DNA from: Bacteroides eggerthii
GTDB lineage: Bacteria; Bacteroidota; Bacteroidia; Bacteroidales; Bacteroidaceae
Assembly: GCF_025146565.1 (NCBI RefSeq)
Contig: NZ_CP102258.1
Coordinates: 1,644,001 to 1,708,000, forward strand
Direction: 5' to 3'
DNA length: 64,000 nucleotides
Position 1 is the first letter of the stretch; the number at the start of each line of letters is the position of its first letter. Shown here piece by piece: positions 1-64,000 of the stretch. Under the pieces are notes generated by a model. That model ran no database searches. It saw only the letters and a program-made list of their open reading frames with translations, and was not told the DNA's origin. A program made the position numbers and the translations under genes.

Positions 1-112
1 AGACTGCGAAGCCGGTCTACTCTTCTTTATCTTTATCTTTATCTATCTATTATTTTACCCGTATTTTTTTACTTCTCTCTATATATTAGAATGTGCATAA
101 AAAAAACTGGGT
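1..112 (+). repeat. Structured repeat, copy 1 (two hairpins)
   Basis: A short hairpin at 1-18 (AGACT/GGTCT, with a T.G pair) is followed by a pyrimidine-rich linker with TCTTTA repeats. A second, long hairpin follows: ACCCG at 57-61 faces TGGGT at 108-112, and a T-run at 64-70 faces an A-run at 99-106. The loop contains CTTCTC and TATATATTAGA. A matching copy lies at 9545-9662. The T.G and G.T pairs here become C-G and G-C there, so pairing is preserved if a plus-strand RNA is read. No function is known to me. The repeat may extend left of the window. Confidence 0.6.
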
Positions 113-614
113 AATTTTTTTTATTTTCTCTCTAAAATCCCAATCTCTAGAAAGCAATAAAGAAGAACTTTCTGAACTACGCCAAGACAAAAAGCCCTTC
201 AAGTACAAAAACTCAAATTGTAGTATTAATTAAACTATTCTATTATGGAATTTCACAACTCCCTGACAAAGATATCAATAATATTAAAATAAGCCAACAA
301 AAAAAATGCCGGTTTTATTCTCCCACATAGACAACTTGAATATCCATCATTTGGAAAACTGGAGAGATATCAGTGGGGGAAATTGACGGCGGCGGTGAAT
401 ATATCCTGATTTCGTATTATCTTTGTGCCATCGAAACTCTCTCTACATAACAATAGCAATAGAACTACTGTCGATATGCTCTGTCCGGTGATGGATGGGG
501 CATATTTTATCGAGTGATGTGTATTGGGAGATACAGGTCATGAGTTTTTTATATCAGAACAAGGAAGTGCCGTAACCTTTCTTCAGCGGATAAATCTTAT
601 ATTTGCACCGAAAA
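113..614. other. Non-coding stretch before the first gene
   Basis: I see no convincing gene here. It is AT-rich. Near its right end TATATTTG (598-605) fits the Bacteroides -7 box TAnnTTTG and could drive the gene that starts at 615 or 627. Confidence 0.4.
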
Positions 615-863
615 ATGGATGGCAGTATGATAGGAAAAGAAAGTTGCCGGTTTGACGAGGAGTCTGTAAGGGATATTGTCCGCTGGGCATTGACGGCACA
701 ACTTCCCCAAGAAATATATATTGATTCGGAGCATATAACGGATGTATGTGAATATGTAAAGACAAGTATCCGGGAAATAAACTTATATTATCCCAACCCT
801 TTATACAATTCAGCCATCATCCGGTTATATAGGCTCAAGGATTTTGTGGAGGGTATCCCATAG
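615..863 (+). CDS. Small conserved-looking hypothetical protein
   Basis: An 82-aa acidic soluble protein. I recognise this type from Bacteroides mobile elements but know no function. After a short head with the motif KESCRFDEE it continues as a helical domain with a DIVRWAL segment, an EIYIDSEHITDVCEY stretch and a C-terminal NPLYNSAIIRLYRLKDFVE segment. Two ATG codons are possible, at 615 and 627. The -7-like box at 598-605 would put the transcript start around 610, which favours 627. The gene converges with the small minus-strand ORF ending at 877. Confidence 0.65.
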   Translation: MDGSMIGKESCRFDEESVRDIVRWALTAQLPQEIYIDSEHITDVCEYVKTSIREINLYYPNPLYNSAIIRLYRLKDFVEGIP

Positions 864-876
864 CAGGCTGTTTTTA

Positions 877-1020
877 TCACGCCAGCATAACCGGAAGCCT
901 GACATATCCCTTACCTTTGTTTAGCCATGATAACATATCTCCAATAATAAATCCAATTTCTTGTCCGGTCAGTGATGATAGGATGAGAGTTTTTTGTATG
1001 ATTTCATTTGCATATTTCAT
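877..1020 (-). CDS. Small hypothetical protein (47 aa)
   Basis: A 47-aa frame from an ATG at 1020 to a TGA at 877-879. It reads like a real protein: an amphipathic N-terminal part (MKYANEIIQKTLILSS), a segment LTGQEIGFIIGDMLSWL and a basic tail. It lies tail to tail with the gene ending at 863, only 13 bases apart. I know no family for it. A short chance ORF remains possible. Confidence 0.4.
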   Translation of the reverse strand: MKYANEIIQKTLILSSLTGQEIGFIIGDMLSWLNKGKGYVRLPVMLA

Positions 1021-1906
1021 CTGAATATCCTAACTTTCAGACATAGATTTAGAAGTTGTATTCAAGGGTAGTCAGAGCCGGTATTTGTTTTTTCAAGAGG
1101 ATAAATCATCATAATAAACTGTTTCATTTTTGCTGACTTCCCTTATGAATTGTGTGTATACATCCGGTTTTCATCTCAATATATGGATACAATGTGTTTG
1201 AGTAGTATTTTATGCCCGTTCTGCCAGTGATGACAGGACGGGTATTTGCTTATCTCATCCGGTTGCCTTATCTTTGAGGAAATTTGATCAATAAACGTTT
1301 TGATTTTTAGCTAATGATAAAACACAGCCCGGGAATATTATTGGTTCGTGAGGATATTCGCTAATTTCAAATCGGACTGTCTTTCTCACTCTATAAAAAA
1401 TAAAAAGCCTTCCAAAATATGATGGCACTACCGGGAAGAGATGTAACCGTAACCATTATGCACCATTATCCGGAAGGCTTGGATGGATAGAACGGAAACC
1501 ATGTGTGGAATGTTCTGAGAAGTTCTCCATTGTCAATACCAGTCCATATCTGACATAGTATTCCATGAACCAAACTTGTCTTTTTTGTATATTATAATCT
1601 TAGATAATTTTTGTAATAGCTCAATCTATTTAATATCAGGCTTTAAGCAACTATGCTACTTTTGTAAAAATAACAGATAGACAATGAATGCACGTGTCGT
1701 ATACTGGAACCACGATTAGGGAACATGACATTATTTATTTTGAAGATATGGCTGTATCTCTTTTCTGTAAGGGGTGGAAAGTTTGTTTGTCTTCCCATCT
1801 CCTACATCAAGAGAGTTCAGTAATAGGATTTTTTATTATATGATATTGCCATTGATACGGTTTATATGCATATATTTGCATTGGATTCAGACTATTTGCA
1901 TATGAT
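1021..1906. other. Non-coding stretch with two hairpins
   Basis: No convincing gene. A hairpin at 1214-1241 pairs CCCGTTCTG with CAGGACGGG. A second, larger one pairs AAGCCTTCC at 1405-1413 perfectly with GGAAGGCTT at 1472-1480, closing a 58-base loop. A TTTGC/TATTTG-rich stretch at 1870-1900 probably holds the promoter of the next gene. Confidence 0.45.
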
Positions 1907-2284
1907 ATGAAAAGAACAATGTACGTTGGAATGCTTTGTCTGGTACTGTCAGTAATGCAGGGGTGTCAAAGTACCAAAAATACAGTCATGACCGGGGTAG
2001 TGGATAACAGACAGGAAGAGGTCCTTCTTACGGTCGCGTCGGAAACACGCATCGGGTACGGGGTAGGTCCAATGGCCTGTCTGCTTGTCAAGCATGAGCC
2101 GGCAGAAAAATGGCAGTATATGTATTCGGAAATCAAGGGATTCAACTATGAACCCGGGTATGAATACAGATTGCTTGTGCTTCGGGTAGAGCATGAGAAT
2201 CCTCCCCAAGACACTTCCAGATATATGTTTGAGCTGATAAAGGTGTTGTCAAAAGAAAAAAAAGGGTCTGCCGGTCTGCCATAA
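1907..2284 (+). CDS. DUF4377-type lipoprotein
   Basis: A 125-aa exported lipoprotein: basic start, hydrophobic core and a lipobox ending VMQGC, so Cys20 would be lipidated. The mature part contains YEPGYEYRLLVLRVE, followed by an FELIKVLSKEK ending, which matches the DUF4377 signature of small Bacteroides lipoproteins, often seen next to META/HslJ domains. Function is unknown; the family is thought to sit in the envelope. It converges with the patatin gene, leaving only 16 bases between stop codons. Confidence 0.75.
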   Translation: MKRTMYVGMLCLVLSVMQGCQSTKNTVMTGVVDNRQEEVLLTVASETRIGYGVGPMACLLVKHEPAEKWQYMYSEIKGFNYEPGYEYRLLVLRVEHENPPQDTSRYMFELIKVLSKEKKGSAGLP

Positions 2285-2300
2285 ATTTTAGAATGTCGTG

Positions 2301-3182
2301 TTAAAGGAGGCTTTTGTCACCCCATCCTTGATGTCCCTGCCGGTTTTCCTCTATAAACCGTCTCCCCTCCTCAAGACCTTCCCAATAGAGCCGCTCCAAC
2401 TTTCTTATGTCTGTCGTTGTACGGGTGACATTCATCCGTTTTTGAGGACGTATCACCCGGACTTTTCCTTTACTCTCCAATTCTTCAACATAGTCAAGCT
2501 GTTCATTGTATAGCTTATAGCGTAATATGAGCTTTCGGCGTATCTCAGGGTATTTTCGTAGGAGGAATGCAGGAAGATTGAAGTCCCTTTGCGGCTTCCG
2601 GTATCCCTTGTTTCGCGTCAGTATCACCACATTGTCAATATATCCTTCATTTATTGTATGAAGTAAGGGGATGGAATCGCATACGCCTCCGTCTGTCATG
2701 GGAATTCCATCTAAATGTTTAACGGGACACATGACGGGAAGGGAGCCGGAAGCCTCGCAGATATCAAGAACTCTGTCCTTGTCACTTTTTTCCTCAAAAT
2801 ATTCGGCCTCTCCGGTAAGGCAGTTGCTCGTGACCATGACAAAACGCTCTCGGGAAGCACTGTATGTCCTGAAATCAAGAGGAAACGTCTGTTCGGGATA
2901 CGTACGTATAAGCCACTCCAGGTCAATGTATCCTTTTCCTTTTAGAAAGTGTCCGATTCCTACATAAGCGTGCTCTTTCAGCGAAAGGATATTGCAATGG
3001 AAAGCCCGTTTCGGCTGGCGCGCAATATAGGACAATCCATTGATTGCCCCTGCCGACACTCCTATCGCATATGGGAAAAACAAGTTGCCTTCCATAAAAG
3101 CGTCAAGTACCCCTATGGTGAATGCGCCCCGCAATCCACCTCCTTCCAGAACAAGTCCGGATTTGTCTGTATTCATGTTCAA
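2301..3182 (-). CDS. Patatin-like phospholipase
   Basis: A 293-aa cytoplasmic-type serine lipid acyl hydrolase of the bacterial patatin family (YjjU/RssA-like). Visible in order: the oxyanion loop GGGLRG at about residues 14-19, the nucleophile elbow GVSAG with Ser43, and the catalytic Asp in TDGG at about 164. The Ser-Asp dyad is therefore complete. A basic C-terminal region follows (RKLILRYKLY). Length is normal for this group. The natural substrate cannot be told from the sequence. TTTATTTGC just upstream on the minus strand (around 3200) could be its promoter, and a G9 tract lies about 115 bases upstream of the start. Confidence 0.85.
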   Translation of the reverse strand: MNMNTDKSGLVLEGGGLRGAFTIGVLDAFMEGNLFFPYAIGVSAGAINGLSYIARQPKRAFHCNILSLKEHAYVGIGHFLKGKGYIDLEWLIRTYPEQTFPLDFRTYSASRERFVMVTSNCLTGEAEYFEEKSDKDRVLDICEASGSLPVMCPVKHLDGIPMTDGGVCDSIPLLHTINEGYIDNVVILTRNKGYRKPQRDFNLPAFLLRKYPEIRRKLILRYKLYNEQLDYVEELESKGKVRVIRPQKRMNVTRTTTDIRKLERLYWEGLEEGRRFIEENRQGHQGWGDKSLL

Positions 3183-3670
3183 AGCGTTTTGATTTGCAAA
3201 TAAAGGATTTTTTTTGATTTACAGAAAAGTTTTTCGCTCATATTTCTATGAAATTCACATTCCGTCGCTTCCGGTTCTGAGCATCACTTGTTTTTTTGGG
3301 GGGGGGAATCCATGATATTGGCAGTTCTTTGAAAATCAGGAATATTGAAAGCGGGAGACTCATAAAAGAACTCCCGCTCATTATTTCTATGGCAATTTTA
3401 GGAAGTCGGTCAAATTGAAACGGTGCATGATTTTACGTGCCTGTCCATTTTTATTTCCAGTGTCCCTGTTATCTCTCCAAAATCTTGAGAAGAATGAGGG
3501 AAGTCCCCACGTTGATGTCGATACGGAATCTTATACTATCCGTGTTTATATTGCCTCTATATTTTAATTATCAGCTGCCTGGATACATCCTCTTTTTTCA
3601 AATGGCAATGTGTTAGTTGCCGATTATTTCATACTTTTGTCAATAGACCACTGTTATAAAGTTCTATAAT
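3183..3670. other. Intergenic region with G9 tract and hairpin
   Basis: The divergent space between the patatin and the phosphodiesterase-like gene. It holds an uninterrupted run of nine G preceded by seven T (3291-3306) and a perfect hairpin pairing AGCGGGAG at 3350-3357 with CTCCCGCT at 3371-3378. No gene is seen. Confidence 0.6.
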
Positions 3671-4410
3671 ATGTATAAAAAGAGGATTCTAACCGTATTA
3701 TTACCGACAATGCTCTTTGTATGGGTGGGAGTTGATTCTATTAATGGAGTATGTTGGATGATTTTCAGGAAAAAATATGGCTGCACCGTTGTGACTCACT
3801 GGAAAAGCTTCATGAGCTGGATGCCAAGTACCCAAATGTGGAGGTGGATGTCGTTTTCAGGAAGGACGGAACATTTGATGTAACCCATGATGTCAACACG
3901 AGTTTTAGTCTTGTGATAGATCCCTATTTTTCACATATGGAGAAAACAGACGGCAAAATGTGGATGGGTATCAAGAATCTGGAGCAGGAAAACAAGACGG
4001 AAATGCTGTCAGAATTGGAAAAGCTTGTCGGGTTTTGTCATATCGGAAAAGACAACCTGATTGTTGAAAGCAGAAATTTGGAAGCCTTGAGGCTTTTCAC
4101 GAAAAACGGGTATTATACATCCTATTATGTTCCTTTTGACAAACCGGAGAAAATAAGCGAGGAGGAATGTAACTCCTGTATCTCTATACTGCAAAAAATT
4201 GTTGATGGGAAAGCGGTCTGTGCATTGTCATTCCCCTGCTGGTGGTATTCCACCATAAAAGAAAGACTGCACCGCTCCATTGATTTGCTGACCTGGAGGC
4301 ACAGGACGAGCAAGTTCATGCTGTTGGCTTCACCCAGAGGGAGACAGATGCTGAAAGATGACCAGCTGGAAGTCATATTGGTCAAGGAAAAAGGGAGCCA
4401 TCACAGATAA
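3671..4410 (+). pseudogene. Frameshifted phosphodiesterase-like protein
   Basis: The body (in frame from ATG 3751, 219 aa) begins KIWLHRCDSLEKLHEL, then NVEVDVVFRKDGTFDVTHD. This resembles the start of glycerophosphodiester phosphodiesterase/FAM151-like TIM barrels (HR near the start, then ExDV, then THD). A good signal peptide, MYKKRILTVLLPTMLF, lies at 3671 in a different frame. The body frame has a stop at 3742-3744, so the two can only join through an indel around 3745-3750, consistent with loss of one base. Either the gene is broken or the body is made without export. Substrate unknown. Confidence 0.5.
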
Positions 4411-4593
4411 AGTAAACGGAACCTGTGGACAAGTCTTGACTATTACAATGTATGACAAGAGGGAACGGTTTTATAATCAATAGTTAAGAGAGAATTTCCA
4501 TAAGATTTACACATTATGTATTCTTAATTGTCTACTGCTAATAATTGGGTAATTGCTACAGTACCGAATGAGAATACCCGGTCAAAACCGTTT

Positions 4594-5425
4594 TCACAGT
4601 GTTACCGTATAGATTACTCCCTCCAGGAATTTTCCTGATGTCGGTCTTATCAGATATTTGCGGGGAAGCAGCTGTCCCATGAAAGCAACTTCCACCAGAT
4701 AAACGGGGACATCGGCTGGTACCATCACTGGGGCGGTGGTTGTCAGACCGGCTTTGTCAAGTGTGATGTCCACCGTATTGTTGCCGTAGGTAACCGCACC
4801 AGTTTCCAGATTCATGGAGCCGGTATTTCTTACATTTAGAATTTTGATACTTGAAAGCAGGGTACCCAAAGCCGAGACATTAAGCTGTATTTGCGTTAGC
4901 TTGTGCTTGAAGGTAATCGGTATGGCCGTTCCGGGAGAATAGCTTCCACCGGCAACGCTGGCACCATGCATGATGTCCTCCTGTCCTGTAAGGGTGAAAT
5001 TGAAAGTGGGAGCTGTCCCGTTTCCGGGAGGGGTGATGTAGCTGGTTCCGTTCGTAGCTGTGGTACGTGGATAATAACCGTAAAAGATGACTTTATGCCC
5101 TCCTGCCGGATAGTATAATGGAGGCGAGAAAGTGAGTTCATTTCCACTTATACCGGCAGGAGCTACATTGTTCAATAAAGGGGAAGTTGTCCAGGGAAAT
5201 GTACCGGAAGTTCCACTTTCCGCCACTTCATAGATTCCCAAAGAACCGACACTGATATCGTTGATACTGTTGACGATGGACCTTGTGTGGGGGGGCTTCC
5301 ACAATGGCAAGGTGGATTGGGGAGGGGTACCCTTCACTGTTGAAAGATACTTCCTCCATATCACTGCCGCAACTTACGGATAACAGCGGCATTATTACTA
5401 TGAGTATTCGGGTGGAGAACTTCAC
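4594..5425 (-). pseudogene. Fimbrillin-like lipoprotein, frameshifted at a C7 tract
   Basis: The body (minus, below 5295) has the look of the fimbrillin/Mfa-like family: LYYPAGGHKVIFYGYYPR, a HKLTQIQLNV motif and a C-terminal beta-rich domain. The N-terminus is in another frame: a GTG start at 5425, hydrophobic segment, lipobox LLSVSC, then SDMEEVSFNSEGYP. The frames meet at a seven-C tract (5289-5295 on the plus strand as G7); six C would join them perfectly. This is compatible with slipped-strand phase variation, a fixed mutation or a sequencing error. The gene follows the paralogue at 5452-6333 in tandem, so the two probably form one operon for surface fimbria or adhesin subunits. Confidence 0.65.
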
Positions 5426-5451
5426 TGTCGGAATGTGTATTATAGGATGAA

Positions 5452-6333
5452 TTACTGCACAACAGACGCCCCCGTTCCTCCGGTAACCCATGGCGTGACG
5501 ATCGCGGAGACTATAATACCTTTGGGGGTAAAAGTCAGTATGATATTGTGGGCCTTTCCTGTTTCCGTATTTAAGTTTACCGTTACGTTAGGATAGGTCA
5601 CTCCACCCGCAACGATGTCCATCACCACATTCGTGGCGCCGCTTTTTACCATCGGATAGATTGTGGCTGTAGTACCGGGGTCAGCACTGATGGCATACGA
5701 ACCGGTGAAAGTGATGCCGGCACCTGCCGGATTGTAAGAGACGGTACCGTCGTTGATATTAAGCGAGGCGGGAGTCTGCTGGTTTTTGAGGGTAATACTG
5801 GTTACGGTTTTTCCGGTAGCGGGAAATCCTGTACCTGCCTTAAAGGTGAATTGCAACTGGGTCAGCAGATGGTTGAAAGTGAAAGCCAGTGCTCCGCCTG
5901 TTGTTTTGTTCCCGCTGGCTTCGCCTGAAATCATCACGTCATTGGAACCGTCTGTTTCCGAGAATGTGACAGTGTTGCCGGATAGCGTTCCTTGGGGATA
6001 GTACCCCTTGATATGGACTGTACTGCCGTCAGCGGGGTAGTATTGCGCGGGGGTGAGTGAAAAGGTGGCGGAGGCTGTGGTCGAAGCGGTAAAGGTGCCG
6101 GCTGCGGTCCACAAGTTGGTGCTATAGTCTCCGCCGCTTGCAGAAGCTATGAAACCGGCAGTGACAGATTGGCCGGTGTTGATCGGGCCTCTTGTCTGGA
6201 TACCTGAGACACCTGCACTTGCCATGATTTCAACGGGGTATTCGTTTGGAGGAGAAGTACATTCATTCTCTTCATCGGTACTGCAACCTGCCATAAGGGT
6301 TGCAGTCATTGTCATTAGTATAAACTTTTTCAT
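5452..6333 (-). CDS. Fimbrillin family lipoprotein
   Basis: A 293-aa exported lipoprotein (MKKFILMTMTATLMAGC, Cys17 lipidated). The mature part has the pattern of fimbrillin A/Mfa-like proteins: a first domain with AQYYPADGSTVHIKGYYP, an FNHLLTQLQFTFKAG motif, and a second beta domain ending VNLNTETGKAHNIILTFTPKG. Such proteins are exported as lipoproteins and assembled into fimbriae after proteolytic trimming. It is intact and is the first gene of a two-gene run with the frameshifted paralogue. It is Thr/Ser/Gly-rich. Whether it is a shaft, anchor or tip subunit cannot be told. Confidence 0.8.
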   Translation of the reverse strand: MKKFILMTMTATLMAGCSTDEENECTSPPNEYPVEIMASAGVSGIQTRGPINTGQSVTAGFIASASGGDYSTNLWTAAGTFTASTTASATFSLTPAQYYPADGSTVHIKGYYPQGTLSGNTVTFSETDGSNDVMISGEASGNKTTGGALAFTFNHLLTQLQFTFKAGTGFPATGKTVTSITLKNQQTPASLNINDGTVSYNPAGAGITFTGSYAISADPGTTATIYPMVKSGATNVVMDIVAGGVTYPNVTVNLNTETGKAHNIILTFTPKGIIVSAIVTPWVTGGTGASVVQ

Positions 6334-7217
6334 ACGTCAAGGTTTTTGCTGTTTATTAATCGTTTTAAAAAGGCTGTTATAATCAAACAGATATACTTTT
6401 GCTGTTATAACAATATAGACTGGGAAATGTTTGGTCATTTGAATTCTCTTACTTGGAAAATTTTCCCACGTTTCCCCCTATTATCGGTTTCCTCACAAAA
6501 TGGGATATTTCGGTGAAGAGTAGGTTCGTTGCGCGATACCGAACATGAATGTAATTGTTTTAGGCACAAGCGCTATAAGCCATACTTCGGCTATATCAAT
6601 TATTCGGGGCAATATGGGTGCAGATAGTATAAAACTCCGCATCGTCATCAGCACAGAGGCTTCTTTCTTTTTTTCAAGATTTTGGAAAGACGATAGGGAC
6701 ATTGGCAATAAAATGAGAGGCACGCAAAATTGTGTGCCGTTTCAATTTGGTTGACCTTCCAAAATGGGCATAAAAATAAAGAACCGGAGTTTTTTTTATG
6801 AATCTCCAGCTTTCAATATTCCTTATTTTCAGAGAACTGTCAATATGATGGATTTACAACCAAAGAGAAGTTGGTTATGTTCAAAACCGGAAGTAACAGA
6901 TAACATGGCAGTACGTTCAAGAAGGGCGGTATTACTTCTTTCTTCTCGCCTGTATATAACTGATATTACTTACGATGGAATAAAGATGACATTCCATTAA
7001 GGGCGCAAATCTCATATTCAACGTCAAGTACAAGAATAACATACAATAATAATTCTTCTTAGTTTTCTCAAGTATTTTTATTATAGAGGATTGTTTCATG
7101 AAATAATTGTGACTTTTGGTTTGTTGAAAACATAAATTAACTTTTACTTTTTTTCATACCAATTGTGATTTGCTTTTATTTTCTTATCTTTATACTCCTA
7201 ATCTCCAAGTTCACATC
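6334..7217. other. Non-coding stretch, with promoter near 7170-7195
   Basis: Only short, unconvincing frames on both strands; I recognise nothing. Near the right end, ATTTGC at about 7168-7173 and TATCTTTA at about 7188-7195 fit a Bacteroides -33/-7 promoter for the gene at 7218. Confidence 0.4.
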
Positions 7218-7496
7218 ATGAATGACAGACAACATTTTATTGACTATACATCTCTTATTCCTATTATAGGTATTTTTGTATTGATAAGAGTGACCAACGA
7301 CCAGCTTGTTACCATGGTGACCTCCCATGTGCTTTGTGGGGTACTTTTTTGTATACTGATCAGCCGAATACTGCGGGTGGAGCATATTGATGTGGTCTTG
7401 CTTTGGCTGGGCGGGATTCTGCTCTGGCTATGGTATTGGTTCCGCTTGGAATCAGGCACCGCTGTGATGGAGACCGTGGAAATAGTGGTTGGATAA
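7218..7496 (+). CDS. Small membrane protein
   Basis: A 92-aa protein with three hydrophobic spans, around residues 12-30 (SLIPIIGIFVLIRV), 34-52 (VLCGVLFCILISRIL) and 55-75 (VVLLWLGGILLWLWYWF). It is probably an inner-membrane protein of unknown function. ATG 7218 is preferred over the earlier in-frame start because a promoter-like pair lies just upstream, at 7168-7195. A broken small gene follows after 27 bases. Confidence 0.55.
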   Translation: MNDRQHFIDYTSLIPIIGIFVLIRVTNDQLVTMVTSHVLCGVLFCILISRILRVEHIDVVLLWLGGILLWLWYWFRLESGTAVMETVEIVVG

Positions 7497-7523
7497 GCCG
7501 TTCTTGCATCCTTGGGGTAAATT

Positions 7524-7721
7524 ATGGGGAAAGTCATCCGGAAATCATTTTATTTCGGGGCATATACCGACAACTACACTGGCAAGAGGGGGATCAATTA
7601 ATCTTATGACCAGTGGAGGCAAATGCTGCTTTTTCAGAGACTGCCTAATGACCTGCAAACATATCGTAACGAAACAAGGTATACTGTAGGTTTGGAAATT
7701 TTGACTTTCTATATTGGCTAA
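7524..7721 (+). pseudogene. Small gene with an in-frame stop
   Basis: One frame runs from ATG 7524 to TAA 7719 with a single internal TAA at 7599-7601. Both halves look like coding sequence: MGKVIRKSFYFGAYTDNYTG before the stop and SYDQWRQMLLFQRLPNDL after it. Without the stop it would be a 64- to 65-aa basic protein. It probably lies in the transcript of the membrane protein gene just upstream. No family recognised. A stop caused by mutation is the simplest reading. Confidence 0.45.
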
Positions 7722-7884
7722 TCGGATAACAATAAAAAACTCCCGGAAAAAGATTAGAATATTACCTGTATTATCTCTCTTTACCCGGGTTGTTATTCAG
7801 GTTGCCATACTTGTTGCTCTTTTTTCTGATTTGGGCAGGGACTATATAAAAGTCGGTCCAGTGATGATAAGATTTCTTTTCTTA

Positions 7885-8088
7885 CTACAACAGGAGTTCC
7901 CATAATTTCCTTTTCATTGTTTCCGTACTCTCGGATACGGTATAGTACAGCATAGAAGAATCTTTACTGCTTCCGACAAGCAGTATTCTCAAGGTGTCGT
8001 CTGTCAAGCTTTCAATACTGACTATATGGTTGACATTGACAAGGACATTCCCTTTCTCAACGGTCTTGAGTTCTACGAATTTCTTCAT
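7885..8088 (-). CDS. Small hypothetical protein, FlbD-like pattern
   Basis: A 67-aa protein, MKKFVELKTVEKGNVLVNVN, then HIVSIESLTDDTLRILLVG. The arrangement of a short beta strand, V-N-V-N-H-I and two further strands recalls small FlbD-like/LytTR-like beta folds found as stand-alone proteins in Bacteroides mobile DNA. This likeness is my inference and no function follows from it. A perfect 10-bp hairpin (8180-8206) lies in its upstream region. Confidence 0.5.
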   Translation of the reverse strand: MKKFVELKTVEKGNVLVNVNHIVSIESLTDDTLRILLVGSSKDSSMLYYTVSESTETMKRKLWELLL

Positions 8089-8179
8089 ATCTTTTGTGTT
8101 CTGAAGTATAGATCTAATTTCAACAGTTATGGCAATAATACGTTACAAAAATACAAAACTTCCTGGAAATATGTTAATT

Positions 8180-8206
8180 CTTATGGTATATTTTTCATAC
8201 CATAAG
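8180..8206. promoter_or_regulatory. Perfect hairpin upstream of 8088 gene
   Basis: CTTATGGTAT at 8180-8189 pairs perfectly with ATACCATAAG at 8197-8206 across a 7-base loop. It lies between the terminator of the 8268-9290 gene and the start at 8088. It could be a protein operator or a leader structure. Confidence 0.45.
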
Positions 8207-8216
8207 AAGAAAAAAT

Positions 8217-8245
8217 AAGAGGTAAGCGTTCCATATTTACCTCTT
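8217..8245 (-). terminator. Terminator of the VirE-N type gene
   Basis: AAGAGGTAA (8217-8225) pairs with TTACCTCTT (8237-8245). Read on the minus strand the stem is followed by TATTTTTTC, a good intrinsic terminator 22 bases past the stop at 8268. Confidence 0.7.
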
Positions 8246-8267
8246 TTACCAACCGATACCCTAAATC

Positions 8268-9290
8268 TTATCTGAACGGTGTATTCTCCCTCAACATCTG
8301 ATTCCTGTACACTATTCCCCGTTCTTTCTTATCATACAGTTCCATCCTTGAGACACCAAAGCTTTCACGGTTGGCATTATAGTTGTTGACTGCCATACTT
8401 TCAATGTCATTCTCAGAGATACCATGCCTGCCGAATGTACCGATGAGATATTCCAGTGCAGTATCATACAAGACACCATACAGACACAACCATTTTGCTC
8501 TAGAAAGGATGGATTTGTGTCTGTTACCATCTTCATAGCTGTCCGGATACTCTTTTCTCCATTTCCTGTCCACGTAGTTAATCAGTGTCTTGTCCTTCCA
8601 TAACCTCTGAAAACCTGTATTCCTTTCAATCTCTTCCGGCGTATGGATAAAACAACCGCCGGAACCACCATGATTATAACTCTTCGCAGCAGGTTCAGGA
8701 ATGGAAGGGTCATATTCAAAGTGGTAGGGAACCAACGTGTCTTTCCCGGGGTTGACATAGACATCAGGATCATAACTCAGGAAGAACGTGCGGCTTAGAT
8801 TATGACAACTCTTATCGAATTCATCAGTCTTTGGATATAACCTTTGCTTCACCTGCCAAAAAAGATTGTAATGATGGTCCGGGTTGGTGTTGTCATGGAT
8901 CATAGCCGCCTTCACACCTCTATTACCCGGGGAGAACCATACTGCGTAAAGATGGAGAGGATTGGTATATTGAATGAGTCTTTCCTTGAATTCTCCTGCC
9001 GCCTCATGTGACCCGAAATCATCAAAGTCAAGCACAAGAAGATTGGAATACTGGCGCAGGTTGGTCGAGTCATCGTTTCTGTAGTCGAATATTCCGGAAG
9101 GGGCTATCATGGGGAGTTTGTGTTTCTCTTCTTTGTAGGCTTTCTCTGTTGTCTGTTTTCTAACCATGTCTGTCTGCTTGGAAAGTTTGGGATTGGATGC
9201 TATAAGTTCAAGGATATGGTCGAAGTTATAATAGATCCTGCTTTTTGAATCGCTTGAATTAAAGTAGTAGCTTATGTTTTTGTTTATCAT
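8268..9290 (-). CDS. BT4734/VirE N-terminal type replication protein
   Basis: A 340-aa protein of the BT4734/BF3469 group. It carries the VirE N-terminal type domain at about residues 55-190: the motif LPMIAPSGIFDYR, then LLVLDFDDF with acidic residues, VKAAMIHDN, and CHNLSRTFFLSYDPDVYVN. The C-terminal half (about 230-340) is helical. In mobile DNA these proteins often resemble the archaeo-eukaryotic primase module and sit with replicative helicases, as here with the ATPases at 9736 and 24787. The FDD motif could be a metal-binding pair, but catalysis is inferred only. It has its own terminator at 8217-8245 and a strong leader hairpin at 9351-9383. Confidence 0.75.
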   Translation of the reverse strand: MINKNISYYFNSSDSKSRIYYNFDHILELIASNPKLSKQTDMVRKQTTEKAYKEEKHKLPMIAPSGIFDYRNDDSTNLRQYSNLLVLDFDDFGSHEAAGEFKERLIQYTNPLHLYAVWFSPGNRGVKAAMIHDNTNPDHHYNLFWQVKQRLYPKTDEFDKSCHNLSRTFFLSYDPDVYVNPGKDTLVPYHFEYDPSIPEPAAKSYNHGGSGGCFIHTPEEIERNTGFQRLWKDKTLINYVDRKWRKEYPDSYEDGNRHKSILSRAKWLCLYGVLYDTALEYLIGTFGRHGISENDIESMAVNNYNANRESFGVSRMELYDKKERGIVYRNQMLRENTPFR

Positions 9291-9350
9291 AATAGTAACT
9301 TGTTTTTATAGGTTATTCGTTTTATTGTATCGTGAACCTTCCCAGAGACC

Positions 9351-9383
9351 GGACCGGGCTTTTCTTTGGGAGAAAGCCGGTCC
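9351..9383. promoter_or_regulatory. Leader hairpin upstream of VirE-N type gene
   Basis: GGACCGG (9351-9357) pairs with CCGGTCC (9377-9383), and the stem continues with CTTTTCT against AGAAAG. It lies 61 bases upstream of the minus-strand start at 9290. It could be an attenuator or protein-binding leader structure. Confidence 0.4.
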
Positions 9384-9435
9384 TCTCAGTATCTTCGTCT
9401 CTCAGGAAGAACCACTATTTTTCAGTAAAGGAGCT

Positions 9436-9546
9436 ATGGAAACGGTTGATGAAAGATTGAAGAGAGAGGCTACTTCGTATCCTGCCAGAGTGGAGAGAGA
9501 AGGATGTTTTTTTATTTTGTTTATTTTTTTTCTCTCACTTTGGTAG
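9436..9546 (+). CDS. Possible small hydrophobic peptide (36 aa)
   Basis: A 36-aa frame preceded by AAAGGAG four bases before ATG 9436, an unusually strong Shine-Dalgarno for Bacteroides. The peptide starts with a charged part (METVDERLKREA) and ends with a hydrophobic tail (CFFILFIFFLSLW), the shape of a small membrane or toxin-like peptide. The poly-T DNA under the tail may simply be a terminator, so chance is possible. Its stop overlaps the structured repeat beginning at 9545. Confidence 0.25.
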   Translation: METVDERLKREATSYPARVEREGCFFILFIFFLSLW

Positions 9547-9662
9547 ACCGCGAAGCAGGTCTCTTTCTTCACTTTCTATTCCACAACCCCTTTGTTTACT
9601 ATAATACCCGCTTTTTTTTACTTCTCTATATATATTAGATTGTACATCAAAAAAAGGCGGGT
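9545..9662 (+). repeat. Structured repeat, copy 2 (two hairpins)
   Basis: The second copy of the element at 1-112. Hairpin one is AGACC/GGTCT at 9545-9562. A 43-base pyrimidine-rich linker differs from copy 1. Hairpin two pairs ACCCGC (9606-9611) with GCGGGT (9657-9662), extended by a T-run against an A-run. The loop with CTTCTCTATATATATTAGA is nearly the same as in copy 1. It lies between the ATPase gene (stop 9736) and the VirE-N type gene (start 9290). Confidence 0.65.
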
Positions 9663-9698
9663 GAGTAAATATTTATCCTAACAGCTGATATAAGGAAA

Positions 9699-9731
9699 GG
9701 GATGGGCGTGGCCACAAATCCCGCCCATTCC
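9699..9731 (-). terminator. Probable terminator of the P-loop ATPase gene
   Basis: GGGATGGGCG (9699-9708) pairs with CGCCCATTCC (9722-9731) with one mismatch or G.T pair. It lies just past the stop at 9736 on the minus strand and is followed by TTTCC only, so it may be a weak or factor-assisted terminator. Confidence 0.45.
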
Positions 9732-9735
9732 GTTT

Positions 9736-11430
9736 TTACTTTATCACCAGGGTAATCTTCAATTTATTCAAGGTTTCCAGTAGTCTGTCATATTTACGTC
9801 TTTCCCTGACATACCTTTTTATACCAATCATCTCCAGATAGGCAAAAGTAACCTCCTTCGTATATTCACTATCCATGGTTATAGCCCTCTGCATATCCTT
9901 GTCATACCTGGCCAACAGTCTGATTTCCTCTTTAATGTTGCTCCTGATCTTCATCCCGTCCAGCCTCTTTTCCCAGTCATTATGAGAAACGGAAGCCTTG
10001 CCTATGACCCTGTTTTCATTGAAGTAGGCGTCCATCCTTTCTATGAACCTTTCATCAAAATCATCAGTATACCAGACCGTATATACCTCACCCTCGATAT
10101 GCTTCCTGATGCCTATCCTCGTTATGAGCTGTGAGAAATACCAGTCCTTCTGACTGTGCGGGTCAGTGGAGGTACCATAGGCCCTCCGGATTTTAGCCGA
10201 TTCGGTGTTCGGAAGGTTCCAGTCACCACACAGGAGAATCTGTCCAACATCCCTGTATGAGTTGGTGCTCTTGTTGTCGGTCGCTCCATAATAGGTGACG
10301 GTGAACAACCCGGGATCGACACCTTCGGCAACCAGTAACCTCTTGAAACGTTCCGCATATCCGGATTTTCCCGGGCCGTCATCGTCACCGTTTATATCCT
10401 TCCAGCATACAATCAGGGTGGGTTTGTCTATCAGCCTGCCTATCCTCTCTACGAATATACCGAACCCCGCCTCATCAAAACATTTTCTGGACAGTCCGAA
10501 ATCCATTTTCCTGAACTCCGTTACGGTGTTGTACTTGCTCTCCGTATCCAGAAGGGTGAAGCGGGTGGAGCCTCTGAAAAGGATATTGCCCGCCCCCTCG
10601 AAGATGAGGATATGCGTGGAGATTGTCATGCCTCCGGGACAGAGGTCAACCGGGTAGAATGTAATGCCTACCTTGTCGGTATCGGACATCACCCATGAAC
10701 CATAATACTTTGGAATGAGCCCCAGCACCACGTCACGCTTCATACGGTTGATCCTGTAGGCCTGGTTGAAGAGGTCGTTCCTTCCGCCCCTGATGAAAAG
10801 GTCATAATACCGGCCCAACTCTTCAGGGGGCTTGCAGATGATATTGCCGTTCTCATCAGTCTTTCCGAATATCCCCAGCATGCTCCTGTCGAACTCCACA
10901 AAGGGATTGATGAAGGTCGGCGTCTCGTCAAAGATGACATATCCCCTCAGGTCATCCCTTCCCATCAACGTCCTGAAGTCACCGTCGAACGGTGCCACCT
11001 CCTTCTGTGGCTTATAGATGAGGAAATGGTTTATCAGGTCTGTCCAGAAGCGTACATGAGTTATCAGAATCACCTTCTTTTCCATGAGCACTTCGGGGTT
11101 GTCCCTGTATTGCCCCAGGAAATCGGCTCTCCCGGGGTCACTGGATATGATCATCACATCCTCCATCCTCAATACCCCTTCCACCACAAGGTTCTCCACT
11201 ATCCAGCCGAACATCTTTTCCAGCTCGTCCCTGGTATCGACACAATAGAGAATACCCTCATCATGTTTGTGACGGATAAGGCTCTTGATGCTCTCGGTCT
11301 TTCCCGAACCCATCCCCGAGCTGACGATGTATCCGCCACGCCCATCGGGAACATCTATCTCTCCGGTCTTGAGCCTCATTCTGAATCCGGGGCCGGTGGA
11401 ATGGGGAGTGATGTCAAACAGCTCCCTCAT
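9736..11430 (-). CDS. P-loop ATPase, helicase-like replication protein
   Basis: About 564 aa counted from ATG 11430 (an upstream in-frame ATG at 11454 is possible). Walker A is SGMGSGKT at about residues 38-45 and Walker B is YVIFDE at about 165-170, giving an SF2-like helicase core with DE. The sequence after the ATPase contains a possible second core domain (PTLIVCWKDINGDD at about 350) and a late motif RRAYGTSTDPHSQKDWYFSQ. In Bacteroides mobile elements such proteins are annotated as replication or origin-binding helicases; DNA unwinding is inferred. Its start overlaps the upstream 72-aa gene by 17 bases, which implies translational coupling. Confidence 0.65.
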   Translation of the reverse strand: MRELFDITPHSTGPGFRMRLKTGEIDVPDGRGGYIVSSGMGSGKTESIKSLIRHKHDEGILYCVDTRDELEKMFGWIVENLVVEGVLRMEDVMIISSDPGRADFLGQYRDNPEVLMEKKVILITHVRFWTDLINHFLIYKPQKEVAPFDGDFRTLMGRDDLRGYVIFDETPTFINPFVEFDRSMLGIFGKTDENGNIICKPPEELGRYYDLFIRGGRNDLFNQAYRINRMKRDVVLGLIPKYYGSWVMSDTDKVGITFYPVDLCPGGMTISTHILIFEGAGNILFRGSTRFTLLDTESKYNTVTEFRKMDFGLSRKCFDEAGFGIFVERIGRLIDKPTLIVCWKDINGDDDGPGKSGYAERFKRLLVAEGVDPGLFTVTYYGATDNKSTNSYRDVGQILLCGDWNLPNTESAKIRRAYGTSTDPHSQKDWYFSQLITRIGIRKHIEGEVYTVWYTDDFDERFIERMDAYFNENRVIGKASVSHNDWEKRLDGMKIRSNIKEEIRLLARYDKDMQRAITMDSEYTKEVTFAYLEMIGIKRYVRERRKYDRLLETLNKLKITLVIK

Positions 11431-11632
11431 CGCTGCCTCCTTCCCTGATATCATCGATTATGACCCACTCGTCCTGGTACTTATTGACCAGGAAGTCATA
11501 GTAGGATATCACGTCCGACTCGTCGAAGTAGTTATCGTCAAAGTCGGGTTCCGCCTTCTCCCATGCCTTGAGGTCGGCTCTGATCTGTGCGAGGAGTTCG
11601 AATTTCCTCACAATTTCTTTCTTGCTTTTCAT
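11414..11632 (-). CDS. Small acidic hypothetical protein
   Basis: A 72-aa protein, basic at the start (MKSKKEIVRKFELLAQIRAD) and strongly acidic after (EPDFDDNYFDESDVISYYDF). It is the first gene of the minus-strand operon with the P-loop ATPase, overlapping it by 17 bases. It could be an accessory subunit or anti-factor for the ATPase, an idea based on coupling alone. No family recognised. Confidence 0.55.
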   Translation of the reverse strand: MKSKKEIVRKFELLAQIRADLKAWEKAEPDFDDNYFDESDVISYYDFLVNKYQDEWVIIDDIREGGSDEGAV

Positions 11633-11686
11633 TGTCTAAAAAAATTAGATTTAACACTCAATCGGACATGCTCACGGGAACATGCC

Positions 11687-11753
11687 CTTATTACACAGAT
11701 TAGGGCATGCCTGGAAATGAAGTGCGTTTTTCATGTCTGGTGCGCTATTATAT
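11687..11753 (+). repeat. 66-base structured repeat, copy A
   Basis: This segment matches 25974-26039 with five substitutions and one indel. Its core hairpin pairs AGTGCG (11721-11726) with TGCGCT (11741-11746) around a 14-base loop containing TTTTTCATGT. CATGCCC at 11681-11687 also pairs perfectly with GGGCATG at 11703-11709, a hairpin partly outside the repeat. It lies upstream of the minus-strand 72-aa/ATPase operon and 338 bases upstream of the plus-strand receptor gene. Confidence 0.7.
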
Positions 11754-12090
11754 TCCATTTGATGAAATTGAACCAAAGGCCATCCCCCAAATATTATATT
11801 AGATTACATATTTATTGAGAGAATATTATTGTATGTATTTCAAAACAAAGAGGATTAGAAACAAGTAGAGAAAATTGTTTCTATAGAATTATGAACTGGA
11901 TACTGGAAAAAAGAAGACGGTTAATATTCCAATCTGGTTTTAGCATTAAAATAACAAATTACATTTTATTACATTATCTCGCTTTTATTGTTTATTTTGA
12001 AATTATATTTATATTTTTCATAATAAACATTTGTATATTAATAAAAAAACATTTTCCTTTGTCAAAAAGAATGCTAATACTATAATTTTT
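11754..12090. other. AT-rich spacer before the receptor gene
   Basis: About 340 bases, strikingly AT-rich, with no convincing gene. The change in composition right after the repeat at 11753 may mark the left edge of the inserted receptor/protease cassette. The leader and promoter of the receptor operon should lie here, but I cannot point to a clear -33/-7 pair. Confidence 0.4.
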
Positions 12091-14961
12091 ATGAAAAGGA
12101 AAGTAAAAATAGGTATATGGAATACTATTATCTACATGCTTGTGGTTATTAGTTTAGGAGTAGCTCTCCCAGTTAGATCGCAAAACAATTACAAAGTAAA
12201 ACTTACAGGCACTGTTTATGAGTACGGTCACAACAACAGGCGTTTGCCTTTAGAATTTGCTGCTGTGTCCATTCCTGAAATTGCATTGGGAACAACCTCT
12301 AATGAAAATGGTAGATACACGCTGGAAAATGTACCTACTGGTAAAATTCGTATGCAAATTCAATATTTGGGCAAAGTTTCTATTGACACCTTAATAAATG
12401 TAAGTAAGGACCTGGTTCTTAATTTTACAATGAGGAATGAGGATTTTAAGTTGAAAGAAGTAACAGTAACCGCAACCAACAGCCGTTCGGGCAAATCCAC
12501 ATCTTCTCACATTTCCCGCTCTGCTATGGATCATATGCAAGCGACCAGTTTATATGATGTAATGTCATTGATGCCAGGTGGAATTTCACAGAATCAGGAT
12601 ATGAGTTCGGCACAACAGATTAACATCCGTCAAGTTTCCAGTTCCAGTGGTCCGGAAGCTCCGATGAATGCTATGGGTACTGCAATAATTCGTGATGGTG
12701 CCCCCATCTCAAATAATGCTAATTTATCTGCGATGAACCCTACGGTATTAAGTGGTACGGAAACACCCGCTTCATTGGCCGGAGGTGCCTCGCCGGCTGG
12801 TGGAACCGATGTTCGCAGTATTTCTACAGAAAATATAGAGTCTATACAAATTGTTCGTGGTATCCCTTCTGTTGAATATGGTGATCTGACCTCAGGAGCA
12901 GTAATTATTAATACAAAAGCTGGTCGTGAGCCGCTACGTATCAAAGCAAAAGCCAATCCTAATATCTATCAGGTGTCTATGGGAACCGGTTTTGAACTTG
13001 GAAAAAAGAAAGGTGCTTTAAATGTAAGTGCAGATTATGCTTATAATACGAACAATCCCATATCCAGTTACCAGCACTATCAGCGTGCCACAACAAAGTT
13101 GCTCTATTCAAATACTTTCTTTAATAATAAGTTACGTACCAATTCCAGCTTTGATTTTGTTTATGGTAAGGATCAGCGTGAACGTAATCCTGATGACGAA
13201 CAAACTAAAACAGCTTCGGAAGGTCGTGATGTAGGTTTTACTTTGAATACCAATGGTACATGGAATATAAATAAGGGCTGGTTAAAAACACTACGCTATG
13301 TATTGTCGGGTACGTATATGGATAAAGACAGTTATTATGAAACCGTATACAGTTCTGCCACATCTCCTTATTCCATGACCACTACAAACGGTGCGGTGCT
13401 TAGTAACTTTGCAGGTCAGCACATCTATGATGTCAATGGTAATCAAATTACTAATTTTGGACCGGAAGACATAAATCATTATGCTGTTTATCTGCCAAGC
13501 AGCTATTTGGGACACTATGAGATTGATAGTCGTGAAGTTAATTTGTTTGCTAAGGTAACGAGTTCTCTATTCAAGGCGAGCGGTCATGTAAACAACCGCA
13601 TCTTGATTGGTGCGGATTTCCGGAGTGACGGTAACGTTGGTAAGGGAAAAACTTATGATCCAAGTACTCCTCCTTATCGTAGTCAATATGGTCATAATTC
13701 ATCTTTCCGTCCACGTAACTATAAGGATATTCCTTTCATTAACCAATTTGGTGCATATGTGGAAGATAATTTTAAATGGTCTATAAGTGGTACGCATGAT
13801 TTGAACATTCAGGCTGGTGTGCGTTATGATCATACCTCAGTAGTAGGGGGTATTTTCTCGCCACGTGTAAATGCATCCATTGATTTGATTCCGAATTTAT
13901 TAAGTCTTCAGGGAGGTTACGGTATTGCTGCAAAGATGCCTTCTCTTCTCTATTTATATCCGGAAAATGCATATTTTGAATATATCAATATAAATGAGCT
14001 TGCCAATGAAAATATTCCGGAAAGCCAGCGTTTGTTCATGACCACCACAGAAGTTCGGCAAGTAGATAACTCAGATTTAAAGATTGCCCAAAATCATAAG
14101 GCGGAAGTCGGATTTAATTTACGAGTGGGTAAAACCAATCTGAATGTAATAGCTTATAAGGAGCGTCTGAAGGATGGTTATGTAATGAGCCAAACTTTCA
14201 ATACCTTCAATACATTTATCTATAATGAATACCAGCGCACAGAAAACGGAATAGAACTTAGTAGTAGCTTACCGGTATTGTCTACTTATGCAAAACCAAC
14301 TAATAATTTAAATATAGAAACCAAAGGTTTAGAATTTGATTTGAACATCGGACGTATTGATGCTATCCGTACGGCTTTCCAAATAAATGGTTCATGGATG
14401 CGTACTAAAAGTTGGCGTCAGGGTTATAGCTTCTATGACAATAGCGAAGATGCTGCTTCAGCCCGTAAACCGGTGGCCATTTATTCTCAAGATGGCAATG
14501 CAAGTTATAAACAGCAATTTGTAACGACTTTACGTGCCACTCACAATATCCCGCGTATCGGTTTTGTTGTTACGATGACAGCACAAGCTATTTGGCAGCA
14601 GTCTAATTGGAATACGTTTGGAAACGATTCTATACCTGTGGGCTATTTAGCATTGGAAGATGCGTCTGTAAATATGTTTCCCGAAGGGCAATATACCACT
14701 ACCCAGCAAGTAAAAGATGCAGGATATGGATATATGTTGAATAATGTAAGTCATAATAATGCTATAAAAGAATCATATAGTCCTTATTTTTGTTTTAACT
14801 TGAATGTAACTAAAGAAATTAGCGATATGCTACGTGTTTCTTTCTTTGCCAACAATATGTTCAGAAGTTATCCGCGCAGAGAATCCAAACGTAATCCGGG
14901 TTCGTATACTCAATTGAATAACCGATTTTTCTTTGGGCTGGAATTATCACTCACTTTATAA
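12091..14961 (+). CDS. TonB-dependent outer-membrane receptor
   Basis: About 956 aa from ATG 12091 (MKRKVKIGIWNTIIYMLVV, signal peptide ending PVRSQ). Next comes a carboxypeptidase-regulatory-like beta domain at about residues 35-115 (FAAVSIPEIALGTTSNENGR), then a plug domain (SLYDVMSLMPGGISQ; VEYGDLTSGAVIINTKAG at about 270). The rest is a 22-strand type barrel ending in the aromatic FFFGLELSLTL. It imports a ligand through the outer membrane using TonB energy. It is not a typical SusC (no SusD partner follows). The next genes encode a DUF4876-like lipoprotein, a DUF6850-like barrel and three proteases in one direction, with only 13 bases to the next start, so it heads an operon. I chose ATG 12091 because earlier in-frame codons lack a signal peptide. 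Confidence 0.85.
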   Translation: MKRKVKIGIWNTIIYMLVVISLGVALPVRSQNNYKVKLTGTVYEYGHNNRRLPLEFAAVSIPEIALGTTSNENGRYTLENVPTGKIRMQIQYLGKVSIDTLINVSKDLVLNFTMRNEDFKLKEVTVTATNSRSGKSTSSHISRSAMDHMQATSLYDVMSLMPGGISQNQDMSSAQQINIRQVSSSSGPEAPMNAMGTAIIRDGAPISNNANLSAMNPTVLSGTETPASLAGGASPAGGTDVRSISTENIESIQIVRGIPSVEYGDLTSGAVIINTKAGREPLRIKAKANPNIYQVSMGTGFELGKKKGALNVSADYAYNTNNPISSYQHYQRATTKLLYSNTFFNNKLRTNSSFDFVYGKDQRERNPDDEQTKTASEGRDVGFTLNTNGTWNINKGWLKTLRYVLSGTYMDKDSYYETVYSSATSPYSMTTTNGAVLSNFAGQHIYDVNGNQITNFGPEDINHYAVYLPSSYLGHYEIDSREVNLFAKVTSSLFKASGHVNNRILIGADFRSDGNVGKGKTYDPSTPPYRSQYGHNSSFRPRNYKDIPFINQFGAYVEDNFKWSISGTHDLNIQAGVRYDHTSVVGGIFSPRVNASIDLIPNLLSLQGGYGIAAKMPSLLYLYPENAYFEYININELANENIPESQRLFMTTTEVRQVDNSDLKIAQNHKAEVGFNLRVGKTNLNVIAYKERLKDGYVMSQTFNTFNTFIYNEYQRTENGIELSSSLPVLSTYAKPTNNLNIETKGLEFDLNIGRIDAIRTAFQINGSWMRTKSWRQGYSFYDNSEDAASARKPVAIYSQDGNASYKQQFVTTLRATHNIPRIGFVVTMTAQAIWQQSNWNTFGNDSIPVGYLALEDASVNMFPEGQYTTTQQVKDAGYGYMLNNVSHNNAIKESYSPYFCFNLNVTKEISDMLRVSFFANNMFRSYPRRESKRNPGSYTQLNNRFFFGLELSLTL

Positions 14962-14974
14962 TGTTTAGGAAGTT

Positions 14975-16249
14975 ATGAAAAAATATTTAATATATTTGTT
15001 TGCATTGGCAAGTACCCTTTTGATAGGATGCGATTCCTTCAGGGACATGTCTGGCGCAGCAGAAGTGAATCCTATCACAGTTGATGTATATTTGGATATT
15101 ACCGTTGAAAATATATCCACGCTGAAAGATCTGACTGTAAAGTTTGACAATTACGATGAAGATTTACATTATGTAAAAGAAGTAACTGATAATAGTGTGA
15201 AAGTAGACGGGATTATCCCCGGAATTTATTCAGTAACAGTATCCGGTACAGCTATTGATACAGAAAATAGCGAGTATTATATCAATGGTAACTCTGTAAA
15301 TGCAGCATTATTTAAACATGGCAGCGCATTGAATATTGAAGTGCAAGGCCTTAAAGTGAGCCCTTTAATTTTCAAGGAGATTTATTATTGCGGTAGCCGT
15401 CCGGAAAAGGGGGGAGTCTATTTCCGCGACCAGTTCTATGAGATATACAATAACTCTGCTGACGTTTTGTATTTGGACGGTATTTATTTCGCAAATCTAA
15501 CTCCAGGTACAGCTACTACTAAACTACCAATTTGGCCGGAAGCGGATGGTAATAATTATGCATATGGAGAACGTGTGTGGAAATTTCCAGGAAATGGAAC
15601 CGAATATCCGTTAGCACCAGGTGAATCTTGCATTATTTCTCAATTTGCCGCTAATCATCAGTTGGACATCTATAACCCTCAAAGTCCTATCGACGGCAGT
15701 AGTTCTGAGTTTGAGTTTAATATGAATAATCCAAATTTCCCTGACCAGGCAGCTTATGATATGCAACATGTTTTCTATCAAGGAAAAGCAGAGATGGGAA
15801 GCATACCACAGTATTTGACATCCGTATTTGGAGGCGCTTATGCGATTTTTCGTGTTCCTGAAGGAGAAACTTGGGATCCGGTCAATGATGAAAATATGAA
15901 GACAACAGATCTAAGCAAACCGAACAGTAATGTTTATTATGCTAAAATACCTGTTAAATATGTATTGGATGCTGTTGAAGCAGTAGACAATGAGTCAAAG
16001 ATGAATGCAAAACGTGTTCCCGGTGTACTTGATGCAGGTATTACTTGGGTAGGAGCTACTTACTGCGGTTTAGGTATTGCTCGTAAATTGTCCACAGGCG
16101 AAGAAGGTAATCCTATTATTCGCGAAGAAACAGGCACATACATATATCAGGATACAAACAACAGTACGGATGACTTTGAACGTGGCGTTGTTCCTGTAAT
16201 GCGTCGTAATGGAGCAAAAATGCCTTCATGGAATCACACATTGCAATAA
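14975..16249 (+). CDS. DUF4876-like surface lipoprotein
   Basis: A 424-aa lipoprotein: signal MKKYLIYLFALASTLLIGC with Cys19 lipidated. Residues 30-120 form an Ig-like beta domain (LKDLTVKFDNYDEDLHYVKE). About 125-210 resembles a lamin-tail-like fold (FYEIYNNSADVLYLDGIYFAN). A large C-terminal part follows, with APGESCIISQFAANHQ and VFGGAYAIFRVPEG. This matches the DUF4876 group, which I know as a companion of a TonB receptor. It probably stands in for SusD as the ligand-binding or gating surface protein of the receptor just upstream. Binding target unknown. Confidence 0.7.
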   Translation: MKKYLIYLFALASTLLIGCDSFRDMSGAAEVNPITVDVYLDITVENISTLKDLTVKFDNYDEDLHYVKEVTDNSVKVDGIIPGIYSVTVSGTAIDTENSEYYINGNSVNAALFKHGSALNIEVQGLKVSPLIFKEIYYCGSRPEKGGVYFRDQFYEIYNNSADVLYLDGIYFANLTPGTATTKLPIWPEADGNNYAYGERVWKFPGNGTEYPLAPGESCIISQFAANHQLDIYNPQSPIDGSSSEFEFNMNNPNFPDQAAYDMQHVFYQGKAEMGSIPQYLTSVFGGAYAIFRVPEGETWDPVNDENMKTTDLSKPNSNVYYAKIPVKYVLDAVEAVDNESKMNAKRVPGVLDAGITWVGATYCGLGIARKLSTGEEGNPIIREETGTYIYQDTNNSTDDFERGVVPVMRRNGAKMPSWNHTLQ

Positions 16250-16269
16250 TTAATTAAAAGGACAGAACA

Positions 16270-17832
16270 ATGAAAAAACAATATATGAACTATATGAAAA
16301 GCTGCCTGCTGGTAGTGATAGCCTGCTTTGTAAGTATGGTGGGAGCGGCACAGGGTTTCTCTCCTGCCGCTATGGAACAATTGAAAACAAAACGACTATG
16401 GTCTCATTCACAGAATGCTGCCGGTATGCCATTCGATGATATTCAGAATTATTCGAATGTTATATTGGGATATGACTTACAGGACGGAAACTATTGCCGT
16501 CCGCAAGAGGGGCAGAAAGAGACTATCGTAGGTGTATCCAGTGAAGGCTTTATCAATCTGAAAAATGCATATGTATGGGGAGCATTTAATTTTGCACAAA
16601 AAAATCTGACGGATGCCGGATATAATGCCTCCATTGCCGATCCATTCAGGGGAATGCCTTACTATATCGCAGACCAGCACTTAAGTAAATGGAGAAATCA
16701 ATATTACGATCTGAAGTTTCGTGCAGCTACTCCTTTATTTGGTAATCATTGGGCATTGGGTTTGGAAGGTAATTATGTAGCTACATTAGCTGCCAAACAG
16801 CGTGACCCGCGTGTGGATACCCGTTTTTATACGCTGGAACTGACACCGGGGATTACTTACAGGTTGAATAATTCACACAAGTTTGGTGCAAGTTTCAAGT
16901 ATAGTTCTATCAAGGAAGACTCAAGAATGAGTAATGTCAACTCTTATGTGGATCAAGATTATTATATATTATACGGTTTGGGAACAGCCATAAAAGGAAT
17001 AGGCAGCGGTGTAACCAGCAATTATATTGGAGACCGTTTCGGTGGAGCTCTCCAGTACAACTTCAGTATGCCGTCTTTCAATTTACTGCTTGAGGGCAGT
17101 TACGATGTAAAAGCGGAAACTGTTCAGCAGAGCTATACGACTCCTAAAAAAATAGCCGGTGTAAAAGATAAAACCGCCCATGTTTCTTTAACGATGATTC
17201 AGGAAGGAAAGAACTATACCAATTATATGAGAACCACATATACAAACCGCAATATCGATGGTATTCAGTATATTTCTCAACGCGATAACTCTGAATCACA
17301 AAGTGGCTGGGTGGAATTATATAATAACATCCGTTCTACGTACAAGACACAAACCGCTTCTCTTAATTATGCATTAAGCAGAAACCGCGGGAATGAATAT
17401 AGTTGGAAAGCAGAATTAAATGTGAATTATACCAAGCAAGACGATGAATATTTAATGCCTAATTCTGTACAGAATGCAGAAAATTTATCTTTAGGCTTAG
17501 GCGGTAAAAAGAATTTTGTGTTAGGAAATAGCTTGAATCGCAGGCTTTTAATAGATGTTCATGTTGCGTATAACAATAATCTGGGAGGTGAATATGTATA
17601 TGGTGGTAGCCATGCAGACTATCCGACAGTAACCGAATTACAACAAGGGCTGACTAATTATTATACTTGTGATTACTATCGTATTGGCGGGTCGGTTACG
17701 TATTCGCAACAAGTCAGAGAAAACAGACGTATGAACTTATTTGCAAAAGTTGTATTCGATCGTATAAATACCTCTGACTATGATTATGATGGGCGTACTT
17801 ACTTGTCGATAAGTTTAGGATGTAATTTTTAA
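16270..17832 (+). CDS. DUF6850-like outer-membrane barrel protein
   Basis: A 520-aa exported protein: signal peptide ending MVGAAQ (about residue 28), an N-terminal soluble part (residues 30-100, WSHSQNAAGMPFDDIQNYSN), then repeated amphipathic beta strands with aromatic belts (FRAATPLFGNHWALGLEGNY; HKFGASFKYSS) and a final strand YLSISLGCNF typical of an outer-membrane barrel. It fits the DUF6850 group. It lies 20 bases after the lipoprotein gene and is followed by the proteases, so it probably forms an outer-membrane complex with the receptor and lipoprotein. Whether it is a pore or scaffold is unknown. Confidence 0.65.
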   Translation: MKKQYMNYMKSCLLVVIACFVSMVGAAQGFSPAAMEQLKTKRLWSHSQNAAGMPFDDIQNYSNVILGYDLQDGNYCRPQEGQKETIVGVSSEGFINLKNAYVWGAFNFAQKNLTDAGYNASIADPFRGMPYYIADQHLSKWRNQYYDLKFRAATPLFGNHWALGLEGNYVATLAAKQRDPRVDTRFYTLELTPGITYRLNNSHKFGASFKYSSIKEDSRMSNVNSYVDQDYYILYGLGTAIKGIGSGVTSNYIGDRFGGALQYNFSMPSFNLLLEGSYDVKAETVQQSYTTPKKIAGVKDKTAHVSLTMIQEGKNYTNYMRTTYTNRNIDGIQYISQRDNSESQSGWVELYNNIRSTYKTQTASLNYALSRNRGNEYSWKAELNVNYTKQDDEYLMPNSVQNAENLSLGLGGKKNFVLGNSLNRRLLIDVHVAYNNNLGGEYVYGGSHADYPTVTELQQGLTNYYTCDYYRIGGSVTYSQQVRENRRMNLFAKVVFDRINTSDYDYDGRTYLSISLGCNF

Positions 17833-17863
17833 TGCTACATAACGAAATCTATATTACAAAAAC

Positions 17864-20038
17864 ATGCGTAAATTAATAACTGGAAGTTTGATGCTCTGCA
17901 GCATATTATCTCTGCGGGCACAGACATTTGTTAAACCGGCTGTGAAAGTAAAGGATACCTCTTTTGCTGTAATTACAGATAAAGGGACATTTCAGGCTTG
18001 CGAAGCCGAGCTTAAAGCCTATCAGGAGATTCTAGGAAAGGAAGGGTTGCCTACGTTCATCGTATACAATGAATGGAAGAAACCGGAAGATGTAAAGAAA
18101 GTTATTGTTAAGCTCTACAAAAAGGATAAATTGGAAGGAGTGGTATTTGTCGGTGATATTCCTATTCCAATGCTCCGCAAAGCCCAGCATATGACTTCCG
18201 CTTTTAAAATGGATGAGAAAAACAATGACTGGAGAGACTCTTCAGTGCCCAGCGACCGTTTCTACGATGATTTCGACCTACAATTCGATTTTTTGAAACA
18301 GGACAGTGTCGAAAATAATTTCTTCTATTATAATTTGGCTATAAAATCTCCACAGCAAATTCGGTGTGACATATATTCTGCACGTGTCAAAGCTGTTGAT
18401 AACGGCGAAGAACCGCATGCGCAAATCAGCCGCTATTTAAAAAAAGTGGTGGCTGAGCACCAGACAAACAATAAATTAGACCAATTCTTCTCCTATACAG
18501 GTGATGGCTCTTACTCTAACTCATTGACTGCATGGACACCGGAAACCTTTACTATCCGCGAACAGATGCCGGGCGTATTCGATAAAGAAGGACGGGCCCG
18601 TTTCATCCGTTATAATTTCAGCGATTATCCCAAGGACGATGTCATTAATATGCTGAAACGCACAGATCTGGACTTGTCTATTTTTCATGAGCATGGTATG
18701 CCCGAACGTCAATATCTTTCCGGTAGTCCCGCTACTAATAGGTGGAATGCTCATGTAGATGCAATGAAGTACTATTATCGTGGTTTAGCACGTAGAAAGC
18801 AAGACAACAAAAAGTCTTTCGACGAAATGCTGGATATGATGAAAAACACATATGGTTTGGACACTACTTGGATTGCAGGCTATGATGATCCCAAAGTAAT
18901 TGCAGAAGATTCTTTACTAGACCTGCGCACCGGTATTATCCTATCGGAAGTTACAGAGTTTAAGCCTAATAGCCGTATGGTAATTTTCGATGCATGCTAT
19001 AATGGTGATTTTCGGGAAAAAGATTACATTGCCGGACGTTATATCATGTCGGAGGGAAAATGCGTAACTACTTTTGCCAATTCAGTCAATGTACTGCAAG
19101 ATAAAATGGCAAACGAGATGCTCGGCCTGTTAGGCATGGGAGCACGAGTGGGGCAATGGGCTAAATTGACGAATATTCTCGAATCGCACATTACCGGTGA
19201 CCCTACTCTACGTTTTCAATCTATCAATGAGGTAGATGCCAATGCTTTGTTCAAAGAACCATATAGTGAGTCCCGCATGTTGGAGTTATTACAGTCGCCC
19301 TATGCCGACATACAGAATTTTGCTTTGCACAACCTTTATCGCAATGACTATCCGGGTATTTCTGATTTATTAAGAAAAACTTTTGAAACTTCCCCGTTCA
19401 TGATGGTACGTTTCACCTGCTTGGCATTGCTTGAGAAGATTGGTGACAAAAACTTCCGGGAAGTCTTACACTTGGCCATTACGGATTCCTATGAATTTAT
19501 TCGTCGTACCTCTGTTCGTATGATGCAACATGTGGGACTGAACGAGTATGTTTATCCGCAAATCAAAGCCTATGTAGAAGACAACCTATCCGAGCGTGTG
19601 GCATTTAATGTGAGTTTGGGGCTTCAGGTCTTTGATCAGGCAGCCGTACAGGCGGCAATTGATAAAGTAATGGCTGAGACCTATGTGTTGCAAGACAAGG
19701 AGGATATGCGTAAGGTTTTGGAGGATGCCAATAATAGTCGTAGCATGCAAAAAGAGTTATTAAGCAAAGAAACCTCCGAACGTTGGCGCATCCTTTATTG
19801 CAATTCTCTGAAAAATTATATGGCACATGCCTGTGTAGACGGCCTCTTGGCTTTACTTACCGACTCCAGTGAAAGTGAAAAGCTAAAAACTTGTTTATTG
19901 GAGGCTTTTGCTTGGTTCACTCATTCTTATCGGAAGCCTGACATCCTTCGGGTATGCGATCAACTGAGAAAAGATAAGAGCTTATCCGAGAACCTTCGTG
20001 AAGAAGCCGACCGTACATATTACAGACTTAAAAATTAA
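17864..20038 (+). CDS. Exported gingipain-like (C25/clan CD) protease with HEAT repeats, 1
   Basis: 724 aa, signal peptide MRKLITGSLMLCSILSLRAQ (cut near 20). Residues 30-450 match the gingipain-type fold: VVFVGDIPIPMLRKAQHM at about 93-110, SSVPSDRFYDD at about 126-136, the catalytic His in FHEHG (His277), the nucleophile in FDACYNG (Cys378), and GDPTLRF at about 445-451. The C-terminal 270 residues are helical HEAT-like repeats (YADIQNFALHNLYRND; REVLHLAITDSYEFIRRTSV). No type IX secretion C-terminal domain is apparent, so periplasmic or cell-anchored action is likely. It is the first of three tandem paralogues, 31 bases behind the barrel gene. Substrate unknown; it could process imported peptides or cleave partner proteins. 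Confidence 0.75.
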   Translation: MRKLITGSLMLCSILSLRAQTFVKPAVKVKDTSFAVITDKGTFQACEAELKAYQEILGKEGLPTFIVYNEWKKPEDVKKVIVKLYKKDKLEGVVFVGDIPIPMLRKAQHMTSAFKMDEKNNDWRDSSVPSDRFYDDFDLQFDFLKQDSVENNFFYYNLAIKSPQQIRCDIYSARVKAVDNGEEPHAQISRYLKKVVAEHQTNNKLDQFFSYTGDGSYSNSLTAWTPETFTIREQMPGVFDKEGRARFIRYNFSDYPKDDVINMLKRTDLDLSIFHEHGMPERQYLSGSPATNRWNAHVDAMKYYYRGLARRKQDNKKSFDEMLDMMKNTYGLDTTWIAGYDDPKVIAEDSLLDLRTGIILSEVTEFKPNSRMVIFDACYNGDFREKDYIAGRYIMSEGKCVTTFANSVNVLQDKMANEMLGLLGMGARVGQWAKLTNILESHITGDPTLRFQSINEVDANALFKEPYSESRMLELLQSPYADIQNFALHNLYRNDYPGISDLLRKTFETSPFMMVRFTCLALLEKIGDKNFREVLHLAITDSYEFIRRTSVRMMQHVGLNEYVYPQIKAYVEDNLSERVAFNVSLGLQVFDQAAVQAAIDKVMAETYVLQDKEDMRKVLEDANNSRSMQKELLSKETSERWRILYCNSLKNYMAHACVDGLLALLTDSSESEKLKTCLLEAFAWFTHSYRKPDILRVCDQLRKDKSLSENLREEADRTYYRLKN

Positions 20039-20044
20039 TTGGCC

Positions 20045-22246
20045 ATGATTAAAAAAATAATATATCTGGCATTTCTTTTGCCACTGGCAGGAAATGCACA
20101 AACAACAGTCATAAAGCCATTGGTCAAGCAACCTACCGCTTTTGCTATTATAACAGATAACCAGACTTATGCAAATACCAAAGATGCCATGCATCAGTAC
20201 AAAACTGCGGTTGAAGATGATGGTTTGGCAACTTATCTGATCAGCGGTGATTGGCAAAATCCAGATCAAGTCAAACAGATGATCATCAAAACATATCAAG
20301 AATGCCCTTCATTGGAAGGTCTGGTTTTAATCGGTGATGTGCCTGTCGCATTGGTACGTAATGCACAACACATGACTACTGCATTCAAAATGAATGAGAA
20401 AGCCTTTCCTTGGGATCAGTCTTCCGTACCTACCGACCGCTTTTATGATGATCTGAACTTAAAGTTTGAGTTCATCAGGCAAGACTCAGTAAATCATCAG
20501 CATTTCTACTACAAATTGACGGAAGACAGTCCCCAGCGGCTAAATCCTACTTTCTATTCGGCTCGTATCAAGTATCCGGAAAAAAAGGAAGGGGATAAAT
20601 ATGCGGCCATTGCCTCATATTTGAAGAAAGCTGCTGCTGCCAAGGCAGATAAGCATAATCAATTGGATCGGGTATTCTCATTCAATGGTGGTTCTTACAA
20701 TTCCGATTGCCTGATTGTATGGATGGATGACGAAAAAGCTTATATGGAGAACTTTCCATTAGCTTTTGGTCGTCAAATGGGATTCAAACATTGGAACTTC
20801 CGAATGAAACACCCTATGAAATATAAGTTATTCAGCGAATTGCAACGAAAGGACCTTGACTTATTTATGTTTCATGAGCATGGAATGCCAACAGGGCAGC
20901 TTATTAATGATGAATTGGCATGCACAGATTTCAATAATCGTTATAAAATGTTGAAGAGTACACTTTATAATGCAGTCATGGCCCATGTTGGAAAACGTGA
21001 TAAAGACACCTTACGTATTCAGATGCAGGAAAAGCGACAAGTGAATGAGGTGTTTTTTAAAGACCTGGATAATCCTAAGTTCTGGGAAGCAGACTCTCTT
21101 CACTACGCTGATGAACGTATCGTAACGGAAGATTTAATGAAGAGAAATCTTTCCACCAATCCGAAGATGATAATGTTTGATGCGTGCTACAACGGTTCTT
21201 TTCACGAAAACGACTATATAGCAGGACAATATATTTTTAATGACGGTCAGACATTGGTGGCACAAGGAAATACCCGTAACGTATTGCAAGACCGCTGGAC
21301 TATTGAAATGATTGGTTTGTTGTCCCATGGTGTACGAGCCGGGCAATACAATAAGCTGATCGCATCACTTGAGGGTCATTTGTTTGGTGATCCCACTTTC
21401 CGTTTTGCTCCTGTCGAAGCCAATACTTTAAGTACCGATATAACGCTACACAAAAATGACAAAGCTTATTGGAAGAATTTGTTAAACAGCCCATACGCTG
21501 ATGTACAAAGTTTGGCCATGCGTATGTTGGCTGATACCGATACCCAAAAGGAATTGTCTCCGTTGCTCCTGAAAAAGTACCGGGAAAGCGGTTTCAATAC
21601 GGTTCGTATGGAGGCTATCAAGTTGTTGAGCCGTTATCAGGACGATAACTTCATCGAAGCATTACGCGAAGGTTTGAACGATGCTTATGAAATGGTAGCT
21701 CGCCAAAGTGCCATTTATGCTGGATTTGTAGGTGACGATTCCTTATTGCCCGCTATTGTGGAAGCATTGGTCGAACATAATGAACGTTTACGCGTACAAA
21801 TGAGTGCCAACAAAGCTTTAAGCCTTTATCCGAAAGAGAAAGTAGAAAAAGTAATAGAAGACTTTTATGCAAAAGTTGACCGTTTGAATGAAAACGAGGA
21901 GAAAAAGCGGTTACTAAGAAGTCTGGAGAGAATGTGTGTACAAGAGGCAAAAGTCCATCAGACTTTGATGGATGTAGCTGCACCGGAAGCAAAACGTATC
22001 AGTGCAATCCGCAATGTGCGTAACTATACGTTCCATTTCCACGTGGATGATTATTTGAATGTAATTCGTGATGCAGGTAATCCACAGGAAGTACGTGTAG
22101 TAATGGCCGAAGCATTAGGATGGTTTACCAATTCTGTACAACGTCCACACATTCTTGAAGAAATAAAGAAGATGCAACAAACAGCCAATCTTCCGGAAGA
22201 TTTAAAAGCAGAACTTGAACAGACAATCAAAAGATTAAGTTTATAA
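20045..22246 (+). CDS. Exported gingipain-like protease with HEAT repeats, 2
   Basis: 733 aa from ATG 20045, six bases after the previous stop. Signal peptide MIKKIIYLAFLLPLAGNAQ. The Cys-protease domain shows LVLIGDVPVALVRNAQHM at about 93-110, SSVPTDRFYDD, FHEHG with His279, FDACYNG with Cys381 and LFGDPTFRF, so the dyad is complete. The C-terminal part has HEAT-like repeats (YADVQSLAMRMLADT; FNTVRMEAIKLLSRY; DAYEMVARQSAIYAG). It is clearly a duplicate of its two neighbours but diverged, suggesting different specificity. Same likely periplasmic location and operon. Confidence 0.75.
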   Translation: MIKKIIYLAFLLPLAGNAQTTVIKPLVKQPTAFAIITDNQTYANTKDAMHQYKTAVEDDGLATYLISGDWQNPDQVKQMIIKTYQECPSLEGLVLIGDVPVALVRNAQHMTTAFKMNEKAFPWDQSSVPTDRFYDDLNLKFEFIRQDSVNHQHFYYKLTEDSPQRLNPTFYSARIKYPEKKEGDKYAAIASYLKKAAAAKADKHNQLDRVFSFNGGSYNSDCLIVWMDDEKAYMENFPLAFGRQMGFKHWNFRMKHPMKYKLFSELQRKDLDLFMFHEHGMPTGQLINDELACTDFNNRYKMLKSTLYNAVMAHVGKRDKDTLRIQMQEKRQVNEVFFKDLDNPKFWEADSLHYADERIVTEDLMKRNLSTNPKMIMFDACYNGSFHENDYIAGQYIFNDGQTLVAQGNTRNVLQDRWTIEMIGLLSHGVRAGQYNKLIASLEGHLFGDPTFRFAPVEANTLSTDITLHKNDKAYWKNLLNSPYADVQSLAMRMLADTDTQKELSPLLLKKYRESGFNTVRMEAIKLLSRYQDDNFIEALREGLNDAYEMVARQSAIYAGFVGDDSLLPAIVEALVEHNERLRVQMSANKALSLYPKEKVEKVIEDFYAKVDRLNENEEKKRLLRSLERMCVQEAKVHQTLMDVAAPEAKRISAIRNVRNYTFHFHVDDYLNVIRDAGNPQEVRVVMAEALGWFTNSVQRPHILEEIKKMQQTANLPEDLKAELEQTIKRLSL

Positions 22247-22248
22247 AT

Positions 22249-24441
22249 ATGAAGAAATACATCCTTTTGGCAATTACCGCTTTGTGCTTACAGGATATGC
22301 AGGCGCAAACAGTTGTACATCCTAGTATAAAAACAAAGACTACTTTTGCAATTGTAGTCGATCAGAAAAGTTATGATGAAGCGAAAAGTGAAATTGATGC
22401 TTATCGTACCAGTATAGAAAAAGAAGGCTTAGGTACTTACTTGCTAATTGATGATTGGAAAAGGCCCGAACCTATTCGTGAGCAGCTTGTCAAATTGCAT
22501 GAGAATGAGAAAATGCCTTTGGAGGGTTGCGTATTTATAGGTGACATCCCTATTCCAATGATTCGTGATGCACATCATCTATCTTCGGCTTTCAAAAGGT
22601 CTCCCAAAGCCAATTGGCAGAAATCAAGTGTTCCTTCCGACCGTTATTATGATGACTTCGGATTAAAATTTGATTATATTAAACAAGACAGTTTGATACC
22701 TGACTATCATTATATGACATTGCGTGCTGATTCTAAACAGTATATTTCACCGGATATTTATTCGGCCCGTATCCGTCCATTGCATTTAGAAGGGGAGAAC
22801 CGGTATCAGATGCTACGCGATTACTTAAAAAAGGCAGTTGCCGAAAAAGCAAAGCAAAATGCATTTGACCAACTGACTATGGCCCGCGGCCATGGTTACA
22901 ATTCCGAAGATCCTTTGGCATGGAGCGGTGAGCAAATGGCCTTACGTGAGCAATTGCCGCAAATATTCAAATCGGGTAATACAGTGAAGTTCTATGATTT
23001 TGACATGCGCTATCCGATGAAACCATTATACTTGAACGAGATTCAGCGCGAAGGATTAGATGTCATGCTATTCCATCACCATGGTGGCCCCACCATGCAG
23101 TATATCAATGGCTATGAAAATGGTTCCGGTATTAATTTGAGTATTGAGAATGCCAAAATATTCTTGCGAAGCAAAGTGCCTTCATACGCCAAGAAACATG
23201 GGCGTGAAGCTGCTATCAGAGAATATGCCAAGCAGTATGGGGTACCTGAAAGTTGGTGTGCGGAAGCTTTCGATGAGGAGAAAATAAAATCGGATTCCAT
23301 TGTAAATCGTAATATGGATATCTATACTGAAGATATTCGTCTTTTGACTCCTAATGCGCGTTTTATATTGTTTGATGCTTGTTTCAACGCTTCTTTCCAT
23401 TTGGATGACAACATTGTAGGTTCTTACATATTTAATAAGGGTAAGACCATTGCTACTATGGGATGTACGGTTAACACCATTCAAGATAAATGGCCGGATG
23501 AATTTCTCGGCTTGTTAGCTGCCGGTATGCGCATCGGGCAGTTCACCCGTTTTACCTGCTTCTTGGAAAATCATCTGATCGGTGACCCGACTTTTCATTT
23601 CACCAATAATGCCGGGCTGGATATGGACATCAACCAAGCTTTAGTTGTGCAGGAAGGAAATGTTACATTCTGGAAAAAACAGCTGAATTCCCCTATGGCT
23701 GACATGCAGGCAATGGCGCTCCGCCAATTGTCAATGGCAAATTATAGTGGGCTCGTCGAGCTACTGAAGAAAAGTTACTACGAATCGAACTATTTCGTAG
23801 TGCGGTTAGAAGCATTACGCCTATTAGCTTTGAACTATCCGACAGAAGTTGCCGATGTATTGCAGACAGCCATGAATGACAGTTATGAGCTGATCCGTCG
23901 CTATGCGGTGGAATATGTTGAAAAGAACTGCAATCCGGAATTGTTGCCGGCATGGATAGAAAGCTATCTGTTGCGCGGACATGAAAACCGCCATCGTTTC
24001 AGAATTTTTAGTGCTATCAATACATTCGACCATGATATGGCTTTGAATGAATTGAAAAAACAGGCTGCCGATTGGTCTTTCTACGATTCTTCCTATGTGA
24101 ATGAATTGTTGGAATACTTTCCTCGCCAAAAGAAAGGACTTGAAAGGGATTTTGCACTTATTGGCAATCCGGAAAGCACTACCAAACAGATACAAAGCGA
24201 AATAAGTAGGTTCCGAAATAAACCTATCACTAAAGCCATTGATCCATTACTGAATATTATCAAAAATGAAAGCCAAGAAGAAGAGCTTCGTATAGCGGCT
24301 GCCGAAACATTAGGTTGGTATAATTTATATCATGATAAGACAAGCATTATTAAGGAACTTGAAACATTCCAAACTTCTAAGAAAAAGGTAATGAACGAAA
24401 TCGTCAAGACAATTAATAGGTTGAAAGGTAAAAATAGGTAA
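22249..24441 (+). CDS. Exported gingipain-like protease with HEAT repeats, 3
   Basis: 730 aa, two bases after the previous stop. Signal peptide MKKYILLAITALCLQDMQAQ. The protease domain carries CVFIGDIPIPMIRDAHHL, SSVPSDRYYDD, FHHHGG with His278, FDACFNASF with Cys378 and LIGDPTFHF. Here the usual HEHG is HHHG and CYNG is CFNA, so the active site surroundings differ from paralogues 1 and 2 although His and Cys are kept. HEAT-like repeats fill residues 470-730 (MADMQAMALRQLSMANYSG; NYFVVRLEALRLLALNYP). It is the last gene of the operon; a strong terminator follows at 24515-24550. Confidence 0.75.
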   Translation: MKKYILLAITALCLQDMQAQTVVHPSIKTKTTFAIVVDQKSYDEAKSEIDAYRTSIEKEGLGTYLLIDDWKRPEPIREQLVKLHENEKMPLEGCVFIGDIPIPMIRDAHHLSSAFKRSPKANWQKSSVPSDRYYDDFGLKFDYIKQDSLIPDYHYMTLRADSKQYISPDIYSARIRPLHLEGENRYQMLRDYLKKAVAEKAKQNAFDQLTMARGHGYNSEDPLAWSGEQMALREQLPQIFKSGNTVKFYDFDMRYPMKPLYLNEIQREGLDVMLFHHHGGPTMQYINGYENGSGINLSIENAKIFLRSKVPSYAKKHGREAAIREYAKQYGVPESWCAEAFDEEKIKSDSIVNRNMDIYTEDIRLLTPNARFILFDACFNASFHLDDNIVGSYIFNKGKTIATMGCTVNTIQDKWPDEFLGLLAAGMRIGQFTRFTCFLENHLIGDPTFHFTNNAGLDMDINQALVVQEGNVTFWKKQLNSPMADMQAMALRQLSMANYSGLVELLKKSYYESNYFVVRLEALRLLALNYPTEVADVLQTAMNDSYELIRRYAVEYVEKNCNPELLPAWIESYLLRGHENRHRFRIFSAINTFDHDMALNELKKQAADWSFYDSSYVNELLEYFPRQKKGLERDFALIGNPESTTKQIQSEISRFRNKPITKAIDPLLNIIKNESQEEELRIAAAETLGWYNLYHDKTSIIKELETFQTSKKKVMNEIVKTINRLKGKNR

Positions 24442-24514
24442 AGTCTTTGATATATAATTTAGTATAATCTCGCCCTATTACAATAAAGTGTTTTCTTTAC
24501 TTTTACTCTCATTA

Positions 24515-24558
24515 TAACCGGAGAAGGAAATCATAATCCTACTCCGGTTATTTTTATT
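24515..24558 (+). terminator. Terminator of the receptor/protease operon
   Basis: TAACCGGAG (24515-24523) pairs with CTCCGGTTA (24542-24550), followed by TTTTTATT. A strong intrinsic terminator 74 bases past the last protease gene. The remaining stretch to 24786 holds no gene I can support. Confidence 0.85.
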
Positions 24559-24786
24559 AATTCAATGTGAAATCTTTGAATGGTCATTCCCGAAGCCAAT
24601 GAGTATTGCGGAAAATGTTATGCCATAGTTTCTACTAAAGTATATATGGCCTAAGTAACTATCAGACTTACATACTTTTTATTACATAAAAGAGCCTTTC
24701 CCCTATACATTATCAGATGTACTGTACTAAAGCTGATAACATAACAATCGCAACAAGCATAATAACTGGCTATACCCATAACAATT

Positions 24787-25824
24787 TTACACAAGTAAAT
24801 AAAGAGGCTGTATGAAACGGAGCATTGTAGGATCGAGCGTCTTGTCAATCACATAAGGTATCACATGGTTCCCGTCCCATACTATCCTGCCGTTCCTGCT
24901 CTTGAGCTGTTTCACATATCTGCCCGTCGAGGGATTGTTGCTGTCCGTTCCTATGGCGAAGACCGACTGTACGAAGTTGGTGAGCATGCTTGAGCCCAAA
25001 CAGTGGTTGATGTCGAGAGTGGTGAACGGCTGAATCTTCGGGGTATGGTTGACCACGAGAATCGAATAGCCTTCCTTCGCCCAGCTACAGAACTCCTGGC
25101 AGATAGGCTTCACATCCTCCGCCTTCATTCCCCCGTTATTGACAAGAAAGGTGAGGTTGTCAAGGATCAGTACCTTTGCGTTCACCCTGACCATCATCCT
25201 CCTTATCAACGGCAGGAACTTGTCCGAATCATAGAGGCCGTCTCCGATCATGCTTAGATCCGGGCGGTGGAGATTTTCGGGCCATACATGCAGTTCACCG
25301 TCCTTTGAGGTATATCTCTCCTGGAACTGCTTCATGGAGAGTTCAAGGTCGAGGTATAATACGGTTTTCCCCAGTCGCCCGCTTATATGCTCCGCTATCT
25401 GGACCGCATAGAGGCTCTTGCCCGTATTTGTCCGCCCGAAAAGGATGGCGAACTCATTCTCGAACCATAGCGCGTTACCATTCCCGTCACCTCCCCATAA
25501 TATCTCCGGTACTGGTTTCCGTTGCTCTTCCATCATCATATTGTTTAAGGATTGTCCCATTATAAAGTCAAGTTCGTCCGCTCCGTCTGCCTGTAGTGTA
25601 TCTCTGGGTGTGGATGCAGGTGTTGCAGGTGTCGTGTATTCATCCTTCTTTTCCGTATGCCATTCTTTCCCGTTGCCGAAGAGGTTGAATTCCGGCACTT
25701 CTATGGGTGGCACAACAAGAGGTATGTACGGCAATGGATTTTCCGCATCATTCCAGCATTTCTCAAGACTGGCGTTAAGGGAAGCGATAGTTTTTTCATC
25801 AGGTTCTAATTTTTCAGTCATCAT
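24787..25824 (-). CDS. RepA-like RecA-fold ATPase (replicative helicase type)
   Basis: 345 aa. An N-terminal linker of about 105 residues precedes a RecA-fold ATPase: Walker A GRTNTGKS at 130-137, YLDLELS at 157-163, Walker B VLILDN at 218-223, then VVNHTPK (a sensor-like motif). This is the AAA_25/RepA group that acts as hexameric helicase in plasmid replication. The C-terminus, TMLRFIQPLYLLV, is short for the group and ends just where the receptor/protease cassette meets it, so it may be cut by that insertion. Upstream are a hairpin (25915-25949) and the structured repeat copy B. With the ATPase at 9736 and the VirE-N type protein it gives a replication set. Confidence 0.75.
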   Translation of the reverse strand: MMTEKLEPDEKTIASLNASLEKCWNDAENPLPYIPLVVPPIEVPEFNLFGNGKEWHTEKKDEYTTPATPASTPRDTLQADGADELDFIMGQSLNNMMMEEQRKPVPEILWGGDGNGNALWFENEFAILFGRTNTGKSLYAVQIAEHISGRLGKTVLYLDLELSMKQFQERYTSKDGELHVWPENLHRPDLSMIGDGLYDSDKFLPLIRRMMVRVNAKVLILDNLTFLVNNGGMKAEDVKPICQEFCSWAKEGYSILVVNHTPKIQPFTTLDINHCLGSSMLTNFVQSVFAIGTDSNNPSTGRYVKQLKSRNGRIVWDGNHVIPYVIDKTLDPTMLRFIQPLYLLV

Positions 25825-26276
25825 TTTATTACAGTTTTGAGTTGTACATTGATTTAACTTTTACACGTATAAAAATCTCCCGCTTTCAGACCGCCTTTTT
25901 GATACTAATGAAGGAAGGATGACAAAACCTCCACTGTTCCGCCATCCTTTCCATGACTGAAAACTGAAAAGAACTTATACACAGATTAGGGCATGGCTGG
26001 AAATGACGCGCGTTTTTCATGTTTGGCGCGCTATTATATGATAAGGTGTACAGTCTCTCTCCGTCCGATATTTCCCAAAACCTTATTACCGAAGAAACAA
26101 TGCTCACAAAGAAAGAGCGCCGAAACAAACATCTGGGATATAAATTGCCATAGCTGGGAAAAGGCAAAGGGAATGACCAGGTGATTGACGGCGCCCTTTT
26201 TATTTTTTTCTTCTCCTTTTTCCAAATCGCGTTTTTGCCATTCCTACCGGCCCAACGCCTAATAACTGAAACATAA
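25825..26276. other. Divergent control region between RepA-like gene and 26277
   Basis: About 450 bases without a gene. AAGGATG (25915-25921) pairs with CATCCTT (25943-25949) with flanking GGA/TCC, a leader hairpin of the minus-strand RepA-like gene. The structured repeat copy B (25974-26039) follows. A GGCGCCC/poly-T stretch lies at about 26188-26215. Confidence 0.5.
25974..26039 (+). repeat. 66-base structured repeat, copy B
   Basis: A match to 11687-11753. The core hairpin pairs GCGCG (26008-26012) with CGCGC (26027-26031) around the conserved loop TTTTTCATGT. Compared with copy A, two wobble pairs have become C-G and G-C, so pairing is kept; the outermost A-T pair is lost. It lies upstream of the minus-strand RepA-like gene and 237 bases upstream of the plus-strand gene at 26277. 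Confidence 0.7.
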
Positions 26277-26630
26277 ATGGCACACAGCAACATGTTTGAA
26301 AATCTAATCAATAAAATATTGGGAGTTGAGCGGGAGCCTATGCCCAATCGTCAGGAAACTGTTACCGCACCTGATGTCACCGAAAAAGCAGTATCATCCA
26401 AACCTATCCCTGAAAAATACCAAAGAGACATAGAAGCGCTCCGACAGAAATATGGAGACGCTTTTAAAACCGGTCTCTGCATCAATCTGACCCTACAAGA
26501 GGCTTTATCAATCATACATAGGGAAAGAAAACGGATTGACGCCTATTCCGGCCTTGTCTCTTATCTGAAAAGGGAATTGGGCATAACATTAACAATCACA
26601 TCACAGAAATCCAAACCTAAATCATTATGA
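26277..26630 (+). CDS. Hypothetical protein of mobile-element type
   Basis: 117 aa. An N-terminal amphipathic helix (MFENLINKILGVE), a charged, Pro-rich linker and a C-terminal helical domain (PEKYQRDIEALRQKYGDAF, LTLQEALSIIHRERKRID). No family recognised; I have the impression of similar proteins in Bacteroides mobile DNA. Its stop overlaps the next start as ATGA, so the two genes are translationally coupled. Confidence 0.6.
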   Translation: MAHSNMFENLINKILGVEREPMPNRQETVTAPDVTEKAVSSKPIPEKYQRDIEALRQKYGDAFKTGLCINLTLQEALSIIHRERKRIDAYSGLVSYLKRELGITLTITSQKSKPKSL

Positions 26631-27061
26631 AAAATTATTTTATAGCAAACGGAGAAGTGCTCAATACAAATATGAGCATTGAAGAAATGGAATCACGGGT
26701 ACAGGAATCATTGGACGAGAACACTTCCGGGATGGCACAGTTCAGGATCAAGGAGATCAGCGAGAAGGAGGTCAGAATGTTCTTTGTCAGGGACTTCAAC
26801 TATGATCCCGACAAACCGATCATTTTTGATGCGGACATGGCCTTGATAACCGGGGTGGGAATAGGCGCATTCCAGCCACAACAAGTTGGAGGATACCCGA
26901 TGATTTATCCCTTGAGTTTTGCCGGGAAGAATTTCTATACTGGCATCACAAGCTTCATCAGGTTCTATAAATTCCAGCTGTTTGAAGAGATAGGGCAGAC
27001 AGTGGAACATATCGGCCTGAGATGCTATTCGGACAGGATCTTAATGCAGATAATATTCTAA
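26627..27061 (+). CDS. Hypothetical protein, paralogue of 27584 gene
   Basis: 144 aa, starting inside the upstream stop (ATGA). Soluble. The central segment, VRMFFVRDFNYDPDKPIIFD then ADMALITG and GGYPMIYPLSF, aligns with VAMSFHRGFDYSSYNADPTK and PGFGYPYHISRTDF in the gene at 27584. The pair are diverged paralogues on either side of a dead methyltransferase gene. No function known to me. Confidence 0.6.
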   Translation: MKNYFIANGEVLNTNMSIEEMESRVQESLDENTSGMAQFRIKEISEKEVRMFFVRDFNYDPDKPIIFDADMALITGVGIGAFQPQQVGGYPMIYPLSFAGKNFYTGITSFIRFYKFQLFEEIGQTVEHIGLRCYSDRILMQIIF

Positions 27062-27079
27062 AGCTACGAAAGATAGAAC

Positions 27080-27476
27080 TTGGCAAAAAAGGTGTATTCT
27101 ACTGACCTTATAGACCGGGGCTATAGTATCGGTGGTGTTGATTTCCTGAAAGCTACCGAAAAATTTTCATGGGGCTATCATTACCAACCCACCTTATAAA
27201 ATAGCCCTGGAATTTATAGAGAAAGCCTTGGATATATTCGATGAAGGAACTAAGATTGCCGTGTTCCTGAAACTGACATTCCTGGAGGGAAAAAGGCGTA
27301 AACCGTTCTTCCGGGACAATCCGCCACGAAAAATCCATGTCTTTTCTTCCCGCGCTTCTGTTGCCAAAGATGGAGATTTTACAGCCATCCCAAACAACGG
27401 AAATGCAATCGCCTATGCCTGGTTTGTATGAGAAAAGGGATATAAGGGAGAGACTGTAGTGGATTGGATAAACTGA
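27080..27476 (+). pseudogene. DNA adenine methyltransferase remnant
   Basis: The frame starting near 27080 reads KKVYSTDLIDRGYSIGG then VDFLKATEKF. After a T-run at 27164-27167 it continues in another frame as HGAIITNPPYKIALEFIEKA, which carries the NPPY catalytic motif of N6-adenine methyltransferases, and LKLTFLEGKRRKPFF. It ends AIAYAWFV, then TGA (27429-27431), then EKGYKGETVVDWIN. The TGA replaces the expected Trp codon. Three defects are therefore visible: no N-terminal SAM-binding motif, one frameshift and one stop. The intact form is common in Bacteroides mobile elements. Confidence 0.75.
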
Positions 27477-27483
27477 AATAGGG

Positions 27484-27583
27484 CGTGGGGGAACAATGAC
27501 CGATATGACGGACCGTTGTGTTCCTTATCATCACAACGTAAATTATAGTAATTTATTAAACCAGAAACATTTATAAAAATAGT
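27484..27583 (+). promoter_or_regulatory. Hairpin in leader of the 27584 gene
   Basis: GGAACA near 27490 pairs with TGTTCC near 27520, and the loop contains further complementarity. It sits about 60 bases upstream of ATG 27584. A leader structure is likely; no clear -7 box. Confidence 0.3.
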
Positions 27584-28048
27584 ATGAAAAATAACAACAC
27601 TCAAATAGATAAGAAAATATTCATAGCTGGCAAGGTGTATGACCTTCTGGTAATGGACAAGGATACGGTTGAAGCTTCGGTGCAGGAGTATTGGGACAGT
27701 GCAATTGGTAAGGATAGAGTCAGATTCGAGCTGTACACAATCGGCAATGCGGTTGCCATGTCCTTCCACAGGGGATTTGATTACAGTTCCTATAATGCAG
27801 ATCCGACGAAAGACATAATGGATGCGGATGCCTTCATGATGACCGCCCATGAATACGAGGGTTTTATGATGCCTGTCCCTTTCCCCACACTTCCAGTTCC
27901 CGGGTTCGGCTATCCCTATCATATAAGCCGGACCGACTTTCTGGATGCATACCGGAAGAGTGCTAAAATTCTTGGGGCAAGCAGGATAAAGAACGCTTCC
28001 CTGGATATAAGTCCGGTATCCGTCATCTTAAGAGTCCAAATAGGATAG
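27584..28048 (+). CDS. Hypothetical protein, paralogue of 26627 gene
   Basis: 154 aa. KIFIAGKVYDLLVMDKDTVE at the start, then VAMSFHRGFDYSS, PTKDIMDADAFMMTAHEYEG and the Gly/Pro-rich PVPFPTLPVPGFGYPYHI. The C-terminus is beta-rich (SLDISPVSVILRVQI). It is probably a paralogue of the gene at 26627, with the same order of motifs. A soluble protein with no export signal. Function unknown. Confidence 0.6.
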   Translation: MKNNNTQIDKKIFIAGKVYDLLVMDKDTVEASVQEYWDSAIGKDRVRFELYTIGNAVAMSFHRGFDYSSYNADPTKDIMDADAFMMTAHEYEGFMMPVPFPTLPVPGFGYPYHISRTDFLDAYRKSAKILGASRIKNASLDISPVSVILRVQIG

Positions 28049-28091
28049 TGAGAATACGGAATGAAGTAAATTCCGGACTATAGTGTGTATC

Positions 28092-28124
28092 GAAAACCGT
28101 TGTGTGAGAAACATGACGGTTTTC
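28092..28124 (+). promoter_or_regulatory. Perfect hairpin before the Ig/BACON gene
   Basis: GAAAACCGT (28092-28100) pairs perfectly with ACGGTTTTC (28116-28124). It could end transcription of the 27584 gene (followed by TTAATCCTTTT) or be a leader structure of the next gene. Its position inside the frame that opens at 28083 argues against a start there. Confidence 0.5.
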
Positions 28125-28232
28125 TTAATCCTTTTAACGGCGGTAACCATAAGAATATCCGCTGTGGCAATACCCCGGATGATGATACACTACAGTCCTG
28201 TCACCAAGTTAAATTATAATATACTTTATATA

Positions 28233-29786
28233 ATGGCAGAATATTTCAGAATAGCGACAAAGGACTTTTGTAACACGTTGCTTCCCGGAGCCTTTACCGG
28301 AGACACTACAATGTGCCCCACAAGAAGCCAAATCGAAGCGGCCGGTCTGCATATAAAGAAGGGTTATACCTATGCGGCCGACCAGCTGGTTCCCGAAGAC
28401 CATATAGAGCGTCTTGACTGGGAATATACTTTCTCTGTAACTCCTGCGACAGCTACCATATCCGCGGCGGGAGGATCACAGAAATTCACAGTGACCTCGT
28501 ATAAGAGACAGTACAGTTACAGTAATGCGGGAAACCGTATCTATGTAGAAGGGTCACAGACAAACGTAGCCTATACCTCCAGTAACAATCAAACGGCAGG
28601 TTCCGGAACATGGACCGCCGCGAATGATACTATCAGTTATGGAGCAAATACCGGATCAACACAGCAAAGTGGTACCATTACATGGACTCAGTCTGAATCT
28701 TTCGGTTCTGATCCTAAGAAAACAGCTGCTGCAACTCACAAACAAAATGCAGATTCTATCAGTTCTTATGCAAATCCAACAGTTTCCTTGGTTTATAATT
28801 CAGATATTCCGGCGTCTGGAGCTTCAGCCACTATGCCTACTTATTCTTATAGTCAGGTTGTTCATTGGGTATCTGGAAAAACCACAACTGTTACTTCCGG
28901 CGGCTTACTGACTTTTACTAAGGCGCCTAATTCCGGGACGGGCACAACAGACCCTTCTAAAGGAGCTACTACAGCACCTTCTAAAGGAACAACCGCTTCA
29001 AGTCGGACCACTGTAGCCACTGTAACCTTATCAGTAACCTTAAACGGTAAGACTGGTACTTCTGGTAGGGCTGATGTTTATCAGGCTGCTAACTCTTATT
29101 CGGATTCTTGGGAGAATTGGACCGTCAACATATCGGCCGACCCTGTAAGAATAGGTGCAAGAGGCGGTACATCCTTATTGTCGGGAACAGCGGAAAGGAA
29201 AGGTATCAGGGAATGGGACTCAGGCAGTAAGGAAGACATAGACGGTTCCGGAACACCGTTTTTCAGTATACCCGCACATAGTAACGGCTGGTCGTTATCG
29301 GAAAACATACTGACAGCGGTAGAGAATACAGGAGAGGAAAGAAGCGTTGTCGTTACCGCATCCCATGGAGAAGGCAGGAATGAAGTGGCGGTGTCTCAGG
29401 AAGCAGGTGTAATCACATGGGAATATGTCTTCTTCATAGATACTGACTCTATGTCTGTTCCGGCCACAGGTGGAACACAAAGGGTCAACGTATCTTCCCT
29501 GAAAAGAAAGCTTGTCAACGGAAAAGATTCGGGAGAAACGGAAACAGTAGGATTTTCTATAGGATGGCATTCGGGAGATAACTTCAACTCCATAGACAGA
29601 AGCGGAATACCCGAATATGTGGTGTTTGATGTCGGTAGAAATACTGGGAATGAGAGAACGGAATACGATATGTTTACCCAGGAAGAATCCGGAAACACTA
29701 TCCTTTTCACATGCAGCCAGGAAAGAGGACCGGCAGGGTTTATCGTCTGTGGAAGCAACGGTTATATTGAAAGGATAGAAATCTGA
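28233..29786 (+). CDS. Multi-domain Ig/BACON-like protein
   Basis: 517 aa from ATG 28233; the frame opens at 28083, but the perfect hairpin at 28092-28124 lies in that part, so I prefer the later start. A short head (MAEYFRIATKDFCNTLL) is followed by repeated beta modules. WEYTFSVTPATATISAAGGS at about 70 and WEYVFFIDTDSMSVPATGG at about 390 are BACON-like openings. Between them lies a Thr/Ser-rich section with QVVHWVSGKTTTVTSGG and PSKGATTAPSKGTTASS. BACON and Ig-like domains in Bacteroides mobile DNA often bind carbohydrate or mucin. No classic signal peptide follows the later start, so export or virion incorporation is unclear. A broken paralogous fragment lies at 31027. Confidence 0.6.
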   Translation: MAEYFRIATKDFCNTLLPGAFTGDTTMCPTRSQIEAAGLHIKKGYTYAADQLVPEDHIERLDWEYTFSVTPATATISAAGGSQKFTVTSYKRQYSYSNAGNRIYVEGSQTNVAYTSSNNQTAGSGTWTAANDTISYGANTGSTQQSGTITWTQSESFGSDPKKTAAATHKQNADSISSYANPTVSLVYNSDIPASGASATMPTYSYSQVVHWVSGKTTTVTSGGLLTFTKAPNSGTGTTDPSKGATTAPSKGTTASSRTTVATVTLSVTLNGKTGTSGRADVYQAANSYSDSWENWTVNISADPVRIGARGGTSLLSGTAERKGIREWDSGSKEDIDGSGTPFFSIPAHSNGWSLSENILTAVENTGEERSVVVTASHGEGRNEVAVSQEAGVITWEYVFFIDTDSMSVPATGGTQRVNVSSLKRKLVNGKDSGETETVGFSIGWHSGDNFNSIDRSGIPEYVVFDVGRNTGNERTEYDMFTQEESGNTILFTCSQERGPAGFIVCGSNGYIERIEI

Positions 29787-29869
29787 TTTCATCTATTTAA
29801 ACTTGTAGCTTATCACATATAATATGATTGGTATTTTACATCAAAGCTGTAGAAGTTAAAAGTAAAATC

Positions 29870-30820
29870 ATGAAAATCAAACTGTTTTGTATCGTATTGT
29901 GCCTTTGCGTGTTTATGACCTGTGAGAAAAATGAACCGGTTATTTCGGATGAACCTGTTATTCCACCAACAGATCAACCCAAAGAACCACAAGAGTCAAT
30001 ATCGACAGATGGGATAATTAATTGGAACAATGAATTTATAATTGTAGGAGACAATAATATGGCAAATATAGGAAGTAATGATTGGAATGCAGTCACTTAT
30101 GGAAACGGGAGATATGTAACAGTGGGAGACAGTAACAGTGCAGCCTGCTCTATTGATGGAATCAATTGGACAGCAACCTCAGGATTTAATGACTTATCGG
30201 GAATTTGTTATGGAAATGGAAATTTTATTGCAGTGGGAACGGGAGGAAATGTTCGTTATTCAGATGACGGGGCCGGCTGGTCAACAGTTACTATACCGGG
30301 AAAGAGAAATTTGAGGGCCGTCTGTTATGAAAATGGAAAGTTCGTTGCAGTGGGAGAAAATGGAGTGATTGCTTATTCCACTGACGGAAGCAACTGGACT
30401 GCCAAGAATGTGGGAAGCAATGATTGGAATAGCGTTTGCTACGGAAATGGAAAGTTCGTTGCAGTTGAGAACGATGGAGGCGTTGCTTATTCCACTGACG
30501 GGATCAACTGGACTGCCAAGAATGTGGGAAGTAATTGGTGGTATGGTGTTTGCTACGGAAATGAAAAGTTTGTTGTAGTGGGAACTGATGGGGATGTTGC
30601 TTATTCTACTGATGGAATCAGTTGGACTACAACAACTATATCAGACGCCCCCACTATAATGGCTGTTTGCTGCGGAAATGGGAAGTTCGTTGCGGTAGGA
30701 AGAATATGGAATGCCTCAGGATACTACATACGGGCTATTTATTATTCTACTGATGGGATCAACTGGACTTCCAAGACTATGGGTAGAGGTGAATTGTACG
30801 GAATATGCCCTGTTCAATAA
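29870..30820 (+). CDS. Beta-propeller lipoprotein with near-identical repeats
   Basis: 316 aa from ATG 29870 (MKIKLFCIVLCLCVFMTC, Cys18 lipidated; start chosen for this signal). After a Pro-rich linker come six or more repeats of about 40 residues, each with a core like VCYGNGKFVAVG followed by AYSTDGINWT. This is the pattern of sialidase-like/Ycf48-like beta-propellers (Asp-box-like SxDGxxW). The repeats at about 30400-30560 are nearly identical at DNA level, a sign of recent duplication. A strong terminator follows. Probably a cell-surface binding protein; ligand unknown. Confidence 0.75.
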   Translation: MKIKLFCIVLCLCVFMTCEKNEPVISDEPVIPPTDQPKEPQESISTDGIINWNNEFIIVGDNNMANIGSNDWNAVTYGNGRYVTVGDSNSAACSIDGINWTATSGFNDLSGICYGNGNFIAVGTGGNVRYSDDGAGWSTVTIPGKRNLRAVCYENGKFVAVGENGVIAYSTDGSNWTAKNVGSNDWNSVCYGNGKFVAVENDGGVAYSTDGINWTAKNVGSNWWYGVCYGNEKFVVVGTDGDVAYSTDGISWTTTTISDAPTIMAVCCGNGKFVAVGRIWNASGYYIRAIYYSTDGINWTSKTMGRGELYGICPVQ

Positions 30821-30852
30821 CTTCTCAGCACCTTATTAAACCTGTTTAAATC

Positions 30853-30880
30853 AGCCGGACTAAGTTCCGGCTTTTTTATT
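30853..30880 (+). terminator. Terminator of propeller lipoprotein gene
   Basis: AGCCGGA (30853-30859) pairs with TCCGGCT (30866-30872), followed by TTTTT. A textbook intrinsic terminator. Confidence 0.85.
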
Positions 30881-31026
30881 ACTCCTTTATTAATTGGGAA
30901 ATGCCTAAGGATGATAAACAATAAATGGATGCTGGTATCGGATATACAGAAATTACCATGGATGTATCATGAAAGCAGCGTACAATATATAACAGCCGGC
31001 TAACATAATTATCAGATAAAATAACC

Positions 31027-31412
31027 ATGATACCCCTAATCCCAATTGCCGGAGAAACTGTGTCGTCGGGTTATACATATCATCAGGTTGTCCATTGGGT
31101 ATCGGGAAGAACTACGACACTTACATCCAGCCATTCTCTACGGAAAACTTCCGTAATGCTCCCCTCGGAGAAGGAGCTATTGTAATTTCCAGGGGAGATG
31201 TCATCTTTGATTTCTCCGAATCTCATAACATTTTATCAATAACCGATGAGAAAACCGCTGCCAATGAATTGTTTAATGTACATATTTCCAACAAGAGGCT
31301 AACTTCCAGCATAGTCAATCTTGCAGGAAGTGCATCGACATATACAGTGCGAATTACCTTACATATGTCTGACGGGGCCATTTTATATCGTGATATAATT
31401 CACTACTCCTGA
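31027..31412 (+). pseudogene. Frameshifted fragment of an Ig/BACON-type paralogue
   Basis: From 31027 the frame reads IPIAGETVSSG, then YTYHQVVHWVSGRTTTLTSS, close to QVVHWVSGKTTTVTSGG of the 28233 gene. After about 31130 the coding signal moves to another frame: FRNAPLGEGAIVISRGD, then a beta-rich ending TVRITLHMSDGAILYRDIIHYS to 31412. The fragment lacks the rest of the domain set, so it is a truncated, frameshifted remnant. A terminator at 31552-31580 is the next clear signal. Confidence 0.6.
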
Positions 31413-31976
31413 TTAAGCCTGTTACCGGTGGCAATTATTTATACTTATTATATTTCTCATAGAGGATAAGGAAACCCCAACTGTCAACTAATATACGGAT
31501 AACTGAATCGGTGTCGCATATAACTATAATATAACAGGTATACTTGAAGGACTTTCTGTTTCATTCAGAAAGCCCTTTTTTTATTTTTATAGCTTCCGGA
31601 TGAGAAACATGGTCGTATGGTAGATTAACACAACATACCTTTATTAATTTTTCCTGCCGGATGTTAGCGGAGAACCTATCATAGGGATGAACAGTCACTG
31701 TATCCGGTCTGACAACGGGTTGTCTTGGATTGAGATTATAAAAATGTCCCCCCTTCTCTTTCTTATCGATTTTATAGTTCTATTAGACAGGAATGGAGCA
31801 GAGTTACAGGTATCTGGTTACAGGTGTTACGTATGTCCTGATCGGTTCGGTTGCTTTAAAGATTTAACTCCGAGTTTCCATTTGGTTGATATGTAAAAGT
31901 AACTTTTGATAAATTTTGTTATTTTTTTCTTCTCTAATTTTAACTTTTGCCTATATCTTGTATCATATATATTATT
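31413..31976. other. Non-coding stretch before the barrel gene
   Basis: Contains the terminator described at 31552 and otherwise no convincing gene. TTTTGCCTATATCTTG near 31943-31960 could contain the promoter of the gene at 31977. Confidence 0.4.
31552..31580 (+). terminator. Intrinsic terminator
   Basis: CTTTCTG (31552-31558) pairs with CAGAAAG (31566-31572), followed by CCC and a run of eight T. It ends the transcript of the degraded Ig-type fragment or of unknown upstream RNA. Confidence 0.75.
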
Positions 31977-34742
31977 ATGAGTCTTTTTCAAAGAGTGATT
32001 GTGGTTCTGTGCCTTTTCATGTCTTTTTCCGCTTATGGACAGGAAGGGAGTGTGGAGTTTTGCCTGTGTGATTCTGTCAATGGTGACACAGTCGAGGGTG
32101 CTGTGGTGGAATTGGTATATCTGTCCGATTCTACAAAATATCACGCTGTAAGCGATGGGAGTGGTAAGGCTAAATTTCAGAGGATCGCTTATGGTGATTA
32201 CAGTGTGACTGCAACATTCCTGGGATACATTCCTTCATGCCGCCGCATACGTTTGAATGCGCATTTTCTCTCTCCCGACACAATACGGATGCAACCAGAT
32301 GTGCAGTTGTTAGATGAGGTAGTAATCAGCACTCCTGCTCTACGTTCCACTCAAAACGGGGATACGCTCAGTTATCATGCTGACGCCTACAAGGTAGTAC
32401 TGGGGGCCAATTCCGAATCGTTGCTCACCAAGATGCCCGGCATATCTGTTTCAGAGCGTGGCGTTGAAGCCCATGGGCGTACTGTGCAGAAAATAATGAT
32501 TGACGGAGAGGAGTTTTTCGGTAATGATGTCCTTTCGGCCTTGAAAAATCTTCCAGCTGATATGATTGAGGATGTGGAAGTGTTTAATAAGCTGAGCGAC
32601 GAGGCCGAGCTTACAGGTGTGGATGACGGCCGGGGGTATACAGCTATCAATATCCGCAGCAAACCAGATCGTCGTAAGGGAACTTTCGGACGCCTGTATG
32701 CGGGTTATGGCTTTTCGGATAAATACATAGCCGGTGGTAATATCAATAATTTTAATTCCAAATGCCGTCTTTCAGTTGTTGGGTTGGCCAATAATATCAG
32801 TCTTCATAATTTTGTCACTGAGGATATTGTGGGAGCGACGGATGAAGAGGGTAAGAACGGACATTCCAACTTCGTAGTCAAACCTATGCCTGGTATTTCT
32901 TCCGTACAGTCTTTGGGGACGAACTTTAATACCAGTTGGCTCTCAGGAAGTTATTTTTTCAACCGTACGGATAACAGTAACGTTCCGGTTTCCCAACGGG
33001 AAAACCTGAATAGCGGTAATAAGGTCCAGCTTACCGATGCGGAGAAAGATTTGACAGCCTTGAATTACAATCACCGATTCTCTGCAAAAATGAAATTTAA
33101 CGTCGGTGAGCGCCATAGTTTTATCATCCGTCCTTCGCTGAATATCCAGGATTTTTCGGATTTCTCCGAACAGAGAAGTTTAGTACGGAATCGTTTTGGT
33201 TGTGATGATATCCGTTTTGTTCATAACCGGCTCTCGGATAACCGGAATGAACGTTTGGGTATTAATGTTTCCAATACTTTCAATTATCGTTATCGTTTCC
33301 ATAAAAGGGGGCGTTCCCTTTCCATGTCGTTGTTGGGTAATTATTACGATAATGAGACTGATGCGCTAAATGAACAGTATACTTTCCGCAAACCGGATAT
33401 GCCGCTTGACCCTCTTTTGGCAAGTTCGGTGTCCTCACAGCAGAACTTCCGTAAAACACGCAAGGTCATGGCTCGTACGGGGGTGGTTTATACGGAGCCT
33501 TTGTCTCGTCGGTTTCGTATGAGCTGGGAATACGCTTTTATTTACAGTCGTGACGAAGCCGCTAAAACGGTCTTTCTTCGTGATAATGAAACCGGAGAAT
33601 TGAGTACAACTGCGGATGCTCGTCAATCCAGTGAGAATAGAGGAATATACCTGACCCATAAAATCGGACCTCGTTTCCAGTATGCTTTTCGTAAGACTTC
33701 CATTACGGTAGGGGGAGCTTTTCAACATATGAATTTTAAAGGGACAAATATCCTTCCTGCAACAGGGGAAGTGTACAAGCCTTACAGTAACCTGACCTAT
33801 GAGGTAGTAGCCAACCTTGTTATAAACCGTCAGAATACGATCTGTATCGATGCGAAGGGTCGGACTGTGAACCCTTCCGCAAATCTGTTACAGGATGTGG
33901 TCAGTCTGGCTAATCTGAGTCGTGTTAGTGCGGGAAACCCTAATTTGTCTCCCTCATATCTTCATGGCTTTGGGATACGTTACATACATACCGATGCCCG
34001 AAGAGGCAGTACGGTGGCAGTTTCACTTAACTATAATGGCAGCGGCAACTATATCGGCGATTCATTGGTGGCTGACCAGCCTGATTTTATCGTGACGGAA
34101 GGTGTGAAGCTCGGTGAGGGAAATCTGTTCGTCCGTCCGGTCAATATCGGCGGTTATCACCGTTTGCATGGCAAGATAACCTACGGTTTTCCGGTCAATC
34201 CCCTGCGCAGTAACTTAAATATTCAGGCACAGGCGGTAATAAATGTCCTGCCTGGGATTATTAACGGAGAATACAGTCCCGTACACCGCAATAATTACTT
34301 AGTAGGAGCTTCTTTAGCGAGTAATATCAGTGAGGATGTGGATTTTCGTGTCAGTTATACGGGGGAGTATGTGCAGGGAGAGTTTACAACGAAGGCTGGG
34401 AAAAACAATAATGACTATTTTTCACATACGGTTTCCGGCCAGCTTAAATGGGCTTTCTGGAAAGGGGTTACTTTTACAGGCTCACTTTCATACAGACAGG
34501 ACAAGGGTATCTCCGCTCCATTTAATGATAGGACGTTGTTGTGTAACCTTTATCTGGGTAAACGGATTTTCCGTAATCGTCTGGGAGAGATCAGTATCGG
34601 CATCAACGACCTCTTCGATGATAATTCCCGGCGTTATGCGCATACCATCAATTCTTCCGGGACCAACAATATTGTGAATCAGGGTATTGAACGTTATGTG
34701 GCTTTCCAGCTTGTCTGGCATCTGAGAAACTACCGAAAATAA
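31977..34742 (+). CDS. Outer-membrane beta-barrel family protein (TonB receptor-like)
   Basis: 921 aa from ATG 31977 (MSLFQRVIVVLCLFMSFSAYGQ, signal peptide). A carboxypeptidase-regulatory-like domain follows (SVEFCLCDSVNGDTVEGAVV), then a plug-like part (GANSESLLTKMPGISVSERG; AINIRSKPDRRKGTFGRLY) and a barrel ending RYVAFQLVWHLRNYRK. This matches the OMP_b-brl_3 group, related to TonB-dependent receptors but not to SusC. It stands alone. Its ligand cannot be predicted. It precedes the sugar-utilisation genes but is separated from them by 709 bases, so it is probably a separate unit. Confidence 0.75.
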   Translation: MSLFQRVIVVLCLFMSFSAYGQEGSVEFCLCDSVNGDTVEGAVVELVYLSDSTKYHAVSDGSGKAKFQRIAYGDYSVTATFLGYIPSCRRIRLNAHFLSPDTIRMQPDVQLLDEVVISTPALRSTQNGDTLSYHADAYKVVLGANSESLLTKMPGISVSERGVEAHGRTVQKIMIDGEEFFGNDVLSALKNLPADMIEDVEVFNKLSDEAELTGVDDGRGYTAINIRSKPDRRKGTFGRLYAGYGFSDKYIAGGNINNFNSKCRLSVVGLANNISLHNFVTEDIVGATDEEGKNGHSNFVVKPMPGISSVQSLGTNFNTSWLSGSYFFNRTDNSNVPVSQRENLNSGNKVQLTDAEKDLTALNYNHRFSAKMKFNVGERHSFIIRPSLNIQDFSDFSEQRSLVRNRFGCDDIRFVHNRLSDNRNERLGINVSNTFNYRYRFHKRGRSLSMSLLGNYYDNETDALNEQYTFRKPDMPLDPLLASSVSSQQNFRKTRKVMARTGVVYTEPLSRRFRMSWEYAFIYSRDEAAKTVFLRDNETGELSTTADARQSSENRGIYLTHKIGPRFQYAFRKTSITVGGAFQHMNFKGTNILPATGEVYKPYSNLTYEVVANLVINRQNTICIDAKGRTVNPSANLLQDVVSLANLSRVSAGNPNLSPSYLHGFGIRYIHTDARRGSTVAVSLNYNGSGNYIGDSLVADQPDFIVTEGVKLGEGNLFVRPVNIGGYHRLHGKITYGFPVNPLRSNLNIQAQAVINVLPGIINGEYSPVHRNNYLVGASLASNISEDVDFRVSYTGEYVQGEFTTKAGKNNNDYFSHTVSGQLKWAFWKGVTFTGSLSYRQDKGISAPFNDRTLLCNLYLGKRIFRNRLGEISIGINDLFDDNSRRYAHTINSSGTNNIVNQGIERYVAFQLVWHLRNYRK

Positions 34743-35451
34743 AAATATGATGCAAAATGAATACCATTGGGAAATATTATATTACAATATATTGTAACTA
34801 AATGAATACTTTCTGCATTAAGTTTTATATAAGAATACCCCAAAAATATTATAAAATTAGCCAATAATTCATTGAAGTGTATTCCAAAAGTTTTGTGGCT
34901 AACCTTTTGGGGGCACTTTACTTTTGGGACAGTTCCTATAGTATATGTTTTTTGGGGGAGGGCATGGAAGTTTCGTGAGATATACCGGGGGAGGGCGCGT
35001 CGCCATTGATTACTATGGGAACAAAGCTGTCTTTAGCACCTAAGCGGGAGGCTTCTGCCAATAACTCCCGCTCCGTAATACCGTATTTTTAAACTTCTTT
35101 GAATAACCTGATTTTCTTTGTATTGAATGATTGAAGTAATCTGAAAAGGGGGAAAATACAAAGGTGCGAAATTATAATAATTAAATATTATTAAAAGTAA
35201 CGTAATGCTTTACGTTGATAATTAAATAAAGTAATGATTTAATTGTGTTAAAGGTATTATATATTTGATGCGAATTATTATAATTATAAAATGCATTTTT
35301 ATTATAATTTATATTAATCTGGATAAACCTCTAAATTCAATGCCTATGAAACATCACTGAAATTACACAAAAGTAAATAATTTACTGATCTATTTTTATT
35401 ATACCATGGTGTATAAACACAAAACAAAATCAAAAAATAATACTTAAATTT
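34743..35451. other. Long intergenic region before SusC-like gene
   Basis: No gene seen. Holds a perfect palindrome TTACAATATATTGTAA (34782-34797) and a hairpin AGCGGGAG/CTCCCGCT (35043-35050/35065-35072) with the same stem as at 3350-3378, followed by very AT-rich DNA leading to the SusC-like gene. The regulator that would control the sugar locus is not in the window. Confidence 0.5.
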
Positions 35452-38400
35452 ATGGAAATAAAATTATTTGCTAAACGTATTAGTATACCTCTTTTTCTTA
35501 TACTAGTAATTACAACTAATATGATTTATGCACAAAACACAATCAACATATCTGGAAGAGTTTCTAGCTCAATTGGAGAGCCTATGATTGGAGCAAGTAT
35601 CATGGTAAAAGGCACCACTAACGGTACGATAACAGATCTTGATGGAAATTTTAGGATAGAGACATCACCAACCGCAACTTTAATCATTTCTTATGTAGGT
35701 TATGTCACTCAAGAAGTACAAATAGCTGGTAGAAAATCTATCAATATTATCTTAAAGGATGACACAGGCTTGTTAGAGGAAATTGTAGTGGTAGGTTATG
35801 GAACTCAAAAAAAAGAAACATTGACAGGCTCTGTAACGAGCGTCAAGGGAGATGAGATTAAAAGGAGCCCAGCTCCTAATGTAAGTACCTCACTGCAGGG
35901 AAAACTACCAGGCCTGATAGTTAATCAACGTTCTGGAGAACCGGGACGGGACGATCCAAGTATTGTGATACGTGGTTTTGGTACATTTGGTGATAGTTCT
36001 CCATTGATTATTATTGATGGAGTGGAACGCGGTAATATGAGCCGGATGAATCCTGAAGATATTGAAAGTATATCAGTCCTGAAAGATGCATCAGCGGCTA
36101 TTTATGGTGCGCGTGCAGCAAATGGTGTTATACTTATTACTACAAAAAAAGGAAAAGTGGGAAAACCTGAATTTTCATTAGGTTTTAATACTGCTTTCTC
36201 ATCACCTACAATTAAACCTAAAATGTTGGATGCCGCTACATATGCTCAGGTTTATAATGAAGGAGATTGGTACCGGAAAGGGCGTCCAGAAACTAATTAC
36301 ACACCTGTTTATTCAGATGAAGTTATTCAAAAATTTCGAGATGGATCAGATCCTATTTTATATCCAAATACTAATTGGCTAGATGAAACCTTGAAACCGT
36401 TTGCTTTGCAGACACGTACTAATTTTCAAGTGAGTGGTGGTACAGAGACCGTTCGTTATTTAGTTTCATTTGGCGCATTAACACAGGGATCAGGTTTCTA
36501 TCATCAACCTGTAAAAAATCATCAATATACCGTGCGTGCAAATATAAATGTAGATCTTAGTAAAAATTTGACTTTCGGTGCAAATATTAGTACAATTATT
36601 AATAATCAACAACATACAACGGTAGCTACATGGATAAATTTTTCAAATATATTACTATCAAGTCCCACTTTGGTTGCAAAATATCCCAATGGTCTGATCG
36701 CTGGTGGTAGATTAGGAGAAAATCCTCTATTATTGGATCAAAGAGGTACTAATAAGATTAAGAGTACTCCAATGTATTCAACATTTATAGCTACTTATAA
36801 GATTCCTTGGGTGAAAGGTTTAAAATTAGAAGGTTCTTTCAACTATGATATCAATAATCAGTTTGAGAAGTTATTTAATTTGCCCTATTATTATTATGAA
36901 TATAATACGGTAAGTAAAGAATATGATAAAAGATCAGGTACAGGTGCATCGACAGTAGAATTAACAGATACTTATAGTCGTTGGACTACAATGTTGTATA
37001 ATTTTAGGTTACTATATGAACAACAGTTTGGGAAACATCATGTTGGAGCTATGATAGGGCAAGAACAGCAGAGGAACACCTATTCGTATGCTATGGCTTA
37101 TCGGAAGAATTTTATTAGTTCAACTATTGATCAAATAAATGTGGGTAGTTCTGCCGCTGAAGATAAAAATAATGGTGGTTCTGCTTCTATAACAGCGCGT
37201 AATAATTTCTTTGGGCGTTTTAATTATGACTATAGTTCTAAATATTTAGTAGAATTATTGTTCCGTTATGATGGTTCACAGAATTTTCCGAGCGGAAAAA
37301 GATATGGCTTCTTTCCTGCTGGGTCTATTGGTTGGCGTATTTCAGAAGAACCGTTTTTAAAAGAGAATTGTAATTTCCTTGATCAGTTAAAGTTACGTTT
37401 GTCAATAGGACAAACCGGTAATGATAGGATTGCTTCTTATCAATATTTACAGTCATATTCATTTGGAGGAAATTATGTATTTGGTACATCTGATGCATCT
37501 GGTATCTATGCGAATACTATGCCTAATCCTAATATTACTTGGGAAAAAAGTACTAAATTTGATTTTGGTTTAGACGCTTCTTTGTGGAATGGACTATTGG
37601 GTATGGAACTGACGTTATTCAAAGAGAAACGAACAGATATTCTTGCCGCTCGTAATCTTTCGGTTCCTGAAACTTTGGGCTTTTCTGCTTTACCGGATGA
37701 AAATATTGGTGAAGTGAATAATAAAGGATTTGAGCTAAAATTGTCTCATCACCAAACTTTAAATGATTGGTTTTATAGCATAGAAGGGAATATGTCATAT
37801 GCTAAAAATGAAATCGTTTATATGGATGAAACTCCTCATGCCGAAGCCTATCAGGATAAGACTGGACGCCCTGTGGGAGCTGATCTATATTATAAAGCTG
37901 ATGGCCTTTTTAATACACAAGAAGAGCTGGATGCATATCCTCATGCAAATGGTACGCAGGTTGGTGATATTAAAGTGATTGATTTGAATGATGATGGAGT
38001 GATTAACTCTGATGACCAATTCCGATTCGATTACACATCAACTCCCCGTTTTGTATTTGGGCTGTCAGGATATGTGAAATATAAAAATATAGATTTGAGT
38101 CTTTTTTTCCAAGGACAAACTGGTGCCTATAACTATGATGCTGAATTTGTAAATAATATGGGTGGGGCAGATCCTAAAAATGCTTTTGTAGATCGAGCTG
38201 CCAATCGCTGGACAGTTAACAATCCTAATGGAACAATGCCGAGGGCTGATGCTTTTCAACCGGGAAATACAACATTTTTCTTATATGATGCAACTTTTAT
38301 ACGCTTGAAGACATTGGAGTTGGGTTATACCTTGCCTACGAGCCTTACTTCACGATTACAGTTGGGAAGCTTACGCATTTATGTGAGTGGCTTTAATCTG

Positions 38401-38508
38401 TTGACATGGGCAAAAGAAATAAAATATATAGATCCAGAAATCAATGGTGGCGGCTTATATTATCCACAGCAGCGTGTATTCAATGTCGGATTAAATGTTA
38501 AATTTTAA
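35452..38508 (+). CDS. SusC-like TonB-dependent receptor
   Basis: 1018 aa, signal peptide ending NMIYAQ. Domains in order: carboxypeptidase-regulatory-like (GRVSSSIGEPMIGASIMVKG at about 35-110), SusC-specific motif EEIVVVGYGTQKKETLTG (about 115), plug (VIRGFGTFGDSSPLIIIDGV; DASAAIYGARAANGVILITT), then barrel to the final NVGLNVKF. It forms the outer-membrane importer of oligosaccharides together with the SusD-like lipoprotein encoded 11 bases downstream. The operon continues with GH31 and GH2 enzymes, a small polysaccharide utilisation locus. Confidence 0.95.
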   Translation: MEIKLFAKRISIPLFLILVITTNMIYAQNTINISGRVSSSIGEPMIGASIMVKGTTNGTITDLDGNFRIETSPTATLIISYVGYVTQEVQIAGRKSINIILKDDTGLLEEIVVVGYGTQKKETLTGSVTSVKGDEIKRSPAPNVSTSLQGKLPGLIVNQRSGEPGRDDPSIVIRGFGTFGDSSPLIIIDGVERGNMSRMNPEDIESISVLKDASAAIYGARAANGVILITTKKGKVGKPEFSLGFNTAFSSPTIKPKMLDAATYAQVYNEGDWYRKGRPETNYTPVYSDEVIQKFRDGSDPILYPNTNWLDETLKPFALQTRTNFQVSGGTETVRYLVSFGALTQGSGFYHQPVKNHQYTVRANINVDLSKNLTFGANISTIINNQQHTTVATWINFSNILLSSPTLVAKYPNGLIAGGRLGENPLLLDQRGTNKIKSTPMYSTFIATYKIPWVKGLKLEGSFNYDINNQFEKLFNLPYYYYEYNTVSKEYDKRSGTGASTVELTDTYSRWTTMLYNFRLLYEQQFGKHHVGAMIGQEQQRNTYSYAMAYRKNFISSTIDQINVGSSAAEDKNNGGSASITARNNFFGRFNYDYSSKYLVELLFRYDGSQNFPSGKRYGFFPAGSIGWRISEEPFLKENCNFLDQLKLRLSIGQTGNDRIASYQYLQSYSFGGNYVFGTSDASGIYANTMPNPNITWEKSTKFDFGLDASLWNGLLGMELTLFKEKRTDILAARNLSVPETLGFSALPDENIGEVNNKGFELKLSHHQTLNDWFYSIEGNMSYAKNEIVYMDETPHAEAYQDKTGRPVGADLYYKADGLFNTQEELDAYPHANGTQVGDIKVIDLNDDGVINSDDQFRFDYTSTPRFVFGLSGYVKYKNIDLSLFFQGQTGAYNYDAEFVNNMGGADPKNAFVDRAANRWTVNNPNGTMPRADAFQPGNTTFFLYDATFIRLKTLELGYTLPTSLTSRLQLGSLRIYVSGFNLLTWAKEIKYIDPEINGGGLYYPQQRVFNVGLNVKF

Positions 38509-38519
38509 AATCAGAACAA

Positions 38520-40214
38520 ATGAAAAAAATATTAATTGTATTTTCGTTAACTTTATTAGCTATATCTTGCGATGATATTTTGGATATTTCTCCTAAGGAT
38601 CGTATTTCTGATGATGCTATTTGGACAGATGAAAATCTTATAAAAGCTTATCATACAGATTTATATAATAGTTTGCTGCATGGGTTTTGTATTAATATGC
38701 AGTCTAAAATGACAGATGAAGCCTATTGCTCTATTAATTGGGGGGCTGGGATTATAGCTTATGGCACTATTAGTCCAGACAATGTTGGTAGTGTTAGCAA
38801 TACTGATTGGACTGGTGGAGGTAATCTCTATATTTGGAATTCTGCATTTCAGAATATTCGTAAAATAAATAAGTTTCTTGAGAAAATGGAAGAAAGTCCA
38901 TTCGTAATGGATGATAAAGATAGACTTATTGCAGAAAGTAAGTTTTTACGTGCTTATATTTATTTTATGCTAATCGAACGGTTTGGAGAAGCACCTATCG
39001 TAAAACAATCCTATGAATTGGGTACGGATATGACATTTACAAGTGCTTCATTTGATGAATGTGTAAAGTTTATAGAAGAAAATATAACAGAAGCAATGCC
39101 GTCACTTCCTGCTTTCTATGCAACAACAGATGCAAATTTTGGTAGAGCCACACAAGCTGCATGCCAGGCATTATTATCTAGATTGTATTTGTATGCTGCT
39201 TCACCATTGTTTAATAAAAATAATGATAAAACTAAATGGGAGAAAGCTTCTGATGCTGCTGAGACTTTTCTTACAACATATAAGCAATATGAACTTTATC
39301 CAGATTATACCAAATGCTTCAATCAGCCGAGTGGAATGGAAAATCAAGAAATTATTTTGGCGCGCAATTTCACTACAACGAACGGTCATCAAGCTCCAAT
39401 GCATAATTTGAATCGTCGCTATGGAGCATATGGTGGCTGGTGGGCTAGTAATGGTCCTTCTCAGAATTTGGTTGATGACTATGATATGCTTAATGGCGAG
39501 CCTGCATTTGTCTGGAGCAATGGCGTAAAAAGTGTTAATCCTGTATCTGGATATGATCCACAAAATCCTTATAAAGACCGTGATCCTCGTTTGGATGCAA
39601 CTGTGATACATGATGAGTCAACCTATCATGGTGACTTTTTTGAAATGTGGGTAGCGTCAGATGGTAAGAGTTGGGGGGTTGATAATTATAGACAGAGCGG
39701 AGATAACCCGCTTACCAATTATGTGTTACGAAAATTTATGCCAGGGGAGGATACACCATTAAGCTGGCAAACGACTTATACAATACCATGGATCTTTTTC
39801 CGTTTAGGAGAGATTTATTTGAATTATGCAGAAGCACAATTTGAATTAGGTCATGAGGATGTTTGTCGAGAGTACATCAGCAAAATACGTAATAGGGTTG
39901 GTATGCCTAAAATTCCAGAGACTGTGACAGGAGAAAATTTGAGACAGCGTTTATACAATGAACGCAGAGTGGAGCTTGCTTTTGAAGAGCATCGCTATTT
40001 CGATCTCCGCAGGTGGAAAGTAGCGATGGATATTGAAAATCGTCCTATTTATGGTATGACTATAACCAAAGATATTAATACAGAAAAAAAAGTTTATAAA
40101 GAAGAAAAATTATTGGAAAGGGTATTTACTCCTCAAATGTATTTACTTCCTATTTCAACGGATGAAATAAAGAAAAATAAGGGTACTTTATTACAGACAG
40201 AAACTTGGAGATAA
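38520..40214 (+). CDS. SusD-like surface lipoprotein (RagB/SusD family)
   Basis: 564 aa, lipoprotein signal ending LLAISC (Cys17). N-terminal TPR-like helices (about 60-190) with ESKFLRAYIYFMLIERFGEA and the C-terminal YNERRVELAFEEHRYFDLRR are hallmark SusD segments. It binds glycan at the cell surface and closes the SusC barrel. A strong hairpin (40236-40271) follows the gene and could limit readthrough or protect the SusC/D message. Confidence 0.95.
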   Translation: MKKILIVFSLTLLAISCDDILDISPKDRISDDAIWTDENLIKAYHTDLYNSLLHGFCINMQSKMTDEAYCSINWGAGIIAYGTISPDNVGSVSNTDWTGGGNLYIWNSAFQNIRKINKFLEKMEESPFVMDDKDRLIAESKFLRAYIYFMLIERFGEAPIVKQSYELGTDMTFTSASFDECVKFIEENITEAMPSLPAFYATTDANFGRATQAACQALLSRLYLYAASPLFNKNNDKTKWEKASDAAETFLTTYKQYELYPDYTKCFNQPSGMENQEIILARNFTTTNGHQAPMHNLNRRYGAYGGWWASNGPSQNLVDDYDMLNGEPAFVWSNGVKSVNPVSGYDPQNPYKDRDPRLDATVIHDESTYHGDFFEMWVASDGKSWGVDNYRQSGDNPLTNYVLRKFMPGEDTPLSWQTTYTIPWIFFRLGEIYLNYAEAQFELGHEDVCREYISKIRNRVGMPKIPETVTGENLRQRLYNERRVELAFEEHRYFDLRRWKVAMDIENRPIYGMTITKDINTEKKVYKEEKLLERVFTPQMYLLPISTDEIKKNKGTLLQTETWR

Positions 40215-40235
40215 TTATTGATATAATGTAAATAT

Positions 40236-40271
40236 AGCGCGTATTTGTGGATATAATCCACTATACGCGCT
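40236..40271 (+). promoter_or_regulatory. Long intergenic hairpin after SusD-like gene
   Basis: AGCGCGTAT (40236-40244) pairs perfectly with ATACGCGCT (40263-40271), and GTGGAT/ATCCAC (40247-40252/40256-40261) continue the stem to a 3-base loop. There is no T-run, so this is more likely an attenuator, RNA-stability or processing element between SusC/D and the enzymes than a full terminator. Confidence 0.65.
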
Positions 40272-40287
40272 TACTAAAGTGTAGAAT

Positions 40288-42870
40288 ATGATAAGAAAAA
40301 CCTTATTTTTATTTGTGTTGTTAATAGGTTGTCTTGCTGTCTTTGCTCAAAGCAATTCCTTTAAAGAGAATAATGTAAACATTGAATTGCCAACAGGAAA
40401 GCTTTCTTTACAACCGCTCAATCAGAATACGGTGCGCGTAAGGTTCACCAAAGGGCAGGCTGTTCCGAAAGAAGAATTAATCTATACAGAAGATGTAGCG
40501 TCTCCTGCATATAAAGTGAAAGAGAATAATACCTCACTGAAACTTTCACTTGAGAAAATGATTGTAGTTTATGACAAACAGCGTCATACACTGACTTTTA
40601 CCGATGCTAAAGGGCAAATTATCTTGCAGGAAAAAGAAGGAGGGCGTTTATTGAAAAGTTCTACTGTTCAAGGCGAACCGACCTTTTTGGCCGAACAACA
40701 TTTCTTATCACCGGCTGATGAATACTTGTTTGGCACCGGACAATTTCAAGATGGCTATTTAAATGTGCGGGGACTGAGCAGACGCCTTACACAAGTTAAT
40801 ACACAGATCGCAATTCCTTTTATTCTTTCCAACAAGGGATATGGCATTTTGTGGAACAACTATGGTCTGACAGACTTTAATCCTGCCGACGAGTCTGTAA
40901 AGTTATTACCGGCAAAGACAGAGGGACAAGCCGTTACAGTGGACGCGACAAGTACAAAAGGCAATAAACGTGAGACTCGTCTCTTCAAGTCATTCACAGC
41001 AACATTCAGTGTTCCGGCCGACGGACAGTACGGATTGCTGTTGGATGTAGGGCAGCGTATGGCACGCAAACATTACATCGCTATTGATGGAAATAAAATT
41101 GTCGATGTGAATAATTTGTGGCTCCCTCCTACAACTTCCGTTATAGTAGAATTATCGAAAGGAGAACATACTGTTGAAGTACAGGGCGTAAAGGAAGATT
41201 CCCCCGTATTATATTGGAGACAAGTAACCGATGAGACTGTCTTCCGTTCTCCGGTAGCACATTCTTTGGACTATACCGTATTCTCCGGAAATGCCGATGA
41301 AATAATAGCCGGTTACCGTCAGTTGACAGGCAAAGCGCCTATGTTGCCACTTTGGGCATTAGGCTATATTCATTGCAGGGAACGTTATAATACACAAGCG
41401 GAGCTGTTGGAAAACGCACATGAATTTAGGAAACGGAAGCTCCCTGTGGATGTAATCGTACAAGATTGGCAATGGTGGGGAAAGTACGGGTGGAATGCCA
41501 TGCAATTCGATGAAAGCAAATATCCGGATCCCGGCAAAATGGTACGTGAGCTTCATAACATGAACATACACCTGATGTTGTCCGTTTGGTCTAAAATAGA
41601 TAAGCAATCGGCACTTGGAAAGCAAATGGAGTCTAAAGGTTTTTACATTCCCGGCACAGATTGGATTGATTTTTTCAATCCTGATGCAGCAGCTTTTTAT
41701 TGGCATAATTTTAGCAGTAAATTATTGAGGCCCTACAAAATTGATGCGTGGTGGCAGGACGCTACCGAACCGGAAAATGATGATTTACTGAACCGGCGAA
41801 TAAACAATGGGAAAATCCCGGGTGAATTCTACCGCAATGTTTATCCGCTTTTTGTGAATAAAACCGTCTATGAAGGCTTACGTAAGGATGACCCGGATCG
41901 GCGTGCTATGATATTAACCCGAAGCGGGTTCTCCGGTATACAACGATATGGTGCAGTAACATGGTCGGGAGACGTAGGCAATGACTGGGAAACACTTCGT
42001 CGGCAAATAGCTGGCGGATTAGGGCAAATGGCTACCGGTCTGCCTTGGTGGACCTATGATGCAGGCGGCTTTTTCCGCCCTTCCGACCAGTATACGAATA
42101 AAGATTACCAAGAACGAATGTTGCGTTGGATACAGGCCGGAACCTTCCTGCCATTGATGCGTATTCATGGTTATATGAGCCAGACAGAGCCTTGGCGGTA
42201 CGGAGAACAAGTGGAACACATTGTTTCCGACTTCTTAGACCTACGTTATCGCCTATTACCCTATATATACTCACATACTGCATTAGTTTCACACCAAGGA
42301 GGTACTTTTATGCGTCCGCTGATATTTGATTTTTCACAAGATAAGGAGGCTTTGAAACAGCAGAATGAATATATGTTTGGAAACTCCTTACTGATTAATC
42401 CCATAACCCAAAGCAATGTACAAAGCTGGAAAACCTACCTTCCTGAACATGCGGCAGGATGGATTGATTTTTGGAATGGAAAGGCCTATGAGGGAGGACA
42501 ATACGTGGATATTCCGGCATCAATAGAGAAAATCCCGGTATTTGTAAAAGCCGGTACCATATTACCGTTAGGCATGAAAAAGCAATATGCTTCGGAAAAT
42601 CTTAGCGCCCCCTTGGAGATACACATTTATCCGGGTGAAGACGCTTCATTCATTTTATACGAGGATGAGGGAGATAATTACAATTATGAAAAAGGGGCAT
42701 ATAGCAACATCCGTTTTAACTGGAATGACCGTAAACGAGTATTGACGATAGAAGAACGACAAGGAGAATATCTCGGCATGCAGGCCAACAGGACTTTCTG
42801 TATCATAAGTCCGTCTGCGGAAAAAACAGTCGTATATCAAGGTAAAAGGATGAAAATCCAATTGCCATAA
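40288..42870 (+). CDS. GH31 family alpha-glycosidase, probably alpha-xylosidase, with PA14
   Basis: 860 aa, signal peptide ending AVFAQ. An N-terminal beta-sandwich is followed by an inserted PA14-type module at about residues 230-315 (ATFSVPADGQYGLLLDVGQR). The GH31 TIM barrel starts about 350 (PMLPLWALGYIHCRERYN); the catalytic nucleophile is the Asp of WWQDATEPE at about 491, followed by SGDVGNDWETLRRQ (acid/base region) and the C-terminal beta domains. The WWxDATEPE motif and the PA14 insert match the alpha-xylosidase/xyloglucan branch of GH31; alpha-glucosidase is possible. It sits between SusC/D and a GH2 enzyme. Probably periplasmic. Confidence 0.85.
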   Translation: MIRKTLFLFVLLIGCLAVFAQSNSFKENNVNIELPTGKLSLQPLNQNTVRVRFTKGQAVPKEELIYTEDVASPAYKVKENNTSLKLSLEKMIVVYDKQRHTLTFTDAKGQIILQEKEGGRLLKSSTVQGEPTFLAEQHFLSPADEYLFGTGQFQDGYLNVRGLSRRLTQVNTQIAIPFILSNKGYGILWNNYGLTDFNPADESVKLLPAKTEGQAVTVDATSTKGNKRETRLFKSFTATFSVPADGQYGLLLDVGQRMARKHYIAIDGNKIVDVNNLWLPPTTSVIVELSKGEHTVEVQGVKEDSPVLYWRQVTDETVFRSPVAHSLDYTVFSGNADEIIAGYRQLTGKAPMLPLWALGYIHCRERYNTQAELLENAHEFRKRKLPVDVIVQDWQWWGKYGWNAMQFDESKYPDPGKMVRELHNMNIHLMLSVWSKIDKQSALGKQMESKGFYIPGTDWIDFFNPDAAAFYWHNFSSKLLRPYKIDAWWQDATEPENDDLLNRRINNGKIPGEFYRNVYPLFVNKTVYEGLRKDDPDRRAMILTRSGFSGIQRYGAVTWSGDVGNDWETLRRQIAGGLGQMATGLPWWTYDAGGFFRPSDQYTNKDYQERMLRWIQAGTFLPLMRIHGYMSQTEPWRYGEQVEHIVSDFLDLRYRLLPYIYSHTALVSHQGGTFMRPLIFDFSQDKEALKQQNEYMFGNSLLINPITQSNVQSWKTYLPEHAAGWIDFWNGKAYEGGQYVDIPASIEKIPVFVKAGTILPLGMKKQYASENLSAPLEIHIYPGEDASFILYEDEGDNYNYEKGAYSNIRFNWNDRKRVLTIEERQGEYLGMQANRTFCIISPSAEKTVVYQGKRMKIQLP

Positions 42871-42974
42871 TAAGACTATGAGACGGAAGAAAGTATTTAG
42901 TTTCCGAATTTAAACATATTTAGTCCATTATGTAATAACAGAAAACAAATGTATAACTATTAAACGCATTATAA

Positions 42975-46754
<3,780 letters not shown>

Positions 46755-46834
46755 CACATCAAATAGAGGGAGCAAAGATTTAATTGTACTATTTTGTGCT
46801 TATTGGAGAGATATCCCTAAAATAAGAAAGCTAA

Positions 46835-46870
46835 AGGTAACTAATTCATTGCGAGTTAGTTGCCTTTTTG
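46835..46870 (+). terminator. Terminator of the sugar-utilisation operon
   Basis: AGGTAACTAA (46835-46844) pairs with TTAGTTGCCT (46856-46865) including one G.U pair, followed by TTTTT. It is about 80 bases past the GH2 gene. Confidence 0.85.
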
Positions 46871-46937
46871 GATCTTTAAGTATTCCCCAAAAAAACGGTT
46901 TGACGGTCAAAATGGGAGTAATCTAAATAAAAAACAC

Positions 46938-46993
46938 ATGGTAAATATACAAAAAATATCAGAAATCGAACCTCGTTTAGGTTTTACTATGGC
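46938..46993 (+). pseudogene. Short truncated coding start next to the IS
   Basis: ATG 46938 opens MVNIQKISEIEPRLGFTMAV, which runs into the left end of the IS256-family element. It may be the start of a gene cut by the insertion. Too short to identify, and the continuation is not obvious to the right of the element. Confidence 0.25.
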
Positions 46994-48360
46994 AGTGTCC
47001 ATAATATTGTGTAAATGAGAAAACAGGATTCAGGTATATCTTCCTATATCTGTATTCTGTTTTCAAATATAAGTATAAATTGGTTCATAATCAATCCCCA
47101 GTTATGAATTGGTTGCGTCCATTTCTTCTCAATCTCCATCAACGAGAGGTAAACCGTCTTTTTTGCGGCATCATCCGAGGGAAATGATAGTTTGGACTTA
47201 GTGTACTTCCTGATTTTTCCGTTCAGATTTTCAATAAGATTGGTTGTATAGATTATACTCCTGATTTCCAGAGGGAACTGGAAGAATACGGTCAGGTCGT
47301 CCCAATTCTTCCTCCATGAAAGTATGGCATACGGGTATTTTCCTCCCCATTTCCTTTCCAAATTATCAAGTTCCACGACGGCAGCCTCCTTGTTGTGAGC
47401 ATTATAGATATTCTTCATATCGGCTGTAAACTCTTTCTTATCCTTATAAACAACATATTTACAAGAGTTTCTGATTTGATGTACCACGCATATTTGTGTG
47501 GAGGATTGAGAGAATACACTTCGTATGGTATCGGTAAACCCATTCAGGTTATCCGTACAGGTGATGAGGATATCTTGTACGCCACGCACTTTCAGGTCGG
47601 TCAGGACACCCATCCGGAAAGCGGAGCTATCAGTCTTGCCGCCCCACATACTCAAGACTTCTTTCAATCCGTTTTGTTTGAGCCCGACACACAGGTACAC
47701 CGTCTTGTTGATAATCTTGCCGTTATTGCGTATCTTGAAGACGATACCGTCCATCCATACAATCAGATATACGGGATCAAGAGGACGGTTCTGCCACTCC
47801 AATGCCGCCTGGCTTACCTTGTTGGTTATAATGGATATGGCAGAAGTAGAGAGTTCTATTTCATAGATTTCCCCCATCTCTTCTTCGATATCAGAGACAC
47901 TTATGCCTTTGGCATATAGAGAGATGACGAGCTTCTCAATAGACAAACCGAGGCTCTCGTGTTTGGGAACAACTATCGGTTCAAACTCTCCGTTACGGTT
48001 ACGGGGGGACGGAGATGACGGATTCACTATGCTCGGTCTGGATTTTCTTAGGGTACTTGCCGTTACGAGAATTCCCACTGTTGTTTCCACTTATGGAGTT
48101 TTTCTCATAGCCCAGATGGGCATCCAACTCACCTTCAAGCATCTTTTCCAATACCTACGCATGCAACTGCTTCAGGAACCGGATCACATCGGCTTCCGTT
48201 TTAAATTGGCTCTGAAATTCCTTGCTCAAAACTTCATCGGGCACTGCTTGATTCTTTACAGTCATTTTCTTTGGCATTTTACAAAGTTATAAATAAAAAA
48301 TACGGAACTCTTTTGGGAATCCCGTATTTCGCATTTACACAAAATATTTTATAGTGCCCA
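46994..48360. mobile_element. Decayed IS256-family insertion sequence
   Basis: The ends are imperfect inverted repeats: ATAATATTGTGTAAATG near 46999-47015 on the left and, reading inward on the right (48326-48352), ATAAAATATTTTGTGTAAATG. The single gene inside is a broken IS256-type transposase. I could not identify a target-site duplication with confidence, so the exact outer limits are approximate to a few bases. Confidence 0.8.
47044..48277 (-). pseudogene. IS256-family transposase, broken
   Basis: The minus-strand frame from ATG 48277 (MPKKMTVKNQAVPDEVLSKE) continues to RFLKQLHA, where a TAG at 48155-48157 replaces an expected Tyr codon, then VLEKMLEGELDAHLGYEKNS. A run of six C (48003-48008 on the plus strand as G6) has one base too many and shifts the frame before RNRNGEFEPIVVPKHE. 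The long remaining frame (47044-48090) holds the DDE-type core: LIVWMDGIVFKIRNN, LITCTDNLNGFTDTI and NLIENLNGKIRKYTKSK. It is non-functional as written; one lesion is a homopolymer indel and could be a sequencing error, the stop less so. Confidence 0.9.
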
Positions 48361-48469
48361 TTTGTACCTGATTTGCAGACTTTTTTCATCACTTTGTCTT
48401 CCAGTTATGTATTGCATTCCACTTACGTTTCATACCCTTGTCTCCGACCAACCTGAAGAAAGAAAAAAA

Positions 48470-48495
48470 AGAAACCAAGTATTACCTCAGTTTCT
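48470..48495 (-). terminator. Terminator of recombinase operon
   Basis: On the minus strand AGAAAC pairs with GTTTCT (48490-48495 with 48470-48475), followed by a run of T (A-run 48462-48469 on plus). It ends the transcript of the 48509-48742 gene. Confidence 0.75.
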
Positions 48496-48508
48496 CTTCT
48501 TGATTTGA

Positions 48509-48742
48509 CTATAATAGATTGAGCTCTGTCTCTTCTCCATTCCGATAGCAATAGATGTCCAGATTTTCTGTAACCATCCACTGGCAGTTATTAAGTTTGA
48601 ATCCGTATTTTCCCTCGATGGTTGAAAGGAAAGATTCAAAGTCCTCGTAATTCTCCGATTCTCTCAGTTCTTCATCTGTCAGCTTTATGATATTCAGACA
48701 GCCGACACAAAAATCCAAAATCAATACATACTTAGGTTCCAT
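48509..48742 (-). CDS. Small hypothetical protein after recombinase
   Basis: A 77-aa acidic protein, MEPKYVLILDFCVGCLNIIK with a C-terminal CYRNGEETELNLL. The segment LTDEELRESENYEDFESFLS is helical and acidic. It lies four bases behind the recombinase stop in the same direction and is followed by a terminator, so it is co-transcribed with it. No family known to me. Confidence 0.55.
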   Translation of the reverse strand: MEPKYVLILDFCVGCLNIIKLTDEELRESENYEDFESFLSTIEGKYGFKLNNCQWMVTENLDIYCYRNGEETELNLL

Positions 48743-48746
48743 AATC

Positions 48747-49430
48747 TCAATCTTCTTTTAAGTTATACCTTTTCAATAATATACTTACCTGTGATGCTCT
48801 GAATTGACATCCCTTGGAAGTTACAAATCCTTCACTGTTCAGGATTCTCGCCATTTCAGATAAGCTCCTGTCTTCTTTCACCAGATTTTTCAACAATGCC
48901 ATCGCCCTCTTGTTGTTAGGATTGTCAAGAGCTTTCCGGTGATTGGTCTTATTGCTATTTTCTACCGCTTGATGCAGTCTGTTTAATAAGTTCTCGGATT
49001 TACCAAGCTTATATCCTCTTGATTTCTTGGCTTTCAGGGATTGTTTCGTTCTTTGGCTGATCAATCCCGCCTCATACTCTGCTATACTGCTGATGATATG
49101 TAGCACAAGTTTATTGGCCTCAGGAAAATCACAAAATACGATCTCGACATCACTCTCCAACAATTTACTGGTGAAAGCCACATTCCGACTTAATCTATCC
49201 AATTTTGCTACAATCAGGATAGAATTCGTTTTTCTGCATAACTCCAAAGCTTCAGCAAGTTTAGGTCTGTTGGATTTTCTCCCGCTTTCCGTTTCAATAT
49301 ATTCAGCAATCGTTTTTTTATCCTTCAGGTAATTCCGCATTATTTCTCTTTGTGCCTCCACGCCAAGTCCTGAGATTTCCTGTTTCATCGTGGACTGTCG
49401 TAGGTAGGCTACATAATTTTTCTGTTTCAT
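48747..49430 (-). CDS. Serine recombinase (resolvase family)
   Basis: 227 aa from ATG 49430. The N-terminal resolvase catalytic domain carries YLRQS with nucleophile Ser13, then KLDRLSRNVAF at about 75-85 and SIAEYEAGLISQRTKQSLKA at about 115-135. The C-terminal part is helical with a helix-turn-helix-like end (DRSLSEMARILNSEGFVTSK). Short serine recombinases of this type act as resolvases, invertases or transposases. Here it could serve element resolution or site-specific rearrangement; no inverted target sites were identified. Confidence 0.85.
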   Translation of the reverse strand: MKQKNYVAYLRQSTMKQEISGLGVEAQREIMRNYLKDKKTIAEYIETESGRKSNRPKLAEALELCRKTNSILIVAKLDRLSRNVAFTSKLLESDVEIVFCDFPEANKLVLHIISSIAEYEAGLISQRTKQSLKAKKSRGYKLGKSENLLNRLHQAVENSNKTNHRKALDNPNNKRAMALLKNLVKEDRSLSEMARILNSEGFVTSKGCQFRASQVSILLKRYNLKED

Positions 49431-49504
49431 AATTAACACTTATTTAACGCTCTTCTCGGTTACTAAACGTCCGTTCAATAACCTTTAAGCTGATTTATAA
49501 AAAC

Positions 49505-49557
49505 GGCTTTCCATGAGATTTCGAGTTTTTATAAAACCTACTCCCTCACAGAAAGCC
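49505..49557 (-). terminator. Terminator after the 49600-49950 gene
   Basis: GGCTTTC (49505-49511) and GAAAGCC (49551-49557) pair; read on the minus strand the stem is followed by GTTTTTAT. The loop is long (39 bases). Confidence 0.5.
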
Positions 49558-49599
49558 TATTATCACATATTCCGATTTGCTCAGAGAACCGCCGATATC

Positions 49600-49950
49600 T
49601 TATGTATCATATGTATCAGAAACTCTCTTCTCATACTCATCGGTTTTCTCCACTTTCGAGTCTATCAGATCCACAAGTCCGTCAAGGGCGACATTATTAT
49701 AAACCCGGACTTCCTCAGGAGAACCATCCCTGTGGAAAGTTACGTCGAAATAATCCGTCCCTTCATTATAGACTATCACTACATTTCCGGTCAGAAGAAA
49801 ACCCTGCACATGGAACTGCAAGCCCCTGTCTATCACTTTTATCGTATCAAGATCCACTCCCCAGGACATAAGGACAGGGGGATTGTATTTCAGAATTGAC
49901 CAGATATACTTAGCCAGTTCCAAATCGTAATTCTTATCTCTTTCCATCAC
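49600..49950 (-). CDS. Hypothetical protein
   Basis: 116 aa. MERDKNYDLELAKYIWSILK, then PVLMSWGVDLDTIKVIDRGL and a beta-rich section (LQFHVQGFLLTGNVVIVYNE, TDYFDVTFHRDG). A small soluble protein of a type seen in Bacteroides mobile DNA; function unknown. Its start overlaps the zinc-ribbon gene by 17 bases, and it is the last gene of a coupled run that begins at 52641. Confidence 0.6.
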   Translation of the reverse strand: MMERDKNYDLELAKYIWSILKYNPPVLMSWGVDLDTIKVIDRGLQFHVQGFLLTGNVVIVYNEGTDYFDVTFHRDGSPEEVRVYNNVALDGLVDLIDSKVEKTDEYEKRVSDTYDT

Positions 49951-50107
49951 TCTTTGTTTTTAAATCCATCATTCTTTTTTGTTTTCTCGTAAGGACTTCA
50001 AACCTGTAGAAATCCTCGTCACAGTTCATACACTGGAATACATAGCCTTTAATCCTTGATTTTAAAAGCATACGTCCGCATTCAGGACAGAATCTTCTCG
50101 TTTTCAT
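49934..50107 (-). CDS. Small zinc-ribbon protein (57 aa)
   Basis: From ATG 50107: MKTRRFCPECGRMLLKSRIK, a Phe/Gln linker, then CMNCDEDFYRFEV and a basic tail. The two CxxC pairs (Cys7/Cys10 and Cys26/Cys29) form a zinc ribbon. It overlaps the metallopeptidase gene upstream by 26 bases and the next gene by 17 bases, which points to translational coupling. Zinc ribbons of this kind bind nucleic acid or protein. Confidence 0.65.
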   Translation of the reverse strand: MKTRRFCPECGRMLLKSRIKGYVFQCMNCDEDFYRFEVLTRKQKRMMDLKTKSDGKR

Positions 50108-51065
50108 ATCCGCTGCCGTTTATCAGTTTGTATTCTTCATATTCCTTCCAAAGCATCCGGTAATCCCTGCATATCCTCTCGTAATCATCCGGTCTCAAGT
50201 GTGGAAAATCTGTGGAATACATTTCATAAAGGTCTTCGGGAGTTAAAGTCGGATCATTGTTCAGTATATCATAAATCTCATCCTCGAACTCATAGGGGCT
50301 GAAATATGGGTCACTTTGCGTATGGGGATAGGTGTTGGTACAGTCTTCTATGATATGCTCTACAAACAGCAGGCTTTTCATCAGGTCTTTCTTTACCGTT
50401 ATCTCCTCATCGGTATGGGCATTGTAATAGCCACATGAGACGTTGAGACAGGAAACTTCCAATCCTTTTTCTTTCAAGGTCAGAATATCGGTCATCAAGC
50501 CGTTCTCCTCCATGTAACCCCATTTCTCAGGTTCTATCGCTTCCATGAACCCTTCGGAACACAGGTCAGAATATCCTATGTTTGTAATCAAATCCGAATT
50601 CCCCTTTCTGTCAGGCTGGATAACAAACCTCACATCATCAAAGAAAGACATCACCGCTTCAGAACTTCCCCTGCATCCCGTTTCCTCTTCCCTAAAAAAG
50701 ACTACTTTCATAGGATCATACCTTTTCAGGCATTCAAGGCAGATGAACACTCCGTTCTTGTCATCGGCTCCCAAATTCTCAAACCTTTTATGTTTGGGTG
50801 AATAACCGAATATGACTTCCCTTGTCTCTACCGCCTTGAAATCCTTTGAATGGTTGCAGTGTGATACCTGGTCGATATGGCTCACCAGACAGGGATAGGT
50901 CTCAGCTTCTCCCTTTATCACATACAGGTTCCCGAATTTATCCTTTGATACGGATATGTTTCCGGGGAGCTGTTTTATATAGGAGCATAGAAACGTCATC
51001 ATCTTCTGCTCCTTTCCACTGGGGCTGTAAATACTATACAGCCTCTTCAACAGTTGCGTATTCAT
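50082..51065 (-). CDS. M20/M28-type zinc metallopeptidase
   Basis: 327 aa, no signal peptide, so cytoplasmic. The complete metal set of the M20/M42-like fold is visible: SHID (His63, Asp65), LGADDKNG (Asp101/102), REEETG (Glu126-128, including the catalytic Glu), PDRKGNSD (Asp152) and NAHTDEE (His217). The C-terminal 90 residues are acidic and differ from classic aminopeptidases. Finding an active-looking cytoplasmic peptidase coupled to a zinc-ribbon protein and a large Cys-containing protein (overlap of 32 bases with the upstream gene) is unusual for a mobile element. Possible roles include peptide processing or interference with a host factor; both are inference. Confidence 0.75.
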   Translation of the reverse strand: MNTQLLKRLYSIYSPSGKEQKMMTFLCSYIKQLPGNISVSKDKFGNLYVIKGEAETYPCLVSHIDQVSHCNHSKDFKAVETREVIFGYSPKHKRFENLGADDKNGVFICLECLKRYDPMKVVFFREEETGCRGSSEAVMSFFDDVRFVIQPDRKGNSDLITNIGYSDLCSEGFMEAIEPEKWGYMEENGLMTDILTLKEKGLEVSCLNVSCGYYNAHTDEEITVKKDLMKSLLFVEHIIEDCTNTYPHTQSDPYFSPYEFEDEIYDILNNDPTLTPEDLYEMYSTDFPHLRPDDYERICRDYRMLWKEYEEYKLINGSGYENEKILS

Positions 51066-52641
51066 GATTCATTTCTTTTTTAAGTTTGTAACCATACGGG
51101 AGATTGGTGCTTGGATTCACTTCATCAAATACATCCTCACCAAACTCCCATGCGTCCTCATTCCCAATCAGACGATTCAAGGTATCTACATGGATTGATT
51201 TCTCTTCATAGATACTTTCCGATTCATTCCAGATATTGATCCGGGTTATATCATCAAGGCTTTCATACCATTCATCATCATATTCGGAATAGTACCAGTT
51301 CTTCTGCTTGAATGTATCCTCGGCCTTCTCCATACACTCCTTACAGCAATAATGCTCTTCTGTCACCTCGGAGTATTCCGCATCACCTTCCAGCAGGTTC
51401 TCTCCACAATTGTCACAGCATACACAGTCATCCTTATGGTGGTATTCCCCTGTGGAACTTATCCACAGGAAGTCATCCAGGTTTTCGGAGTCTACATTTA
51501 TCGCATTTCCATGCAGGTAGCAGAGTGTGGTCTCATCACAGTCGTATTGGTGATATTCGTCCCATGGACTTCCATCCTCATCGGTATCGCCATAAAGGTT
51601 CAGGTCTGTGGTGTCAAGGTTGTATGAGGAGTCGGGGTTCTCGTAGTTATAGGCTTTGCTGCGGCTGTAACTGTACCATTTGAAGGAGTCCTGGTAGGAA
51701 AGCGTATCCGTCTCTTCCAGATTGCACTCTATCTCAAACTTCCTGTCGGATAATGAGTTGCCGTCAATCTCCACAAAGGAATTTGCATCATGACAGGAAG
51801 CGCCAATCACCTTATAGCCGTCAATATAACCTTCCTGAATAAGTTTATCCACAAGCAGGCGTTTCAACACGTCATCGCTCTCTGAGGAATATTGCCTTTC
51901 GAGCAGCCTCCATTTCTTACCGTCCTGATCCGTAACATCGGTAAAAAGGATTGCCCTTGCCACAATCAGCCCTGTCTTATCCGTTATATAGGCCGCCTTG
52001 GCCTTCACTGAAGAATAATAGAATGAAGTACGGTCCTCATCCGTCATACATGAACCGAAGTTCCCCCTGCAATAGCTGCTGTCATAGATTCTCCAGAACT
52101 CGTCGTTGACATGAAGTTCCATATCGGGAGTATATCCATAGGTATAAGTACACCACCTTTGGACAAATACATCCCCTGCAATCCAGTTCACGACACAGGG
52201 TGAAAGCAGTTTCCCTATCTCTGTCTCAAGGATAAGCTCCCTCATGAACTTTCCGGCCCTCATCTTGAAAACCCGGTTACGTTCAACGTTGATATAACGG
52301 ATTGAATGTTTGTCAAGGTCCTCACACAGGCCTCTGAATTCATCGGTCTCATATTTGGAGGAATAGTATGTTTCACCTATCAGCTCCACTTTATGGGACA
52401 GCTTTTCATCATTCTTTCCCGAACTCAAAATGGCTTCAACCGTTTTCTTCTGTAGGTCTGCCATATCATATACATGCAGCAAGGTATAATCACCATGTTC
52501 CTTGCAATACTTTAGTAGTACTGGATTTTTCAGGTGGGCCAGCAATATCCTGTTTTTCCTTATCACTGTACCATTCTCTCTTTTTTCAAGGCCGAAACGG
52601 GCCTTGAATTCTTCATAACTATAAAAATTATAGTATAACAT
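51034..52641 (-). CDS. Large hypothetical protein with Cys cluster
   Basis: 535 aa, cytoplasmic. N-terminal part 1-160, then FWRIYDSSYCRGNFGSCMTD at about 180-200 followed by YITDKTGLIVARAILFTD, a combination I know from phage- and plasmid-encoded proteins of unknown function. A C-terminal cluster VCCDNCGENLL and YCCKECMEK (CxxC pairs) suggests a zinc ribbon or LIM-like finger, ending in an acidic tail. It overlaps the metallopeptidase gene by 32 bases. The two, plus the small zinc ribbon and the 116-aa protein, form one translationally coupled module. Function unknown. Confidence 0.65.
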   Translation of the reverse strand: MLYYNFYSYEEFKARFGLEKRENGTVIRKNRILLAHLKNPVLLKYCKEHGDYTLLHVYDMADLQKKTVEAILSSGKNDEKLSHKVELIGETYYSSKYETDEFRGLCEDLDKHSIRYINVERNRVFKMRAGKFMRELILETEIGKLLSPCVVNWIAGDVFVQRWCTYTYGYTPDMELHVNDEFWRIYDSSYCRGNFGSCMTDEDRTSFYYSSVKAKAAYITDKTGLIVARAILFTDVTDQDGKKWRLLERQYSSESDDVLKRLLVDKLIQEGYIDGYKVIGASCHDANSFVEIDGNSLSDRKFEIECNLEETDTLSYQDSFKWYSYSRSKAYNYENPDSSYNLDTTDLNLYGDTDEDGSPWDEYHQYDCDETTLCYLHGNAINVDSENLDDFLWISSTGEYHHKDDCVCCDNCGENLLEGDAEYSEVTEEHYCCKECMEKAEDTFKQKNWYYSEYDDEWYESLDDITRINIWNESESIYEEKSIHVDTLNRLIGNEDAWEFGEDVFDEVNPSTNLPYGYKLKKEMNHEYATVEEAV

Positions 52642-52677
52642 AGTCGTTTGATTTTTAAATTGTCGGTAAATAAAAAA

Positions 52678-52713
52678 GGAGGGATACTTCCTTTTAATCG
52701 GAAATACCCCTCC
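52678..52713 (-). terminator. Terminator after the 52747-53028 gene
   Basis: On the minus strand GGAGGGGTATTTCC pairs with GGAAGTATCCCTCC, followed by TTTTTTAT. It separates the small gene from the coupled module that starts at 52641. Confidence 0.7.
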
Positions 52714-52746
52714 CCGGAATATTAATTTCGGTATGTCTCAACCGTT

Positions 52747-53028
52747 TCAGATAAATGGTATCCTTTTGTCCTCCAAGACTCCGGATTCCACTATCTTCTT
52801 ACATATCTCATGGGAATATTTGTTTCTCAGGTCATATCCGTAACCTTCACTTCCCATGATCTTAATCACTTCAACCATACTTCTGAATAAGGTCTGTTGT
52901 AGGGTCCTGTGGAATGTAGTTACTGCCGAAGCGAACCTCTTTTCATTCCACCCATAATCGTTCAGGGCATGTTCAAGTTCTTTTGCAGCCTTGAACTCCC
53001 TGCTGTTTTCCAATTCTTGTCTTTCCAT
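52747..53028 (-). CDS. Small helical hypothetical protein
   Basis: 93 aa, helical (EFKAAKELEHALNDYGWNEK, FHRTLQQTLFRSMVEVIKIM), with a basic-acidic mixture and an SHEICKKIVESGVLED end. Its start is 13 bases from the stop of the coiled-coil gene upstream, so the two are co-transcribed. No function known. Confidence 0.55.
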   Translation of the reverse strand: MERQELENSREFKAAKELEHALNDYGWNEKRFASAVTTFHRTLQQTLFRSMVEVIKIMGSEGYGYDLRNKYSHEICKKIVESGVLEDKRIPFI

Positions 53029-53040
53029 AATGTCTTTCTG

Positions 53041-53547
53041 CTATTTTTTTCCTTGTTTTCCTGTCTCTTCATTTATTGACGCATTGAGTGAGTTATACAC
53101 CCGGGCGAACTTCCTTCTCTGCTCTGTATCAGTAATGGAGCTTACAAACTTGTGCATCACCACTTTCTTCCTGTCATCCCATATGATACGTGCTTTATCC
53201 ACACCTTCCACAAACATGATATGGGGATATCTGTCCCATTGTTTTAAAGTACCGTCATTGATAAGCTTTTGAATCTCTTCGGGCATTGAACTTCTGTTAC
53301 GGTCAATACATCTTATTCTGCCTTCTTCCCGTTCAATCGCTGTCTGAGTCTTTTCAATCTCTTTCTGCATTTTGGAAAGGGTGTCATTCTGCCTGTCCCA
53401 ACGCTTCATCGTTGAATATCCGTTTCTCTTGTCGTTAAGAGGTTGTCCGTTGGCACTCTTCACATCGGAAAAGTACTCATTCAGTTTTCTATTAAATTTA
53501 GCCTGCTTCTTTTCCAGGGAGGCTTTAAGTATATCCAATCTGCTCAT
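53041..53547 (-). CDS. Coiled-coil hypothetical protein
   Basis: 168 aa, highly charged. A coiled coil with DTLSKMQKEIEKTQTAIERE is flanked by basic segments (SLEKKQAKFNRKLNEYF) and a C-terminal domain with DKARIIWDDRKKVVMHKFVS. Composition suggests nucleic-acid or protein binding. Its start lies about 30 bases past the terminator of the DUF3871 gene. Unknown function. Confidence 0.55.
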   Translation of the reverse strand: MSRLDILKASLEKKQAKFNRKLNEYFSDVKSANGQPLNDKRNGYSTMKRWDRQNDTLSKMQKEIEKTQTAIEREEGRIRCIDRNRSSMPEEIQKLINDGTLKQWDRYPHIMFVEGVDKARIIWDDRKKVVMHKFVSSITDTEQRRKFARVYNSLNASINEETGKQGKK

Positions 53548-53579
53548 GTTATTTATTTTTAAAAGGGTTCAACAAAAAA

Positions 53580-53622
53580 AAGGGAGAAAAACCATGTTTG
53601 TTATTTCAGATCTTTCTCCCTT
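53580..53622 (-). terminator. Terminator of the DUF3871 gene
   Basis: On the minus strand AAGGGAGAAA pairs with TTTCTCCCTT (53613-53622 with 53580-53589), followed by TTTTTTTTG. Strong. Confidence 0.8.
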
Positions 53623-53644
53623 GTGAGTTAATTTATTTTCCGGT

Positions 53645-54685
53645 CTAACTCAAAAACCAGCCATAATTCTCCGTATCCTCACCGTTCAAGGCTTTCTGGA
53701 TACCAACCGCAAAATCAGTGCAGTTCTGGTTTCTCTCCAGGAACTTGTCTATGTAGGATTGTTTGGCGGCATCATTAAGGAGCTGCATCAAATCCCAACA
53801 GGTAATATTCTCTCTGCCACGTAACCCGAAATTAGGATTATCCACGTAGTTTTTGGTTGCCGCATTGATATTTGAGTCACCTAAAATCACCTTCGGCAGT
53901 TCTCTAAGTTGGGATACAGGCAAGACTTGATACAATCTCAATCTGCCTATAATCTGACAGAACTGTTCTTGTGAAATCTTTGTTCTTCCTAAGTTCTCAA
54001 GTAGTCTCAAATTGTGTTCCGGGTTGAAGTCCTGGAACAATCTGAGTGCTGAATTGTAAATATCAGTGTCACTCATCACTTCCAGCCGTCCGGTCAGTCC
54101 GTCATTGGTCAGCATTAGATTTGAACATACACGCACACGCCAACCTATGAATATCTTGAATTTCTCAGGTGATTTTCGGTTGTATAGATTCTCCTCGTTC
54201 AGGCTTCTTACACCGCCGATACATAGATGTACTTCCTCGCCGTTCATCATTCTGCTCATTGTTCTGATATGAAAACAGAAAGCCATTCTCTGATAATAGA
54301 TGGTCTCGTCCTCAGGTTTAAGCTCCTCTTTCCTTTTGGTCAATGCACTTGGCACTCTGCCCAGGATTTTGTGGGACACTCTGATCTCTGTGTTTCCAAT
54401 GTTCTCACCTGTAAAATAGCTCCTTGCAGCATCCTCGATCCGGTGTATGAATGTCTGGTGGCTGATGGTTAGCTGGTTGTCACTGAAGCTGGGTACGATA
54501 CAGTTCCTTTCAAGTTCTTCAAGCGTAATACCCGAAGTGTTACTTTCAATAAAATTTGGATGCTCCTCCTGTTCTTCCGATACGATTACTGCGTCTTCGA
54601 TAAATTCAGGTTTAAGCATACCCATTCCGCCCATCATTCCGATTGTTCCTGGAATGACAGTAAGTTCATTAGTCATTGTTTCCAT
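53645..54685 (-). CDS. DUF3871 family protein
   Basis: 346 aa. NELTVIPGTIGMMGGMGMLK at the start, then conserved blocks CHKIL-like VSHKILGRVPSALTKRKEEL, a central FCFHIRTMSRMMNGEEVHLC and IGGVRSLNEENLYNRKSPEK, and the C-terminal NITCWDLMQLLNDAAKQSYI. This is the DUF3871 family, found in Bacteroides mobile elements and resembling DUF932-type plasmid proteins in size and context. Role unknown; replication or conjugation support is a guess. It carries its own terminator and sits directly behind the terminator of the 54-aa gene. Confidence 0.75.
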   Translation of the reverse strand: METMTNELTVIPGTIGMMGGMGMLKPEFIEDAVIVSEEQEEHPNFIESNTSGITLEELERNCIVPSFSDNQLTISHQTFIHRIEDAARSYFTGENIGNTEIRVSHKILGRVPSALTKRKEELKPEDETIYYQRMAFCFHIRTMSRMMNGEEVHLCIGGVRSLNEENLYNRKSPEKFKIFIGWRVRVCSNLMLTNDGLTGRLEVMSDTDIYNSALRLFQDFNPEHNLRLLENLGRTKISQEQFCQIIGRLRLYQVLPVSQLRELPKVILGDSNINAATKNYVDNPNFGLRGRENITCWDLMQLLNDAAKQSYIDKFLERNQNCTDFAVGIQKALNGEDTENYGWFLS

Positions 54686-54731
54686 ACTCTTGTTATTTTT
54701 TAGTCGGTTAATAAAATGCGGTGAAACAAAA

Positions 54732-54778
54732 AGCCAAGAGGTGTCATTTCTTTGCTTTTATGAATATACCTCTTAGCT
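54732..54778 (-). terminator. Terminator of the 54-aa gene
   Basis: AGCCAAGAGGT (54732-54742) pairs with ACCTCTTAGCT (54768-54778) with one G.T pair; on the minus strand it is followed by TTTTTG. Confidence 0.6.
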
Positions 54779-54868
54779 TTTTTATCCCTTTGAGTATTGA
54801 AGTTGCTACCTCCAATACGGTTATTATTACGTCTTGTGTTTTATCATAATCCATTCACAGACGTACTA

Positions 54869-55033
54869 TCAGTTTTCAGTCGCAGCATCAACGGCCTTGA
54901 CTTCACCCGTGGCAATCTTCTTTTTTCCGAATTTGCCACTATACTTTTCTGCAAGCTCTATTACTACTGAACCTGCCACGATAATCTCGGCCACATAAGC
55001 TGCGACCTTCAATCCTTTAATTAAATTTCCCAT
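54869..55033 (-). CDS. Small amphipathic/membrane-like protein (54 aa)
   Basis: From ATG 55033: MGNLIKGLKVAAYVAEIIVA, then GSVVIELAEKYSGKF, a basic GKKKI segment and an acidic end. One hydrophobic stretch of about 20 residues suggests a membrane-inserted or amphipathic helix. It is the first gene of the minus-strand block and has a terminator of its own (54732-54778). Unknown function; a small regulatory or membrane-modifying peptide is possible. Confidence 0.5.
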   Translation of the reverse strand: MGNLIKGLKVAAYVAEIIVAGSVVIELAEKYSGKFGKKKIATGEVKAVDAATEN

Positions 55034-55092
55034 GTCTCTTAATTGTTTTAAATTGTTAGTTATTATTTCTATTCTCTGTTTCTCTTATATAC

Positions 55093-55108
55093 TTTTCTCA
55101 TATATAAG
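55093..55108 (-). repeat. 16-base direct repeat, copy 1 (TTTTCTCATATATAAG)
   Basis: An exact copy of TTTTCTCATATATAAG that recurs at 55403-55418. Both copies are followed on the plus strand by a TTTGA-rich stretch, then AGAAGAAAAAA and a hairpin. The copy lies 60 bases upstream of the minus-strand small gene at 55033 and may hold its promoter. Confidence 0.6.
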
Positions 55109-55149
55109 GCTTTGAGGGGCGATCAAGAAAAGGGGAGAAGAAAAAAATA

Positions 55150-55169
55150 AACCGGTCTTTCGACTGGTT
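55150..55169 (-). terminator. Hairpin with T-run
   Basis: AACCGGTC (55150-55157) pairs with GACTGGTT (55162-55169) with one G.T pair. On the minus strand it is followed by TATTTTTTTC, terminator-like. It shares its layout with the hairpin at 55452-55475. Confidence 0.55.
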
Positions 55170-55402
55170 GTGATAGTTGAACCGTTGTAAACAGCTCCTC
55201 GCATTTACTTGGCCTATCATGCGGCATACATTCTTTCGTGGGGAACTTTATGTCTTGTCCACATACTGGAATTGCTACGCATCATCGAATCGCCATCTTA
55301 TCCATCGTCTGAAAATAAGCGTGACCCGGTAATTGTTTTTATCATTAATGCTTGAAGCCGTACGCACCTTATCTTAATGGTGCTGTATTATGCTCCAAGC
55401 TT

Positions 55403-55418
55403 TTTTCTCATATATAAG
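55403..55418 (-). repeat. 16-base direct repeat, copy 2
   Basis: The second exact copy of TTTTCTCATATATAAG, 310 bases from the first. The stretch between the repeats (55109-55402) and up to 55602 holds no gene. This is the boundary between accessory and chromosomal DNA. Confidence 0.6.
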
Positions 55419-55451
55419 AGTTTGAAGGCTTTGGAGAGGAGAAAAAATAAT

Positions 55452-55475
55452 ACCCTGCCAATTTAATGGCAGGGT
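55452..55475 (-). terminator. Terminator, likely of the peptide transporter gene
   Basis: ACCCTGCCA (55452-55460) pairs perfectly with TGGCAGGGT (55467-55475). On the minus strand it is followed by TATTATTTTTTC. It lies about 130 bases past the stop of the transporter gene. Confidence 0.75.
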
Positions 55476-55602
55476 AAAATGTCTTTGGATGAAAAAGAAT
55501 TCATATCTTTGTGGTGTTCTACTTAAAGCATATAAGTACGAAAAAAGAGAACTTTAGCTCTTAAATAATTGATATTCAGTATGCGAATAAAATATAGTGA
55601 AT

Positions 55603-57141
55603 TTATTCCACTCCATGCATCATCTTCTGCAATTTCTTTGAGAGCAGGAAGAGGATAAGTGATGCGGTGGCAGACATTACGACAAATACCATGAAGAAGT
55701 CGTACATTGTTTCTATGCGGTAGCCAAGCAGTGTTTTCACCTTTCCGGCTTCGGGATAAAGGCCGCTCAATGTGCCTGCAAACTTATTGGCTGTGGCGGT
55801 GGAAAGATACCATATACCCATCATTAGTGAGGCAAAGCGGATAGGAGTGAGCTTGTTCACCATGGACAATCCGATGGGGGAAAGTGCTATCTCACCCATT
55901 GTATGGATGAAGTAAAGTCCTGTCAGCCAGATGAGGCTTACTTTAACGCCGGGTTGCGCATCTTTCACTCCGAAGCAGATGACGAGATAGCCTAAAGACA
56001 GCAGCAACAGTCCGACAGCCTGTTTGGTGGGAGAGGCAGGCTCCATACCCCGTTTGTTGAGGAATCCCCATACTCCCGGCATGATAGCTGCCAGTATCAC
56101 TACGAAGAAAGGATTGAATGATTGTATCCAGGAAGCGGGCATTTCCCAACCGAGGATGACGCGGTCGGTTTGTTCGGAAGCGAAAAGCGTCAGTGAGGCA
56201 CCTGCCTGTTCGTAGGCTGCCCAAAAGAAGATGACGAAAAAGGCAATGATATAGATGACGAAGATGCGGTCGCGCTCAATCTTCGTGAGTGAGCCTTCGA
56301 GCAGGATGCTGACGGGAAAGACGATGCAAGCGGTGAAGATGCCGATGCTGATCCAGTCATTGCCGAAACATTGATGGAAGAAGATGGCAAGCGCTATCGT
56401 CAACGCTCCTAATAGAAGATAATTACGCCTTTTCTTGCTGCTGTCCACCACCGGATGTCCGGTGTTTGAGGCGGACCGGGGCTGTTCCTTCTTTGCGTCG
56501 GGGATGATGCCGAGTTGCTTGCCGTCGGGGCCGATGAGGTATTTGTTCTTCTGTGTTTCAAAGAGTATGACCGTAAAAACGGTGACGATTGCGGCGATAA
56601 GGAATCCCCATTTGAAATCGTTCGGGTTGCCGGTCTCGCCAAAGTAGCCGCAAACCAGCGGGGCGAGGAAAGAGCCTACATTGACGCCCATATAGAATAT
56701 GGTGTAAGCCGAGTCCAGCCGTCTGTCTCCCGGTTCATACAGTTGCCCCACGAGGGAGGACACTGTCGGCTTGAAACATCCGTTCCCTAATATAAGAAAG
56801 GTAAGGCCGCCATACATCAGCCAGTGCGACAGTTGGACGGCATCCAACATGGATGCGCTGAAGAACATCAGAAACTGTCCCACCGCCATCATTATGGCTC
56901 CCCAAAACACAGAACGGCGGATGCCCCAGTACTTGTCGGCAATGTATCCGCCGATAAGCGGGGTGAGGTAGACCAGGCCGGTGTAACTGCCGTAAATGGA
57001 GGCGGCGTGTTCCTTGTCGAACAGCAATGCCTGCGTTAGGAATAGGATGAAAATGGCGCGCATGCCATAATAGCTGAAACGTTCGGCGGTGCTGGTGGCG
57101 AAGATCAGATAAAGCCCCTTGGGATGTTTGGATGTACTCAT
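55603..57141 (-). CDS. POT/PTR-family peptide transporter
   Basis: 512 aa, 12-14 membrane spans. It takes up di- and tripeptides with proton symport. The family signature ERFSYYGMRAIF is at about residues 20-31 and FYMGVNVGSFLAPLVCGYFG (PTR2 motif) at about 150-170. In the proton-coupling motif E1xxE2R, the first Glu is Ser here (STAER), so coupling may differ from classic members. Length is usual. The terminator is at 55452-55475. Confidence 0.9.
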   Translation of the reverse strand: MSTSKHPKGLYLIFATSTAERFSYYGMRAIFILFLTQALLFDKEHAASIYGSYTGLVYLTPLIGGYIADKYWGIRRSVFWGAIMMAVGQFLMFFSASMLDAVQLSHWLMYGGLTFLILGNGCFKPTVSSLVGQLYEPGDRRLDSAYTIFYMGVNVGSFLAPLVCGYFGETGNPNDFKWGFLIAAIVTVFTVILFETQKNKYLIGPDGKQLGIIPDAKKEQPRSASNTGHPVVDSSKKRRNYLLLGALTIALAIFFHQCFGNDWISIGIFTACIVFPVSILLEGSLTKIERDRIFVIYIIAFFVIFFWAAYEQAGASLTLFASEQTDRVILGWEMPASWIQSFNPFFVVILAAIMPGVWGFLNKRGMEPASPTKQAVGLLLLSLGYLVICFGVKDAQPGVKVSLIWLTGLYFIHTMGEIALSPIGLSMVNKLTPIRFASLMMGIWYLSTATANKFAGTLSGLYPEAGKVKTLLGYRIETMYDFFMVFVVMSATASLILFLLSKKLQKMMHGVE

Positions 57142-57278
57142 TGATTATGTGTTTATAGTCTTTGTCTTTATAGCTGTTTTGGCTGCAAAAGCAGTTATTC
57201 TTTGAATGAGAACCTAATTTTAACAGATAGTGATTATTCGCCGGATATGATTTCTTCCTTACTAATCATTATTTTTTG

Positions 57279-57286
57279 TACCTTTG
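57279..57286 (+). promoter_or_regulatory. -7 box of the NAD(P)HX repair gene
   Basis: TACCTTTG fits TAnnTTTG and lies 27 bases before ATG 57313. The -33 partner is weak. Confidence 0.5.
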
Positions 57287-57312
57287 CTCGTAACTTAAAT
57301 GAATAAGCTGCG

Positions 57313-58830
57313 ATGATAAAAATATTTCCTACCATTCAAATAAAAGAACTGGATGCCTATACGATAGAGAACGAGCCTGTTACTTCCATAGACCTGATGG
57401 AACGCGCCTCGCAGGCATTGGCGAAAACAATATCCGAACGTTGGAATACGGAAACTCCTTTCACAGTATTTGCCGGACCCGGAAACAATGGCGGAGATGC
57501 CCTTGCCGTTTCGCGTCTGCTGGCGCAGCAGGGGTATCGTGTCGAAGTATATCTTTTTAATACGAAAGGAAGTTTGTCTCCGGATTGCGAAACAAATAAG
57601 AAGCGCCTGACGGAACTTTCCGGAATAGACTTTCATGAGATAACCACACAGTTCGTTCCACCGGAGCTGACGGCAAGGCATGTCGTGCTTGACGGATTGT
57701 TTGGCAGCGGATTGAACAAGCCTTTGAGCGGTGGCTTTGCTGCGGTAGTGAAGTATATCAATTCATCTCCGGCGACGGTGGTTGCCCTTGATGTTCCTTC
57801 CGGACTGATGGGAGAGGATAATACCTATAACATTCAAGCCAATATCATTCGTGCCGACTTGACGTTAAGCTTGCAACTGCCTAAGTTGGCTTTCCTTTTT
57901 GCCGAGAACGAACAGTTCGTGGGTGAATGGCAACTGCTGGATATCGGCTTGAGCGAGGAGGCTATCAATGAGAAAGAGACAGATTTTGCATTGACGGAAC
58001 ATGGGGATATGCCTCCGATGCTGAAAGTACGCAGCAAATTTGCGCACAAGGGAAACTTCGGCCGGGCCTTGCTGATAGCCGGTTCGCAAGGAATGGCGGG
58101 AGCCTCGGTGCTTGCGGCACGCGCCTGTCTGCGTTCCGGCATAGGGTTGCTGACTGTCCATATTCCTTTCTGCAATAATTTTATAGTGCAGACTTCCGTA
58201 CCGGAAGCCATGACGGAGATTGACATAAACGACGTGCGTTTTTCCTGCGCCACCGATACGGATGATTATCAGGCGGTAGGCATCGGTCCCGGATTGGGTA
58301 AGGCGGGAGATACCGAGGCTGCTTTATTGGAACAAATCGAATCTTGCCAGACGCCGATGGTGGTGGATGCCGACGCGCTGAACCTGCTGGGAGAACATCG
58401 CAGTTACATCGGCAGGCTTCCCAAAGGGAGTATTCTTACTCCGCATCCCAAAGAATTGGAACGGTTGGTAGGGAAATGCCAAAACTCATACGAACGTCTG
58501 ACGAAAGCTTGTGAACTGGCTCAAAGTACAGGTGTGCATCTTATACTGAAAGGTGCTTATTCCGCTGTCATCACGCCGGAGGGCAAGTGCTGGTTCAACT
58601 CCACCGGAAATTCGGGTATGGCAACGGGTGGTAGCGGTGATGTGCTTACAGGTGTTGTTCTGGCTCTGCTGGCACAGGGGTATGCTACGGAAACAGCCGC
58701 ACGTCTGGCGGCTTATGTGCATGGCTTGGCAGGAGATATTGCCCGCAAGAAACATGGAGCAATGGGGATGACGGCGGGGGACATTGTCGACTGCTTGCCG
58801 TTGGCATGGCGTATGTTGGAAGAAGAATGA
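57313..58830 (+). CDS. nnr: Bifunctional NAD(P)HX epimerase/dehydratase
   Basis: 505 aa. The N-terminal half is the NAD(P)HX epimerase (YjeF-N fold; GPGNNGGD at about 55-62). The C-terminal half is the ADP-dependent NAD(P)HX dehydratase (ribokinase-like; GGSGDVLTG at about 440-447 with the catalytic Asp). It repairs hydrated nicotinamide cofactors in the cytoplasm. Length and both motifs are normal for the fused form, equivalent to E. coli Nnr/YjeF. Confidence 0.95.
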   Translation: MIKIFPTIQIKELDAYTIENEPVTSIDLMERASQALAKTISERWNTETPFTVFAGPGNNGGDALAVSRLLAQQGYRVEVYLFNTKGSLSPDCETNKKRLTELSGIDFHEITTQFVPPELTARHVVLDGLFGSGLNKPLSGGFAAVVKYINSSPATVVALDVPSGLMGEDNTYNIQANIIRADLTLSLQLPKLAFLFAENEQFVGEWQLLDIGLSEEAINEKETDFALTEHGDMPPMLKVRSKFAHKGNFGRALLIAGSQGMAGASVLAARACLRSGIGLLTVHIPFCNNFIVQTSVPEAMTEIDINDVRFSCATDTDDYQAVGIGPGLGKAGDTEAALLEQIESCQTPMVVDADALNLLGEHRSYIGRLPKGSILTPHPKELERLVGKCQNSYERLTKACELAQSTGVHLILKGAYSAVITPEGKCWFNSTGNSGMATGGSGDVLTGVVLALLAQGYATETAARLAAYVHGLAGDIARKKHGAMGMTAGDIVDCLPLAWRMLEEE

Positions 58831-58857
58831 TGGCTCTGTGTTCCTCTGCGGTGAAAG

Positions 58858-59538
58858 TCACATCCTTGTAGTGATGTGAAAGCAGCCCTGCTTCAGTTCA
58901 TACTTGATATAGCATTTGTCTGCCTTCTTCAAATCGCGTAACACTTCGGACAACACCAGTTTCAGAGTGTCCGAACTCACATCCTGTAACGGGCGTCCGT
59001 CTTCATCCTCTACCTTTTGGAAGCGTTTCCAGCTGACATCGAATGTGGTGCCGTAGAAGTGTGCGGAGTTTTCGGATGCATTAACGTTGCGGCGGCGCAG
59101 GCGTTTCACGTCGTCTTTGGTGCGAAGTACGGAGGTAACTGTAATCTTGTTCGGGTTCAGGCCTTTGGCGGTCAGTGAGTCAAGGAAGTTGTACCCTATT
59201 GTGTCAAGCAAGGCAGCTGCTCCCGGAATAAGGTATGGAATGGAGTGCGTCAATGAATCGACCGCATATAAGTCGTTCGTTGCGATATGTTGTAATTTCT
59301 CTTTCAGCTTTTCCGCCTCTTCGCGTGATGCTAACGGACGGATGCCAATGGTCTGCGCAACTTTCAGGTGCTTTTCATTCAAATCGCCGAAAGAACGTTT
59401 GTAACTGATGACACCCCGTATGTTGCGGGGTTCGTTCAGCTTGAGGGACATGTCTTTCTTTTTACATCCTGCCAGACAGCAGGTTATTGCTATACTTGCT
59501 ACTAAAAACAGAGAGATAAAACGGCTTTTTCTATACAT
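58858..59538 (-). CDS. DUF5715 family lipoprotein
   Basis: 226 aa from ATG 59538 (MYRKSRFISLFLVASIAITC then LAGC, lipobox). The region with SVLRTKDDVKRLRRRNVNAS, SAHFYGTTFDVSW and a C-terminal CFHITTR matches DUF5715, which shares the His/Asp pattern (SxHxxGxAxD-like) of M15/VanY D,D-peptidases. A role in peptidoglycan trimming is therefore possible but unproven. An upstream in-frame start (59592) lacks a signal peptide and is less likely. Confidence 0.75.
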   Translation of the reverse strand: MYRKSRFISLFLVASIAITCCLAGCKKKDMSLKLNEPRNIRGVISYKRSFGDLNEKHLKVAQTIGIRPLASREEAEKLKEKLQHIATNDLYAVDSLTHSIPYLIPGAAALLDTIGYNFLDSLTAKGLNPNKITVTSVLRTKDDVKRLRRRNVNASENSAHFYGTTFDVSWKRFQKVEDEDGRPLQDVSSDTLKLVLSEVLRDLKKADKCYIKYELKQGCFHITTRM

Positions 59539-59625
59539 AATTAATTCTGAATCTGTGTGTATCTGCGTGATTTGTGGTGATAACCTCTGCAAAGATAGTG
59601 CAATCTGCCAGAACTATCGGAAGAG

Positions 59626-59659
59626 TTTGCTGCTTTTTTCCTCTCTTTTTGTACCTTTG
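59626..59659 (+). promoter_or_regulatory. Bacteroides promoter for truA
   Basis: TTTG at 59626-59629 and TACCTTTG at 59652-59659 with 22 bases between; fits the -33/-7 consensus of Bacteroides sigma-ABfr. Confidence 0.75.
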
Positions 59660-59687
59660 TAGGCAAATTCAGGTAGTAAAAAGAAAC

Positions 59688-60443
59688 GTGCAACGATATT
59701 TTATTTATTTAGCTTACGACGGTACAGCCTATCATGGCTGGCAAATCCAGCCTAACGGCGCGAGTGTGCAGGAATGTTTAATGAAGGCGCTCTCCACCTT
59801 GTTGCGGCGTGAAGTGGAAGTTGTGGGTGCAGGACGCACCGATGCCGGAGTGCATGCTTCCTTAATGGTGGCTCATTTTGATAGTGATGCTCCGCTGGAT
59901 GTGGATTTCATGGCGGACAAGCTGAATCGCTTGCTTCCGCCGGACATTTCCGTTTACCGTCTGCGGGCTGTGCGTCCCGATGCTCATGCGCGTTTTGATG
60001 CTACGGCACGCATGTATAAATATTATGTCACTACCGCTAAGATGCCTTTCGATCGTCAGTATCGTTGCCGCCTGTTTCAAACTCCCGATTTTGAACGGAT
60101 GAATGAGGCTGCACAGACTTTGTTTGAATATACGGACTTCACCAGTTTCAGTAAGCTGCATACTGATGTCAAGACTAACAATTGTAAAATAATGCATGCA
60201 GCTTGGACACAGGTGGATGAAGTGACTTGGGTGTTTACCATTCAGGCAGACCGTTTCCTGCGGAATATGGTGCGTGCGGTGGTAGGTACGTTGCTTGAGG
60301 TAGGCCGGGGTAAACTCACTGTCGAAGGTTTCCGCCGTATCATTGAGCAGAAAGACCGGTGCCGGGCTGGAACTTCTGTGCCCGGTAATGCGTTGTTCTT
60401 GGTTGATGTTACCTATCCCGAAGAAGCTTTCATTAGCGGTTAG
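59688..60443 (+). CDS. truA: tRNA pseudouridine(38-40) synthase TruA
   Basis: 251 aa from GTG 59688 ([18 protein letters not shown]). The catalytic Asp is in [11 protein letters not shown] (Asp52). [17 protein letters not shown] near residue 205 is the second family motif. It makes pseudouridine at positions 38-40 of many tRNAs. GTG is preferred because the conserved family N-terminus begins there and the promoter at 59626-59659 lies just upstream. Confidence 0.95.
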
Positions 60444-60519
60444 TGATAAGTGATTACTTTTCCTCTTCCTCTTCTTGTAGTGTAACCAATTCATAATTCA
60501 TAACTCATAATTAAAATCA

Positions 60520-61419
60520 ATGTGGTTATTATTAGCCTTTCTCTCGGCAGCATTGCTGGGATTTTATGATGCCTTCAAGAAACAGGCACTTAAAGATAAT
60601 GCCGTACTTCCGGTCTTGTTTCTGAATACGGTGTTCTCCAGTTTGATATTCCTTCCGTTTATTCTCATATCGGCTTTTACTCCTGCGGTATTAAGCGGTA
60701 CGATGTTCGATGTTCCTGTTGTGGGGTGGGATGTGCATAAGTTTGTTATCATCAAGTCTTTCATTGTGCTGTCCTCGTGGATATTCGGATATTTCGGGAT
60801 GAAGCATCTGCCGCTTACCATTGTGGGGCCGATCAATGCGACGCGTCCCGTAATGGTGCTTGTGGGAGCCATGCTCGTATTTGGTGAGCGGCTGAATCTT
60901 TACCAATGGATAGGTGTGATGCTGGCGGTGCTGTCCTTTTTTATGTTGAGCCGTTCCGGTAAGAAAGAAGGCATCGACTTTAAACATAATAAATGGATCC
61001 TTTTTATTGTGCTGGCGGCTGTGACAGGTGCTGTCAGCGGGCTGTACGATAAGTATCTGATGAAGCAATTGCCGCCTATGGTGGTGCAGTCGTGGTACAA
61101 TATATATCAGGTATTTATTATGTGCCCCATTATCCTGTTGCTGTGGTATCCCAAGAGAAAAGAGAGCACTCCGTTCCGTTGGGACTGGACTATCATCGGT
61201 ATATCAGTCTTTCTTTGTGCGGCAGACTTTGTGTACTTCTACGCTTTGAGTTATGAGGATTCCATGATATCTATCGTCTCTATGGTGCGGCGCGGTAGCG
61301 TGGTTGTCTCGTTCTTGTTTGGGGCTCTGTTCTTTCGTGAAAAGAATTTAAAAAGCAAGGCGGTGGATCTTATTTTGGTGTTGATTGGAATGTTCTTCCT
61401 ATATTTGGGGAGCAAATAA
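60520..61419 (+). CDS. EamA/DMT-family transporter
   Basis: 299 aa, about 10 membrane helices in two EamA repeats (residues 1-140 and 150-298), for example FIVLSSWIFGYFGMKHLPLT and SIVSMVRRGSVVVSFLFGAL. An inner-membrane metabolite exporter type; substrate unknown. Confidence 0.85.
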   Translation: MWLLLAFLSAALLGFYDAFKKQALKDNAVLPVLFLNTVFSSLIFLPFILISAFTPAVLSGTMFDVPVVGWDVHKFVIIKSFIVLSSWIFGYFGMKHLPLTIVGPINATRPVMVLVGAMLVFGERLNLYQWIGVMLAVLSFFMLSRSGKKEGIDFKHNKWILFIVLAAVTGAVSGLYDKYLMKQLPPMVVQSWYNIYQVFIMCPIILLLWYPKRKESTPFRWDWTIIGISVFLCAADFVYFYALSYEDSMISIVSMVRRGSVVVSFLFGALFFREKNLKSKAVDLILVLIGMFFLYLGSK

Positions 61420-61437
61420 GACTTTATCAGATGAACT

Positions 61438-61908
61438 ATGGCAGAAGACCTGTGTATCAGTAATGGCAGCAAGGAAGAAAAGTATCGTACGTTGCTTCCG
61501 CAAATTAAGTGTTTGATTGCAGATGAGAATGACCTTATTGCCAATCTTGCCAACGTTGCAGCAGCGCTGAAGGAGACTTTCGGTTTCTTCTGGGTAGGAT
61601 TTTATCTGGTAAAAGGTGAGGAGTTGGTACTTGCTCCTTTTCAAGGTCCGGTGGCTTGTACGCGGATAAAGAAAGGACGGGGCGTATGCGGAAAAGCATG
61701 GGAAAGAGCTGAAACATTGGTTGTGCCGGATGTGGATGCTTTTCCGGGGCATATTGCGTGTAGCTCTTTGTCGCGTTCGGAGATTGTGGTTCCGCTTCTT
61801 CGGACAGGTGGGGAAGTATGGGGTGTGCTGGATGTGGACTGCGAAAGTTTGAATGGTTTTGATGATGTGGATGCCTATTTTTTGCGTGAGTTGTGCTCTT
61901 GTTTGTAA
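61438..61908 (+). CDS. GAF-domain free methionine-R-sulfoxide reductase
   Basis: 156 aa, a single GAF domain. The three redox Cys of the fRMsr group are present: VACTR (Cys74), GVCGKAW (Cys84) and GHIACSS (Cys108). It reduces free methionine-(R)-sulfoxide (YebR/MsrC-like). Length is usual. It lies 18 bases after the EamA gene and is probably co-transcribed. Confidence 0.9.
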   Translation: MAEDLCISNGSKEEKYRTLLPQIKCLIADENDLIANLANVAAALKETFGFFWVGFYLVKGEELVLAPFQGPVACTRIKKGRGVCGKAWERAETLVVPDVDAFPGHIACSSLSRSEIVVPLLRTGGEVWGVLDVDCESLNGFDDVDAYFLRELCSCL

Positions 61909-61958
61909 AGCGTGTATCAGGAAATAAGGAATTTATATTGGCAAAATAGTGAAATGAC

Positions 61959-62609
61959 ATGGTGAAGAAGTTGGTAGTTTTTTTGTTTGTAGTATGTATG
62001 GGAGTCGGTTCCTTGTCAGCGCAACTGGCAAAGACTTGTTTTACTAATATGCCCGACTCTTTGAGTCCGCTGCTTACAGCGGTGAATCGTGCAGACTTCA
62101 TCGACTTTCTGGAGAGTAAGATGAAAGCGGAAGTCACGAATCGCTTTGGCGGCAAATCGGAAATGACGGAGCTTACTTCCGACTATATCTGTGTGCAGGT
62201 AACACCCCGGAGTTCCTGGCAAATGAAACTTCTGGCAGTGAATGATAGCACCCGGCTCATCTGTACTGTCTCCACTGTGTGCGCCCCTGTTTGTGACAGT
62301 CATATTAATTTCTATACTACCGACTGGAAAGAATTGCCATCTACATCTTATCTGCCATCAGTGCCCGATATGGACAACTTCATTGCACCCGCTTCTGATA
62401 CGGCAGATGTATATCGGTATCAAGATGCCCGCCTTCAGGCTGATATGCTTTTGATGAAAGCGGATCTTTCGAGTAAGGATGCCACACTGACCTTTACTTT
62501 CACTACTCCTGACTATATGGAAAAAGAAGCGGCAGAAAAACTAAAACCGTTTCTCCGCCGCCCTGTAAGTTATGTTTGGAAAGAAGGAAAATTCGTTCTT
62601 GCTGAATAA
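61959..62609 (+). CDS. DUF3256 family protein
   Basis: 216 aa exported protein; signal peptide VFLFVVCMGVGSLSAQ. The first domain contains NMPDSLSPLLTAVNRADFID, and the C-terminal half has TTPDYMEKEAAEKLKPFL. DUF3256 is common in Bacteroidales; envelope location is likely and function unknown. Confidence 0.8.
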   Translation: MVKKLVVFLFVVCMGVGSLSAQLAKTCFTNMPDSLSPLLTAVNRADFIDFLESKMKAEVTNRFGGKSEMTELTSDYICVQVTPRSSWQMKLLAVNDSTRLICTVSTVCAPVCDSHINFYTTDWKELPSTSYLPSVPDMDNFIAPASDTADVYRYQDARLQADMLLMKADLSSKDATLTFTFTTPDYMEKEAAEKLKPFLRRPVSYVWKEGKFVLAE

Positions 62610-62628
62610 GCGCTTGCCGACTGGTGTC

Positions 62629-63513
62629 TTATTTCACTTTTATCTTGTCAAATCCTTCTCCATATACTCCGATCACTTGACTCTGTGATACAAAAGCATT
62701 CGGGTCTATGTCTTTTATCAACCGGAAGATGATGGTCGACTCGCGTTTCTTGGCAAGGACAAACAGCATTTTGATCTCCTTGCCGGTGTAGAATCCGGAA
62801 GCGTTGATAACTGTGGCGCCCCGGTGGGGATATACATTGATATGTTTGGCTATCTCTTCATACTTTTCGCTGATGATGAAGAACTGTACGGACTGGCGTG
62901 CGCTGTTCACTACCTGATCCAATACGAAACTGCAAATGTACAGGGTGACGTAGCCGTATACTACTTTCTCCCAGTCTTTCAGTACAAAATAGCTGGAGGA
63001 GATAATGATGAGATCGCAAATCAGCATTACCCGCCCCAATGTGATGTCTCTATATTTATTGATGATAGCGGCGATAATATCTGTTCCGCCCGTACTTCCA
63101 TTGGAAGAGAAAGCGATGCCGATACCGCCTCCGCAAAAAGATGCGCCGATGACACATGCCATGAAAGGCTGGTCGTGCAGCAGTTGGACATTGGCTGTCA
63201 GTTGTTGAATGATGGACAGAAAGGAGGTCAAGGTAAAGACGGCAAAGATTGTCTTAATGCTGAATTTCCATCCTAAAATGCGGATAGCGAGCAGTAGCAA
63301 TATAAAATTAATACCGAAATAAACATATTGTACCGGTAATCCCGTTGCGAAATATACCAGTGAGGCAATACCCGGTACTCCACCTGTGGTAATGTCGTTG
63401 GGAAGCAGGAAAACTGTCCACCCTATACCGTACATAACCATGCCTAAAGCAATCATTAGATAATCCCGCATTTCGCGGAAAATGTTTTGTCGGGAAGGAA
63501 TGTTCACATTCAT
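62629..63513 (-). CDS. YitT family membrane protein
   Basis: 294 aa. Five to six N-terminal membrane spans (YLMIALGMVMYGIGWTVFLL, LLLLAIRILGWKFSIKTIF) with the family motif GGTDIIAAI at about 140, followed by a cytoplasmic DUF2179 domain (HRGATVINASGFYTGKEIKM). A transporter-like protein of unknown substrate. The promoter is at 63538-63545. Confidence 0.85.
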   Translation of the reverse strand: MNVNIPSRQNIFREMRDYLMIALGMVMYGIGWTVFLLPNDITTGGVPGIASLVYFATGLPVQYVYFGINFILLLLAIRILGWKFSIKTIFAVFTLTSFLSIIQQLTANVQLLHDQPFMACVIGASFCGGGIGIAFSSNGSTGGTDIIAAIINKYRDITLGRVMLICDLIIISSSYFVLKDWEKVVYGYVTLYICSFVLDQVVNSARQSVQFFIISEKYEEIAKHINVYPHRGATVINASGFYTGKEIKMLFVLAKKRESTIIFRLIKDIDPNAFVSQSQVIGVYGEGFDKIKVK

Positions 63514-63537
63514 TGTAGTTTGCAGCTAAATTTGCGG

Positions 63538-63545
63538 CAAAGATA
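63538..63545 (-). promoter_or_regulatory. -7 box of the YitT gene
   Basis: TATCTTTG on the minus strand (TAnnTTTG), 24 bases before the start at 63513. Confidence 0.6.
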
Positions 63546-63687
63546 GATATTTTCTTAATTTCAAGAGATAATGCTGCCGGGTATTATTGAAGCTGGATGA
63601 ATAAAATTTTAAACCATAGCCAAATCGGAAGTGCCTAAAAACAAAAATCAGATAGAAATCTTGCGATAACTATCTGATTTTCAGAAG

Positions 63688-63730
63688 AGCGGAAGACGGG
63701 GCTCAAACCCGCGACCCTCAGCTTGGAAGG
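63688..63730 (-). tRNA. tRNA-Gly(TCC) 3' half only (attachment-site remnant)
   Basis: Read on the minus strand: anticodon loop CTTCCAA (63723-63729 on plus) with anticodon TCC, 3' anticodon stem GCTGA, variable loop, a T-arm with loop TTTGAGC and the 3' acceptor strand CTTCCGC plus T. The 5' half does not follow: the 5' anticodon stem would need TCAGC, but the sequence becomes unrelated right at the loop. This is a tRNA cut at the anticodon loop, as tyrosine recombinases do when elements integrate. It is probably not functional here. The intact tRNA would be at the far end of the element to the right. Confidence 0.8.
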
Positions 63731-63891
63731 CTCTTTGATAATACTATTCAATTATTTGATTGTTAGTCTGTTAATTACTTCTATAAAAGTCAATAGAACA
63801 ACTATTGACCAACATTGGTAAGGTTTATACAATACCAATAGCAGCATTTAGTAATGCTAAGTTTCTTGTTTCTTTCTCATAACAATTTCTA
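63731..63891. other. Left end of an element beyond the tRNA remnant
   Basis: AT-rich, no gene. The sequence is unlike the chromosomal genes to the left. It would be the terminal region of the element integrated in tRNA-Gly. Confidence 0.4.
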
Positions 63892-64000
63892 TTATTTTAA
63901 AATATCACATTTGCTCCAGAAGGTAGAGCCTAAAATAGCATAGTCCTCTTCAACACTCTTATCAACAAAGAATAGTTCAGAGTTAGGGTGTCCCTCATAT
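63892..64000 (-). CDS. C-terminal part of a gene running off the window
   Basis: An open minus-strand frame with stop at 63892-63894. The last 35 residues include EGHPNSELFFVDKSVEEDYA and ILGSTFWSKCDILK. It reads like real protein but I cannot name the family. It probably belongs to the element in tRNA-Gly. Confidence 0.5.
   Translation of the reverse strand, partial: YEGHPNSELFFVDKSVEEDYAILGSTFWSKCDILK

What the first reader, a model, noticed from the sequence alone, without database searches (positions are those of the whole stretch)
12091..24441. Receptor operon with three tandem gingipain-like protease/HEAT proteins
Seen: six same-strand genes with gaps of 2-31 bases encode a TonB-dependent receptor, a lipoprotein, a barrel protein and three exported paralogues. 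Each paralogue has a FHxHG His and a FDAC Cys plus GDPT, and HEAT-like repeats at its C-terminus. Known: gingipains and caspase-like clan CD proteases use a Cys/His dyad. Inference: the three proteases have diverged (HHHG and CFNA in the third) and may form a cascade or process a ligand captured by the receptor. I know no described system of this exact make-up. Possible roles: peptide or protein uptake, or processing of an imported toxin or effector.
Basis: partly seen in the sequence, partly recalled or inferred. Interest (0 to 1): 0.78.

Follow-up and report, generated by a model that had tools for sequence, protein, structure and literature searches.

The report
Import operon with three probable proteases
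A conserved operon of Bacteroides-type bacteria couples an outer-membrane import receptor to three probable protein-cutting enzymes, and comparison with relatives suggests that it captures a protein or peptide and cuts it open, perhaps to obtain iron.

Summary
The operon is real: six same-strand genes, 12091-24441: TonB-dependent receptor, DUF4876 lipoprotein, DUF6850 protein, three exported paralogues. The paralogues' family has an invariant HG/Cys dyad (205 of 205), HEAT repeats and a weak Peptidase C25 link (7 of 58 members, at least one above Pfam's cut-off). No fold could be predicted.

It is a conserved Bacteroidota cassette: 69 of 80 named loci keep the order, and the paralogues are old lineages. 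The receptor-DUF4876-DUF6850 core also occurs without these proteases. Behind it then stand an M16 protease, a Met-zincin plus S46 peptidase, a di-haem cytochrome c peroxidase (8 of 20 phylum loci), a PepSY/DUF4857 set, or none of these. M16 proteases, other proteases and cytochrome c peroxidases are also what Grinter et al. 2019 report beside the ferredoxin importer FusA. A B. thetaiotaomicron locus with matching gene names, and other DUF4876 operons, are induced by iron limitation (PMC10434189).

Best reading: an import-and-process system, probably iron piracy, with clan CD-like proteases. Ligand and proteolysis are untested.

The parts
12091..14961 (+). TonB-dependent receptor (CarboxypepD_reg-like domain, plug, barrel)
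   Evidence: no chain of the PDB matches by sequence at E<=0.01
14975..16249 (+). DUF4876 lipoprotein
   Evidence: Pfam PF16215 189.5 bits; near-identical to PDB 4q1z chain A over residues 25-423
16270..17832 (+). DUF6850 protein, presumed outer-membrane barrel (recalled annotation)
   Evidence: Pfam PF21012 390.7 bits
17864..20038 (+). Protease-like paralogue A (position 1); dyad His277/Cys378; HEAT repeats from about residue 470
   Evidence: clade of 78 that holds 73 of 73 'first after DUF6850' proteins
20039..22246 (+). Protease-like paralogue B (position 2); dyad His281/Cys383; HEAT repeats. Likely true start ATG 20045
22249..24441 (+). Protease-like paralogue C (position 3); dyad His278/Cys378; HEAT repeats
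   Evidence: clade of 48 with 23 of 26 position-3 proteins and 20 of 23 proteins encoded upstream of the receptor

Best explanation
It is an import-and-process system of the Bacteroidota, most likely for iron. The lipoprotein (DUF4876), the DUF6850 protein and the TonB-dependent receptor bind an iron- or haem-carrying protein or peptide and bring it across the outer membrane. Three periplasmic gingipain-like (clan CD, C25-related) cysteine proteases with C-terminal HEAT scaffolds then cut it, each with its own specificity, so that the metal or cofactor is released. In relatives other tools for opening a cargo stand behind the same core: an M16 protease, a Met-zincin with an S46 peptidase, a di-haem cytochrome c peroxidase, or a PepSY/DUF4857 set. 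Shown by sequence: gene order, invariant dyad, a C25 link of part of the family, exchange behind the core. Reported by others: iron induction of a locus with matching gene names. Inferred: the identity of that locus with this operon, periplasmic location, proteolysis, import of a protein, iron as the gain.
For: In a genus sample DUF6850 occurs in 18 of 41 genomes (17 above cut-off) and the proteases in 4 of 41; in all 4 they lie directly after a DUF6850 gene. Dyad identical in 205 of 205. C25 hit in 7 of 58 members at E<=0.01, best 7.4e-07. Exchange: M16 in L119 and, after two more DUF4876-type genes, in L211; Met-zincin plus S46 in L120 and L126 (Met-zincin of L126 by similarity to that of L120); CCP_MauG in 8 of 20 phylum loci, in six families. 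Grinter et al. 2019 (PMC6793856 section 6) report M16 proteases, other proteases and cytochrome c peroxidases beside FusA, whose Fus system takes iron from imported ferredoxin. Iron: PMC10434189 (passages) lists BT1933-39 (IS256 transposase, hypothetical proteins, HEAT repeat protein, DUF4876 protein, TonB-dependent receptor) up 3.5-7.4-fold, BT3625-33 up 36.7-128-fold and PG1019-22 up 20.8-214.5-fold under iron depletion. L035, L036 and L039 have a remnant similar to the window's Mutator-type transposase directly after the last protease; that Mutator-type and IS256 are one kind is recalled. Two single-protease loci have FecR next to the receptor (L116 with a sigma factor, L132 with an STN receptor). 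Export: hydrophobic N-terminus in 202 of 205, lipobox-like pattern in 2 of 205; no T9SS sorting model among the NCBIfam or Pfam hits of 58 members.
Against: No fold, activity or ligand evidence. The window's own three proteins do not hit C25. Profile-profile comparison with C25 is weak (4-10% probability; reversed controls 0.1-0.4%), and its best local alignments do not pair the dyad; with C14 it is moderate (41-61% for the catalytic region, 77% for the Cys part, 2.7% for the part before it; reversed controls 0.1-2.2%), so the closest clan CD family is open; a local HMM search also favours C14 (best 1.9e-07) over C25 (best 0.031). BT1933-39 is matched to this operon by gene names, gene number and neighbour, not by sequence, and its induction is modest. 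No Fur-like site stands out upstream (mean best match 11.6 of 19 against 11.3 in shuffles, 63 loci). 11 of the 20 phylum loci and 3 of 15 genus loci have none of the named enzymes in the run behind the core. A lipobox pattern was found in only 39 of 71 DUF4876 proteins. For the E. coli Fus-like pair (YddB/PqqL) the substrate is unknown and the paper's outline has a heading that the pair does not support growth during iron limitation in LB.
Confidence: 0.52

Rival explanations
1. Surface or released proteases digest host haemoproteins or iron proteins outside the cell, and the receptor takes up the freed haem or iron, as gingipains feed HmuY/HmuR in P. gingivalis (recalled).
For: C25 link. A P. 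gingivalis DUF4876 gene or protein is listed together with HmuY in three other data sets (PMC10470040, PMC10101095, PMC12119571, passages).
Against: No T9SS sorting model among the hits of 58 members and almost no lipobox. M16 enzymes, which take the same place in relatives, are periplasmic in the Fus-like case PqqL (PMC6793856, abstract and passages).
Confidence: 0.18
2. The system takes up peptides as food (amino acids, not iron); the proteases trim peptides in the periplasm.
For: S46 peptidases, commonly dipeptidyl peptidases (recalled), stand in this place in L120 and L126.
Against: Iron induction of matching and related operons; exchange with di-haem peroxidase and PepSY sets, which are not peptidases.
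Confidence: 0.15
3. The proteases mature or police the receptor complex: they process its proteins, or destroy bacteriocins that enter through the receptor.
For: Tight operon; HEAT scaffolds could hold partner proteins (inference).
Against: 14 of 18 genus genomes with DUF6850 lack the proteases, so they are not generally needed for its maturation; several conserved lineages are more than policing seems to need.
Confidence: 0.1
4. Inactive clan CD-like scaffold proteins; HEAT and the dead domain act as binding proteins.
For: Pfam does not call the window proteins peptidases; no activity data.
Against: HG and Cys invariant in 205 of 205.
Confidence: 0.05

Closest known systems
Ferredoxin uptake system Fus (FusA/FusC) and protease-associated import systems (Grinter et al. 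2019, PMC6793856)
   Same: TonB-dependent receptor with a processing enzyme in one gene cluster; in relatives the same alternatives: M16, other proteases, cytochrome c peroxidase; iron-linked expression (here by inference)
   Different: Bacteroidota, whereas that survey describes Proteobacteria; extra DUF4876 and DUF6850 proteins; three HEAT proteases with a C25 link instead of an M16 enzyme
Gingipains and PorU (Peptidase C25, clan CD)
   Same: GD, [G/A]R[I/V], HG, C and GDP landmarks in the same order; C25 hit in 7 of 58 members
   Different: About 100 residues between His and Cys instead of about 34; HEAT repeats; no T9SS sorting domain found; in an uptake operon
HmuY/HmuR haem uptake of P. 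gingivalis and Bacteroides
   Same: Lipoprotein plus TonB-dependent receptor; induced by low iron in the same study as DUF4876 operons (PMC10434189, passages)
   Different: Homology of the lipoproteins was not tested; no protease in that operon (recalled)
BT3625-33 type PepSY/ABC/DUF4857 operons
   Same: By gene names like the 9 of 15 fetched genus loci in which the receptor-DUF4876-DUF6850 core is followed by PepSY and DUF4857 genes
   Different: Redox/transport set instead of proteases

Membership tests
Peptidase C25 (gingipain family) | Significant match to the family model | tested here: inconclusive
   Window proteins: no hit. 7 of 58 relatives hit at E<=0.01; of the two I identified, L089:2147-4333 is above the cut-off (29.2 bits, cut-off 23) and L075:7812-9989 below it (19.3)
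Peptidase C25 (gingipain family) | His-Gly / Cys dyad in this order, then GDP | tested here: met
   HG and C in 205 of 205; GD in 204 and P after it in 200 (one gap, four Ala)
Peptidase C25 (gingipain family) | Clan CD caspase-like fold | not tested
   Structure prediction was busy at all 31 attempts (first, last)
Peptidase C14 (caspase-like) | Profile relationship | tested here: inconclusive
   hhalign 61% for the catalytic region, 77% for the Cys part; reversed controls 1.4% and 0.1%; local HMM best 1.9e-07; no Pfam C14 hit in 58 members
Protease-associated import system (Fus type) | FusA-family receptor | tested here: inconclusive
   No PDB chain at E<=0.01 for the receptor; that FusA and YddB are in the PDB is recalled, and no direct comparison was made
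Protease-associated import system (Fus type) | M16 protease in the cluster | tested here: not met
   None in this operon; present in the relatives L119 and L211
Protease-associated import system (Fus type) | Import of a protein and proteolytic release of iron | not testable with these tools
   Needs experiments
SusCD-type glycan uptake | SusD-like lipoprotein beside the receptor | tested here: not met
   The lipoprotein hits only DUF4876 in Pfam

The most novel reading that the evidence does not exclude
The Bacteroidota own a phylum-wide, modular protein-piracy platform (receptor-DUF4876-DUF6850) that is independent of Fus and whose cargo-opening module is exchangeable between several protease families and redox enzymes. 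In this version the module is a set of three non-redundant periplasmic gingipain-like proteases that dismantle one imported iron protein step by step, and the set spreads between gut genera by horizontal transfer.
Probability: 0.36. Interest if true: 0.87.

Novelty: new variant of a known kind. Interest (0 to 1): 0.7.

Why it matters
Whole-protein import for iron is documented for few Gram-negative systems (recalled; Fus is the archetype in PMC6793856). If this reading holds, gut Bacteroidota have their own version, with a cargo-opening slot that evolution has filled with several enzyme types. It gives a function to three uncharacterised families (DUF4876, DUF6850, the HEAT proteases) at once and makes a testable prediction in a standard laboratory strain. 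It would also explain why a receptor operon needs three different proteases.

Tried and rejected
The fold is therefore not tested.

PDB sequence searches for the paralogues, with one protein and with a 131-sequence profile, matched almost only alphaRep/HEAT chains in the C-terminal half; two weak hits of the single-protein search at E 0.26 and 1.4 lie outside it or at its edge. Local HMMs of 18 C25 and 19 C14 domains: C25 gave a best E of 0.031 among 205 sequences, C14 1.9e-07. Profile-profile comparison is weak for C25 and moderate for C14; a forced global alignment with C25 gave 17 columns. A Fur-site scan was null. Promoter and terminator scans found no clear excess over shuffles. In the 80 named loci no flanking gene cluster recurs in more than 16 loci; the clusters were not annotated.

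Rejected: 'the third protease is degenerate'; 'the proteases are recent tandem duplicates' (separate old clades). The position-2 proteins are not one clade: 20 of 69 group with window B.

Dropped rows: 11 of 213 protease ORFs were left out of the tree for length (600-800 aa kept), among them long ORFs of 1230-1445 aa. From the places I fetched 20 (18 genomes), better-scoring ones outside the window's genus; lower-scoring ones were not examined there, and some of those genomes (G142, G173, G296, G321, G341) carry the proteases. In the genus, 15 of the 19 DUF6850 loci above cut-off and without proteases were fetched, in 14 stretches. One of the 18 C25 domains (L162) had no dyad at the usual place and was removed. 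Of the 58 members I scanned 20 one by one, so five of the seven C25 hits are not identified.

Papers: PMC6793856, abstract, outline, passages and sections 6 and 11; PMC10434189, PMC10470040, PMC10101095 and PMC12119571, passages only; PMC10913741, one passage, not relevant; all others, search listings only.

Full report
WHAT IS THERE. Six + strand genes stand in the stated place with gaps of 0-31 bases. Pfam gives CarbopepD_reg_2 and Plug for the receptor, DUF4876 for the lipoprotein, DUF6850 for the third protein and, as the only plausible domain, HEAT_2 for the three paralogues. The DUF4876 protein is near-identical to PDB 4q1z, 'Putative lipoprotein'; no paper of the library holds that code. 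The window lies in a 4.2 Mb single-contig genome. Its genus includes a genome with the same hit coordinates as B. xylanisolvens XB1A (G525 against L036), so the host is probably a Bacteroides (inference).

THE PARALOGUES ARE ONE PROTEASE-LIKE FAMILY WITH OLD LINEAGES. Identity to the first is 34% and 33%. The database holds many relatives: 2758 of the 7999 scored candidates at E<=0.001; some of these may match by HEAT repeats alone. In 205 sequences (202 from the 80 named loci plus the three of the window) His277, Gly278, Cys378 and Asn380 never vary, while the preceding His275 is kept in clades A, B and C and varies in 57 more distant members, 13 of which have it. The catalytic pair is therefore probably the second His of FHxHG and the Cys of DAC. 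The tree (midpoint root) puts 73 of 73 first-position proteins with window A, 23 of 26 third-position proteins and 20 of 23 proteins encoded upstream of the receptor with window C, and 20 of 69 second-position proteins with window B; the other second-position proteins form further clades. Three copies are common but not universal: in the genus 20 of 158 genomes have the family, 12 with three copies and 8 with one.

IS IT CLAN CD? Evidence at family level only. Pfam C25 matches 7 of 58 members at E<=0.01. L089:2147-4333, a member of the window-C clade, scores 29.2 bits (cut-off 23) over residues 84-411, which include its His283 and Cys380. Landmarks run in the same order as in the consensus of 18 C25 domains: GD, GR[I/V] (AR in the window), HG, C, GDP. 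The distance His-Cys is 100-102 in the window and about 34 in C25; one relative, L075:7812-9989, has 36. Against: no direct hit for the window's proteins; weak profile-profile scores with C25 whose best alignments do not pair the dyad; a better match to C14. The structure was never predicted because the queue was full.

THE OPERON IS A CONSERVED CASSETTE. In 69 of 80 named loci receptor, DUF4876, DUF6850 and protease follow each other; in some a further protease stands before the receptor. These 80 were found by the protease, so the figure measures order, not frequency. In a genus sample found without the protease, DUF6850 is in 18 of 41 genomes and the proteases in 4 of 41, in all 4 directly behind a DUF6850 gene. 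In a family sample 9 of 81 genomes have the proteases. In a phylum sample 7 of 296 have a match beyond the HEAT part, two of them in the window's genus; 8 further hits touch only the HEAT part.

THE PLACE BEHIND THE CORE IS EXCHANGEABLE. I fetched loci with the core but without these proteases. In the genus, among 15 such loci, 9 carry PepSY and DUF4857 genes, 2 a Met-zincin plus S46 peptidase, 1 an M16 protease and 3 none of these. In 20 loci from the rest of the phylum, 8 have a di-haem cytochrome c peroxidase behind the DUF6850 gene (one of them after a small ORF), in six families; 1 has M16 after two more DUF4876-type genes; 11 have neither in the same-strand run. One search finds all 8 peroxidase places again with the Pfam model and counts 0-5 matches per genome in 18 genomes, about one per 1.5 Mb (my arithmetic), so 8 of 20 is far above chance. 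Grinter et al. describe M16 proteases, other proteases and cytochrome c peroxidases beside FusA receptors, and suggest that the peroxidase may free a cofactor without proteolysis (PMC6793856, section 6 read; discussion read). This parallel is the strongest argument for import of a cargo that must be opened.

IRON. PMC10434189 (passages only) lists BT1933-39 with matching gene names (3.5-7.4-fold up without iron), BT3625-33 (36.7-128-fold) and PG1019-22 (20.8-214.5-fold), and a figure legend compares BT_1938-9 with PG1019-21. Seven gene numbers with an IS256 transposase at one end and a receptor at the other agree with L035, L036 and L039, where a remnant similar to the window's Mutator-type transposase follows the last protease by a few bases. 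This identification is inference. A DUF4876 gene or protein of P. gingivalis is listed beside HmuY in three other data sets (passages). Two loci with single proteases carry FecR next to the receptor. I found no Fur-like site.

HORIZONTAL TRANSFER. Copies 96.8-97.0% identical at DNA level occur in records named Phocaeicola faecicola, B. xylanisolvens XB1A (with a shorter 90.7% piece at the start) and Butyricimonas. In the stretches held, the similarity is limited to 12126-24440 apart from short transposase-like pieces and a 67-base match between paralogues. Neighbours in the window are a BT4734-like gene and an AAA_25 ATPase on the other strand, which I take for mobile-element genes.

LOCATION. 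202 of 205 have a hydrophobic N-terminus, 2 of 205 a lipobox pattern, and no T9SS sorting model appears among the hits of 58 members. I infer the periplasm.

VERDICT. A conserved import-and-process operon without a functional study in the papers I could search; iron piracy is the best-supported purpose, at about even odds. The searches showed expression data only.

Noticed in passing
12126-24440; L035, L036, L039: The operon is 96.8-97.0% identical in three named records (two families by recalled taxonomy), with similarity ending at the operon's edges in the stretches held and a transposase-like remnant a few bases after the last gene there: recent horizontal transfer.
   Followed up: partly
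47044-48090 and 48747-49439 (-): Mutator-type transposase and a resolvase-type recombinase downstream in the window.
   Followed up: no
8268-9290, 24787-25824, 53645-54685 (-): BT4734-like gene, AAA_25 ATPase and DUF3871 gene: perhaps a mobile-element backbone around the operon.
   Followed up: no
L083:2433-6692, L088:7784-12121, L097:1-3693: Long ORFs (1419, 1445 and 1230 aa) that look like two fused protease units, encoded before the receptor.
   Followed up: no
L133:4140-6440: A BNR/YCF48-type protein with a Por secretion tail stands between the DUF6850 and protease genes in a distant genome; similar-looking, unscanned genes in L134 and L135.
   Followed up: partly
L075:7812-9989: A divergent protease member with gingipain-like His-Cys spacing (36 residues), perhaps lacking a later insertion.
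   Followed up: partly
29828-30820: Protein with a DUF6242 match near the operon.
   Followed up: no
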